Shown: positions 1 to 64,000 of the stretch, piece after piece | Layout of the letters: every line of letters begins with the position of its first letter | Position numbering within the stretch: position 1 is the stretch's first letter | Source of the DNA: Acorus gramineus | Taxonomy: Eukaryota; Streptophyta; Magnoliopsida; Acorales; Acoraceae | Direction of reading: 5' to 3' | DNA length: 64,000 nucleotides | Assembly (NCBI GenBank): GCA_030737835.1 | Contig: JAUJYN010000027.1 | Span: 1,426,001-1,490,000 of the forward strand | Program-made: the position numbers and the translations under genes | The notes under the pieces: generated by a model | The model's input: only the letters and a program-made list of their open reading frames with translations | Database searches by the model: none | What the model was told of the DNA's origin: nothing

Positions 1-1032
1 ACCCGCACACTCCTGCTCCACCCGCGCGCACGCCCGCGCGCACGCGCGCGTGTCCTGCCAGCCTGCTCTGCCTGCCCTGTCTGCCTGCCCGCGCGCGAAG
101 GCCTGATTAGCCTGTAGTGCCCAAGCCGGCCTACCACCCTAACCGCCACCAATAGCCCCAACAGGCACCAAAACCACCATGGAAACCATACATACCCAAA
201 AACACCTCCTAAACATGCATCTAAACAAGAATGGAAGGAAAGAAAGCTTACCCTAGGAGAGGAAGAGAAGGGGAGGAAGAACGGGTGCTCTTCGCGCACC
301 GAAACACCACCTCCAAGGCCTCCACCACCAAGATCTCCAACTCAGCCTAAGAGGGCTGAAATCAGAGGAGAAAAGAGGGTAAGAGAGGGGGTCACACTTG
401 TGGGAATTCGAATCCGAGACCACCGGAAGGTTGATCGGGAGCTCACCTATTCTTTCTCTTCTTAGGGTTTTTTATTTCCACCTCTAGAACTAGGTCAAAA
501 GGGAGGATTAAAGAGAGGGAGAGAGAGAGAAAATTTGGAGAAGATGATGAATAGTGGGGGGGGGGATGTTGTCGTGGGATTTCTTTATACTCACACCCAC
601 ACCACAGACACTCACACCCTTAATTAGTGAAAAAAGATTAGGTTAAGCTAGGATTAGGGAGGTTTAAGTGCACTTTGACTTGGGTCAACCCATCCACACT
701 AGAAAACAAAAAGGGGGTTGACCAAGTCATGGGCCCACATTTGACCAAGTCAAGTCTCCCAATGACTTCTCGCCCAGTCAAAACCCGGATACGCTTCAGA
801 ACTGTGAAATTCTGAAACGTTACCGGAATTCGATAAAAAATTTTGTGAGCGGCTTGGAATGGCACCAGGACACATAATATGCAGTTAGAGTTTCAATCGG
901 AGCCCTCAACCTCAGGGTGATAGCTAAAAGTCCAAAATTTTAGCGGTTCCGATAAAAAAAAATGAAGAAGCTGAAAAACTACCAGAATGTCCCAATGGTG
1001 ACCAGAAGGTTAAAAGTGACACATATATAACA
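1..1032 (-). mobile_element. LTR-A, 5' part, running off the left edge
   Basis: Read on the minus strand, this begins at 1032 with the LTR-A start TGTTATATATGTGTCAC and continues through the U3, the CT-rich leader and into the CpG-rich tract at 1-100. The rest lies outside the window. To its right is a plus-strand LTR that begins abruptly inside its own CpG tract, so this element most likely inserted into that LTR. The target duplication cannot be seen. Whether this LTR is solo or the 5' LTR of a longer element is unknown. Confidence 0.85.
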
Positions 1033-3472
1033 GCGCGTGAGCGTGCGCGTGCGCGCGGCAGCGCGTCTGGGCGCGCGGGCAGGCGCGCGGCAGTGCGCCG
1101 ATGGTGCTGGGGTGCGTGCGTGCGTGCGCATTCGTGCGTGCGCGTGCGGGGGGCCATGCGTGTGGCTGCCCGAGGGTTCGGGTAGGTGTCGGGGCACTCG
1201 GACTCGCGTGCGTACGTGCGTGCTCGCATGCGTGCGAGCCCGTATGCATGCTTGTCCGAGTATGGGGTATTTCTAATTATTTCTATGTATAAATTGTGTT
1301 GTTTCTCACCAGTTGGATGCCCCTACCTTGCAGATCTCGTCGGATGGGATGCGCGAGGTCCCGGGTTGTAAGGTGAGTGGTTTGATTCCAATCCCCCCCC
1401 CCTCTCTAGGGATGCGCTCGACCCGCGTAGACGCGCGTCGCGCATCGATGGGGCCCCCTAACTAATATGTAGATATTTTGCATGCTAGGGATATACATCC
1501 ATGTATCGTGTATAGAAGCCCGTACATGCCTGGACACCATGTCCTGTACTTAAAAGCCTTGATCTATGCATGATTAATATGATGTATCCATGCCACCTTA
1601 GACTTGCATGTTAGGGATATGCACCCTTATGATATGTGTAAAGGCCCAAGCATCTTGATACCATGTTTTCATGCTAGGGAAGCCCCGACTATGCATGTTC
1701 CCATCTAATCTAATCTAATTAAATTAGAATGTGAGCATGCCTTAGAGAATATTGTAAGCTTGTGGTTATGATATATGTCTCCCTGCATCTTAGGGGATTA
1801 TGTGAGCATATAGTTGCAAGCATGCCTTAGAGAATATTATAACCTTGTTGTTATAACATATGTCTCCCCGCATCTTGGTTATGCGCCCTGGAGGAATTCT
1901 TGAGAATTCATGTCATTAGAAATGTTAGGAAGCGTTGTCGACGGATCCAAGAGGATCGCATCCGTGTGGGTAGGCTGTTTTTCTTCCCTTCGTTGGATCC
2001 GTGTAGGGACTCCTCAGCGTTAGACAGGCCGTCCTGACAGAGGGCTCCCATCAGTAGGCACCTCCTGATTTGGTTTCAGACTGTGCTGAATCGTGGGAGT
2101 AGACCAGGCGAGCTACGGAGTGGAGGAGAGGCTATCGGTGGACCAAGGGTGATTAACAGCCTAGTCAGTCCCAAAAGACCATGTTTACCCTGTGAGGGTG
2201 AGGGTGAGGGTTTGGTGGGTCGGCGATGTAGCGACCCATTGGATTGTGTAGTTGTTGTCACTTAGAGGCTATGAATACTTTGAGGTTAATATGAGTGTGT
2301 TGGTTTTTTGTTATGCATGTGTGTGATATCTCGATAAGCGAGTATCGAGAGTGGTTGTTCGAGTTGAGGAGATCGGGTTGTAGATACTACCCGGGAGAGG
2401 GTTAATGAATGATGTCGCGAGCGTGGAATCGTTCTCCCCTTTGTTGGATCCGTGTAGTGACATCCCCGGCGTTAGACAGGCTATCCTGACAGAGGGCTCC
2501 CATCAGTAGGCACCTCCTGATTTGGTTTCGGACTGTGCTGAATCGTGGGAGTATACCAGGTAGGCTACAGAGCGGGGAGAGGCTACCGGTGGACCAGGGG
2601 TGTAAAGCAGTCTAAGTCTCTCCCAAAGTCCCAAAATGTATCCTTTCAGGAGTGAGGGTGTGGATGAGGCGAAGACGCGTCGCCTCGTGACCCATTCGTT
2701 GTTCGACCATTCCCATAGATGTTGGGTCCGGTCTCGTGATGGATGTTGAAGGACATCGATGGGTGATTATCTAGATGCAGATGATCCAGTAGTGTTGAGT
2801 AGACCAGTAAATCCGGGTCTCTTCGACCGACGGCATGGTCTCTAGACCAGTAAATCCGGGTCTCTTCGACCGACGGTATGGTCTCTCCCCATAAGTCCCA
2901 AAAGACTCCCTCCGGGAGTGAGGGTGGGGGTGAGGTTGGTCGCGCCGCCGCGTGACCCAGTGATCCTTTGGGTTTCTACCCATGTTTTTCCTTGAAGAAG
3001 GGAACTGATTATGTTTTGAACTGTAGAATGGTGATTGGTTTCCAGCCACTCACTGAGCTTGTAGCTCACCCCTCGCATACTGTTTCTTTTCAGGGGCAGT
3101 GTTGGGCGTGGAGCTGGAGCTTTCCTGTGGCGTGGTCTTATGGGCATGGAGCGTTCTGCCGGCGGGTGGCGAGTGCGAGGCTGTCAGCATTCCTAGAGTC
3201 TTTTATGCTTTGTAAATCGTGCATGTGGCACAGGTTGTATTTTCTTTGGTCTAGACTTGGCTTCCACAGGACATTGATTGTGTATTCAGGTCTGTAATAA
3301 TGTTTTTGATTTACAGACATTGTTATATATTATGCTTCCGCTTTTCAGTCAGTTATCATTATCTTGCTTTGCCGCCTTGTGTATTGTTGTTGGTGTCCTT
3401 ATTGACCTCAAGTATTGATAACTAATATTATATTTTATTTTCCCACGTCTCGGGGACGCCTGGGGCGTGACA
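1033..3472 (+). mobile_element. LTR-C/B type, middle and 3' part
   Basis: The segment starts inside the CpG-rich tract and runs through the TTGCAGATCT and GTGAGTGG boundaries (about 1329-1380), the stem-loop at 1411-1446, repeated GGATCC/GGTACC modules and the TTTCTTTTCAG site near 3090. It ends in GGGGCGTGACA at 3472. Its 3' half matches LTR-C (compare 54600-56753). The following bases CCACT should be one copy of its target duplication; the other lies outside the window. The missing 5' part is separated from it by the minus LTR-A at 1-1032. Confidence 0.8.
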
Positions 3473-3554
3473 CCACTCACCGCAACCCGGGTCGTCGTGC
3501 ATCGCGAGGCAGCACTCGAGCAGGGCAAGCGGGGCAGCACGCATGCAGGGGAGA
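3473..3554 (-). mobile_element. LTR-D fragment, continued at 14105
   Basis: This short minus-strand piece matches the region around 57480-57555 of the plus LTR-D copy (end of the minisatellite, then the GTGAGTGG site). The same LTR resumes at 14105. The two pieces are separated by the solo LTR-C at 3555-14104, with GGAGA at 3550-3554 and again at 14105-14109. The plus LTR ending at 3472 is a further insertion in the same host. Confidence 0.75.
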
Positions 3555-5629
3555 TGTCACGCCCCAGGGCGGCCGTCCCCGAGACGTGGCAATAATAAAT
3601 ATCAGCTATCAATACCTGAGGTCAATAAGGACACCAACAACAATACACAAGGCGGCAAAGCAAGATAATGATAACTGACTGAAAAGTGGAAGCATAATAT
3701 ATAACAATGTCTGTAAATCAAAAACATTATTACAGACCCGAATACACAATCAATGTCCTGTGAAAGCCAAGTCTAGACCAAAGAAAATACAACCTGTGCC
3801 ACATGCACGATTTACAAAGCATAAAATGACTCTAGGAATGCTGACAGCCTCGCACACGCCACCCGTCGACAGAACGCTCCACGCCCATAAGACCACGCCA
3901 CAGGAAGCTCCAGCTCCACGCCCAACACTGCCCCTGAAAAGAAACAGTATGCGAGGGGTGAGCTACAAGCTCAGTGAGTGGCTGGAAACCAATCACCATT
4001 CTACAGTTCAATACACAATCAATTTCCTTTCAAGGAAAACATGGGTGGAAACCCATGGATAACCACCCTCACTCCCGGAGGGAGTCTCTTGGGACATATG
4101 GGGAGAGGCCATACCGTCGGTCGAAGAGACCCGGATTTACTAGTCTAGGGACCATACCATCGGTCGAAGAGACCCGGATTTACTGATCTACTCAACACTA
4201 CTATATCATCTACATCGAGATAATCGCCCAACGATGTCCTTGAACATCGATTCAAGACCGGACCCACCAAATATGGGAACGGTCGAACAACGAATGGCTC
4301 ACGCGATGATTATCTTCACCTCATCCTTACCCTCACTCCTGGAGGGAGACTCTTGGAACTTATGGAAGATAGAACAATTCCCACGCCCGTAACATCATTC
4401 GTTAACCCTCTCCCGGGTAGTATCTACAACCCGATCTCCTCAACTAACCGCTCTCCACCCCCGTCCACCCGGTAGCCTCTCCCACCCTCGTGGCCTCCGC
4501 CTGGTATACTCCCACTATCAGTACAGTCCGGCGCATCGGAGGTACCTACGGATGGGAGCCCTCTGTCAGGTACGGCCAACTCGGGGAGTTCCTACATCGG
4601 ATCCAACGAAGGGGAGAACGATCCCATGTTCGCAAAGCGAAACCCAATGGAAAACAACCACTCTCGATACTCGCTTATCGAGATATCAAACACAGGCATA
4701 ACAACAATCAACACACTCATATTAACCTTAAAGTAGTCATAGTCCTTATACGGGAGTAACTACACAAGTTAGAGGGTCGTAACATCGCCGATCCACCCCA
4801 CACTCTGTTATATATGTGTCACTTTTAACCTTCTCGTCACCATTGGGACATTCTGGCAGTTTTTCAGTTTTTTCATTTTTCGATCGGAACCGCTAAAATT
4901 TTGGACTGTTAGCTATTGTCCTGAGTTTGAGGACTCCGATTGAAAATGTAACTGCATATTATGTGTCCTGGTGACATTCCAAGCCACTCACAAAAGTTTC
5001 ATCGAATTCCGGTAACGTTTTAGAAGTTCACAGTTCCGAAGCTTATCCGGGTTTTGACCGAGAAAAAAGTCATTGGGAGACTTGACTTGGTCAAAGTGGG
5101 CCCCATGACTTGGTCAAATGTGTTTGGATTTTAGTGTGGTTGGGTTGACTAGGGTCAAACCACACTTAAGCCTCCCTAATCCTAGCTTAAACCCTAATTA
5201 ACCTAGCTTAGCCTAATCTAAGTGGGAGTTAACTTATAAGTGAGCTAAAAATATCTCCCCCCACTATTCATCATCTTCTCCACCAAGATTTCTCTCTCTT
5301 TCCTCTCTTTAAACCTCATTTTTGACCTAGCTAAGGTGGTTGAAATCAAAACCCTAAAGAAGAGAAAGGATAGGTGAGCTCCCGATCTACCTTCCGGTGG
5401 TCTCGGATTCGAGTTTCCATTGCGTGACCCCTTCTCACACCCTCTTTTCTCCTCTGATTTCAGCTGATTTTTGGGCTGAGGGAGACCTTGGTGGTGGTGG
5501 CCTTGGAGGAGGTATTTCGGTGCGCGAAGAACAACCGATCTTCCCTTCCTTCCTTTCCTTCCTTGGGTGAGGTTTCCTTTCCTTCCTTTCTTATTTAGAT
5601 GCTTGTTTAGGAGGTGTTTTTGGGTGTGG

Positions 5630-6310
5630 GTGGCTGTTGGTGGCGGTTGGTGGCCGTCGGTGGCCATTGGTGGCCGGTGAGAGGTGGTAGGGTGGTTCGG
5701 GGAGGATGGCAGGGCAGGCGGGCTGGTAGGCCGGCTCGGGTAGGCAGGCAGGTAGGGCGCGTGCTGTCGGGTGCGCTGGGCATTGCAGCAGCGCGCGCTG
5801 CCAGGCGCGCTGGGCGCGTGCTGTCGGGTGTAAGAGCGAGCGGGTGCTGGGCGCTAGGCGCCGTGGGGGCAGGGGCGTGCACGCGGAGTGCTGCGCAGGG
5901 GCGTAGGGCGTGCTGTGCGCGCGGAGAGGTGATCGGGTGGTGTGCGGGTGCTGCGCAGGGGGCGCAGTGCACGCAGGGCAAGCAGTCGGTGCGAGCGGGC
6001 AGGTGTGCGGACGCTGCGCTGGGGCGCAGTGTGGGCGGGTGCGCGTGCGGGGCGCTGCGCTGGGGCGCAGTGCGCGCGGTTGCACCCGGGGCTGGACGCG
6101 CGGTGCGCGCGGGCACGCGCGAGCGTGCGGCGGGTCTGGGCGTGCAGGCTGGGCTCGGCAAGGTGTCCGGGCGCGTGGGCTGGGCTCGGCAGTGCGTCTG
6201 GGCGCGGGGGCCGGGGCTCGGCTGTGCGCCTCGGGCGGGTGGCCGTGCGTGCGGTTGCCTGGGAGTTCGGGAGTGAGTCGGGGTGGTCGGACTCGCGTGC
6301 GTACAGGCCG
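5630..6310 (+). repeat. CpG-rich alternating tract inside LTR-A2
   Basis: The DNA is dominated by GCGCG, GTGCG and GGGCG runs and begins with GGTGG-rich repeats. It lies between the intron-like donor near 5570 and the acceptor-like site near 6398. Long frames open here on both strands but reflect composition only. Confidence 0.85.
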
Positions 6311-6462
6311 TATGTACGCTTGTCCGAGTGTTGTGTATTTTTAGAGTATTTTTGGGATATATTGTGTATTTTACTCACCGAATTGACTACCCTATTTTGC
6401 AAATCTTGATGGACGGTCGCGCGACGACCCGGTTATCGGTGAGTGGGACAACCAACCCAATT

Positions 6463-6501
6463 GGGAGGCGCTATATGCACTTGGGCGTATACCGTCCTCC
6501 C
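6463..6501 (+). other. Conserved stem-loop (LTR-A2)
   Basis: The outer arms are GGGAGG (6463-6468) and CCTCCC (6496-6501). The inner arms are TATATGC and GCGTATA with one G-U pair, around an ACTTGG loop. It lies just downstream of the GTGAGTGG site. The same fold occurs at the same place in the other LTRs with different arm sequences. Confidence 0.6.
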
Positions 6502-6750
6502 CTGGGGCACCATAGTCTATATTAACTTGTGTAATATGTAATCCATGCAAGCATGATTAATATGTAGTATGCATGCTACCCTAGACCTTGTATGTTAGGG
6601 ACTTGCACCCTTAGGATATGTGTAAGAGCCATGCATCCTGTTACCCTGTTCTCATGGTAGGAAGCCTCGACCATGCATGTGTCCTACTAGTTTAATTTAT
6701 TAAATTAAATGTTAGCATATGATTATTAGCATGCCTTAGATAATATTATA

Positions 6751-6871
6751 GGGAGGGGCCTTGCGAGGCCAACATTGTAACCCGGGCTAGGGTACTCCGT
6801 GTTCCTTGTTTGGTTGTCGGGATGTCCTATATCGGGACCTCATGCTGCCCTCCCAAGGTTTCTTTTCCCAA
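6751..6871 (+). mobile_element. MITE-like element, copy 1
   Basis: About 121 bp, starting GGGAGGGGCCTTGCGAGG and ending in CCTCCCAAGGTTTCTTTTCCC. The ends form an imperfect terminal inverted repeat (GGGA, purine run, CCTTGSGAGG). TAATATTATA flanks it on both sides (6741-6750 and 6872-6881). A 9-10-bp duplication is what Mutator-like elements make. LTR-A copies without it read straight through this point. It encodes nothing. Confidence 0.65.
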
Positions 6872-6932
6872 TAATATTATAACCTTGTTATTGTAATATA
6901 TGTTCCCCGCATCTTGGTTATGCGCCCTGGAG

Positions 6933-6948
6933 GAATTCTGAAGAATTC
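6933..6948 (+). promoter_or_regulatory. Conserved 7-bp dyad GAATTCT-GA-AGAATTC
   Basis: Perfect 7-bp arms around a 2-base spacer, following the invariant GCGCCCTGGAG. The same dyad occurs in all A-D LTR copies inspected. It could be a binding site or a small RNA hairpin. Confidence 0.5.
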
Positions 6949-9244
6949 ATGACATTAGAGTTGTTGAGATGTGTTGTCGGCGGATCCGAGTGGATCATAT
7001 GTTTATGGATAGGCTATTCTGTTCCCTTCGTTGGATCCGTGTAGAGACTGCCCCAGCGTTAGAAAGGCCGTCCCGTGAGAGGGCTCCAATCAGTAGGCAC
7101 CTCCTGATTTGGGACGGACTGTGCTGAATGTGGGAGTGGCAAAGCGGCTACGGAGCGGAGGAGAGACTATCGGTGGACCAAGGGTGACCAACAGCCTAGT
7201 CAGTCCCAATATCCTATGTCACCATACTGAGGGGAGAGGGTGAGGGTGTGGTGGGTAGGCGACGTAGTGACCCACTGGTTTGTGTAGTCAGTCCCAATAT
7301 CCTATGTCACCATATTGAGGGGTGAGGGTGAGGGTGTAGTGGGTCGGCGATATAGCGACCCACTGGATTGTTTAGTTCCTGCCACTTTGAGGCTTGATTA
7401 ATGAGATTGTGGTTAATAATTTATAGTGGTTAATATAAATTGTGATGCATGGGTTGTGCTGTTCACTGAGCGTGTGGCTCACCCCTCGCATATATTTTTC
7501 TCTAGTGTTATCTGAGTCGGATCTGGAGGAGGAGCTCCCCGAGGGACTTCATCAGTAGCGGAGCAGCGCCACGTCCCGCGAGTTTTAGAGGCTATCAGCA
7601 TCCCTTTTGATTGTATGTATTATATTCCGTGCTTGGGCATGCGTTTGTATTATATTTGGATGTCGTTGTATATATTGGCTCTCACAAGACAGTTGATTAT
7701 GTATCGAGTCTGTAATATGTCTTTGAGTTATAGATTCAGTCTTTTAGCTTCCGCTATTCGTGTATATATCATGTCAGCCTCATTGTTGTCTGTGTTGAAA
7801 TTGTTGATGTTGTTTAGGGTATATTATTGACCTCCTGTTTAGACTGCAAGTATCATATATACACTTGCCGCGTCCCGGGGACGGCCGCCCTGGGGCGTGA
7901 CACGCGCGCCCGCGCGCACCGCGCGTCCAGCCCACGCGCCCCCCGCACAGCACCTCGCGCACGCCCCAGCACGCGCACGCATGCGCACAGGACAGTTGAT
8001 TATGTATCGAGTCTGTAATATGTCTTTGAGTTACGGATTCAGTCTTTTAGCTTCCGCTATCTGTGTATATATCATGTCAGCCTTGCTTTCGTCTGTGTTG
8101 TCATTTTAGTTGTTGTTCAGGGTATGTTATTGATCTCCTGTATTGACTGCTGATATCATGTATACACTTGCCGCATCCCGGGAACGGCCGCCCTGGGGCG
8201 TGACACGCTCACCCTTTAGGGGTGTCATGGGTCCTTTGGGACAGACTAGACCGCTCTCCACCCCTGGTCCACCCGGTAGCCTCTCCCACCCTCGTGGCCT
8301 CCGCCTGGTATACTCCCACTATCAGTACAGTCCGACGCATCGGAGGTACCTACGGATCGGAGCCCTCTGTCAGGTACAGCCAACGCCGGGGAGTTCCTAC
8401 ATCGGATCCAACCAAAAGGAGAAGACAGCCCACTCACGCGCGTACGATCCTGTTGGATCCGTCGACAACGATTTCTAACACTACTAATGTCATGAATTCT
8501 CAAGAATTCCTCCAGGGCGCATAACTAAGATGCGGGGAAACATATATTATAACCACAAGGTTATAATATTCTCTAAGGCATGCTTACAACAATATAATCA
8601 CATAATCCCATCTTGATTTAAATAAATTAAACTAAATGGGAAACATGCGTAGGTCGGGGCTTTCAAATCAAGGGACAAGGTGACTAAACATGCATAGGCC
8701 GCTATACATGATATAAGGGTGCATATCCCTAGCATACAAAGTCTAAGGTGGCATGGATATATCATATTAATCATGCATGCATAGCTTTTACATATTATAG
8801 CTAGGGGGCCCCATCGATGCGCGACGCGCGTCTATGCGGGTCGAGCGCATCCCTAGAGAGGGGGGGGATTGGAATCAAACCACTCACCATACGACCCGGG
8901 ACCTCGCGCATCCCATCCGACGAGATCTGCAAGGTAGGGGCATCGAATTTGGTGAGTAACAACACAATTTACACATAGAAAACATTAGAAATGTTATATA
9001 TGTGTCACTTTTAGCCTGCTGGTAACTGTTAGAGCGTTCTGGCAGTTTTTCGGTTTTTCGATCGGAACCGCAAATTTTTTGGACTGTTAGCCATCGTCTA
9101 AGCTAGAGGACTCCGATTGGAAATCTAACTGTATATTTGGTGTCCTGGTGCCATTTTAGACCTCTCACGAAAATTTCATCGAATTCCGGTAACGTTCCCA
9201 AAATTTCACAGTTCCGGGGCGTATCCGAGTTTTTAAGTCGCACA

Positions 9245-9253
9245 CTATATAAG
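9245..9253 (+). promoter_or_regulatory. Candidate TATA box of the solo LTR-A2
   Basis: CTATATAAG, about 250 bp after the LTR start, followed about 35 bases later by ACTATTCATCATC, a stretch that also follows the TATA-like sequences near 5235 and 48164. The position fits the U3/R border. Inferred from motif and position only. Confidence 0.5.
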
Positions 9254-9619
9254 AGTGGGATCTAATTTTCGAGTTACTATTCATCATCCCTACCACTTTC
9301 ATTTTCTCTCTCCCCTCTCTCTTTTTCTCACTTTCAAGCCCCTAGACCCCTCAAACCTAAAAACCTAAAGCACGAGAAGTGTAGATCGGGTCCCGATCTA
9401 CACTCCGGTGCTTTCAAATCCCGTTTCCGGCGATCCTAGCCTCCCCGACCTCCCTCTCTCTCCTCTGTTTCGGGCCATTTCAAGGGCCGTGATAGATCGG
9501 GGTGTAAGAGAACCGTGGGGAAAGGTTTCGGCGCGTGGAGAGCGTCCGGACTTCCCTTCCTCCCCTTGGTAAGCCCTATTTCCCCTCTTTTCTTGTTTAG
9601 ATGAATGTTAGGAGGTGGG

Positions 9620-10870
9620 TTTTGGGGTTGGGTGGAGGTCGGCGGCTGTGGGTGGCCGTCGGAGGGCTGTGGAGGTGGTCGGAGGTCGGTGGGTGGTGGT
9701 AGAGGTGCTCGGGTGTGGGTGGGGGGATGGTCTCGAACAGTGGGGTCTGTTCCGGGCAGCAGGCAGTAGCGGCAGCAGCGTAGGCAGCGCGCGGGCTGGA
9801 CGCGCGCGGGCGTGCGCGCGGGTGTGCGCGCGGGCGTGCGCTCGGAGGCGCTGGTGGCCAGCTGAGCGCGCGTGCAGGGCGTGCTGTGCGTGCTGGTCGT
9901 GCAAGGTCTGGTCGAGCGGCTGGAGCTGGGCGAGCTGGGCGCGAGGAGCTGGGCGGGCTGTGCGCGAGGTGCTGGGCGGCGGTGCTGGGGATGATGGCCA
10001 TGAGGGCAGTGTGTGCAAGGGCAGTGTGTGCAGGGCGTGCAGGGTAGGCTGGCAGTGCTAGATTGGGTAGGCTGGGAGCAGGTGCACCAGTTTGCTGGGC
10101 GCGCAAGCGCGTGCGCGCAGGTCCGCGTGCGGGCGTGCGCTCGGGGGGTGCAGAGGGAAGTGTGCGGTGCAGGCTAGCTGGGCTGTGCGCGCTGGCAGGC
10201 CGGGCGAGTAGGCAGGGCGCGCAGGCGAGCAGGGCAGGGGCGCTCGGGCATCAGGCGGGCAGTGCCCCGGGCGTGCAGGCGAACGGTACTCGGGCCACTC
10301 GGCGACGCGTGCAGGTAGGCAACGCGGGCAGCAGCGTGGGCATGCTGGCAGGCGCGCTGGGCGCGTGCTGCCAGGCGCGCTGGGCGCGTGTTGCGCGGGA
10401 GTGCGCGTGGGCGCTGGGTGAGGGTCCCGGGTGCTGGGCGCTGAGCGTCAGGTGCTGGGCCGCGGATACCGGGGCGCTGGGCTGAGGCGCAGGCGTGCGC
10501 GCGGTGCAGTGGGTGCGAGCGGGTGGTGCGCGTGTGGTGCGCGCGGGTAGAGGCTGGTAGGTGCGCGCGGAGTGCGAGCGGAGAGGGGGCTGGAGGTGCG
10601 CGCGGGGTGCGCGCGGGGCGAGGCGCTGCGCGCGGGGCGTGCGGGGTGCTCGCGGGCCAGCGCGAGGCGTGCGGGGTGTGCGCGGGCGGCTGCGCTGGGG
10701 CGCAGGGGGCGCGCGGTGCACCCGGGAGGTCCGGCGGTGCGCGGGGTGCGTCGGCTGAGGCGCGGCGGTGTACCCGGGCGGTCGAGTGGCCGTGCGGGTG
10801 GTTGCCGGCCGTGCGGGTGGTTGCCGGGGGTGCTCGGGCTAGCGTGCGTGCGGGTCGTATGCACGTTTGC
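9620..10870 (+). repeat. CpG-rich alternating tract, longest copy
   Basis: Roughly 1.25 kb built from GCGCG, GTGCG, GGGCGC and TGCTGGGCGC runs, lying between the donor-like TTGGTAAGCC near 9570 and the acceptor-like CTTGCAG near 10962. Local tandem repeats such as GCTGGGCGCGTG occur near 10345-10400. Other LTR-A copies hold only 250-350 bp here, so the tract varies fastest in length. Confidence 0.85.
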
Positions 10871-11026
10871 CCGAGTGTTAGGTGTTTAGTTGTGGGTTTT
10901 GTATGTTTGTGTGTTTTAGAGTATTTATGTATCGTTCTCACCATATTGAATGTTTGTCTTGCAGATCTGGACGGACGGTCGCGCGACGACCCAGATACCC
11001 GGTGAGTGGGACAATCCAACCCAATA

Positions 11027-11065
11027 GAGAGGCGTTATACGCACTTGGGCGTATACCGACCTCTC
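11027..11065 (+). other. Conserved stem-loop (LTR-A2), changed in both outer arms
   Basis: Outer arms GAGAGG and CCTCTC; inner arms TATACGC and GCGTATA around ACTTGG. Compared with 6463-6501, the outer pair changed on both sides (GGGAGG/CCTCCC to GAGAGG/CCTCTC) and the inner G-U pair is a C-G pair. Pairing is preserved. Confidence 0.65.
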
Positions 11066-11314
11066 CTGGGGCACCGTGGATTATATTAACCTGCAGTAAT
11101 ATGTAATCCATGCTTGTATGATGTACATGTAGAATGCATGCTACCCTAGGCTTTTATGTTAGGGACTTGCACCCATAGGATAGGTGTGAGAGCCATGCAC
11201 CATGTCCCCCTGTTTTCATGCTAGGAAACCTCGGCCTATGCATGCGTCCTACTAGTTTATTTATTAAATTAAATGCAGGTGTATGTTAAATCGCATGCCT
11301 TAGATAATATTATA

Positions 11315-11435
11315 GGGAGGAGCCTTGCGAGGTCAACATTGAGACCCGTGTTAGGGTACTCCGTGTTCCTTGTTTGGTTGTCGGGATGTCCTGTATCGGG
11401 ACCTCATGCTGCCCTCCCAAGGTTTCTAGTCCCGG
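11315..11435 (+). mobile_element. MITE-like element, copy 2
   Basis: 121 bp with a perfect 10-bp flanking duplication, TAATATTATA, at 11305-11314 and 11436-11445. It has the same ends as copy 1. It lies in the equivalent place of a related LTR, so it probably spread with the LTR subtype after one insertion. Confidence 0.7.
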
Positions 11436-11495
11436 TAATATTATAAGTAATGTTGTATGATTAGTATGATTATTGCATCTTTAGTGAATATTATA

Positions 11496-11616
11496 GGGGA
11501 GGGGCCTTGCGAGGACAGCGGTGAGACCCGGGTTAGGGTACTCCGTGTTCCTTGTTTGGTTGTCGGGGTATCCTATATCGGGAACTCACGCCGCCCTCCC
11601 GAGTTCTTTCCCCCAA
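11496..11616 (+). mobile_element. MITE-like element, copy 3
   Basis: Begins GGGGAGGGGCCTTGCGAGG and ends in TTCTTTCCCCC. The flanks GAATATTATA and GATATTACA are similar but not identical. It lies 60 bp after copy 2. Either a local duplication of copy 2 plus its target or a second insertion at a like target would explain it. Confidence 0.6.
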
Positions 11617-11677
11617 TGATATTACAACCTTGCATTCATAGTTCATGTTCCCCGCATCTTGGTTATGCGCCCTGGAG

Positions 11678-11693
11678 GAACTCTGAAGAGTTC
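11678..11693 (+). promoter_or_regulatory. Dyad with paired change, GAACTCT-GA-AGAGTTC
   Basis: Elsewhere the dyad reads GAATTCT-GA-AGAATTC. Here both arms carry the complementary change, so the 7-bp pairing is kept. This is the only copy seen with the change. Confidence 0.5.
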
Positions 11694-12679
11694 ATGACAT
11701 TTGAGTAGTAGAGATGTGTTGTCGGCGGATCCGAGTGGATCATATGCGTATGGATAGGCTGTTCTGTCCCCTTCGTTGGATCCGGTAGAGACTGCCCCAG
11801 CGTTAGAAAGGCCGTCCCTTCCAAGGGTTTCCAATCAGTAGGCGCCTCCTGATTTGGTTTCGGACTGCGCTGAAGTTGTGGGTGAAAGCAAGCGGCCTAC
11901 GGAGTGGAGGAGAGACTATCGGTGGACCAAGGGTGACCAACAGCCTAGTCAGTCCCAAAATCCTATGTCACCCGTGGTAGGGTGAGGGTGAGGGTGTAGT
12001 GGGTTGGCGATGAGCGACCCGCTGGATTTGTGAATGGATGATTATCAGTCCCAATAGCCTATGTCACCCATTGATGGGTGAGGGTGAGGGTGTGGTGGTT
12101 CGGCGATGTACGAACCACTGGATTATGTTGTTATGTATTAGAGGTTGGATAAATAATAGAAATTGTGGTAAATATTGTCTGTGATGCATGGGTTGTGCTG
12201 TTCACTGAGCGTGTGGCTCACCCCTCGCATATGTTTTTCCCCAATGGTCACTGAGCCTGAGCTAGAGCCGGAGCAGCAGTTGGAGCTTTCCGAGGGATTC
12301 CTTCAGTAGCGGAGCAGCGCCACGTTCCGCGAGTGCCAGAGGTTATCAGCATCCCTTCTTGACTGTATGTATTTGATTTCCGTGCTTGGCACGCGTCTGT
12401 ATATGTTCAGTTGTATTTGTGTATATTGGCTCTCATAGGACATATGATTGAGTATCGAGTCTGTAGAATGTTTATTTACAGATTCAGTCTTTTGCTTCCG
12501 CATTTGGTGTATATATCATGTCAGCCCCTTTGTTGCATGTGTGTCATTCTAGTTGTTGTGTATGATATATTATTGACCTCCTGTGTAGATTCTGATATTA
12601 TATATACACTTGCCGCGTCCCGGGGTTGGCCGCCCTGGGGCGTGACAAGAAATACCCAATACTCGGACAAGCATGCATA

Positions 12680-13190
12680 CGGACTCGCACGCATGCGAGC
12701 ACGCACGTACGCACGCGAGTCCGAGTGCTCCGACACCTACCCGAACCCTCGGGCAGCCACACGCATGGCCCCCCGCACGCGCACGCACACATACGCACGC
12801 ACGCACGCGCTCCAGCACCCTCGGCGCACTGCAGCGCGCCTGCCCACGCGTCCAAACCAAACTCGTTGCCGCACGCTCGCACGTCCTGCGCGCACTCCCC
12901 GTCCAGCCCGCGCGTACCCGCGCGCACTACGCCCCCCGCGCACGCCCCAGCACTCGCACGCATGCGCACGCACACGCGTGCGCGCACTGGTCCCCAGCCC
13001 CGCGCCCAGGCGCATTGCTCCGCGCGCACACAAGCTTGCGCGCGCCCGTGCGCACTCGCACTCTCACGCGCGCGCGCACCCCCGCTCGCGCCAGCACCCG
13101 CGCGCCCACTCCGCGCGCACCCGCGCACTCGCGCGCACGCGCGCAGACAACCCCAAACGCGCGCCCACTTTGCCCTAACCCCTTTTTAAC
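12680..13190 (-). repeat. CpG-rich alternating tract inside the minus LTR-C
   Basis: The equivalent of the plus-strand tracts, read on the minus strand. Dominated by GCGCAC, GCACGC and CGCGC runs. It sits between the intron-like boundaries of the LTR-C whose 5' end is at 14104. Confidence 0.8.
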
Positions 13191-14104
13191 CCTCCCCAAC
13201 CCCACACACGCACCCTAACACATCTACCCAACATGCATGACCCTCCCAACCAACCCTAAGCCATAAAAATCAAGAAAAGAAGGGGAAAGGCTCACCTTTG
13301 GAGGGGAAATGAAAGGGGGAGGCTCGGGGCCCTCGATGCACCCGCGACCACCTCAACCGCCACCACCACTACCACCACCTCCTCAGCCTCCTTCATGGCT
13401 GAAAATCAGGGGGGGGAGGACAAGATATGAGAGCTTGAGAGGGGAGGATCAACAACACCACACATGCACAACCTTCTCTTCTTCCTTCACCTCCTCCTTC
13501 TCTTTGAGACATTTAATCAAACACTTGGGGGGCTTGAGAGAGAGGAAGAGAGAACCCAAGAAAATTGGGCGTGGAAGTGAGAGGGAGAGAGAGAGAGAGA
13601 GAGAGAAGATATTTATTCCACAAATATCTAAAGAGGGAATGAAAAGACCTAGTCGCCCTTTGACTAGAAATTCTGCGCATGCTTCACTGGAACAGCCATA
13701 ACTTCCTCAATATAGCTCCGAATTGCACAATTCCAAGTCCGTTGGAAAACCAAGAAGATTATCTATAACTTTCATGTTCATGACGAGATCAAATAATCTC
13801 TGCAGCTATTCCGAAATTAGATCTAAACATAGAACAGGGCTGCTGCCAGAATTTCCCTCCCCGGGGTATACTTGGAAAAATACCCATAACTTTTACTACA
13901 GGAATCCAGTTGACCTAATTCCACTTTTGTACGAAAGCTAACTCAAAACTGGACATCTCATAATAAAATCATATTTAAACCTCTTCATCTTGGATTTTAA
14001 CAAAATCAAATCCAAATACCAAATCAGGAATACATAACTTCTAGGAAAAAAAATTATGTACCCAAATTTTCAATTAGAGTGCTCCAAATGACACAGGCAC
14101 AACA

Positions 14105-15441
14105 GGAGAGGTACGCACACGCGGGGCAGCACTCGGGTTGCACAGGCAGGACAGGCTGGGCACAGCCGCTGGGCGCCCTGGGCACAAACGCAGGGCACGC
14201 CGCAGGATGCACTAGGCACAGTCGCTGGGCGCGCTGGGCACAGACGCAGGACACACTGGGCACAGTCGCTGGGCGCACTGGGCACAGTCGCAGGGAACGT
14301 CGCAGGACGCACTGGGCACAGTCGCTGGGCGCGCTGGGCACAGTCGCAGGGAATGTCGCAGGACGCACTGGGCACAGTCGCAGGGAACGTCGCAGGACGC
14401 ACTGGGCACAGACGCAGGGCACGCTGGGCAGGAGTGCTGGTGCTGGCAGGGCAACAAACAGATCATGCTGGGCACAGGCAGCACACACAGAGCAGCAGAC
14501 ACTCGGGGCACGTCGAAACTCCTACACCCAAGCAACCAAGCACACACAAACCAAAACACAAACACTTAGCATGCACCACCTCCCAACACACCCAAAGAGC
14601 TGAAAAAACCAGAAAAAGAAGAGGACACGCTCATGACCACCTCGACCACCACCACCACTACCACCCCTTCAGCCTTCACTCCTTTTCTTCTTGTTGAACC
14701 AGAGGGGAGGGGGGATTATGAGAGGGAGCATGAGAAAGCTAGAGGAGGAGGAAGAAGAAGAAGCAACAACACCATATATGCACACACAACCACCAACCTT
14801 TCTTTCTTGCACTTCCTTCTTGTGCTTCTTCCTCTCCTTCCTTTCCTTCTCATTCAACAAAGGGGAGCAAACACAAAAAAAAGGGGGATCGGATGACATT
14901 ATATAGACAAAGTGGGGTTCAAAGGACAAAAATCGTCCATGACCCGAAATTCTGTACATGCTTCACTAGAACAGCCATAACTTCCTCAATATAGCTCCGA
15001 ATTGCACAATTCAAAGTCCACTGGAAAGCCAAGAAGATTATCTACAACTTTCATGTTTATGCTCAGATTAAATAACCCCTCCAGATATTCCAAAATGAGA
15101 GCTAAACATTGAACAGGGCTGCTGCCAGAATTTTTCATCCCCGGGTATACTTGGAAAAATACCCATAACTTTTACTACATGAATCCAGTTGATCTAATTC
15201 CACTTTTGTATGAAAGCTAACTCAAAACTGAGCATCTCATGATAAAATCATATTTAAACCTCTTCATCTTGGATTTTAACAAAATTAAATCCAAATACCA
15301 AATCGGAAATGCATAACTTCTAGGAGACAATTATGTAGCCTAATTTTCAATCAGAGCTCTCCAACTCCTGTAGGTGGCTAAAACCCAAAATTTTAGCGAC
15401 TCCGATCGAAAAATAAGGCTCCAAATGATACAGGCATAACA
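14105..15441 (-). mobile_element. LTR-D, 5' part
   Basis: On the minus strand it starts at 15441 (TGTTATGCCTGTATC) and runs through a C-like U3 and a CT-rich leader into the minisatellite at about 14115-14440. Together with 3473-3554 it is the outer host of the nest at the left of the window. It has itself inserted into the minus LTR-B that continues at 15442. Its 3' end is not in the window. Confidence 0.8.
14115..14440 (-). repeat. 34/22-bp minisatellite in LTR-D
   Basis: Units built on TGTGCCCAGYGCGYCC on the minus strand, in long (34 bp, ending in GACGTTCCCTGCGAC) and short (22 bp) forms. It is the same array type as 56930-57450, at the place where other LTRs carry the CpG-rich tract. 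Confidence 0.75.
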
Positions 15442-16946
15442 ACAATAACCTATGCTTAACTATAGGGGTTCTCCCTAACATGAGTATATGGCATAAAAAA
15501 CACATCATGCAACATACATACAAGGCAAGGCCTAACTACACATACATATGAGGGCACTAATCGTATAAACATAAAAAATATACTCTAACATGCGTTGGAT
15601 ATCACCAACTTAAAAGAAAGGGTCAAGCGCGATCTCGCGCACTAATAGGTGCATGCCAATATTCCAAACGAACCTGAGTCGAGTAGGAAATTGCATCTAC
15701 TTACTCAGTTCGTTCAGAGGGAGAGGGCGAGAGAGATCATCATCTCATGAAGCTGGTCATAGCTTTGCCCCATTAGCATGGGCGCAACAACTACACCACG
15801 CCCTCGAGTCTTATCGCAAGGGAATATTAGGCAGGTGCCCGTTATTAACCCAGACTTAATCATATTGGATATTCCAATTAATATGGTGAGAGTAGTATTA
15901 CAATACTACCTAAGGCATGCCATATTCTATACATCCATACACATTATCAAAAATACATGCCCATACTAGAGGGGCTCATGCAACACAATCATTCATGCAT
16001 GAATACAATACATGTATATAAGCCTAGCATGCAAGATATCTACATATTATAGCTTAAGCATGGCCATACTACTTATCTACACAAGTAGTATAGCTAGGGG
16101 GACCCATCGATGCGCGACGCGCGACTACGCGCGTCGAGCGCATCCCGAGGGGGGGGATTGCATCGAACCACTCACCGCAACCTGGGACCTCACGCATCCC
16201 ATCCAACGAGATCTTCAAGGTAAGGGCATCAAATTTGGTGAGTAACATCATAATTTAACACTTAGAAATCACTAAAATTACCAAAGACTTAGACATTCAC
16301 GCATACGGGCTGGCACGCATGAGAGCACGCGCGTACACACGCATGCCCAAGTGCCCTAGCACCTACCCGAGCCCCTGGCCATCCCCACGCATGCCCCAGC
16401 ACGCGCACGCACGCATGCGCACGCACGCGCGCGCGCCCACTGGCACCCAGCCGAACGCCAAGGCGCACTGCCCCGCACGCGCGCATGCTCGCGCACCCGG
16501 CTCGCTGCCAGCGTCCGCGCGCACGCGCGTGCCCGCACCTGCCAGCGCCCCTCTGCGCACGCGCCTGCGCGCGCACGCGCGTAGACAGACCTATGCGCGC
16601 ACCCAGCCATTCCTAACCCTACCCCCCTTGCCCCTACATTCACCCAACTCAAAACACCTCACATGCATGCCCTCCCAAACACCCTAACATGCATAAAAGC
16701 CAATTAAAGAAGAGGGAAACTCACCAAAAGAGAGTGGGAGGGAAGGGGCAGATGTAGGGGCTCTCAAATGCACCCTTGACCACCTCTACCTCCACCACCA
16801 CTACCACCACCTCCATCTTTGCTTCTCTTCTTCATGGCTGAACCAATGGGGAGGGGAAAGAAAATAAGGAGATCCACCATGGGAGGAGGAGAGGGAGGAG
16901 AAACAATCAATAACACAAGCACACACACTCACCTAGATTTGCACTT
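15442..16946 (-). mobile_element. LTR-B, middle and 5' part, incomplete
   Basis: Matches the solo LTR-B at 36861-40442 in the opposite sense: the stretch around 15600-16220 mirrors 38100-38750, including the stem-loop (about 16107-16147) and CCTTGCAG-type boundary. It carries a CpG-rich tract at about 16290-16620 and a GGTGG/CCACC-rich leader. The LTR-D at its left inserted into it. At its right it stops where a plus-strand retroelement leader begins. Confidence 0.75.
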
Positions 16947-17100
16947 GCCTAGTCCTGTCAGAGCCTAAGTCTAGTCGTATAGATGATGAGTCGTAGGATT
17001 GTCATCTGAGTACTCTTGTTTTAGAAGTTATCTTAGGTTGCTGACATGCCTCCTCGCATCCGTTGACGTGGACGTGACCCCCCTGGACCCACCCTTAAGT
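16947..17100 (+). pseudogene. gag: Gypsy leader and gag start, remnant
   Basis: The bases from 16947 resemble the sequence downstream of the PBS in the better elements (GTCCTGTCAGAGCC, then an ATGAGTC...TAGGATT stretch). They lead to an ATGCCTCCTCGCA gag start at 17046. Recognisable gag fades within about 60 bases. This is probably the 5' internal end of the element whose RT-integrase remnant is at 24853-26646. It is old and heavily broken. Confidence 0.6.
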
Positions 17101-17160
17101 TGTCGACTGGGTAGACTGGTTAGGGTCAGTTGTTGGATCCCTTGTTGTGGGATTAAGGCA

Positions 17161-17650
17161 GGGTAGGAGATTCCAGCCAGTACTATGATAGTGATGAATT
17201 GGTTGCAATTTCTAAGGTATGGATTGCATCTCAAAAATGGAGCTTCTTTCCCGTGCATCGGTATTGCTGGTAACCATGGAGTTCGCGTGCGGCACCAGTT
17301 TCAAGTTTTGAGGATGTGGCATATTGCTCATTAAAGGGTGATGTCTTCTTCCAGCCTTCCTACTCAGGATTAAGGGGCCTTGCGGGGTCATCGTTGAGAC
17401 CCGGGCTAGGGTACTCCATGTTCCTTGTTTGGTTGTCGGGATATCCTATATCAGGACCTCAGGGTGCCCTCCCAAGGTTTCTTTTCCCAGTCAAGGAATA
17501 CCTTTGAAGCATCAAATTGATGATGGATTTTTTGGTGATGAGTACGATCGGGATTGGGAGCATCCTATTGTAGCTTGGTGGGCGATCGCTTGTGTACTAG
17601 GTTCAACAGTGGCATTTGGAGTCACTTCAATATATCATTGTGCATTGTAG
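17161..17650 (+). pseudogene. Unidentified coding-like fragment, possibly captured host sequence
   Basis: Two stretches look coding but match no retroelement domain I recognise. The first, about 17167-17337, reads EIPASTMIVMNWLQF and onwards for some 55 codons. The second, about 17493-17650, reads GIPLKHQIDDGFFGDEYD, then WEHPIVAWWAIACVLGS and a hydrophobic tail ending at a stop; that hydrophobic run could be one membrane helix. A MITE-like repeat (17373-17489) lies between a third open stretch (KGDVFFQPSYSG, about 17333-17370) and the second. Codon use is even, unlike the GC-rich surroundings. It could be a captured exon, a poorly known part of the element, or chance. I do not recognise the protein. 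Confidence 0.3.
17373..17489 (+). mobile_element. MITE-like element, copy 4, outside LTR-A2
   Basis: Same sequence family as copies 1-3 (GGGGCCTTGCGGGGTC start, TTCTTTTCCC end, shared GGGTACTCC and TGTTTGGTTGTCGGGAT core). Its setting is unrelated to the LTR copies, which shows the repeat moves independently. TCAGGA just before and TCAAGGA just after may be remains of a target duplication. Confidence 0.6.
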
Positions 17651-17755
17651 CTGCCCGGTTGAGGCCAGAACCCTGTGAGGTGCTTGTTGGTGCGCCCATA
17701 TGGCAGAGATAGTGGGCTTGGGAGGCTACCAGGTAGAGGCCACACCGGGAGAGTG
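17651..17755 (+). other. Unassigned spacer with short LTR-like words
   Basis: About 100 bp between the coding-like stretch and the LTR-A body. GGCTACCAGGTAGAGGC resembles LTR words. Nothing else is recognisable. Confidence 0.3.
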
Positions 17756-18599
17756 CTTTTAGCCTTTTGGTCACCTATGGGACATTTCTGGTAGATTTCC
17801 AACTTTTTCTTTTTTCGATCGGAACCGCTAAAATTTTGGACTTTTAGCTATCTTCATGAGCTCGAGAACTCTGATTGAAAATCTAACTGCACATTATGTG
17901 TCCTGGTGCCATTTCGAGCCACTCACAAAAATTTCATCGAATTCCGGTAACGTTTTAGAATTTGGCAGTTCTGAATCGTATCCGGGTTTTGACCGAGTGG
18001 GAATGTCAAGGGGGGGACTTGACCAAGTCAAATTGACCATTGACTTGGTCAAATGGTTTTGTTTTTTTTGTGTGGTTGGGTTGACTCAAAGTCAATCCCC
18101 ACCAACCCAAATTGTTCTAAGTGTGTGAGTGTGTGTGTGTGTGAGGCCCTATTTGTGGGCGTGCCCTCCCTTCTTCCCCATCTCCATCTCTCTCACTCAC
18201 TCCATCCCCCTCTCCCTCTTATTATTTGCTTCCATTAGAGGTAGTAGAAGGAGAAGAAAAAGAAAACCCTAGAAGGGAAAAAAAGTATGTGTGTGATCTA
18301 CCTTTGTATGGTATTTGTTTTGATTTCCCTTTTCTCTACCTTCCTCTCATGGCTTCCCCCACCCCTGTTTTCAGCCATTTTAAGCCTTGAAAGTGGCTGA
18401 GGTGGTGGTGGTCTTGGTGGTGGCGGTTGTGGTGGTTTGGTGCGCAAAGGGCACCCGAGCTTCCTCCCTTTTCCTTCCCCTCCCTGTTGGTAAGTCTTCC
18501 TCCTCCCTTAGCTTGTTTAGATGATTGATTAGGGTGTTTAGGTGGTTATGCATGCTTTGCATAGGTGATAAGGGGGTGAGGGTGGGCTGAGGAGGGGGC

Positions 18600-18890
18600 G
18601 GAAGGGGATCGGGCGCGCGCGTCCGCCTGCGCAGACGGGCGCGCTGGTGGGCGCGCGCTCGTACGCGCAGACGCGCGGGCGTGCGCGTGGGGTGCTGCGC
18701 GGGGGCGCAGTGCATGCGGGTACACGCTGGGCTGGACGCGTGGGCAGGGGCGCATGCGTGCGTGCACATTCGTGCGTGCGCGTGCGGGGGGGCATGTGTA
18801 TGGCTGCCCGAGGGTTCAGGAGGGTGTCGGGGAACTCGGAATCGCGTGCGTACGTGCGTGCTCGCATGCATGCGAGTCCGTATGCATGCT
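18600..18890 (+). repeat. CpG-rich alternating tract, short copy
   Basis: About 290 bp of GCGCG/GTGCG-type sequence in the 5' LTR. The partner tract in the 3' LTR (about 23180-23525) is longer and differs in order. This shows divergence of the tract within one element. Confidence 0.75.
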
Positions 18891-19033
18891 TGTCCGAGTA
18901 TTGGGTATTTCTAGTAAATTTCGTGTGTATTTGTGTAGTTTACTCACCATATTGAATGCCCATGTCTTGCAGATCTTGACGGACGGTCACGCAACAACCC
19001 GGGTTTCGGTGAGTGGGACAATCCAACCCAGTA

Positions 19034-19073
19034 GGGAGGCGTTCGATGCACGTAGGCGTGCATTGCCCTTCCC
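19034..19073 (+). other. Conserved stem-loop (LTR-A)
   Basis: Inner arms ATGCACG (19046-19052) and CGTGCAT (19057-19063) around TAGG. The outer arms, GGGAGG and a CCTTCCC stretch, pair less neatly. The inner arms share no sequence with those of LTR-A2 or LTR-B, yet they are complementary. Confidence 0.6.
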
Positions 19074-19680
19074 TGGGGCACCATAATTGTATATTAACTT
19101 GTGATAAATGAAAAAAACTGTGTATGCATGTTTTAATATGATGTAACCATGCCACATTAGACCTTGTATGCTAGGGATATGCACCCATATATCATGTATA
19201 GAGGCCCATACATGCCTAGCCACCATGTTCCATGATTGGAAAGCCCCGATCTATGCATGCTTCCCATTTAGTTAATTTAATTAAATCAAAATGAGATTAT
19301 ATTGTTATAAGCATGCATTAGAGAATATTATAACCTTGTTGTTATAATATATGTTTCCCCGCATCTTAGTTATTCACCCTGGAGGAATTCTTGAGAATTC
19401 GTGACATTAGTAGTGTTACAAATCGTTGTCGACGGATCCAAGAGGATCGTATCCGTGTGAGCAGGCTGTCTTCTCCCTTTGGTTGGATCCGAGTAGGGAC
19501 TCCCTGGCGTTGGAAAGCTGACCTAACAGAGGGCTCCCATCTGTAGGTACCTCCGATGCGTCAGACAGTGCTGATCGTGGGAGTATACCAGGTAGAGGCT
19601 ACGGAGTGTGGGAGAGGCTACCGGGTGGACCAAGGGAGGAGAGCAGTCTAGTTTGAAAAGGCCCATGTCACCCCCTTAAA

Positions 19681-19707
19681 GGGTGAGGGTGAGGGTGGGG
19701 TGGGTTG
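19681..19707 (+). promoter_or_regulatory. G-quadruplex-prone block
   Basis: GGGTGAGGGTGAGGGTGGGG followed by TGGG: five G-runs of three or more with 1-3-base loops, which meets the usual quadruplex rule. The same block occurs at 24288-24311, 44169-44193 and 50377-50407 and in minus-strand copies. Fold and role are inferred. Confidence 0.6.
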
Positions 19708-20250
19708 GCGATGTTACGACCCACTAACTTGTGTAGTTACTCCCGGTTGGGGACTATAATTATTTAAGGTTAATATGAGTTGTGTTACATAGATTGTGCC
19801 ATTCACTGAGCGTGTGGCTCATTCCTCGCATATTCTTTTCCTCCAGTTGTATCTGAGTCGGATCTGAAAGAGGAGCTCCCCGAGGCATCACAGCAGTAGC
19901 GGAGCAGCGTCACGTTTTGGGTTCTGCGAGTGAGAGGCCATCAACATCCCCTTCTTGATTGTATGTATTGTTATCCGTGCTTGGGCACACACTTGTATTT
20001 GGATGTCATTGTTTATATTGGCTCTCACAGGACAGTTGATTATGTATTCGGGTCTGTAATATGTCTTTGAATTACAGACTCAGTCGTTTAAGCTTCCGCT
20101 ATATGTATATATATTATGTCAGCTACATTATTGTCTGTGTAGTCATTTTTGATGTTGTTTAGAGTATTTTATTGATCTCCTGTATAGACTGCTGATATTA
20201 TATATATTTGCCACGTATCGGGGACAGCCGCCCTGGGGCGTGACAAAAGT

Positions 20251-20263
20251 TGGTATCAGAGCC
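20251..20263 (+). other. Primer-binding site, tRNA-iMet type
   Basis: TGGTATCAGAGCC, five bases after the LTR end. This is the complement of the 3' end of plant initiator-Met tRNA, used by most plant Gypsy elements. Confidence 0.95.
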
Positions 20264-20358
20264 TGGTCCTGTCAAAGCCAATTGTTTTCTTAGAGATGAG
20301 TCCTAGGATTTCTATATGAGTATTCTGATCCTAGTGTCTGTTTTCTTAGGTTGTTGAT

Positions 20359-20982
20359 ATGCCTCCTCACAGAGGAATGCGTGGACGTGGTCCCCCTCGG
20401 GCCTTGGAGGTTTTCGAACCTACCAGAGGCGAGGAGTCTATTGGAGGGTCCTCGGCTATGGGGCCAGGACCGGCGCAGGAGCCTCCTGCATTGGAGAATG
20501 CTTATGCTCGTATCGTAGATCTAGTGGAGACTCAGACTAGGGCACTGGAGGCCTAGACTAGGGCGTTAGCTGATCAGGCACGAGAGATCCAGGAGCTGCG
20601 GGCGGCCCGCGAGGCAGTTCCACAGGTCCCCTTGGTGGCAGATCCGTGGGTGGTGCCCAAGGTACCCCCTGTCCCAGTGGAGATTCCGGTGGTGGGAGTT
20701 CAGCATCCCCTGGAGAGGGAGGTGGAGCTAGAGGCTGCGGCACGAGTGCATCAGAGCGGCCTCACTGCCTTTCTGAAGCTCCACCCTCCCGAGTTCCATG
20801 GCCAGACGGCGGACCCCCTAGCCCCAGAGCGTTGGTTGATGGAGGTAGACAAGATCTTCTCGACCATGCACTGCACCGACTGCCAGCGTGTCTCACTGGC
20901 CACCATCATGTTGAAGGGTAGCGCCGCCGACTGGTGGGCTACCCGATCGGTGGACATCCTCGAGGGAGTGGAGCGACTTCTA
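20359..20982 (+). pseudogene. gag: Gag N-terminal region, broken
   Basis: Begins MPPHRGMRGRGPPRALEV at 20359, then has a proline- and alanine-rich stretch, a helical TRALADQAREIQELR-like stretch and the start of the Gypsy gag domain ([19 protein letters not shown], later GSAADWWATRS). Gag would form the virus-like particle. Only the first ~200 codons are present, and the frame is broken. The fragment ends where an LTR-C copy begins. The equivalent region at 60421 continues further. Confidence 0.85.
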
Positions 20983-22265
20983 TGTTGTGCCTGTGTCATT
21001 TGGAGCGCTCCGATTGAAAATTTGGTTACATAATTTTTTTTCTTTCTCCCAGAAGTTATGTATTTCCAATTTGGTATTTGGATTTGATTTTGTTAAAATC
21101 CCCGATGAAGAGGTTTAAATATGATTTTATTATGAGATGTCCAGTTTTGAGTTAGCTTTCGTACAAAAGTGGAATTAGGGCAGCGCGTCTGGGCGCGCGG
21201 GCAGGCGCGTGGCAGTGCGCCGAGGGTGCTGGGGTGCGTGCGTGTGTGCGTATGCGTGCGTGCGCGTGCGGGGGGCCATGCGTGTGGCTGCCCGAGGGTT
21301 CGGGTAGGTGTCGGGGCACTCGGACTCGCGTGCGTACGTGCGTGCTCGCATGCGTGCGAGTCCGTATGCATGCTTGTCCGAGTATTGGATAGTTCTAATG
21401 ATTTCTATGTGTAAATTGTGTTGTTACTCACCAAGTTGGATGCCCCTGCCTTGCAGATCTCGTCGGATGGGATGGGCGAGGTCCCGGGTCGTATGGTGAG
21501 TGGTTCGATTCCAATCTCCCCCCCCCCCTCTCTAGGGATGCGCTCGACCCGCATAGACGCGCGTCGCGCATCGATGGGGCCCCCTAGCTATAATATGAGG
21601 ATACTATGTAATGCATCATTAATATGATGTAACCATGCCATATTAGACCTGGTATGCTAGGGATATGCATCCGTGATACATGTATAGAGGCCCATACATG
21701 CCTAGACACCATGTCCCTTGATTGGAAAGCCCCGATCTATGCATGTTTCCCATTTAGTTTAATTTAATTAAATCAAAATGAGAGCATATTGTTATAAGCA
21801 TGCCTTAGAGAATATTATAACCTTGTTGTTATAATATATGTTTCCCCGCATCTTAGTTATGCGCCCTGGAGGAATTCTTGAGAATTCATGACATTAGTAG
21901 TGTTAGAAATCGTTGTCGACGGATCCAAGAGGATCGTATACGCGTGAGTAGGCTGTCTTCTCCTTTTGGTTGGATCCGAGTAGGGACTCCCCGGCGTTGG
22001 AAAGCTGACCTGACAGAGGGCTCCTATCTGTAGGTACCTCCGATGCGTCGGACAGTGCTGATCGTGGGAGTATACCAGGTAGAGGCTACGAAGTGTGGGA
22101 GAGGCTACCGGGTGGACCAGGGGTGGAGAGCAGTCTAGTCTGCCCCAAGAGGCCCATGTCACCCCTAAAGGGTGAGGGTGGGGTGGGTCGGCGATGTTAC
22201 GACCCACTAACTTGTGTAGTTACTCCCGTATAGGGACTATGACTATTTTAAGGTTAATATGAGTG
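20983..22265 (+). mobile_element. LTR-C, incomplete, inserted in gag
   Basis: Starts TGTTGTGCCTGTGTCATTTG at 20983, directly after gag sequence that reads TTCTA, and ends within the LTR body. It includes a short CpG tract (about 21178-21380), TTGCAGATCT (near 21454), GTGAGTGG (near 21494), stem-loop and the GAATTCTTGAGAATTC dyad. It is incomplete, so no target duplication can be checked. Confidence 0.75.
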
Positions 22266-22279
22266 TGGACAAAATTTCC

Positions 22280-22292
22280 TCAAGGGGAAGAA
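22280..22292 (+). other. Polypurine tract
   Basis: CAAGGGGAAGAA directly before the 3' LTR start at 22293. It matches the polypurine position at 26635-26646 of the older element. Confidence 0.8.
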
Positions 22293-24852
22293 TGTTATAT
22301 ATGTGTCACTTTTAGCCTTTTGGTCACCTATGGGACATTTCTGGCCGTTTTCCAATTTTTCTTTTTCGATCGGAACCGCTAAAATTTTGGACGTTTAGCT
22401 ATCTTCATGAGCTTGAGAACTCCGATTGAAAATCTAACTGCACATTATGTGTCCTGGTGCCATTTCGAGCCACCCATGAAAATTTCATCGAATTCCGGTA
22501 ATGTTTTAGAATTTGGCAGTTCTGAATCGTATCCGGGTTTTGACCGAGTGGGAATGTCAAGGGGGGACTTGACCAAGTCAAAGAAGACTTGGACCAAGTC
22601 AAATTTGACCATTGACTTGGTCAAATGGTTTTGTTTTTTTGTGTGGTTGGGTTGACTCAAAGTCAATCCCCACCAACCCAAATTGTTCCAAGTGTGTGAG
22701 TGTGTGTGTGTGTGTGTGTGGCCCTATTTGTGGGCGTCTCCCCCTTAGTCCCCATCTCCATCTCTCTCACTCACTCCATCCCCCTCTCCCTCTTCTTATT
22801 TGCTTCCATTAGAGGTAGTAGAAGGAGAAGAAAAAGAAAACCCTAGAAGGGAAAAAGAAAGGTATGTGTGTGATCTACCTTTGTATGGTTTTTGTTTTGA
22901 TTTCCCCTTTCTCTACCTCCCTCTCATGGCTTTCCCCCACCCCTGTTTTCAGCCATCTTTAGGCCTTGTGAGTGGCTGAGGTGGTGGTGGTCTTGGTGGT
23001 GGCGGTTGTGGTGGTTTGGTGCGCGAAGGGCACCCGAGCTTCCTCCCTTTTCCTTCCCCTCCTTGTTGGTAAGTCTTCCTCCTCCCTTAGCTTGTTTAGA
23101 TGATTGATTAGGGTGTTTAGGTGGTTATGCATTCTTTGCATAGGAGGGGGTGTGGGTGGGCTAAAAAGGGGGTGGAAGGGGCTCGGGCGCGCGTGCGTTG
23201 CGCGCGCAGACGGGTGCGCGCGCGTACGCGCAGACGAGCGGGCGTGCGCGCGGGGGCGCAGTGCCCGCGGGTACGCGATGGGCTGGACACGCGGGGGCGT
23301 GCGAGCATGCGCGCGCGCGCGGCAGCGCGTCTGGGCGCGTGGGCAGGGGCGCAGCAGTGCGCCAGGGGCGCTAGGGCGCATGCGTGCGTGCGCATTGGTG
23401 CGTGCGCGTGCGGGGGGCCATGCGTATGGGTGCCCGAGGGTTCAGGAGGGTGTCGGGGCACTCGGACTCGCGTGCGTACGTGCGTGCTCGCATGCGTGCG
23501 AGTCTGTATGCATGCTTGTCCGAGTATTGGGTATTTCTAGTAAATTTCGTGTGTATTTGTGTAGTTTACTCACCATATTGAATGCCCATGTCTTGCAGAT
23601 CTTGACGGACGGTCACGCAACGACCCGGGTTTCAGTGAGTGGGACAATCCAACCCAGTAGGGAGGTGTTCGATGCACGTAGGCGTGCATTGCCCTTCCCT
23701 GGGGCACCATAATTGTATATTAACTTGTGATAAATGAAAAAAACTTGATGTAACCATGCCACATTAGACCTTGTGTGCTAGGAGTATGCATCCATATATC
23801 ATGTATAGAGACCCATACATGCCTAGACACCATGTTCCATGATTGGAAAGCCCGATCTATGCATGCTTCCCATTTAGTTTAATTTAATTAAATCAAAATG
23901 AGAACATATTGTTATAAGCATGCCTTAGGGAATATTATAACCTTGTGGTTATGATATATGTTTCCCCGCATCTTAGTTATGTGCCCTGGAGGAATTTTTG
24001 AGAATTCATGACATTAGTAGTGTTACAAATCGTTGTCGACGGATCCAAGAGGATCGTATCCGTGTGAGTAGGCTGTCTTCTCCCTTTGGTTGGATCCGAT
24101 TAGGGACTCCCTGGCGTTGGAAAGCTGACCTAACAGAGGGCTCCCATCTGTAGGTACCTCCGATGCGTCGGACAGTGCTGATCGTGGGAGTATACTAGGT
24201 AGAGGCTACGGAGTGTGGGAGAGGCTACCGGGTGGACCAAGGGAGGAGAGCAGTCTAGTCTGAAAAGGCCCATGTCACCCCCTTAAAGGGTGAGGGTGAG
24301 GGTGGGGTGGGTTGGCGATGTTACGACCCACTAACTTGTGTAGTTGCTCCCGTTTAGGAACTATAATTATTTAAGGTTAATATGAGTTGTGTTGCATAGA
24401 TTGTGCCATTCACTGAGCGTGTGGCTCACCCCTCGCATATTCTTTTCCTCCAGTTGTATCTGAGTCGGATCTGAAAGAGGAGCTCCCCGAGGCATCACAG
24501 CAGTAGCGGAGCAGCGTCACGTTTTGGGTTCTGCGAGTGAGAGGCCATCAGCATCCCCTTCTTGATTGTATGTATTGTTATCCGTGCTTGGGCACACACT
24601 TGTATTTGGCTGTCATTGTTTATATTGGCTCTCACATGACAGTGGATTATGTATTCGGGTCTGTAATATGTCTTTGAATTACAGACTCAGTCGTTTAAGC
24701 TTCCGCTATATGTATATATATTATGTCAGCTACATTATTGTCTGTGTTGTCATTTTCGATGTTGGTTAGAGTATTTTATTGATCTCCTGTATAGACTGCT
24801 GATATTATATATATTTGCCACGTATCGGGGACGGCTGCCCTGGGGCGTGACA
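22293..24852 (+). mobile_element. 3' LTR of the LTR-A element
   Basis: Complete, from TGTTATATATGTGTCAC to GGGGCGTGACA (2,560 bp). It is followed directly by older plus-strand Gypsy pol sequence, the insertion host. It carries the same intron-like boundaries, dyad, stem-loop and G-rich block as its partner. Confidence 0.92.
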
Positions 24853-26646
24853 GACCTATCTCTGGCGGCATGTGAAGCACAATTGTGGATACTGTCGTGT
24901 TTTGCCCCACATTGGTCGCAAATAAGGAGACGCGATGCTAACGTTCGTGATGGGACTCAACCGCCTTATCAGATAGATGACGTCGCATAGGCATTGTCGA
25001 GGTTCGACGACCCCCCTTATTGCGTGTCTTGTGGATTAAGTGCGGTTGAGCGGCTTACCAAGCGTGTAAGTGTCATCATGAGCGCCAGCCATGCTCGAGG
25101 AGCAGAATCTGGACTTAATTGTTCGAGGTATTGTTTGATCTTTCTGTGAGGATTGAAGATCAGGTACCCCCCTTGCTGTGAATTGATGATCTATTTGACC
25201 AGCTCTGGGAGCGAGTGTCTTCTGTTAGATCAATCTTCGCACAAGGGTACCACAAGTTGGAGATCCGGGAGTTGGACATCCTGTAGATGGCCTTTCGTGA
25301 CCGTTTCGGGCACTACGAGTTTTAAGTACTGCTGTCGGGGTTGACGAATGCGCCGGGTGCCTTCATGGATCTCAAAAGTTTTATTGGGCGTCCGTGGACT
25401 ACTTTGGGGTAGTCTTCATTGAGATTGCTAGTGGTGTGATGAAAAGTTGATATGGGTGACCTTGTTTCCCCAGGCTGACATGCCCTCAGGCAAAGTTCGA
25501 GAATCATCATCGAGTTGGAAAGCGTTAGTCCATGGAGATTCCTCAGTGGACGTGGGAGTGGGTTTATCAGGGATTGTTGAGGACTCGCAAAAGTCACTTT
25601 CGAGTCGCGACGCCGTCTAGGTGATCATTGACCGACTGACTAGGTCCGCATTTCCTTCCCTAACCTGACTGATTGAGTCTCTGGACTCCTTGACGTGGGT
25701 TTCCACCTTCGCGATTGTTCGTCTTCATGGCACTCCGGTCGGCGCTATTACAGGTTGAGACGCGAGGGTTACTTGGAGGTTGTGGTGCTGCCTTGGTAGG
25801 CTTTGGCGCGAGCCTCCATTTAAGTATAGCGTTTCATCGCCGATGGACAGCCAGACAAAGAGGACGATTTAGACCTTGGAGGACATGCTAAGTGCCTGCG
25901 TGCTCGATGATGAGGGCAGTTGGGTGAGGCACCACCCATTTGTTGGGGTATGCCTGCAAGACGGCTGCCATTCGAGCATCCAGATGGATCTGTGAAAGGC
26001 ACTCTACAGGCGCAATTTTATACCTCCCTTGTGTTGGGACGGTTGAGGAGCGCCAGTTGGAGGGGCCACAAGTTAGTTGTTTGACCTTGCGGTGGCTAGG
26101 TTGGTTCGTGTGTGCATCTGCACCTCCCAGAACCGACAGAAGGGCTACGCAGGTCATCGTCGCCAGGAGCTTACCTTTGGGTTTGGCGACCATGTTTTTG
26201 TGAAGGTGTCCCAGTTTAAGGGCATCCTCTGTTTCGACGTTCGGGGCAAGCTGAGTTGGCTCTTCAATGGGATTGTTTCTCGTCATTGAGTGGATTGGGG
26301 AGGTGGCTTGTCATGTAGCCTTTCCCCCACAGCTGGCTCATGCCCACGACGTCGTCCTTGTCTCATGGCCGAGGCGTTATGTCCAAGATCCTGCTCATGT
26401 CACTCCGTTCGACCGTCTCATTCTCGAGCTGGATTTGTCATTCGTGGAGTAGTGGATCGAGGTCAGAGACTAGCATGAGAAGAGGCTCCACGCTAAGACT
26501 GTTCCCTTGATTGCAGTGTGTCGGTAGCGCCAGTCTGGTGCATAGACCACTTGGGAACAAAAGGTCTATGCATGATACTTGCTATATTCGGTCTTCCCTT
26601 TGGGTTTCCTTAAATTTCGAGGACTAAATTTCCTAAGGGGGGAGAA
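24853..26646 (+). pseudogene. pol: RT to integrase remnant of an older Gypsy element
   Basis: Recognisable pieces come in the usual Gypsy order: RT-like words near 25185-25400, a stretch like the RNase H-integrase linker and integrase core near 25490-25900 (rough equivalents of the WTWEW and DRLTRSAHFLP stretches), then HPQTDGQ-like sequence, and the integrase C-terminal part near 26110-26450 (KGYAGHRRQELTFGFGDHVF is clear). Integrase would insert the DNA copy and RT would make it. The coding frame has many breaks, so this is an old fossil. The first ~300 bp are not identifiable. It continues into a polypurine tract and 3' LTR. Confidence 0.8.
26635..26646 (+). other. Polypurine tract
   Basis: AAGGGGGGAGAA immediately before the LTR-B start TGTTATGCC at 26647. 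This fixes the 3' LTR border of the older element. Confidence 0.85.
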
Positions 26647-27061
26647 TGTTATGCCTATATCATTTGGAGCCATTTCGGTTAAGCCTTGGTCACTTCTGGG
26701 TCATTCAGGGCCTTTTTAATTTTTCGATCGGAGCCACTAAAATTTTGGCTTTTAGCCACCTGCGGGAGTTAGAGTACTCTGATTGGAAATTTGACTGCAT
26801 ATTATGGGTCCTGGTACCGTTTAGTATTACCCATAAAAATTTCATCGAATTCCGGTAACGTTTGGAAAAATATGCAGTTCCTAATCGTATCCGGATTTTC
26901 GAGAGTTCCTGGTTTGATTAGGCGAACAGTGTGAGATATTTTGGTGAATGTGGTGACCTTGGGTAACCTTACCCCCCTTTGCTTAGTGGTGAAGGAACCA
27001 CTTGGTTATTTGGTTTGTTAGTGGGTGAGTTTAGGTTAGGTTCAACCCCCTCATTTTTCCA
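26647..27061 (+). mobile_element. 3' LTR-B, first ~415 bp
   Basis: Matches 36861-37275 almost base for base (ATTTGGAGCCATTTCGG, GATCGGAGCC, TTCATCGAATTCCGGTAACG). It ends where a minus-strand CpG-rich tract begins. Confidence 0.85.
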
Positions 27062-28191
27062 TTACCGCACCTAGGCACAGTGCCCAAGCGCCCTGCCTGC
27101 GCGCGCGCACGCTTGCGCGCACGCCCGCGCGAACCCGCGCGCACTCCCGCGCGAACCCCCTCGCACCCCCGCTCGCGCCTGCACCCGCGCGCGACTGCGC
27201 CCACTTGCGCTCGCCTGCGCGCTCACGCTCGCAGACTGCGCCCAGCGCGCACCCAAGCCATCGTAACCTCATTTTAACCCCTCCCAACCCCTCACACACA
27301 CCCTAACACCTCTACCTAGCATGCATGACTTTCCCACAATCCCCCTTCAAGCCAAGAAAACCAAGAAAAAGGAGGGGAGGAGCTCACCTTGGGAGGGAAA
27401 AGAAAGGGAGAGTTTCGGGGGCCCTTCGCGCACCGAAACGCTGCCACCGGAACCACCACCTCCACTCAGCCTCCTCATGGCAGCAAAAAAGGGGGGGGGG
27501 AGAACATGCAAAAAGGGAGCTTGATATAGAGGGGAGAACAACAAACAACACACAAACACAAAGATCCACCACCACTAGCACCTCCACCTTCTCCTCTCAT
27601 TGAATCATTTTATCAAACACCTAGGGGGAGGGGTTTGAAAAGAGAGGAGAGACCAGAAGAGGCTGGTCGTGGAAGTGAGAGGGAGAGAGAGAGAGAGAGA
27701 GCCTTTTTAGCACACAAATATCTAAAGGGGAAAAGACCTAGTCGCCCTTCGACTAGAAATTCTGCGCAAGCTTCACTGGAACAGCCATAACTTCCCCGAT
27801 ACAGCTCCGAATTGCTTGATTCTAAGACCGATGGAAAGCTAAGAAGATTATCTACAACTTTCATGTTTATGCCATGATCAGATAATCCCTCTAGCTAATC
27901 CGAAATTAGAGCTAAACATTGAGTAGGGCTGCTGCCAGAATTCCATCCCCGGGGTATACTTGGAAAAATACCCATAACTTTTACTACAAGAATCCAGTTG
28001 ATCTAATTCTACTTCTGTGCGAAAGCTAACTCAAAACTGGACATCTCATAATAAAATCATAATTAAACCTCTTCATCTTGGATTTTAACAAAATCAAATC
28101 CAAATACCAAATCAGGAATACATAACTTAGAGAAAAAAAATTATGTACCCAAATCTTCAAACAGAGCGCTCCAAATGACACAGACCCAACA
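27062..28191 (-). mobile_element. LTR-C, 5' part
   Basis: On the minus strand it starts at 28191 (TGTTGGGTCTGTGTCATTTG), with the LTR-C U3 (CAGTTTTGAGTTAGCTTTCG, CCGGGGATGG), a (GA)n stretch near 27680, donor-like GGTGAGCTCC near 27385, and a CpG-rich tract at 27066-27245. The 3' half is absent. To its right lies a different minus LTR segment. Confidence 0.8.
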
Positions 28192-28575
28192 TGGAAACCA
28201 ATCACCATTACAACTGTTCAATACTAAAGCAATTTCCTTTCAAGGAAAAACATGGGTGGAAACCCCAATGGATAACAAGGTCACGCGACTGCGCGACAAA
28301 ACCTCACCCTCACTCTCAGAGGAGAGACCATACCGTTGGTCAAAGAGACGCGGAATTACTGGTCTATACAACACTCCTGGATAATCAGACCCAACAACTA
28401 TGGGAAAGGATGAAAGACGAATGGGTCACGTGGCGGCGTTACTTCACTTCATCCTCACCCTCACCCTAAGGGTGAAACATGAATGTCGGAAGAAAGCCTT
28501 TTGTTCTACACCCTTCGTCATCTGATAGCCCTCTCCCATGTAGCCTCTACCTGGTATACTCCCATGATCAGTACA
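28192..28575 (-). mobile_element. LTR-B/C segment, first of three pieces
   Basis: Minus-strand LTR middle sequence (GGTATGGTCTCT, GTGAGGGT and GATC...GGGAGTATACC words). It continues at 36804 after the AT-rich element and again at 40443 after the solo LTR-B. Bases 28571-28575 (GTACA) are the duplicated target. Confidence 0.8.
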
Positions 28576-30834
28576 TGTAACGCCCCACATTTACCTAACC
28601 GTTTATCGGACGGTAAATGCGTCGCTACTAAATTTAATCTAAATATAAGACAAAAATTTGCAGCTCTTTTTTTTTTATGATAACAATATAATAAAACAGA
28701 TGATAATAAATATAAATAATATCCAATGTTTTTAAATCACCAATGGTCTTACAAAATATCAGAGTTTTGCGGAAACAAGATACTAAAAGGAAATACACAA
28801 TAAACCACCCCTGTGGGAGCCATCTAAACTGAACAAACCCAAATAGTCGATCGTGACTATAATTCACATTTGAACCACTACTTCGAAGATATTCATGAAA
28901 GATGCGAAAAGCCCAAACTTCAATTTGATCCTCGAAATATGCGATACCTGGTTATGAAACAACCAGCCCATATCGAAAAGGGTGAGCAATTAACTCAGTG
29001 AATAAGCCCATTGACAAATTACTTCACGTGACAGTTATATATAAAAATAAGTTATATAAAATTCAGAATTTCTTTTAATAAATCTTTTATTTTATTAAAT
29101 CGATTTAAAATCATGAACTTAAAAAAAAACATTTTAATGCAAGCACATGGCCCAATCCTTGGCCCACACAAGAAAAAGCATGAGAGTTAAATGATACAAT
29201 CATATATATACATAACATAAAGTTATATTAAAAACAAGAATTTCCTTTAATAAATCAATATAAATTCATGAGCTTAAAAAAATATATATTTTAAAGCAAT
29301 CATGTGGCCCAATCCTTGGCCCACGTTGTAGAAATCATGAGGTTTAAATGATATGACCGGGTCGGGTTCTTAATCGGAAGAACCGTTTCCCCAAAATAGG
29401 TGTGCCAAGCCCCAAGCGACTAAATCGCTCAAAAAGCTCCCTCGAGGAGACGTCGGATCTAGAAGACGCTGATGGGTCGCCGCTGCCATCACTACGAGAA
29501 CACCAGCACAGGATGCCCCGGTTGCTGCAAACTCCAAACAAAGGAATCCGCCGCTACAAGGAATGCTTTACCACACCCCTCACCGATCTTGGGACTCTTC
29601 GAGTCCTAGACCTTCCTCCCCAAAGGCGAAATACAACGGGGGGATTTATTCCTGAAATATGCTATGATGTGCATCTTAATAAAATCACCTAGGACTAGGT
29701 TGTCTCCACTAGTCCTAAATTTTTCCAAAAATATCAAAAATGATAATCCTTAATCCAAATGTTATTTCAAAAACATAAGCATTAGAAAATGTATTACATT
29801 AATTCTTGAAACATGAATAGCATAATACATGCTATTTTAAATGACATAATGAATGAATTAAATCATGCAATTTTATTTAATAAAAATGAAATTTGACCAA
29901 TATGAAAAAAATATGCAAATCATGCAAATTTATCACAATAAATATCATTGGCATATGAAATTCAGCGTTATAGAGCAAAAGCTCACATGAAATAAATCGA
30001 TAAGCCCACTCACCTCGAATGGACCCTAGGTCCGGAGAATGAAGCCCGCAACAAAATTTACAACCTAGATGAACCAAATAAATTATTAATTAAAACCTAT
30101 AATTCAAGCCTAGACCTAATTTCTCTAATCATAATCAATAGGTATAAATCTTTATACCCAATGATCTAAATTTATTCATATAAATCATACAAAAGAAAAT
30201 ATAATAGAACCTAAGAAGAAAAATAAAAACCTATTTACCATCTAACCAAACACTAAAAGACAAAACCAGAAAAGATAAAACACAGAAAAAGACAATATCC
30301 AGAAAATTCAAAATAATAATAAAATAACAAAAATTGATATAATAACATGAAAACATACATTTTTCTCTATAAAAATAAACTATTAATTAGTAAAAGTTGA
30401 AAGCAAATAAAACTTATCATCTTATGGATTTGTATAAATCATAAAACTAGTATGATAAATTAAAAACTCATAGTTTAATAATCTAAACACATATCTATTC
30501 TTTAAAATAAATGATAAATCAAAACCCTAAGTTTATGAAGACTCAAAAATCCAAATACCTAACATAGATCTAATAATAATAAATTATAGATCAAAACCCT
30601 TGTTTTTTTATTTATAAAATCATAAAAATCTAACAACATGAACGTATATATATCAAAACTCTAATTTGATCAAAAACTAAAAATCCCATAACATAAAAAT
30701 ATATTTAACCATGAAAATAAATCAAAACCCTAATTTTATTTAAAAAAAAAGAAGACTTAATAACCTAAACATAAATCTAATATCACTAATAAATAACAAT
30801 AATTTAAAAGAAAATCAATAGCCAAGAAGAGTAC

Positions 30835-30856
30835 CTCTCTCTCTCTCTCTCTCTCT
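30835..30856 (-). repeat. (GA)n microsatellite downstream of the LTR-E promoter
   Basis: Eleven CT units on the plus strand, repeated at 36306-36327 in the other LTR. GAGA runs just after the start site are common in plant leaders. Confidence 0.8.
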
Positions 30857-30906
30857 GCCGAATAGAATACACAGCCGCACACATATTTTTTTTTCTTTCA
30901 CCCCAA

Positions 30907-30916
30907 CATATATAAT
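30907..30916 (-). promoter_or_regulatory. Candidate TATA box of LTR-E
   Basis: ATTATATATG on the minus strand, with an identical site at 36377-36386 in the 5' LTR. It lies upstream of the (GA)n run. Position and motif only. Confidence 0.5.
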
Positions 30917-31327
30917 TAGATATCTAAACCTAACAAAATTACAAACTGGCCCTGGATTGTTTTGGATTTACAAATAGGTCCCTATATGAATTACAGATAA
31001 GTCATTGCATCTTATTACAAGAAATTCATAATTCAAAGCTAAGTCCCTGAAAATAAATAATAATGAAATCTCAAAACTTAATCTTTTGAGCTCTAAAATT
31101 TTATAAAATTGTAACCATTTAAAACCTTGAAAATCTTCGAAAGAAAATATATACAATTTTTAAAATGAACAAATAGTATTTAAAATTGCAAACTAAAATG
31201 GGCCCATAAGGATACACTAAATGGGCCAAAATTTAAAAACACACAAATTACAATAATTTTAATTCAAATATCCTATTTATATATTTAAATCAAATATATA
31301 AATAAGAGAAAATGCACAGGTGTTACA

Positions 31328-31342
31328 TACTTCCCCCCTTTA
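31328..31342 (-). other. Polypurine tract of LTR-E element
   Basis: AAAGGGGGGAAGTA on the minus strand, directly before the 3' LTR. Preceded by GGACTAAATTCC, like the GGACTAAATTTCC before the LTR-B polypurine tract at 26621-26634. This suggests a common ancestry. Confidence 0.85.
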
Positions 31343-34028
31343 GGAATTTAGTCCTCTAAATTCAGGGGAGAACACAAAATAAAAGATATATGACATCCAA
31401 TGATAACAATCATCCAACCAATAGTTGTAAGAGTAGTCTTACAATTTTAACTCATAACAACATCAATACAATCATTTTACTAGTAGGGTTACACGTCCGT
31501 GTAATACCTAACAAGCACAATAATATAGAAAATGGTATAAGAATCCAACTTATACCCACAAACAATCAAACAAATGGACATCCATACAATAATTATATAA
31601 GTCGGCTTACAAATCCAACTCATACCTAACAAGCTCAATAATATGAAAAAAATGGTATAAGATTCTAACTTATACCCTACAAACAATATTCAATTAAATG
31701 CACAAGCAAAACTATCAATGCTCTGCATTAAAGTTTCAATCAATATCAATACAAGTGACATACAATCACACAACAAAATAATCATATAAATTATACCCAC
31801 AATTCTTCCGCTGCGCCACTCTACTAGTGACCCAAATCACAGTGGATGAACTTATACATCACAAACAATGATAACAATCATTTGCAATAATTAAACGTAT
31901 ATGTCAAATCCACCCATTCTTCACATCATAGGTGTTATAACTCATACAACATAAGCAAAAGGCAAACAATACAATAAAAATATACAAGTCAAGCTCACCC
32001 ATGTCCTATACTATGGGTGATTCCATTTGCACAGAACAAGCAAAGACATTACAAGCAACCAAATGCATAAGCCAAGCCCACCTATGTCCCATACAATGCA
32101 AACATTGACAATAGCAAAAAAAACAATCACGTCAAACAATTTCATACATAATTGTACAAGTTAGGCTCATCTACGTCCCATACCATAAATGATCAAACTT
32201 GTATCGTCAACATAGGGCAATAATAATGACAACAAGATGAAACTAAAGATATTTACAATCTTTAGAATTTATCTATATAAGAAAACCATCTGCTGACATG
32301 GACATTCACGGATTGATTGAACCATCTGTGACATTATACAAAACCTGAAAAGCATCCTAATAAAATTGTGGGTACATGGCCATATTGAACAATTTGAAAA
32401 TATCAGTTGTTAAGATATGCCTCTCATGTGAGCATGCTTCAACGTATATTTAGTATGAGCTATCATCCACCACATATGCTCTTACATAGAATATCCACTA
32501 ATAAGAATGCAAATCCTATATGCATCAATCCTAATTGACCCAACTCATCCTAGGCTTCAAAGGAATGACTCTCATACTGGCTTATCTTGAGGCTCTAAGA
32601 AAATAATAATTTACAATGAACCCAAATAACTAAGCTCTATAAGATAGGGTATCCAAAAACTCAAGTGGGATGTCCTAAGATCCAATAATGCAATCTAAAC
32701 TCTTAAAGATATAGCTAGATTTATATGCATGCTAAATGCATATAAACCTGAATTTACAAGATGCAATATCGATATGCATAGCATAAAGTAGAAAAATATT
32801 TAACATATTAAATATTGTATATATAAAAATTAAACCTTCATGATAGACAAGTATAAATAATGTATTAAAAGAATTTAAAGCTCATTCCATTTAATATATA
32901 GCATAATAAATTTATAAGCCGTGTAAATTATATATAGAGAGTTATATTGTAATAAAATTAATGTAATAAATATGTAGAGAGTTGAATTAAGAAAGATCTA
33001 GTAATATCTTTATTTTTGAATTATTAAGATTTGAATATATCGATATGATTTACTTAAATTTGACTTTGAAAACTAAAAATATAATTACAATTTATATAAA
33101 TATGATTTGAAATCTTTCATTTAAATAAATAAATAAACATGAGTAACCGCTAAATTTATGGCAAGGTAAAAACGTGTATATATATATAAAAAAATATGGG
33201 TCACTTCCCCTTTAATAAGAAATCAATAGATTTAGGCTCTAGGGTAACCAAAATAATCAAATAATTTTTTTTTTTTTATAGACCAATATAATCTCCTTAG
33301 GATGATCAAACTTAAGTCCTAAACTTCACAGGCTAACTAAGCTTAGGCTCATAGAAAATCAAGAATGGGATCGATAGAAAACTCGATGTCACGATCATGA
33401 GAAGACAGGACAATTCATCTGGAAATACCTCAAGAAATTAAGATACAATAGGAGTTATACTAACTTAGGCCTTCAAGTCCACAGTGATGGCTAGATATCC
33501 CTCAAATTGTTCATCTAGCAATCTCTGAGCATGAGGAGAAAAGACGACTCCGATCGTATATGATCCACCAAAACCCCCAAAGCAGAACGATTGTCAGTTG
33601 AGAATACGAAAGGTCACAACTTTTGAAAAACAATCAACACGTGTAGGCTAACAACAAATCCATGCCAAAGATAACTTTGAAACCAAGAATATCGAGAATG
33701 AAGAGATTAGTAAGCATCTAATGCCCATTGATCTGAACCAAGCAAGAGAGAAAGCGAACCTTGGTGACAACTTGTTCACCGACGACAATCGTTATGTGAA
33801 AAGTAGACATCAAGATTGTAAACTTCTTTACTAAAAGTTTTGCAAATCCAATAAAGTGAATGAATGTGTGGAACCCTAAAAAGAACATACGTTGAATGAC
33901 CTGTAATAGAGACAACACTACAATCCCTTACTGTCATAAAGAAAATCCTAAATGAAATAACAAATGTCACAAATAATAACACCCTTTTTTTTCTAGACAA
34001 AACCCTAACCTAGGCTCCGACAGGACGT
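31343..34028 (-). mobile_element. Interior of LTR-E element, almost non-coding
   Basis: AT-rich sequence with no open frame of useful length. On the minus strand, around 34000-33390, weak resemblance to the Gypsy protease region is visible: a LFDSGATHSF-like stretch, a later GMD-like stretch and FPDEL-like words that normally precede RT. It is badly broken. No RT, RNase H or integrase words were found in the remaining 2 kb, which also holds short direct repeats such as the ones around 31500-31680 (TATAAGAATCCAACTTATACC type). Confidence 0.65.
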
Positions 34029-34041
34029 GGCTCTGATACCA
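34029..34041 (-). other. Primer-binding site of LTR-E element
   Basis: TGGTATCAGAGCC on the minus strand, two bases from the 5' LTR end. tRNA-iMet type. It fixes the element's orientation as minus. Confidence 0.95.
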
Positions 34042-34043
34042 TC

Positions 34044-36798
34044 TGTAACGCCCCACATTTACCTAACCGTTTATCGGACGGTAAATGCGTCGCTACTAAA
34101 TTTAATCTAAATACAAGACAAAATTTGCAGCTCTTTTTTTTTTTTATGATAACAATATAATAAAACAGATGATAATAAATATAAATAATATCCAATGTTT
34201 TTAAATCACCAATGGTCTTACAAAATATCAGAGTTTTGCGGAAACAAGATACTAAAAGGAAATACACAATAAACCACCCCTGTGGGAGCCATCTAAACTG
34301 AACAAACCCAAATAGTCGATCGTGACTATAATTCACATTTGAACCACTACTTCGAAGATATTCATGAAAGATGCGAAAAGCCCAAACTTCAATTTGATCC
34401 TCGAAATATGCGATACCTGGTTATGAAACAACCAGCCCATATCGAAAAGGGTGAGCAATTAACTCAGTGAATAAGCCCATTGACAAATTACTTCACGTGA
34501 CAGTTATATATAAAAATAAGTTATATAAAATTCAGAATTTCTTTTAATAAATCTTTTATTTTATTAAATCGATTTAAAATCATGAACTTAAAAAAAAACA
34601 TTTTAATGCAAGCACATGGCCCAATCCTTGGCCCACACAAGAAAAAGCATGAGAGTTAAATGATACAATCATATATATACATAACATAAAGTTATATTAA
34701 AAACAAGAATTTCCTTTAATAAATCAATATAAATTCATGAGCTTAAAAAAAATATATATTTTAAAGCAATCATGTGGCCCAATCCTTGGCCCACGTTGTA
34801 GAAATCATGAGGTTTAAATGATATGACCGGGTCGGGTTCTTCAATCGGAAGAACCGTTTCCCCAAAATAGGTGTGCCAAGCCCCAAGCGACTAAATCGCT
34901 CAAAAAGCTCCCTCGAGGAGACGTCGGATCTAGAAGACGCTGATGGGTCGCCGCTGCCATCACTACGAGAACACCAGCACAGGATGCCCCGGTTGCTGCA
35001 AACTCCAAACAAAGGAATCCGCCGCTACAAGGAATGCTTTACCACACCCCTCACCGATCTTGGGACTCTTCGAGTCCTAGACCTTCCTCCCCAAAGGCGA
35101 AATACAACGGGGGGATTTATTCCTGAAATATGCTATGATGTGCATCTTAATAAAATCACCTAGGACTAGGTTGTCTCCACTAGTCCTAAATTTTTCCAAA
35201 AATATCAAAAATGATAATCCTTAATCCAAATGTTATTTCAAAAACATAAGCATTAGAAAATGTATTACATTAATTCTTGAAACATGAATAGCATAATACA
35301 TGCTATTTTAAATGACATAATGAATGAATTAAATCATGCAATTTTATTTAATAAAAATGAAATTTGACCAATATGAAAAAAATATGCAAATCATGCAAAT
35401 TTATCACAATAAATATCATTGGCATATGAAATTCAGCGTTATAGAGCAAAAGCTCACATGAAATAAATCGATAAGCCCACTCACCTCGAATGGACCCTAG
35501 GTCCGGAGAATGAAGCCCGCAACAAAATTTACAACCTAGATGAACCAAATAAATTATTAATTAAAACCTATAATTCAAGCCTAGACCTAATTTCTCTAAT
35601 CATAATCAATAGGTATAAATCTTTATACCCAATGATCTAAATTTATTTCATATAAATCATACAAAAGAAAATATAATAGAACCTAAGAAGAAAAATAAAA
35701 ACCTATTTACCATCTAACCAAACACTAAAAGACAAAACCAGAAAAGATAAAACACAGAAAAAGACAATATCCAGAAAATTCAAAATAATAATAAAATAAC
35801 AAAAATTGATATAATAACATGAAAACATACATTTTTCTCTATAAAAATAAACTATTAATTAGTAAAAGTTGAAAACAAATAAAACTTATCATCTTATGGA
35901 TTTGTATAAATCATAAAACTAGTATGATAAATTAAAAACTCATAGTTTAATAATCTAAACACATATCTATTCTTTAAAATAAATGATAAATCAAAACCCT
36001 AAGTTTATGAAGACTCAAAAATCCAAATACCTAACATAGATCTAATAATAATAAATTATAGATCAAAACCCTTGTTTTTTTTTTTATAAAATCATAAAAA
36101 TCTAACAACATGAACGTATATATATCAAAACTCTAATTTGATCAAAAACTAAAAATCCCATAACATAAAAATATATTTAACCATGAAAATAAATCAAAAC
36201 CCTAATTTTATTTTAAAAAAAGAAGACTTAATAACCTAAACATAAATCTAATATCACTAATAAATAACAATAATTTAAAAGAAAATCAATAGCCAAGAAG
36301 AGTACCTCTCTCTCTCTCTCTCTCTCTGCCGAATAGAATACACAGCCGCACACATTTTTTTTTTCTTTCACCCCAACATATATAATTAGATATCTAAACC
36401 TAACAAAAATTACAAACTGGCCCTGGATTGTTTCGGATTTACAAATAGGTCCCTATATGAATTACAGATAGGTCATTGCATCTTATTACAAGAAATTCAT
36501 AATTCAAAGCTAAGTCCCTGAAAATAAATAATAATGAAATCTCAAAACTTAATCTTTTGAGCTCTAAAATTTTATAAAATTGTAACCATTTAAAACCTTG
36601 AAAATCTTCGAAAGAAAATATATACAATTTTTAAAATGAACAAATAGTATTTAAAATTGCAAACTAAAATGGGCCCATAAGGATACACTAAATGGGCCAA
36701 AATTTAAAAACACACAAATTACAATAATTTTAATTCAAATATCCTATTTATATATTTAAATCAAATATATAAATAAGAGAAAATGCACAGGTGTTACA
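34044..36798 (-). mobile_element. LTR-E, right (5') copy
   Basis: 2,755 bp, nearly identical to 28576-31327. Runs on the minus strand from TGTAACACCTGTGC at 36798 to GGGGCGTTACA at 34044. Confidence 0.95.
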
Positions 36799-36803
36799 GT
36801 ACA

Positions 36804-36860
36804 TCTGCCGAACGCATCGGTAGTACCTACAGATGGGAGCCCTCTGTCAGGACAGCTTTC
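36804..36860 (-). mobile_element. LTR-B/C segment, second piece
   Basis: Continues 28192-28575 after the AT-rich element (GGTACTACC, GGGAGCCCTCTGTCAGGACAG). It is interrupted at 36861 by the solo LTR-B and resumes at 40443. Confidence 0.8.
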
Positions 36861-39800
36861 TGTTATGCCTGTGTCATTTGGAGCCATTTCGGTTAAGCCT
36901 TGGTCACTTCTGGGTCATTCAGGGCCTTTTTAATTTTTTGATCGGAGCCGCTAAAATTTTGGCTTTTAGCCACCTGCGGGAGTTAGAGTACTCTGATTGG
37001 AAATCTGACTGCATATTATGGGTTTTGGTACCATTTAGTACTACCCATAAAAATTTCATCGAATTCCGGTAACGTTTGGAAAAATATGCAGTTCCAAATC
37101 GTATCTGGGTTTTTGAGAGTTCCTAGTTTGATTAGTTGAATAGTGTGAGATATTTTGGTGAATGTGGTGACCTTGGGTAACCTTACCCCCCTTTGCTTAA
37201 TGATGAAGCAACCATTTGGCTATTTGAAGTGTTAGTGGGTGAGTTTAGGTTAGGTTCACCCCCTCATTTTTCCATTACACTCACCCCCCCCCCCCCAAGA
37301 GTGGAAAAATCTCTCTCTCTCTCTCTCCCTCTCCCACTCCCTACGTGGACTCCTCTTGGGCTCTCTTTCTCTCTTTCACACACATCCCCCATGTGTTTGT
37401 GTTAAAGCCTCAAAGAGAAGAGAAAGAGAAGGTGAAGGAGGAAGAGCAAGGTTTGTGTAGGTGTTGTTGTTGTTGTTGATTCTCCTCTCTCTAGCTCCCT
37501 TTACATGTCTTTCCCTCCTCTGTTTTTCAGCCAAGAAGGGCTGGTGAGAGGCTGAAGAGGAGGCGTGGTGGTGGTGGTGGTTGAGGTGGCCATGGGCGCG
37601 TCGAGAGCTCCGCATCTCCCTCTTTCCCTTTCCCTCTTTTGGTAAGTCCTCTTCCCCTTCTTCTTGATTTTTAGGACTGTTGGGATGGTTGGGGAGGTCA
37701 TGCATGCTAGGTAGATGGGTTAGAGTGTGTGTGAGGGGTTGGGGAGGGTTAAAAAGGGGTTAAGGATGGCTGGGCGCGCGCAGGGGCCTATCTGCGCGCG
37801 CAGAGGGGCGCTGGCAGGCGCAGGCGGGCGCACAGGCGTGCACGTGTGCATGCGGGCGGGTGCGCGCAGACGCTGGCAGGGAGCGGGGCGCGCGCGCGTG
37901 CGTGCGCGTGCTGGGGCATGCGTGGGGCTGGCCAGGGGCTCGGGTAGGTGCTGGGGCACTTGGGCATGCGTGCGTACGCGTGTGCTCGCATGCGTGCGAG
38001 CCCGTATGCGTGCATGTCTAAGTCTTTGGTAATTCTAGTGATTTCTAAGTGTTAAATTGTGATGTTACTCACCAAATTTGATGCCCTTACCTTGCAGATC
38101 TTGTCGGATGGGATGCGCGAGGTCCCGGGTTGCGGTGAGTGGTTCGATCCAATCCCCCCCCCCCCCTCTCGAGATGCGCTCGACGCGCGTAGTCGCGCGT
38201 CGCGCATCGATGGGGCCCCCTAGCTATACTACTTGTGTAGATAAGTAGTATGGCCATGCTTAAGCTATAATATGTAGATATCTTGCATGCTAGGCTTATA
38301 TACATGTATTGTATTCATGTATGAATGATTGTGTTGCATGAGCCCCTCTAGTATGGGCATGTATTTTTGGTAATGTGTATGGATGTATAGAATATGGCAT
38401 GCCTTAGGTAGTATTGTAATACTACTCCCACCATATTAATTGGAATATCCAGCATGAATAAGTCTGGGTTAATAACGGGCACCTGCCTAATATTCCCTTG
38501 CGATAAGACTCGAGGGCGTGGTGTAGTTGTTGCGCCCATGCTAATGGGGCAAAGCTATGACCAGCTTCATGAGATGATGATCTCTCTCGCCCTCTCCCTC
38601 TGAACGAACTGAGTAAGTAGACGCGATTTCCTACTCGACTCAGGTTCGTTTGGAATATTGGCATGCACCTGTTAGTGCACGAGATCGCGTTTGACCCTTT
38701 CTTTTAAGTTGGCGATATCCAACGCATGCTTAAGTTAGGCTTTGTGTGCTTATGTGATTAATGACCATGTATGCATGTTGTATGATTTATTATGATGTAA
38801 ATCCATGTTAGGGAGTGTCCCTATAATTATTAGATGATTGTGCATATGGTTCATGCACATAGCTAGATATAATTCTCCTGGATATATTTATATGCGCATG
38901 TTAAAAAACTGATAGGCCTATCTGAAATAGGCGTGGGTATGACTTGCTGTCGGGTTGTACCTTATTAGTTAGAGTGCTAGCGATGTAATCGTCCTGTGCA
39001 TCCGAGCGATGCACTAGTTTGGAATCCAGGAGAATTCGTTACCTTATCGGTTTGGTTAAGCCGGTAGTGGGGCATTAGGGTAAGCCTACCCGTACTAGGC
39101 GTGTATATGAACCGCCTGTCGGGTTATGTGCCTTGGGATTATTTCTGCGTGAGAGCAGAGGCAACCCCCTTGTGTCCGAGCGACGCAACCGTGTGGGAGT
39201 ACAATAGTGTTCGCTCTCTTCGATATGTGATTATCCAGAGTAGTTGATTTCCATGGGTTTGCTTTGCGAATATGGAATGTTTACTCCCAATGTCGTCCGT
39301 GTTGAAGAGGCCCGGGTTGTAGCTGTCCTGACAGAGGGCTCCCATCCGTAGGTACCACCGATGCGTTCGGGGGCGTACTGATCGTGGGAGTGTACCAGGT
39401 AGAGGCTACCTGGGAGAGGGCTAACGAATGATATTGCGAGCGTGGAATCGTTCTCCCCTTCGTTGGATCCGATGTAGGAACTTTTCGGCGTTGGAAAAGA
39501 TGTCTTGGCAGAGGGCTTCCATTCGTAGGTACCACCGAGGCGTTTGAAAGCGTACTGATCGTGGGAGTATAGTAGGTAGTGACTACCCGGGGAAAGGGCT
39601 ACCGGTGGACCAAGGGTGTAGAGCAGTCTAAGTCTCTTCCAAAAGTCCCAAGAGTCTCCCTCCGGGAGTGAGGGTGAGGATGAGGTGAAGACACATCGCC
39701 GCGTGACCCATTCGTTGTTCGTCCGTTCCCAAAGTTGTTGGGTCCGGTTGCGTATTGATGTTCAAAGACATCGTTGGGCAGTTATCTCGATGTAGATGAT

Positions 39801-40442
39801 CCGGCAGTGTTGTGTAAACCAGTAATTCCAGGTCTCTTCGACCAACGGTATGGTCTCTCCCCAAAAGTCCCAAGAGTCTCCCTCCAGGAGTGAGGGTGAG
39901 GGTGAGGTTGGTCGCGCCGCCGCGTGACCGTGTTATCCATGGGTTTCCACCCATGTTTTCCTTGAAAGGAAATTGCTTTAGTATTGAATTGTTATGGTGA
40001 TTGGTTTCCAGCCACTCACTGAGCTTGTAGCTCACCCATCGCATACTGTTTCTTTTCAAGGGTAGTGTTGGGCGTGGAGTTGGAGCTTCCCTGTGGCGTG
40101 GTCTTATGGGCGTTGAGCGTTCTTCCGGCGGGTGGCGAGTGCGAGGCTGTCAGCAGTCCTAGAGTCATTTTATGTATTGTAAATCGTGCATGTGGCACAG
40201 GTTGTATTTTATTTGGTCTAGAGTTGGCTCTCACAGGACAGTGATTATGTATTCGAGTCTGTAATAATGTTTTTGGTTTACAGACATTGTTTATATATTA
40301 TGCTTCTGCTTTTCAGTCAGTTATCACTATCTTTGCTTTGCCACCTTGTGTGTTGTTGTTGAAGTCTTTATTGACCTCAGGTATTGATAGCTGATATTTC
40401 ATTATTGCCACGTCTTGGGGATGGCCGCCTTGGGGCATGACA
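36861..40442 (+). mobile_element. Solo LTR-B
   Basis: Complete from TGTTATGCCTGTGTC to TTGGGGCATGACA (3,582 bp), with no internal region. CTTTC before and GCTTC after look like a target duplication with one difference. It has a (CT)n run near 37311-37328, donor-like TTGGTAAGTCC near 37640, CpG tract 37770-38015, CCTTGCAGATCT near 38090, GTGAGTGG near 38133, the stem-loop, and a B-specific stretch at about 38330-39250. Confidence 0.88.
38173..38208 (+). other. Conserved stem-loop (LTR-B)
   Basis: Outer arms GATGCG and CGCATC; inner arms GACGCGCG and CGCGCGTC around TAGT. Perfect pairing in both parts, with arm sequences different from LTR-A and LTR-A2. Confidence 0.65.
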
Positions 40443-41209
40443 GCTTCAACGCGGGTTTGAAGAAGGGGAGAACGATTCCATGCTCGCAAAATCATCCAGT
40501 AGCCCTCTCCCACGTAGCCTCTACTTGTCGACCTTCCACGATCGGTACATCATCCAGATGCATACCGCGATACGCATCAGTAGCACCTACAAGTGGTGGC
40601 ACCCAAACAGGACAGCTTCGACGCTGGGGTGTTCGACGCACGACAATGTCGGGAGGAAGCACCCACGTTCGCAAAGCGAACCCTATGGGAAAGTCAACTA
40701 TGCTCGATAATCACATATCGATGATATCGAATACTCTTGTACTCCCACATGGGTGCATCACTTGGACACGAGGGGTTACCTCTGCTCTCACGCAGAAATA
40801 AGCCCAAGGCATATAACCCAACAGGTAGTTCATATATGCGCCTAGTACGGGTAGGCCTAACTTAATGCCAAAGCTACCGGTTTAACAAAACCGATACAAC
40901 AAATGAATTCTCCTGAATTCCATTCAAGTGCATCACACGGATGCAGGGGCGATTACATCGCTCGCGCACTAACTAATGAGGTACATCCCGACAGCGGGTC
41001 GTACCCACGCCTATTTCAGATAGGCCTAATTAGTTTTAACATGCGCATATATTTTACAGGAGAATTATATCTTAGTTATGTGCATGAACCATATGCACGA
41101 TCACATATCAATTAATCATAGGGATATTCCCTAATATGGATTTACATCATAAACAACAAATCATACAACATGCATACAAGGTATGACCCACTTAAACATA
41201 TACATATAC
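40443..41209 (-). mobile_element. LTR-B segment, third piece
   Basis: Minus-strand LTR-B middle sequence mirroring about 38790-39300 of the solo LTR-B (alternating GGTTAAGCCGGT-type and GTCGGG-type words). It ends where a plus LTR-B starts. Confidence 0.78.
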
Positions 41210-41935
41210 TGTTATTCCTGTGTCATTTGGAGCCATTTCCGTTAAGCCTTGGTCACATCTAGGTCATTCAGAGCCTTTTTCTTTTTCGATCGGAGTCGCT
41301 AAAATTTTGGCTTTTAGCTACCTGCGGGAGTTGGAATACTCTGATTGAAAATCTAACTGCATATTATGGGTCCTGGTACCATTTTGTACTACCCATAAAA
41401 ATTTCATCAAATTCCGGTAACATTTTGAAAAATATGCAGTTCTGAATCACATTCGGGTTTGGCCGTTACTGGGTTTCGGTGAGAGATATTTTCGAGTGTG
41501 TGGTGCTTCTCCGCACGCTTCCCAATAAAGAAAAAATGAGTGGTTGAGTGAGGGTGAGCCTAACCCTAACCTCACCACCCCCTTATGGTCACCCCTAGAC
41601 ACTATTTGGGCTTGAAAAAGACATTTTTGCCCTCTCTCTCTCTCTCCCCCTCTCTCCCATTTCCTAGAACACTTTCTCTCCCTCTTTTGGTCTCTTTTTT
41701 TCCCACTTTGTGTGTGGAGAAGGAGGAGGAAGAAGCAAAAGAAGGAGAAGGTGAAGAAGGAAGCACAAGGAGTGTTTTGTGTATATGTTGTTGTTGTTGT
41801 GGTTTCTCTTCTCTCAAAGCTCCCTCTCATGTCTTCCCCCCCCCCCCCCGTTTTTTTCAGCCAAAGAAGGCTAAGGAGAGGCTGTGGAGGTGGTGGTGGT
41901 GGTTTAGGTGGTCGCGGGTGCATCAAGGGCCCCCG
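41210..41935 (+). mobile_element. LTR-B, 5' part
   Basis: Starts TGTTATTCCTGTGTCATTTG. U3 as in 36861; (CT)n near 41635-41645, (GAA)-rich stretch and TTTTTTTCAGCC near 41852. A plus LTR-C begins at 41936 inside it. Confidence 0.8.
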
Positions 41936-42889
41936 TGTTGTGCCTGTGTCATTTGGAGCACTCTGATTGAAAATTTGGGTACATAAATTTTTTCCTAGAA
42001 GTTATGTATTCCTGATTTGGTATTTGGATTTGATTTTGTTAAAATCCAAGATGAAGAGGTTTAAATATGAGTTTACTATCAGATGTCCAGTTTTGAGTTA
42101 GCTTTCGTACAGAAGTGGAATTAGATCAACTAGATTCTTGTAGTAAAAGTTATGGGTATTTTTCCAAGTATACCCCGGGGAGGGAAATTCTGGCAGCAGC
42201 CCTGTTCTATGTTTAGCTCTAATTTCAGAATAGTTAGAGGGATTATTTGATCTTGGTGTAAACATAACAGTTGTGGATAATCCTCTTGGCTTTCCAACGG
42301 ACTTGGAATTGTGCAATTCGGAGCTATATTGAAAAAGTTATGGCTGTTCCAGTGAAGCATGCGCAGAATTTCTAGTCAAAGGGCGACTTAGTCATTGCCA
42401 TCCTCTTTAGATATTTTTGTGTGATAAATATCTCTCTCTCTCCCCTCCCAAACCCCCACGCCTATTTTTTTTTGGTTCTCCTTCTCTCTTTCAAACCCCC
42501 CCCCCCCACCCTAGGTGTTTGTTTAAATGTCACAAAGAGAAGGAGATGGTGGAGAAGGAAGTGATGGTAGGTTTGGTTGTTGTTGTTGATCTCCTCTCTC
42601 TCAAGCTCCCTCTCATGCTCTATTCCCCCCCCCCCCACTGATTGCAGCCATAGAGGGCTGAGGAGGCTGAAGAGGTGGTGGTGGTGGTGGTGGTGGTTGA
42701 GGTGGCCGAGGGCGCGTTGAGGGCCCCCGAACCTCCCCATTTCGTTCCCCCTCCAAGGTGAGCTCCTCCCCTTCTTTTCTTGGTTTTCATGGCTTAAGGG
42801 GATGTTAGGGAGGTCATGCATGCTATGCATAGGGGTTAGGGTGTGTGTGAGGAGTTGGGAAGGGTTAAAATGGGGTTAGGAGGGGCTGG

Positions 42890-43400
42890 GCGCGTGCTGG
42901 GCCCAGTCTGCGCGCGTGCGCGCACAGGCGGGCGCGCAGACGAGCGCGGGCGCATGCGCGCGAGTGCGCGGGTGCACGCGGAGTGGTCGCACGGGTGCGC
43001 ATAGGCGCTGGTGCGAGCGGGGGTGCGCGCGAGGGCGTGCGCGTCAGCGTGCGCGCGCGCGGAGCAGTGAGCCTGGGCATGCGCTTGGGCGCGGGGCTGG
43101 GGACCAGTGCGCGCGCGCGCGTGCGTGCGTGTGCGTGGGCGTGCTGGGGCGTAGGGTGCAGCGCGGGGGTGCAGTGCGCGCGGGTACGCATTGGGCTGGA
43201 CGCGCGGTGCACGCGGGGGCGCGCGAGCTTGCGCGAGCAGTGCGCTGATAGTGCTGGGGTGCGTGCGTGCGCATTCGTGCGTGCGCGTGCGGGGGGCCAT
43301 GCGTGTGGCTGCCCAAGGGTTCGGGTAGGTGTCGGGGCACTCGGACTCGCGTGCGTACGTGCGTGCTCGCATGCGTGCGAGCCCGTATGCATGCTTGTCC
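42890..43400 (+). repeat. CpG-rich alternating tract in LTR-C
   Basis: About 510 bp of alternating purine-pyrimidine sequence (GCGCGCGCGCGTGCGTGCGT near 43115). Strong candidate for Z-DNA formation. Not coding. Confidence 0.8.
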
Positions 43401-43552
43401 GAGTATTGGGTATTTCTAATGATTTCTATGTGTAAATTGTGTTGTTTCTCACCAGTTGGATGCCCTACCTTGCAGATCTCGTCGGATGGGATGCGCGAGG
43501 TCCCGGGTTGTAAGGTGAGTGGTTTGATTCCAATCCCCCCCCCCCTCTCTAG

Positions 43553-43590
43553 GGATGCGCTCGACCCGCATAGACGCGCGTCGCGCATCG
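43553..43590 (+). other. Conserved stem-loop (LTR-C)
   Basis: Outer GATGCG and CGCATC pair perfectly. Inner arms GACCCGCA and CGCGCGTC pair with two weak positions. Same place relative to GTGAGTGG as in the other types. Confidence 0.5.
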
Positions 43591-44168
43591 ATGGGGCCCC
43601 CTAGCTATAATATGTAAATAATATGCATGCCACCCTAGACTTTGTATGCTAGGGATATGCACCCTTATATCATGTATAGCGGCCTATGCATGTTTAGTCA
43701 CCATGTCCTTTTGATTGGAAGGCCCCGACCTATGCATGTTCCCATTTAGTTTAATTTATTTAAATCAAGATGGGATTATGTGATTATATTGTTGTAAGCA
43801 TGCCTTAGAGAATATTATAACCTTGTTGTTATAATATATGTTTCCCTGCATCTTAGTTATGCGCCCTGGAGGAATTCTTGAGAATTCATGACATTAGAAA
43901 TGTTAGGAAGCGTTGTCGACGGATCCAAGAGGATCGCATGCGTGTGAGTAGGCTGTTCTCTTCCCTTCGTCGGATCCGTGTAGGGACTCCCCGGCGTTAG
44001 ACAGGCTATCCTGACAGAGGGCTCCCATCTGTAGGTACCTCCGATGTGTTCGGACAGTGCTGATCGTGGGAGTATACCAGGTAAGCTATAGAGAGGGGAC
44101 GTGCTCTCGGTGGACCAAGGATGAATAGCAGTCTAGTCAGTCCCAAAAGGCCCATGTCACCCCCTAAA

Positions 44169-44193
44169 GGGTGAGGGTGAGGGTGGGGTGGGT
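44169..44193 (+). promoter_or_regulatory. G-quadruplex-prone block in LTR-C
   Basis: GGGTGAGGGTGAGGGTGGGG then TGGG, identical in layout to the LTR-A block. Confidence 0.55.
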
Positions 44194-45311
44194 CGGCGAT
44201 GTTACGACCCACTAGCTTGTACAGTTACTCCCGTTTAGTGACTGTAATTATTTTAAGGTTAATAGGTGTTGCGTTGCATAGTTTGTGCCATTCACTGAGT
44301 GTGTGGCACACCCCTCGCATATTCTTCTCCTCCAGAGTGGTAGTTGTTTCCATGGGGTTCGCTTTGCGAACATGGAATGTTCACTCCCAATGTTGCCCGA
44401 GTTGAAGAGGCCGGGTTGTAGCTGTCCTGACAGAGGGCTCCCATCCGTAGGTACCACCGATGCAGTCGGAGGAGTACCGATCGTGGGAGTATACCAGGTA
44501 GAGGCTACCCGGAAGAGGGCTAACGAATGATATTGCAAGCGTGGAATCGTTCTCCCCTTCGTTGGATCCGATGTAGGAACTCCCGGCGTTGGCTGTACCT
44601 GTCAGAGGACTAGGCGGAGGCCACGAGGGTGGGAGAGGCTACCGGTGGACCAGGGGTGTAGAGCAGTCTAAGTATCTTCCCAAAGTCCCAAGATGTCTCC
44701 TTTCAGGAGTGAGGGTGTGGATGAGGCGAAGACACGTCGCCTCGTGACCCATTCATTGTTCGACCGTTCCCATAGTTGTTGGGTCCGGTCTCGTGATCGA
44801 TGTTGAAGGACATCGTTGGGCGATTGTCTAGATGTAGATGATCCAGTAGTGTTGAGTAGACCAGTAAATCTGGGTCTCTTTGACCGACGATATGGTCTCT
44901 AGACAAGTAAATCCGGGTCTCTTCGACCGACGGTATGGTCTCTCCCCATAAGTCCCAAAAGACTCCCTCCGGGAGTGAGGGTGGGGGTGAGGTTGGTCGC
45001 GCCGCCGCATGACCCTGTTATCCATGGGTTACTACCCATGTTTTCCTTGAAAGGAAATTGATTATGTGTTGAACTGTAGAATGGTGATTGGTTTCCAACC
45101 ACTCACTGAGCTTGTAGCTCACCCCTCGCATATTGTTTCTTTTCAGGGGCAGTGTTGGGCATGGAGCTGGAGCTTTCCTGTGGCGTGGTGTTATGGGCAT
45201 GGAGCGTTCTGCCGGCGGGTGGCGAGTGCGAGGCTTTCAGCATTCCTAGAGTCATTTTATGCTTTGTAAATCGTGCATGTGGCACAGGTTGTATTTTCTT
45301 TGGTCTAGACT

Positions 45312-45795
45312 TAATCAACCATCGCTCAGGGGCAAGGGGGTCCGCCGTCTGTCCATGGAACTCGGGAGGGTGGAGCTTCAGAAAGGCAGTGAGGCCACTC
45401 TGATGCACTCGCGCTGCAGCCTCCAGCTCCACCTCCCTCTCTAGGGGATCCTGAACTCCCACCACTGGAATCACCACGGGGACAGGGGGTACGTCGGGCA
45501 CCACTGGTGGATCTGCCACCAAGGGGACCTGTGGTACTACCACGCGGGCCGCCCTCAGCTCCTGAATCTCTCGAGCCTGCTCAGCTAACGCCCTAGTCTG
45601 GGCCTCCAGTGCTCTGGTCTGAGTCTCCACCAGATCTGCTATCCGAGCGTAAGCACGCTCCCATGCAGGAGGCTCCTGCGCCAGTCCTGGCCCCATAGCC
45701 GAGGACTCTCCAGTAGCATCCTCGCCTCTGGTAGGTCCGGGAACCTTCAGAGGCCGAGAGGGACCAAGTCCACGCATTCCTCTGCGAGGAGGCAT
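45312..45795 (-). pseudogene. gag: Gag N-terminal fragment of a minus LTR-A element
   Basis: Begins MPPRRGMRGLGPSRPLKV at 45795 on the minus strand and runs in one frame through a coiled-coil-like stretch (VETQTRALEAQTRALAEQA) and a proline-valine-rich linker to [18 protein letters not shown]. About 160 codons of Gypsy gag are present; the rest of gag and all of pol are missing. It is only slightly decayed. The PBS and 5' LTR follow to the right on the same strand. Confidence 0.88.
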
Positions 45796-45899
45796 ATCAG
45801 CAACCTAAGAAAACAAGACACTAGGATCAGAATACTCATATAGAAATCCTAGGACTCATCTCTACGAAAAAAAAAAAACAATTGGCTTTGACAAAACCA

Positions 45900-45912
45900 A
45901 GCTCTGATACCA
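45900..45912 (-). other. Primer-binding site, minus element
   Basis: TGGTATCAGAGCT on the minus strand: the tRNA-iMet site with one difference at the end. It lies five bases from the LTR end at 45918. Confidence 0.9.
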
Positions 45913-48163
45913 ACTTTTGTCACTCCCCAGGGCGGCCGTCTCCGAGACGCGACAATGGTATATATAATATCAGCAGTCTATACAAGAGATCAATAACATA
46001 CTCTAAACAACATCAAAAATAACAACACAGACAATAAAGCAGCTGACATAATATATACAAATAGCGGAAGCTCAAACGACTGAGTCTGTAATTCAAAGAC
46101 ATATTACAGACCCGATACATAATCAACTGTCCTGTGAGAGCCAATATATACAACGACATCCAAATAATATACAAACGTGTGCCCAAGCACGGAATACAAT
46201 ACATACAATCAAGAAGGGGATGTTGATGGCCTCTCACTCGCAGAACGTGACGCTGCTCCGCTACTGCTGATGTGCCTCGGGGAGCTCCTCCTTCAGATCC
46301 GACTCAGATATCACTGGAGAAAAATATATGCGAGGGGTGAGCCACACGCTCAGTGAATAGCACAACCCATGCATCACAATTCATATTAACCTCAATTAAT
46401 TATAGCCCCTAACACGGGAGCAACAACACATTCTAGTGGGCCGTCTCATCGCCAACCCACTTTCCTCCCCTCACCCTCACCCTTTCCGAGGGGTGACATG
46501 GGCCTCTTGGGGCATACTAGACCGCTCTCCACCCCTGGTCCACCCGGTAGCCCTTTCCCACCCTCGTAGCCTCGACCTAGTCCACTCCAACTACCAGTAC
46601 TGTCCGAACACATCGGAGGTACCAGACGGAAGCCCTCTGTCAGGTCAGCCATCGCCGAGGAGTACCTACATCGGATCCAACCAATAAGGAGAAGACAGCC
46701 TACTCACACGGATACGATCCTCATGGATCCGTCGACACCGATGGTAACGCTAAATAATGTCATGAATTCACAAGAATTCCTCCAGGGCGCATAACTAAGA
46801 TGCGGGGAGACATATATTATAACAACAAGGTTATAATATTCTCTAAGGCATGCTCACATTGATTTAATTAAATTAAACTAGGTGGGAGACATGCACAGAT
46901 CGGGGCAAGCTGTCTAAGCATCCATAGGCCTCTATACATGATGTAAGGGTGCGTATCCCTAGCATACAAATCTAAGGTGGCATGGATACATCATATTAAT
47001 CAATATAAGGGTGCATATCCCTAGCATGCAAGTCTAGGTGGCATGGATACAACATAATATTCATGCAAAGCATAGTTTACATTTAATACTAGCTAATATG
47101 CAACTATGGTGCCCCAGGGGAGGGCAATGCACGCCTACGTGCATCGAACGCCTCCCTACTGGGTTGGATTGTCCCACTCACCAAAACCCGGGTCATCGCG
47201 TGACCGCCCGTCAAGATCTGCAAGACATGGGTAATCAAAATGGTGAGTAATTACACAAATACATAAGAAATACGCTAGAAATACCCAACACTCGGACAAG
47301 CATGCATACGGGCCTGCACGCACGCGAGTCCGAGTGCCCCGACATCCTCCCGCACCCACGGCAGCCATGCGCACGGCCACCCGCACGCGCACGCACGGGT
47401 GCGCAAGCACGCACGCACTCCCAAGCCCCGGGCGCACTGCCGCGCCCCAGCCCGCGCGCCCAGACTCGCTGCTGCGCCCCTGCCCACGCTCCCAGACACG
47501 CTGCCGCGCTCCCGCGTGCACCGCGTGTCCAGCCCTTCATCTACCCGCGCGTACTGCGCCCCTGCGCAGCACCCCGCGCGCGCGCCCGCCAGCGCACCCG
47601 TCTGCGCCCGCCAGCGCCTGCCTGCGTGCAGACTCGCGTGCACGCGCACGGATGACCTTGCACGCACGCCCGAGCCCTTCCCACCACCACCGTCAGCCTT
47701 CCCACACCCCTAACACACATGCATACCATGCATACTCCATGTTATATATGTGTCACTTTTAGCCTTATGGTAACCATTGGAGCATTCTGGCAATTTTTGA
47801 GTTTTTTCGTTTTTCGATCGGAAACGCAAAATTTTTGGACTGTTAGCTATCGTCCTGTGTTTGAGGACTCCGATTGAAAATCTAATTGTATATTATGTGT
47901 CTTGGTGCCATTTTAAACCACTCACGAAAATTTCATCGAATTCCGGTAACGTTTCAGAATTTCATAGTTCTGAGGCGTATCCGGGTTTTGACCGAGCGAG
48001 AAGTCATTGGGAGAGTTGACTCTGTCAAAGTGGGCCCATGACTTGGTCAACCCCTTTTGTTTTTATTTGTGGTTGGGTTGACCCAAGCCAAAACCCACTT
48101 TAACTCACCAAATCCTCACTTAAACCTAATTAATCCTCTCTTAACCCTAATCTAAGTGAGGGA

Positions 48164-48174
48164 TTATATATAAG
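48164..48174 (+). promoter_or_regulatory. Candidate TATA box of solo LTR-A2
   Basis: TTATATATAAG about 425 bp after the LTR start, followed by ACTATTCATCATC about 25 bp later, as in the copy at 8992. Confidence 0.55.
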
Positions 48175-48539
48175 TGAATCTAAAATTAGCCCCCCACTAT
48201 TCATCATCTTTCCCATTGGTTTTTCTCTCTCCCCCTCTCTCTTTTTCTTGATTTTGAGCTACCTAGAGTGCTTGAAATCAAAAACACAAAGCATAGAAAG
48301 GTTAGATCTCATCCCGATCTATCTACCGGTGGTCTCGGATTCGAGTTCCGGTGTGTTTAGCCCCTTCTCACGCCCTCTTTTCTCCTCTGATTTCAGCCAT
48401 TTCGAGGGCTGAGGAAGAGCTCGGTGGTGGAGGTCTTTGGGGAGGTGTTTCGGTGCACGAAGAGCTCCCGGTCCCCTTCTCTTCCTCTCCTTTCCTTGGA
48501 TAAGGTTTCTTTCCTTCTTTTCCATGTTTAGATGCATGT

Positions 48540-49350
48540 TAGGGGGTGTTTTTGGGTTGTGGTGGCGGTGGGTGGCTGTCGGTGGTGGTTGGGGGTGGTC
48601 GGAGGCCACTGGTGGCCGGTGAGTGGTGGTTGGCTGGCTCGGGCAGGCAGGCAGGGTGGTTGGCTGTCTTGGGCAGGATGGCAGCACAGGCAGCGCAGCA
48701 GGCAGCGCATAAGGCGGACAGGTGGCAGGGCGCGCACTCGTGCGCGCGGGCGTGCGCACGGGCGTGCGCTCCGGTGCTGAGCGCTAGGCGCGGGTGCTGA
48801 GCGCTGGGCGATGGTCGCGGGTGCTGGGCGCGGGACGCTAGGCTCTGGGCGCAGGCGCTGGACGCTGGGCGAAGGTCGCGGGTACTGGGAGCAGGTCGCG
48901 GGTGCTGGGTGCTGGGCGCCGTGCGCGGGTGTGCGCGTGGGGCGCTGCGCAGAGGCGCGGTGCGTGCCCCGCGCAGGGGGCCGTGTACGGGTGCTGCGCG
49001 CAGGGCGCCGTGCGGGTGTGCACGGTGAGGCGAGCCGGTGGTGCGCGCGTGGTGCGTGCGGGGTGAAGCGATGGGGTGCTGGGCGAGCGATGGTGCGCGC
49101 GGGGCGAGGCGCTGGGCGAAGGGCGTGCGGTGTGCGCGCGGGCTGCTGCGCTGGGGCGCGGTGAGCGCACGGTGCACCCGGGGAGCTCGGCGGCGTGTCC
49201 TGGCGTGTGGGTAGGGGCTCGGCAGGGCGCCTGGGTGCGTGGGCTGGGGCGCGGCGGTGCATCCGGGGGCGGGTGGCCATGCGGATGGTTGTCGAGGGTT
49301 CGGGAAGAGTCGGGGTGCTCGGGCTTGCGTGCGTACAGGCCGTATGTGCG
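48540..49350 (+). repeat. GGTGG- then CpG-rich tract in LTR-A2
   Basis: About 800 bp: first GGTGG/TGGTGG repeats, then GCTGGGCGC-type repeats and GTGCG runs. Frames open on both strands are a by-product of composition. Confidence 0.8.
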
Positions 49351-49502
49351 CTTGTCTGAGTGTTGGGTATTTTAGCGTATTTTTGTGTATTTTTGTGGTA
49401 TTTGTGTATGTTACTCACCAAGTTAATTACCCTGTCTTACAGATCTTGACGAACGGTCGCGCGACGACCCGGTTACCGGTGAGTGGGACAACCCAACCCA
49501 GT

Positions 49503-49541
49503 TGGGAGGTGCTATATGCACTTGGGCGTATACCGTCCTCC
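49503..49541 (+). other. Conserved stem-loop (LTR-A2)
   Basis: GGGAGG and CCTCCC outer arms; TATATGC and GCGTATA inner arms around ACTTGG, as at 6463-6501. Confidence 0.55.
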
Positions 49542-49676
49542 CCTGGGGCAGCATAGTTAATATTAACTGATTAATATGTAAGCATGATTAATGTGTAGAA
49601 TGCATGCGTCCTATTAGTTTGATTTATTAAATTAAATGCAAGCTTATGATATTGTTAGCATGCCTTAGGGAATATA

Positions 49677-49794
49677 AGGGGGCCTTGCGAGGTAAACATT
49701 GAGACCCGGGCTAGGGTACTCCGTGTTCCTTGTTTGGTTGGCGCGATGTCCTATATCGGGACCTCAGGTTGCCCTCCCAAGGTTTCTTTTCCCC
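49677..49794 (+). mobile_element. MITE-like element, copy 5
   Basis: Same core as the other copies (GGGTACTCC, TGTTTGGTTG, CTATATCGGGACCTCA) at the homologous LTR-A2 position. The flanking AATATA duplication is eroded here. Confidence 0.6.
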
Positions 49795-50010
49795 ATTATT
49801 TATCTTATATGTTCCCCGCATCTTGGTTATGCGCGCTGGAGGAATTCTGAAGAATTCAAGACATTAGAGTTGTTGAGATGTGTTGTCGGCGGATCCGAGT
49901 GGATCATATGCGCATGGATAGGTTGTTCTGTTCCCTTCGTTGGATCCGTGTAGAGACTGCCCCGGCGTTAGAAAGGTTGTCCCGTGCAGAGGCTCCCATA
50001 AGTAGGCACC

Positions 50011-50510
50011 TCCTGATTTGGGACAGAGTGTGCTGAATGTGGGGGTGGCCAAGCGGCCTACGGAGTGGGGAGAGACTATCGGTGGACCAAGGGTGACCAA
50101 CAGCCTAGTCAGTCCCAATAGCCTATGTCACCTATTGAGGGGTGAGGGTGAGGGTGTGGTGAATGTGGGGGACTGTGCTGAATTGGGACCTCCTGAATGT
50201 GGGGGAATATGCTGAATGTGGGGGACTGTGCTAAATCAGTAGGCACCTCCTGATTTGGGACAGACTGTGCTGAATGTGGGGGGTGGCCAAGCGGCCTACG
50301 GAGTGGGGAGAGACTATCGGTGGACCAAGGGTGACCAACAGCCTAGTAAGTCCCAATAGCCTATGTCACCTATTGAGGGGTGAGGGTGAGGGTGAGGGTG
50401 TGGTGGGCCGGCGATGTGGCGACCCATTGGATTGTGTAAGGATGATTGTCAGCCTATTAAGTCCCAATATCCTTTGTCACCTATTGAGGGGTGAGGGTGA
50501 GGGTGAGGGT
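50011..50510 (+). repeat. Local tandem duplication in LTR-A2
   Basis: A ~235-bp block from CACCTCCTGATTTGGGACAG to the GTGAGGGTGAGGG stretch occurs at about 50008-50160 and 50243-50400. A third partial copy is near 50452-50515. Short GAATGTGGGGGACTGTGCTG repeats lie between (50161-50235). Similar partial doubling occurs at 7197-7363 and 11940-12120. Confidence 0.75.
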
Positions 50511-51898
50511 GTGGTGGTTCGGCGATGTAACGAACCCCCGGATTTGTGTTGTTTATGCCACTTTGAGGCTTTTGCTGATTAATTGTGGTTAATATGAATT
50601 GTGATGCATGGGTTGTGCTATTCACTGAGCGTGTGGCTCACCCCTCGCATAATATTTTTCTCTAGTGATTACCGAGGCGGACTTGAAGGAGGAGCTTCCC
50701 GAGCGACTGCCCGAATAGCGGAGTAGCGTCACGTCCCTCGAGTTTTAGAGGCCATTAGCATCCTTCCTTTTATTGTATGTATATATTTCTGTGCTTGGGC
50801 ACCCAGTTTATACTGTATTTGGATGTATGTGTGTATATTGGCTATCACAGGACATATGATTATGTATCGAGTCTGTAGTATGTTTTTGGATTACAGACTC
50901 AGTCTTTTAGCTTCCGCTATCTGTGTATATATCATGTCAGCCTTGCTTTCATCTGTATTGTCATTTTAGTTGTTGTTTCGAGTATTTTATTGATCTCCTG
51001 TTTAGACTGCTGATATCATGTATACACTTGCCGCGTCCCGGGGACGGCCGCCCTGGGGCGTGACACTCCATAACACACCCTAACATGCATCTAAACAAGA
51101 AAATAGGGAGGAGGAGGACTCACCCAAGAGAGGAAAGGAAGGGAGGGAAAATCGGGTGCTCTTCGCGCACCGAAACGCCGCCACCGAGACCACCACCACC
51201 AAGCCTCTTCTCAGCCCTAGCAAAGGCTGAAAACAGAGGAGAAAAGGAGCCTTGAGAGGGAGGCAAACAAAGGGGAACGCAAAATAAAAACCATAGGAAG
51301 GTAGATCCAACCCTTACCTATCTTTTCTCCTTCTAGGGCTTTTCTTTTCTTCCACTCTTACTAGATCAAAAGAGGAATTAAAGAGAAGGGACGTGAGGGT
51401 TTGTGTGAGTGAAAGAGAGAAGAAGAAGAAGATGAACATGAAGGGGAGGAAGTGCACGCCTAAGTGGCTCACACACACACTCACACACTCACACACTTAG
51501 GGCAATTTAGGGTTTTGGGTGAACTTTGACCTTGGGTCAACTCAACCACACAAACAAACAAAAGAGGTTGACCAAGTCAATGGTCAAACTTGACTTGGTC
51601 AAAGTCATCTTTGACTTGGTCAAGTCTCCCAATGACTTTTCGCTTGGTCAAAACCCGGATACGATTAGGAACTGTGAAATTCTGAACGTTACCGGATTTC
51701 AATGAGATTTTTGTGAGTGGCTTGAAATGGCACCAGGACACATAATGTGCAATTAGATTTTCAATCAGAGTTTTCAAGCTCAAGATGATGGCTAAAAGTC
51801 TAAAATTTTAGCGGTTCCGATCGAAAAAAGAAAAAGTTAAAAAACTGCCAGAATGCTCCAATGGTGACCAGAAGGCTAAAAGTGACACATATATAACA

Positions 51899-52769
51899 GT
51901 AAATGGTTAGGCATGCTATGGATGGGTGTTAGGGGGTGTGGGAGGGCTGAGGAGGGGGTGGAAGGGGCTCGGGCGCGCGTGCGGAGTCATCCGCGCGCGT
52001 GCGCGCATGTTTGCACTGGCTGGGGCGTGCGCGCGGGTATGCACTGGCTGGGGCGTGCACGTGGGTATGCACTGGCTGGGGAGTGCGCGCGGGTATGCAC
52101 TGGCTGGGCGCGCGGTGCGCGCGGGCGCTTGCGAGCGTGCGCGCGCGCGCGGCAGCGCGTCTGGGCAAGCGAGCAGGGGCGCGGCTGTGTGCCAGGGGCG
52201 CAGGGGCGCGTGCGGGCGTGCGCATTCATGCGTGCGCGTGCGGGGGGCCATGCGTATGGCTGCCTGGGGGTTTGGGAGGGTGTCAGGGCACTCGGACTCG
52301 CGTGTGTACGCGCGTGCTCGCATGCGTGTGGGTCTGTATGCATGCTTGTCCGAGTGTTGGGTATTTCTAGTAAATTTCTTATGTATTTGTGTTGTTTACT
52401 CACCATATTCAATGCCCATGTCTTGCAGATCTTGAGGGACGGTCACGCAACGACCCGGGTTTCGGTGAGTGGGACAATCCAACCCAGTAGGGAGGCGTTC
52501 GATGCACGTAGGCGTGCATTGCCCTCCGCTGGGACACCATAATTGTGTATTAACCTGTAATAAATGTAAAACTATGCAATGCATGATTAATATGTTGTAT
52601 CCATGCCACATTAGACTTCGTATGCTAGGGATATGCACCCTTATATCATATATGGAGGCCTATGCATGTCTAGACACCATGTCCCCTAATTGGAAAGCCC
52701 CGAACTATGTATGTTCCCATCTAGTTTAATCTAATTAAATCAAAATGAGAGCATATAGTTATAAGCATG
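51899..52769 (+). mobile_element. LTR-A, middle part
   Basis: Begins inside the leader (GTAAATGGTT, as near 58647), then CpG tract (about 51960-52350), TTGCAGATCT near 52423, GTGAGTGG near 52465, the ATGCACG/CGTGCAT stem-loop, and on to TTATAAGCATG. The minus element 45312-51898 sits in front of it. Its 3' end is replaced by LTR-D sequence. Confidence 0.75.
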
Positions 52770-53226
52770 ACTTTGAATTGTGCAATTCGGAGCTATATTG
52801 AGGAAGTTATGGCTGTTCTAGTGAAGCATGTACAGAATTTTGGGTCATGGACGATTTTTGTCCTTTGAACCCCACTTTGTCTATATAATGTCCTCCCCCC
52901 AAATGTCTCCTCTCTCACTCTCTTTGGTCCAGCCCTCTTGAGTGTGTTTGGTAGAGTTTTAGAAGGGGAAGATGAGGAAGAAGTGCTTGGAAGAGCAAAG
53001 AAGAGAAGGTGTGTGCCATTGTTGTTTTCTCTTCCCTCTCCTCCTCCTATTGCTCCCCCCTAATGTTACCCATGGATCCCCCTCCCCCCTTCCCTCTGGT
53101 TCAGCAAGAAGAAAAGGAATGAAGGCTGAAGGGGTGGTAGTGTGTTGGTGGTCGAGGTGGTCATGGGCGTGCTTGCGAGCTCCCACACCTCCCCCTTCCC
53201 TTTCCCCTTCTCTCGGTAAGCTTTCC
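52770..53226 (+). mobile_element. LTR-D, first piece
   Basis: Plus-strand counterpart of the minus LTR-D near 14600-15020 (GTGCAATTCGGAGCTATATTG, GGGTCATGGACGA). The LTR continues at 56754 after the solo LTR-C. TTTCC at 53222-53226 is the duplicated target. Confidence 0.8.
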
Positions 53227-56200
53227 TATTGTGCCTGTGTCATTTGGAGCACTCTGATTAAAAATTTGGCTACATAATTTTTCTCCTCGAAATTATGTAT
53301 TTCTGATTTGGTATTTGGATTTGATTTTGTTAAAATCCAAGATGAAGAGGTTTAAATATGATTTTATTATGAGATGTCCAGTTTTGAGTTAGCTTTCGTA
53401 CAAAAGTGGAATTAGGTCAACTGGATTCATGTAGTAAAAGTTATGGGTATTTTACCAAGTATACCCCGGGGAGGGAAATTCTGGCAGCAGCCCTGTTCTA
53501 TGTTTAGCTCTAATTTCGGAATAGCTGGAGAGATTATTTGATCTTGGCATAAACATGAAAGTTGTAGATAATCTTCTTGGCTTTCCAACGGAATTGGAAT
53601 TGTGCAATTAGGAGCTATATTGAGGAAGTTATGGTTGTTCTAGTGAAGCTTGTACAGAATTTCAAGTCAAAGGATGATTTGGTCATTTGTATCCCCTCTT
53701 TAGATATTTGTGTGCAAACAAATATCTTCTCTCTCTCTCTCTCTCCCTCTCACTTCCACGCCCATTTTTCTTGGCCCTCTCTTCCTTTTTCTCAAGCCCC
53801 CCAAGTGTTTGATATATCTCCTCAATGAGATGGAGAAGGAGATGGTGCTAGTGCAAGAGGAGCTTGTGTAGGTTTTGTTGTTGTTGTTGATCTCCTCTCT
53901 CTCAAGCTCCTCTCATATCTTGTTCTCCCCCCCCCCTTGATTTGCAGCCAAGAAGGGCTGAGGAGACTCCGAAGAGGTGGTGGTGGTGGTGGTGGTTGAG
54001 GCGGCCGTGGGGGCGTCGAGAGCCCCGCATCTCCCCCTTTTCGTTTCCCTCTTTTGGTAAGTCCCCTTCCCCTTCTTTTTTATTTTTAGGGTTGTTGGGA
54101 TAGTTAGGGTGTTCATGCATGCTATGCATATGGGTTAGGGTGTGTGTGAGGGTTGGGGAGGGTTAAAATGGGGTTAGGGTTGGCTGGGCAAGCATTGGGA
54201 GTTGTCTGCGCGCGTGCGCGCACAGACGGGCACTGGCAGGCGCGCAGCCCGCGTGCGCGCGGGTGCTGGTGCGAGCGGGGGCAGTGCGCCTGGGCATGCG
54301 CCTGGGCGCGGGGTTGGGGGCCGGTGCGCGCGTGCGCGTGCGTGCGCGTGCTGGGGCGTGCGCAGGGGTTCTGCGAGGGCGCGCGGGTAGGCGCGCGGCA
54401 GTGCACCGAGGGTGCTGGGGTGCGTGCGTGCGTGCGCATTCAGGGGGCCATGCGTGTGGCTGCTCCAGGGTTCGGGTAGGTGTCGGGGCACTCGGACTCG
54501 CGTGCGTACATGCGTGCTCGCATGCGTGCGAGTCCGTATGCATGCTTGTCCGAGTATTTGGTATTTCTAATGATTTCTATGTGTAAATTGTGTTGTTACT
54601 CACCAAGTTGGATGCCCCTACCTTGCAGATCTCGTCGGATGGGATGCGCGAGGTCCCGGGTCGTATGGTGAGTGGTTCGATTCCAATCCCCCCCCCTCTC
54701 TAGGGATGCGCTCGACCCGCGTAGACGCGTGTCGCGCATCGATGGGGCCCCCTAGCTATAATATGTAGATACTATGTAATGCATGATTAATATGATGTAA
54801 CCATGCCATATTAGACCTGGTATGCTATGGATATGCATCCATGATACATGTATAGAGGCCTATGCATGCCTAGACACCATGTCCCTTGATTGGAAAGCCC
54901 CAATCTATGCATGTTTCCCATTTAGTTTAATTTAATTAAATCAAAATGAGAATATATTGTTATAAGCATGCCTTAGAGAATATTATAACCTTGTTGTTAT
55001 AATATATGTTTCCCCGCATCTTAGTTATGCGCCCTGGAGGAATTCTTGAGAATTCATGACATTAGTAGTGTTAGAAATCGTTGTCGACAGATCCAAGAGG
55101 ATCGTATACGCGCGTGAGTAGGTTGTCTTCTCCTTTTGGTTGGATCCGAGTAGGGACTCCCCAGCGTTGGAAAGCTGACCTGACAGAAGGCTCCCATCTG
55201 TAGGTACCTCCGATGCGTCGGACAGTGCTGATCGTGGGAGTATACCAGGTAGAGGCTACGGAGTGTGGGAGAGGCTACCGGGTGGACCAGGGGTGGAGAG
55301 CAGTCTAGTCTGCCCCAAGAGGCCCATGTCACCCCTAAAGGGTGAGGGTGGGGTGGGTCGACGATGTTACGACCCACTAACTTGTGTAGTTACTCCCGTA
55401 TAGAGACTATGACTATTTTAAGGTTATTATGAGTGTGTTGATTGTTGTTATGCCTGTGTTTTGATATCTCGATAAGTGAGTATCGAGAGTAGTTTTTTCC
55501 ATTGGGTTCGCTCTGCTAACATGGGATCGTTCTCCCCTTCGTTGGATCCGATGTAGGAACTTCTCGGGTTTAGTTGTCCTAACAGAGGGCTCCCATCTGT
55601 AGGTACCACCGATGCATTCAGAAGAGTACTGATCATGGGAGTATACCAGGTAGAGGCTACCCAAGGAAAGGGCTACTGGCGGACCAAGGGTGTAGAGCGG
55701 TGAGTTGAGGAGATCGGGTTGTAGATACTACCCGGGAGAGGGTTAACGAATGATGTTACGGGCGTGGGAATCGTTCTCCCTTTTGGTTGGATCTGAGTAG
55801 GGACTCTCCGTTGTTGGAAAGCTGTCCAGACAGAGGGCTCCCATCTGTAGGTACCTCCGATGCGTCGGACAGTGCTGAACGTGGGAGTATACCAGGTAGA
55901 GGCTACGGAGTGTGGGAGAGGCTACCGGGTGGACCAGGGGTGTAGAGCAGTCTAAATCTCTTCCAAAAGTCCCAAAAGTCTCCCTCCAGGAGTGAGGGTA
56001 AGGATGAGGTGAAGAATATCGCCGCGTGACCCATTCGTTGTTCGACCGTTCCCATAGTTGTTGGGTCTGGTCATGAATCGATGTTTAAAGGCATCGTTTG
56101 AGCAATTATCTAGATGTAGATGATCCAGCAGTGTGGTGTAGACCAGTAAATCTGGGTCTCTTCGACCGACGGTCTGGTCTCTCCCCAAAAGTCCCTCCGG

Positions 56201-56753
56201 GAGTGAGGGTGGGGGTGAGGTTGGTCGCGCCGCCGCGTGACCCAGTTATCCATGGGTTTCCACCCATGTTTTCCTTGAAAGGAAATTGATTATGTATTGA
56301 ACTGTAGTATGGTGATTGGTTTCCAGCCACTCACTGAGCTTGTAGCTCACCCCTCGCATACTGTTTCTTTTCAGGGGTAGTGTTGGGCGTGGAGCTGGAG
56401 CTTTCCTGTGGCGTGGTCTTATGGGCGTGGAGCGTTCTGTCGGCGGGTGGCGAGTGCGAGGCTGTCAGCATTCCTATAGTCATTTTATGTTTTGTAAATC
56501 GTGCATGTGGCACAGGTTGTATTTTTCTTTGGTCTAGACTTGGCTCTCACAGGACAGTGATTGTGTATTCGAGTCTGTAATAATGCTTTTGATTTACAGA
56601 CATTGTTTATATATTATGCTTCCGCTTTTCAGTCAGTTATCATTATCTTGCTTTGCCGCCTTGTGTATTGTTGTTGGTGTCTTTATTGACCACAGGTATT
56701 GATAGCTGATATTTTAATATTTGCTACGTCTCGGGGACGCCTGGGGTGTGACA
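53227..56753 (+). mobile_element. Solo LTR-C
   Basis: Starts TATTGTGCCTGTGTCATTTG (first dinucleotide changed from TG) and ends GGTGTGACA at 56753 (3,527 bp). A perfect TTTCC duplication is at 53222-53226 and 56754-56758. No interior. It is the cleanest complete LTR-C and shows three successive GGATCC/GGTACC modules (about 55140-55300, 55538-55700, 55786-55970) and the TTTCTTTTCAG site near 56365. Confidence 0.95.
55136..55970 (+). repeat. Three-fold module repeat in LTR-C
   Basis: Each module reads roughly TTGGATCCGA, GTAGG.ACTC, GAGGGCTCCCATCTGTAGG, TACC, GATC.TGGGAGTATACCAGG, TAGAGGCTAC, GGTGGACCA. LTR-A carries one module, the solo LTR-B two (about 39298-39640), LTR-C three. Confidence 0.7.
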
Positions 56754-56929
56754 TTTCCCCTCTTCTTTTTTCTGGTTTTTCAGCTCATTGGGTGTGTTGG
56801 GAGGTGGTGCATGCTAAGTGTTTGTGTTTTGGTTTGTGTGTGCTTGGTTGCTTGGGTGTAGGGGTGCCGGCGTGCCCGTGTGTCTGCTGCCCTGTGTGTG
56901 CTGCCTGTGCCCAGCTTGCTCTGTCTGCT

Positions 56930-57450
56930 GCCCTGCCAGCACCAGCACTCATGCCCAGCAGCTGTGCCCAGCGTGCCCAGCGGCTGTGCCCAGCATGCCC
57001 TGCCTGCTGCCCTGCCAGCACCTGCGTCTGTGCCAGGCGTGCCCTGCGTCTGTGCCCAGCGCGTCCTGCGGCGTGCCCTGCGTCTGTGCCCAGCGCGCCC
57101 TGCGCCTGTGCCCAGCGTGCCCTGCGGCGTGCCCTGCGTCTGTGCCCAGCGCGCCCAGCGACTGTGCCCAGTGCGTCCTGCGACGTTCCCTGCGACTGTG
57201 CCCAGTGCGTCCTGCGACGTTCCCTGCGACTGTGCCCAGTGCGTCCTGCGATGTTCCCTGCGACTGTGCCCAGCGCGCCCAGCGACTGTGCCCAGTGCAT
57301 CCTGCGATGTTCCCTGCGTCTGTGCCCAGCGCGTCCTGCGCCTGTGCCCAGTGCGTCCTGCGACGTTCCCTGCGACTGTGCCCAGCGCGCCCAGCGACTG
57401 TGCCCAGTGCGTCCTGCGACATTCCCTGCGACTGTGCCCAGCGCGCCTTG
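56930..57450 (+). repeat. 34/22-bp minisatellite in LTR-D
   Basis: An array of TGTGCCCAG-led units in two lengths: 34 bp (TGCGTCCTGCGACGTTCCCT inside) and 22 bp (CGCGCCCAGCGAC ending). Both lengths leave remainder 1 on division by 3, and no unit holds a stop in any plus frame, so several long overlapping frames appear. No sign that any is a protein gene. Confidence 0.85.
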
Positions 57451-57579
57451 CCCTGCCTGTGCAACCCGAGTGTGCGTGCCTCCCTCTACATGCGTGCTGC
57501 CCCGCTTGCCCTGCTCGCGTGTTGCCTCACGATGCGCAATGACCCGGGTAGCGGTGAGTGGTTCGATCCAAGCCTTTGG

Positions 57580-57619
57580 GATGCGCTCGATGCATGCACG
57601 TAGTCGTGCATCACGCATC
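57580..57619 (+). other. Conserved stem-loop (LTR-D)
   Basis: Outer GATGCG and CGCATC; inner ATGCACG and CGTGCAT around TAGT. Both parts pair perfectly. It combines the outer arms of B/C with the inner arms of LTR-A. Confidence 0.65.
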
Positions 57620-57831
57620 CATGGGGCTTTTTTGCACCCTAAATATGCTAGATATTTGCATGCTAGGATTGTATAGCTCGTATATTGCGTAGAACCCCCC
57701 TTTTCTACCATATACTTGCCCATGTATCATAATCATGTGTGAATTATTATGTATGCTTGCTCCCTTCAAGTATGGGCATGTGTGATATGTTTGTATGGAT
57801 GTATAGAATAGGGCATGCCTTAGGTAGTATT

Positions 57832-60306
57832 CGTTATATATGTGTCACTTTTTGCCTTCTGGTCACCTTTGGAACATTTCTGGCAGTTTTTCAACTTTTT
57901 TCTTTTTTGATCGGAACCGCTAAAATTTTGGACTTTTAGCTATCATCATGAGCTTGAGAACTCCGATTGAAAATCTAACTGCACATTATGTGTCCTGGTG
58001 CCATTTCAAACCACTCACGAAAATTTAATCAAATTCCGGTAACGTTTCAGAATTTCGCAGTTCTGAATCGTATCCGGGTTTTGACCGAGTGGGAATGTCA
58101 AAGGGAGACTTGACCAAGTCAAAGAGGACTTTGACCAAGTCAAGTTTGACCATTGACTTGGTCAAATGGTTTTGTTTGTTTGTGTGGTTGGGTTGACTCA
58201 AAGTCAAACACCAAAAACCCTAATTTTTTCTAAGTGTGTGAGTGTGTCTGTGTGTGTGTGGCCCTTTACGTGGGCGTCCACTTCTTCCCCTTCTCTTCAT
58301 CTCTCTCTCACACACAAAATCCTTTTCTCCCTCTTCTTATTTGCTTCCATTAGAGGTAGTAGGAGGTGAGGAAATAGAAAGTCATTGAAGGGAAAAAGAA
58401 AGGTAGGGTTCTGATCTACCTCTCCATGGTCTTTGTTTAGTTTTCCCCCTTGTTTACCTCCCTCTCATGGCTTCCCTTTCCCCCCCTGTTTTCAGCCATT
58501 TTAGGGCTGAGAGTGGTCTTGGTGGTGGTGGTCTTGGTGGTGGCGATTTGGTGCGCAAAGGGCACCCGAGTTCCTCCCTTTGTTCTTCCTCTCTTTGGGT
58601 AAGCCTTCCTCCTCCCTATGCTTGTTTAGATGCTTGTTTAGGGTGTGTAAATGGTTATGCATGTATGCATGGGTGTTGGGGGGGGGGGGGGGTGGGCTGA
58701 GGAGGGGGTGGAAAGGGCTCGGGCACGCGTGTGGAGTCATCCGCGCGCAGGCAGGCGCTGGCGTGCGCAGACGGGCGAGCTAGCGACCGCGCGCAGGCAG
58801 GGGTGCGGCGGTGCGCCAGGGGCCAGGGGCGCGTGCGGGCGTGCTCATTCGTGCGTACGCGTGCGGGGGGGCATGCGTATGGCTGCGCGAGGGTTCGGTA
58901 GGGTGTCGGGGCACTCGGACTCGCTTGCGTACGCGCGTGCTCGCATGCGTGCGGGTCCGTATGCATGCTTGTCCGAGTATTGGGTATTTCTAGTAAATTT
59001 CTTGTGTAGTTTACTCACCATATTGAATGCCCATGTCTTGCAGATCTTGACAGACGGTCACGCAACGACCCGGGTTTCGGTGAGTGGGACAATCCAACCC
59101 AGTAGGGAGGCGTTCGATGCACGTAGGCGTGCATTGCCCTCCCCTAGGGCACCATAATTGCATATTAACTAGTAATCAATGTAAACTATGCTATGCATGA
59201 TTAATATGATGTATCCATGCCACCTTAGACTTTGTATGCTAGGGATATGCACCATTATATCATGTATAGCGGCCTATGCATGTTTAGTCACCATGTCCCT
59301 TGATAGGAAAGCCCCGAACTATGCATGTTCCCATCTAGTTTAATCTAATTAAATCAAAATGAGAGCATTTAGTTATAAGCATGCCTTAGAGAATATTATA
59401 ACCTTGTTGTTATAATATATGTCTCCCCGCATCTTAGTTATGCGCCCTGGAGGAATTCTTGAGAATTCATGACATTAGTAGAGTTACAATCGGTGTCGAC
59501 GGATCCAAGAGGATCGTATCCGTGTGAGTAGGCTGTCTTCTCCTTTTGGTTGGATCCGATGTAGGGACTCCCCGGCGTTGGCTGGCCTGACAGAGGGCTC
59601 CCGTCCGTAGGTACCTCCGATGCGTCGGACTGTACTGATAGTGGGAGTATACCAGGTGGAGGCTACGGAGTGTGGGAGAGGCTACCGGGTGGACCAGGGG
59701 TGGAGAGCGGTCTAGTATGCCCCAAGAGGCCCATGTCACCCCCGGAAAGGGTGAGGGTGAGGGGGGAGGTGGGTTGGCGATGAAACGACCCACTAGAATG
59801 TGTTGTTGCTCCCGTGCTAGGGGCTATAAATTATATAAGGTTAATATGAATTGTGATGCATGGGTTGTGCTATTCACTGAGCATGTGGCTCACCCCTCGC
59901 ATATATTTTTCTCCAGTTATATCTGAGTCGGATCTGAAGGAGGAGCTCCCCGAGGCACATCAGCAGTAGCGGAGCAGCGTCACATTCTGCGAGTGAGAGG
60001 CCATCAGCATCCCCTTCTTGATTGTATGTATTGTATTCCGTGCTTGGGCACATACTTGTATTTGGATGTCATTGTGTATATTGGCTCTCATAGGACAGTT
60101 GATTATGTATCGGGTCTGTAATATGTCTTTGATATACAGACTCAGTCGTTTAAGATTCTGCTATTTGTATATATTATGTCAGCTACACTTATTGTCTGTG
60201 TTGTCATTTTTGATGTTGTTTAGAGTATGTTATTGATCTCCTGTATAGACTGCTGATATTATATATGTTTGCCACGCTTCAGGGACGGCCGCCCTGGGGC
60301 GTGACA
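57832..60306 (+). mobile_element. 5' LTR-A of the best-preserved coding element
   Basis: 2,475 bp from CGTTATATATGTGTCAC (first base changed) to GGGGCGTGACA. It carries the CpG tract (about 58720-58980), TTGCAGATCT near 59037, GTGAGTGG near 59080, stem-loop, GAATTCTTGAGAATTC near 59455 and TTCTCCAG near 59910. It is inserted in LTR-D. PBS and gag follow. The 3' LTR is not in the window. Confidence 0.92.
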
Positions 60307-60311
60307 AAAGT

Positions 60312-60324
60312 TGGTATCAGAGCC
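60312..60324 (+). other. Primer-binding site
   Basis: TGGTATCAGAGCC, five bases after the LTR end. tRNA-iMet type. Confidence 0.95.
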
Positions 60325-60420
60325 TGGTCCTGTCAGAGCCAATTGTTTTTCTTAGAGATGAGTCCTAGGATTTCTATATGAGTATTCTGATCCTAGTGTC
60401 TGTTTTCTTAGGTTGCTGAT

Positions 60421-61578
60421 ATGCCTCCTCGCAGAGGAATGCGTGGGCGTGGTCCCTCTCGGCCTTTGGAGGTTCCTGGACCTACAAGAGGCGAGGATGC
60501 TACTGGAGAGTCCTCAGCTATGGGGCCAGGACTGGCGCAGGAGCCTCCTGCATGGGAGCGTGCTTACGCTCGTATCGCAGATCTGGTGGAGACTCAAACT
60601 AGGGCGTTAGCTGAGGAGGCACGAGAGATCCAGGAGCCGCGGGCGGCCCGCGAGGCAGTTCCACAGGTCCCCTTGGTGGCAGATCCACCGTGGTGCCCGA
60701 CGTACCCCCTGTCCCCGTGGTGATTCCAGTGGTGGGAGTTCAGGATCCCCTGGAGAGGGAGGTGGAGCTAGAGGCTGCAGCACGGGTGCATTAGAGCGGC
60801 CTCACTGCCTTTCTGAAGCTCCACTCTCCTGAGTTCCATGGCCAAACGGCGGACCCCCTTGCCCCTGAGCGTTGGTTGATGGAGGTAGACAAGATCTTCT
60901 CGACCATGCACTGCACCGACCGCCAGCGTGTCTCCCTGGCCACCTTCATGTTGAAGGGTAGCGCCGCCGACTGGTGGGCTACCCGATCGGTGGACATCCC
61001 CGAGGGAGTGGAGCGACTACTATGGGCTGGGTTCCGGAGGTACTTTCTGGAGGAGTACTTCCCGTTTTTGACACGCCAGATTGTGATGCGAGAGTTCGAG
61101 CAGCTGACGCAGGGCTCCATGTCAGTCGCTGACTACTCCACACGCTTCACGAGGCTTTCCAGGTTCGCCCCCGCCTTGGTGATGGATGAGGAGACGCGAT
61201 GTCGTCGTTTCGAGATGGGTCTCATTAGCACCATCCGAGTGCATGTCACCTCGCAGGCGTTCACGAGGTACTCAGACTTGGTGTCTCGGGCGAAGACAGT
61301 CGAGCGAGACCTTGGGGTCCCTTTGGGGGTTCCAACCCCTTCTGCAGACCAGAGACCCCCAGGAGCCAGGACCAGGGACATCGCAAGAAGAAGCGGCCCC
61401 GCTTTGATCAGTCAGCGGCTGCCGCTACTCCAGTCGATGTGGTGCCAGTGCGAGGTCCAGCACCCATTGCGGCAGTACCAGTCCAGGCCAGGCAACCGGA
61501 GAAGCGGCGCTGTTTCCATTGTCGGGCATATTTTATATAATTGCCCTGATGCTGGCCGACCCCGTGTGCTGCACCCGT
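60421..61578 (+). pseudogene. gag: Gag of Tekay-like Gypsy element, broken
   Basis: Starts MPPRRGMRGRGPSRPLEV at 60421, about 100 bp after the PBS. N-terminal arginine- and proline-rich part, coiled-coil-like VETQTRALAEEAREIQE stretch, then the retrotransposon gag domain from about 60820: WLMEVDKIFSTMHCTD, GSAADWWATRS, FRRYFLEEYFPF, FEQLTQGSMSVADYSTRF. A CFHC stretch near 61520 is what remains of the zinc knuckle. It would form the particle shell and bind the RNA. The frame has a few breaks. Length and order match Tekay/Del chromoviruses. Confidence 0.9.
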
Positions 61579-61660
61579 AGCAGCAGCAGCTACAGCAGCA
61601 GTCGCACCAGCAGCAGCAGCCACAGCATCAGTAGCAGCAGCCACAGGGTGGCTGAGTTGA
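61579..61660 (+). repeat. CAG-rich linker between gag and protease
   Basis: CAGCAG and CCACAG-type units. In frame they would give a glutamine-rich linker, common between the knuckle and protease in these elements. Confidence 0.6.
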
Positions 61661-61676
61661 CCAGAGGAGGCAGCCA

Positions 61677-62460
61677 GTGCAGCCTACGAGGCGTGCCCCT
61701 GCTCCTCAGCCGCAGTTTGTTCAGGGCCGAGTTGCAGCGCTTTCAGCCGAGGAGGCGCAGGCTTCGGGTAGCGTGGTCCGAGGTATTGTTTTGATCTCCC
61801 AGCTCCCTGCATATGTGTTATTTGATTCCGGAGCCACGCACTCGTTCGTGTCTCCCATTTTTGAGAGACGGATGGGCGTGGCGTCCGCCCCTCTTGATGT
61901 TATGCTGGAGATATCATTGCCCGTCGGAGACCGTATTCTCCTCCGTTCTGTTTACCGAGGGTGTACCGTGGAGATTGCGGAGCATGAGTTTCTAGAAGAG
62001 TTGGTAGAGCTCGCCATGACGGACTTCGATGCCATCCTGGGAATGGATTGGCTCTCAGCTAGTCACGCTAGCATCGACTATTTTGCGAAGTCGGTGTCTT
62101 TCCACCTTCCGGGTCGGAGGTCTTTCCAGTTCGTGGGCGATCGTGACATAGCCCCTTTGGGGTTCGTGTCATCTATCCAGGCGTGGAGACTCCTTCAGGG
62201 AGGATGTGAGGGCTTTCTGGCGTATATTGCTGAGGAGGACGCACCACTGCGGGTAGATATCAGTCAGACTCCGATCGTGGCGGAATATCCAGAGGTTTTC
62301 CCCGATGATCTTCCGGGATTACCGCCGGATCGCGCGATCGAGTTTGAGATTAATCTAATTCTGGGGACCAAGCCATTTTCGAGAGCTCCGTACCGGATGG
62401 CCCTAGCAGAGCTGAAGGTGCTCAAGGAGCAGTTGGAGGAGTTGCTTGAGAAGGGCTTCA
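61677..62460 (+). pseudogene. pol: Protease region and start of RT
   Basis: VLFDSGATHSFVSPIF contains the DSGA active site (codons at 61824-61835), with FDAILGMDWLSASHASIDYF downstream, both typical of the Gypsy aspartic protease that cuts the polyprotein. It continues into YPEVFPDDLPGLPPDRAIEF and the RYRMA-like stretch leading into RT. This stretch is open as one frame. The polyprotein as a whole is broken. Confidence 0.9.
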
Positions 62461-63000
62461 CCCGTCCGAGTGTTTTTCGTGGGGAGCCCCTGTTTTGTTC
62501 GTTCGGAAGAAGGACGGTTCGCTACGTCTTTGTATTGATTACAGGCAGCTGAATAAGCGGACCGTGAAGAACAAGTACCCCTTGCCACGGATTGACGATC
62601 TGTTTGACCAGCTCCAGGGAGCGCGTGTCTTTTCTAAGATCGATCTCCGTTCGGGCTACTATCAGCTGAAGATCCGGGAGTCAGATATTCCGAAGACGGC
62701 CTTTCGTACCCGTTATGGGCACTACGAGTTCCGAGTACTGCCATTTGGGTTGACGAATGCGCCAGCAGCCTTCATGGATCTAATGAACCGGGTGTTTCGG
62801 CCCTTCCTCGACTCCTTCGTAGTAGTCTTCATCGATGATATTCTGGTGTACTCGAGGAGTCTTGAGGAGCACGCTGACCATCTCCGCACTGTCTTGGAGA
62901 CTTTGGCCCGACATCAGTTGTTCGCCAAGTTCAGTAAGTGTGAGTTTTGGTTGGAGCGTATGGCCTTTCTAGGCCACGTGATTTCCGGTGAGGGCATATA
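62461..63000 (+). pseudogene. pol: Reverse transcriptase
   Basis: [52 protein letters not shown] and the catalytic [12 protein letters not shown] (FIDD codons near 62828-62839) are all present in order, so the fingers-palm core is recognisable. It copies the element RNA into DNA from the tRNA primer. Wording is closest to Tekay/Del chromoviruses. It belongs to a broken polyprotein. Confidence 0.93.
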
Positions 63001-63455
63001 TGTGGACCCGGACAAGACGCTCGCCGTGTCGAATTGGCGTCGACCGTCGAACCCCACAGAGATTCGGAGCTTCCTGGGTTTAGCGGGTTATTATCGGAGG
63101 TTTGTCGAGGGTTTCTCGAAGATAGCTGTTCGTCTACCCGCCTCACTCGGAAGGATGTCCGGTTCGAGTGGTCCCCAGCTTGCGAGGAGAGCTTCCTGGA
63201 GTTGATGCGAAGGCTCACCTCAGCGCCAGTTCTTACCATTCCGTCTGGGAGTGGTGGATTCGCAGTCTACTCCGATGCATCGCGGCTGGGTGTGGGTTGC
63301 GTCCTGATGCAGTACGGTAAGGTTGTGGCTTACGCGTCGTGTCAGTTGAAGCCCCATGAGCAGAATTACCCCACCCACGACTTAGAGTTAGCAGCGATCA
63401 TCTTTGCGCTGAAGATGTGGAGGCACTACCTTTATGGCGAGGAGTTCGAGCTCTG
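63001..63455 (+). pseudogene. pol: RT connection and RNase H, 3' end missing
   Basis: [20 protein letters not shown] and [14 protein letters not shown] close the [22 protein letters not shown] and [18 protein letters not shown] open RNase H, with [19 protein letters not shown] carrying the acidic helix. RNase H removes the RNA strand during copying. The domain stops near 63455, where minus-strand gag begins. No integrase or chromodomain of this element is in the window. Confidence 0.9.
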
Positions 63456-63882
63456 GTGCAAGGGGATCTGCCGTCTGCCCATGGAACTCGGGAGGGTGGA
63501 GCTTCAGAAAGGCGTTGAGGCCGCTCTGCTGCACTCGCGCTGCCGCCTCTAGCTCCTCCTCCCTCTGTAGGGGACCCTGAACTCCTACCGCCGGAATCGC
63601 CACCGGAACTGGGGGTACATCGGGTACCACAGGCGGATCTGCCACCAAGGGGACCTGCGGAACTGCCTCGCGGGTCGCCCTCAGCTCCTGAATCTCTCTA
63701 GCCTGCTGTGCCAACATCCGCGTCTGTGTCTCCACCAAATCAGCCAACCGAGATAAAGCACGCTCCCAAGCAGGAGGCTCTTGCGTCAAGGGCTCTCCGG
63801 TAGCATCCTCGTCTCTGGTAGGTCCGGAAACCTCCAAAGACCGAGAGGGACCTCGTCCGCGCCGTCCTCTGAGAGGAGGCAT
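63456..63882 (-). pseudogene. gag: Gag N-terminal fragment of a minus element
   Basis: Begins MPPLRGRRGRGPSRSLEV at 63882 on the minus strand and runs about 140 codons to [15 protein letters not shown], in one frame. It diverges slightly from the other gag copies. Its end lies within about 15 bp of the gag position where the fragment at 45312 also ends. Confidence 0.88.
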
Positions 63883-63983
63883 ATCAGCACCCTAAGAAAA
63901 CCAGACACTAGGATCAGAATACTCACATAGAAATCCTAGGACTCATCTCTATGAAAGGAGGACTATTGGCTCTGACAGGACCA

Positions 63984-63996
63984 GGCTCTGATACCA
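63984..63996 (-). other. Primer-binding site, minus element at right edge
   Basis: TGGTATCAGAGCC on the minus strand. A minus 5' LTR should begin just beyond base 64000. The 100-bp leader between it and the gag ATG matches those at 20264 and 60325. Confidence 0.93.
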
Positions 63997-64000
63997 ACTT

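Follow-up and report, generated by a model that had tools for sequence, protein, structure and literature searches.

Shortly after GTGAGTGG, inside the LTRs of retrotransposons of Acorus gramineus, lies a nested hairpin whose arms differ between element types, and the comparison of genomic copies gives good support to the view that it is a selected RNA structure. A sequence-only reading of the window (the whole stretch of 64,000 nucleotides analysed here) had proposed selection for an RNA structure at this place, and the proposal is now upheld by pairing tests within classes, by tests in which arms were swapped between copies and by genomic evidence that the leader is transcribed. The leader in which the hairpin lies appears to have a two-intron arrangement, in which intron 1 is proven and intron 2 presumed.

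The hairpin and its copies in the window

In the discovery copy, the hairpin occupies 11020..11070 of the plus strand and is made up of P1, P2, P2b and P3 with an apical loop ACTTGG. P1 pairs CCCAA with CTGGG (11020-11024/11066-11070), its innermost pair being A x C. P2 pairs GAGAGG with CCTCTC (11027-11032/11060-11065), P2b consists of CG/CG and P3 pairs TATACGC with GCGTATA (11036-11042/11049-11055), all on the plus strand.

A profile made from 13 obvious copies of the hairpin region gave 16 matches above 100 bits in the window (13 on the plus strand and three on the minus strand), plus one weak partial match. All 16 strong copies contain GTGAGTGG, with the stacked hairpin starting 10-33 nt downstream; the window contains 32 occurrences of the motif where 1.7 would be expected, many of them unrelated. 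Class A1 hairpins are located at 59098..59148 (in the reference LTR, with P3 ATGCACG/CGTGCAT), 19027..19077, 23653..23703 and 52483..52533 on the plus strand and at 47113..47163 on the minus strand, and class A2 hairpins at 6456..6506 and 49497..49547, both on the plus strand. Class B hairpins, consisting of P2 and P3, lie at 1411..1446, 21537..21572, 38173..38208 (GACGCGCG/CGCGCGTC), 43554..43589 and 54705..54740 on the plus strand and at 8816..8851 and 16109..16144 on the minus strand. The class C hairpin (57580..57619, plus strand, P2 and P3) has a longer inner arm, ATGCATGCACG.

The outer and inner inverted repeats that the earlier reading had described after GTGAGTGG both form as helices in 15 of the 16 minimum-energy folds. 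The exception is the class B copy at 16175 on the minus strand, where the arms of P2 are present at 16109..16144 and the minimum-energy fold retains the inner helix with another outer pairing. The paired stem-loop is confirmed and is larger than first described: three minus-strand copies are added, as is an outermost third helix, P1, which is found in most types (CCCAG/CTGGG in class A, CCCAT/GTGGG in class F, and AAGCC/GGCTT directly outside the class C hairpin of the 57554 copy). Of the nine start positions in the earlier reading, seven are exact and two are displaced by one or two bases, GGGAGG starting at 49504 and TATACGC at 11036.

Tests of pairing between the arms

Covariation between column pairs was assessed on 158 copies of all types by a G-test with APC against 40 tree-based null alignments, using a sequence-only alignment; this set, and that of the arm-swap tests, comprised 166 hits minus one short copy, five duplicates and two copies with broken hairpins (L025_7998 and L039). 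With all types together, the best pair reached E = 0.7 and none fell below E = 0.05, an outcome that the earlier reading had named as a refutation of its own proposal. It is not taken as refuting here, because the stems shift register between types, which costs power; the inner stem has i+j=163 in class A2 and i+j=167 in class A1.

Tested separately, the classes cover 194 of 204 unique copies (211 profile hits minus the two at window positions 57502 and 3503 left 209, or 204 after removal of duplicates, with 10 'odd' copies excluded), and the null was obtained by re-evolving columns independently on each class tree in 500 replicates. In class A2 (87 copies, 20 pairs), the fraction of canonical cells was 0.980 against 0.929 expected (0/500) and there were 44 double-change cells against 6.8 expected (2/500). 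Classes A1/E/F (40 copies, 12 pairs, P1 and P3 only) gave 0.900 against 0.775 (2/500), and their 19 double-change cells against 7.7 are a marginal excess (31/500). For classes B/C/D (67 copies, 14 pairs, P2 and P3 only) the corresponding values were 0.908 against 0.807 (2/500) and 42 against 15.3 (4/500). When partners were slid by one base as a control, canonical cells were in excess in none of the three classes; in B/C/D, pairs with double changes and extra types were also high in this control (1/100 to 5/100), and weight is therefore placed on canonical cells.

On average, swapping arms between copies weakened the computed pairing at each level of grouping. Cognate arms gave -23.3 kcal/mol and non-cognate arms -19.8 kcal/mol among 42 representatives, and -22.7 against -19.3 kcal/mol among 19 clusters (0/20,000 permutations in both cases). 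For nine lineages, which are those of the 19 clusters with at least two copies, the ten single-copy clusters being excluded, the values were -28.3 and -22.3 kcal/mol (6/362,880 permutations). The more diverged the copies, the larger the mean swap penalty, which ranges from 0.8 to 4.8 kcal/mol. In 64-71% of single comparisons the cognate arms pair better; some non-cognate arms pair equally well or better.

Some changes pass through G-U: pair 74-89, compared in 65 class-A2 copies, is T-A in 57 of them, T-G in five and C-G in three. A comparison by eye of one copy, L166, with class A1 shows double changes at two places in P3. Six copies chosen for the 5' arm GTGAGG retain CCTCTC, which leaves a T x T mismatch.

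Abundance and fold stability

The genome searched comprises 398.6 Mb in 137 contigs. The exact class-A string GTGAGTGGGACAATCCAACCC occurs 6,865 times in it, and TTGCAGATCT-N26..40-GTGAGTGGTT, representing classes B, C and D, 3,555 times. Measured against dinucleotide shuffles, the energy z-scores are -4.5, -1.5, -3.6, -2.7 and -2.7 for hairpins representing the five largest clusters, and -3.9, -1.4, -1.9, -1.6 and -1.9 for the antisense strands of the same five hairpins; five more clusters with one or two copies each range from -3.5 to +0.1. The hairpin was never ranked first for stability within the LTR, a segment at or just after GTGAGTGG being among the top eight in three of six scanned stretches, and the energy z-score, unexceptional within the LTR, was dropped as a hallmark of the element. 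Among the strongest z-scores within the LTR is that of the TTGACC/GGTCAA repeats at 58092-58181 (z -4.4), upstream of the presumed end of exon 1.

Rfam gave no gathering hits in the window and no hits at E<=1 for 10930-11130, which matches no known RNA family, and no tRNA was matched. In class B, GGTTTGATTCC or GGTTCGATTCC spans the end of GTGAGTGG (1379-1389, 21502-21512 and 54674-54684), and a variable C tract of about 8-13 bases lies between this motif and the hairpin. Both motifs resemble a tRNA B box, a reading that was set aside for GGTTCGATTCC, which in class B follows the splice site but is missing from class A.

Splice anatomy of the LTR leader

An exon of 35-39 nt within the LTR appears to have its 5' splice site in GTGAGTGG. 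In the discovery copy, exon 2 (37 nt, 10965..11001, plus strand) is preceded by the branch-point-like TCTCACC and by TTGCAG, and is followed by GTGAGTGG at 11002..11009 on the same strand, the presumed donor site of intron 2. On the plus strand of the reference LTR copy, intron 1 (GTAAG ... TTGCAG) extends over 58599..59043 and the 36-nt exon 2 over 59044..59079, and intron 2 (GTGAGTGG ... GGCTCACCCC..TTTTTCTCCAG), whose splicing is presumed from its motifs, over 59080..59916.

Among 61 copies, exon 2 measures 36 nt in 42, 37 nt in 10, 39 nt in seven and 35 nt in two. It is preceded by TTGCAG, and about 20-28 nt ahead of that AG there is a branch-point-like motif, mostly ACTCACC, with the variants ACTTACC, ACTAACC and TCTCACC. 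In 17 of the 61 copies, a search reaching at most 900 nt upstream meets a GGTAAG donor at a distance of 445-882 nt. Downstream, GTGGCTCACCCCTCGCATATGTTTTTCCCCAG or a near variant is found at about 790-1,380 nt in most class-A copies, and within this range no GTGGCTCACCCCTCGCATATGTTTTTCCCCAG-like acceptor was found in class B. The upstream part of GTGGCTCACCCCTCGCATATGTTTTTCCCCAG falls in the best-conserved 40-base segment of the reference LTR (identity 0.92), and the motifs of intron 2 (GT..AG ends and branch point) exist and are conserved. The constancy of GTGAGTGG in the copies L001-L128 is no evidence, all of these having been picked by patterns that contain it: L009-L028 surround an exact GTGAGTGGGACAATCCAACCC, L029-L108 were taken to represent diverse forms of exon 2, and L109-L114 because their 5' arm is unusual.

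A coding reading of exons 1-3 was rejected: in 20 exon-1 copies, the frame that it needs contains stops and has no methionine after the last of them, and the leader is for this reason treated as non-coding. When exons 2 and 3 are joined, many class-A copies read LDGRSRDDP..ESDLKEELPEAHQQ or ..TEPELEPEQQLELSEGFLQ followed by a stop (59044-59079 and 59917 onward; L001-L028), the position of the stop being constant across many of them, and length differences in exon 3 of class A2 are mostly multiples of six bases. Exon 2 substitutions number 107/88/153 by codon position in a hand tally. Exon 2 also contains a possible small hairpin (for example at 10977-10991), seen by eye, whose arms change together from type to type (GGTCG/CGACC, GGGA/TCCC and CCGGA/TCCGG). 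In the class C copy (56965-57553) the 3' splice site and the beginning of exon 2 are missing. A short distance ahead of the exon 2 remnant and GTGAGTGG, a tandem array with 22/34-base steps (56965-57507) comes to an end.

Genomic copies that lack intron 1

A search of the genome with an exon 1-exon 2 junction pattern found 20 places, nearly all of class A2, and a second pattern found 23 further places with class B- and A1-type exons. In these 43 copies, intron 1 is exactly absent at GT..AG, and reversed-pattern controls gave 0, from which it follows that the leader has been transcribed, spliced and reverse-transcribed. To judge from these copies, intron 1 is a spliceosomal intron in the LTR.

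All 43 run from exon 2 into intron 2, with GTGAGTGG exact in 36 and carrying one or two changes in seven, and the next 76 bases fold at -19.9 to -36.7 kcal/mol. Deletions inside the hairpin are seen by eye in two of them (L141 and L150), and another two (L130 and L131) lie on the same strand 5.1 kb apart, as expected for the two LTRs of one element. The exon-1 ends fall into nine groups at 20% divergence and 21 at 6%, so that several splicing-and-copying events are likely, even if later amplification accounts for some of the copies.

The exon 2-exon 3 junction was sought with three patterns, for A-type exons only, and was found in 0 genomic copies. For the unspliced class-A2 donor pattern there are 4,692 matches, compared with 33 for its control, and for one class-A2 exon-3 acceptor pattern 2,880, compared with 0. 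Equal splicing rates would give about 12 exon 2-exon 3 copies, or fewer if counted as events. Intron 2 may therefore seldom or never be spliced, on a comparison with intron 1 that becomes weak once the 43 copies shrink to perhaps nine events.

Identity of the host elements

The reference LTR (57832..60306, plus strand) is 2475 nt long and is followed at 60312 by the primer binding site TGGTATCAGAGC, which we take to be the complement of the tRNA-iMet primer. LTRs start with TGTTATATATG and finish with GTGACA, after which comes TGGTATCAGAGC. Reading frames for gag, protease, RT and RNase H follow at 60795-63549 on the plus strand, with domain matches to gag, RVP_2, RVT_1 and RNase H. In two class-A1 elements, L016 and L017 (8 of 15 frames scanned), Retrotrans_gag, RVT_1, RNase H, Integrase_H2C2 and SH3_Tf2-1 are above cut-off, as is RVP_2 in L017; rve (integrase core) is under its curated cut-off in both, and Chromo is matched in L016 only, at 21.6 bits against a cut-off of 25.1. 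With gag, protease, RT-RNase H and integrase in this order, TG..CA LTRs and a primer binding site, the elements are Ty3/gypsy LTR retrotransposons with apparently gag-only relatives, and they are probably chromoviruses.

Class-A2 elements have internal regions of 2.8-3.2 kb, with gag in four of five elements and pol in none of the five (7 of 22 reading frames of at least 110 aa scanned), and these apparently gag-only elements bear the same hairpin. Elements with LTRs and gag that lack pol are called TR-GAG; class A2 resembles them in having LTRs, a primer binding site and gag, with no pol seen in the frames scanned. Elsewhere in the window, two direct 2.76-kb copies with 99.5% identity (28576-31327 and 34044-36798) lie in AT-rich sequence (GC 0.27-0.41) and are probably the LTRs of another, young element.

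Possible function and alternative explanations

As to its function, the reading that we favour, tentatively, is that the hairpin marks unspliced RNA for packaging and reverse transcription. The hairpin opens intron 2 and would thus be carried only by RNA that retains intron 2; such RNA would be the genome to be packaged and reverse-transcribed, and spliced RNA would be the messenger. In this scheme intron 2 would be spliced in some RNAs, as only then is the hairpin absent from spliced RNA, and the hairpin would be the retained signal. Like a packaging signal, it lies downstream of a presumed splice donor and its arms pair. A more elaborate version, which we hold to be possible though doubtful, sees in the second intron the passport of the genome, with a fast-evolving paired 5' hairpin as the packaging signal: RNA that has lost intron 1 would still be copied, RNA that has lost intron 2 would not, and gag-only parasites would keep the hairpin so as to be packaged by autonomous relatives.

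The earlier reading had listed packaging, dimerisation and splicing control as possible roles of the structure. Splicing control, in which the hairpin would lower or tune use of the neighbouring 5' splice site and thereby keep the intron in a sufficient share of the genomic RNA, requires no contact with Gag; the constant place directly after GTGAGTGG suits it, and it accounts equally for intron-1-less copies without any exon 2-exon 3 junctions found, but the computed folds begin downstream of the splice site and are silent on whether the site is paired. We regard it as somewhat unlikely. The position just after the 5' splice site fits packaging and splicing control, which sequence alone does not separate, and the retention of the hairpin among spliced-and-copied leaders fits both alike. 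Dimerisation fared worse: by inspection, the apical loops UAGN and ACUUGG are not palindromic or self-complementary, which makes kissing-loop dimerisation unlikely.

Paired arms could also arise as a copying artefact with no function, if template switching in reverse transcription re-templated one arm from the other (quasi-palindrome correction). Such a process would suit the findings that whole arms differ between types and that the inner stem shifts register (163 in A2, 167 in A1), but single-pair changes through G-U also occur, nested helices with internal loops are maintained, and inherited mismatches survive (A x A in P2 of class D; C x C at a single pair of P3, seen in 11 of 91 copies), which counts against it because correction should erase them. 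We consider this explanation improbable. The arms are palindromic and CpG-rich, as they would be in a dyad bound by a transcription factor or chromatin protein and acting on DNA, which the earlier reading had also raised. Selection on plus-strand RNA would tolerate G-U as an intermediate and would not tolerate A-C. Entries into the two states were alike in the larger set (62 G-U against 48 A-C, p = 0.21), as for a strand-symmetric site, and in an earlier, smaller set (16 against 12 on internal branches, 34 against 30 on terminal ones); class A2 alone gave 27 against 12 (p = 0.02). This asymmetry, not significant overall, was rejected as proof of RNA. Returns to Watson-Crick pairs numbered 27 from G-U and four from A-C (Fisher p = 4e-5), in a count that treats inherited states as independent and takes ancestral states from parsimony guesses; cell totals were 168 G-U and 74 A-C, with equal numbers (23 and 23) in A1/E/F. 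The returns favour selection on RNA over selection on DNA, and the dyad is further disfavoured by arm sequences that change between types, leaving no fixed binding site, and by its position in the transcribed leader. A protein-bound DNA dyad is in our view very improbable.

Relation to known systems

In retroviruses, the packaging signal psi sits downstream of the major splice donor. Retroviruses select unspliced RNA for packaging (excerpts of PMC7599994 and PMC9142903). In the excerpted text of PMC4558846, psi is described as conserved only as a secondary structure and hence difficult to identify, and the excerpt of PMC3601003 links conservation in long R regions to stem-loops. By analogy, psi and the LTR hairpin would both be stem-loops just 3' of a leader 5' splice site and confined to unspliced RNA. 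They differ in that the splice site and the hairpin are here part of the LTR itself, with some 1.3-1.9 kb separating them from the downstream primer binding site, and in that the palindromic loop is absent here.

A comparison among plant LTR elements is offered by BARE of barley, which is a Ty1/copia element. According to the excerpt of PMC3735527, BARE has separate RNA pools for translation and packaging as well as a gag-deficient parasite, and its authors state that spliced RNA must stay out of packaging and that DNA copies of it could not be amplified. The BARE intron differs from those described here, being 104 nt long and situated at the end of gag, outside the LTR, and no hairpin of the GTGAGTGG-adjacent kind appears in that excerpt (PMC3735527). 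The palindromic repeated motifs of Sireviruses are likewise conserved dyads in non-coding DNA of plant LTR elements, but lie in the LTR upstream of the TATA box, most with a fixed CGG-CCG core (excerpt of PMC2829016). Identity of the hairpin with them was rejected, as its arms vary between types and sit in the transcribed leader. Among the matches listed from open-licence papers, neither introns inside a plant LTR nor this hairpin were reported.

LTR retrotransposons do not readily reveal their packaging signals. The thousands of copies in this one genome amount to a natural experiment in compensatory mutation, and the fossil spliced copies preserve a record of the leader RNAs that underwent reverse transcription; compensatory changes and fossils together make the separation of messenger and genome by an LTR element testable.
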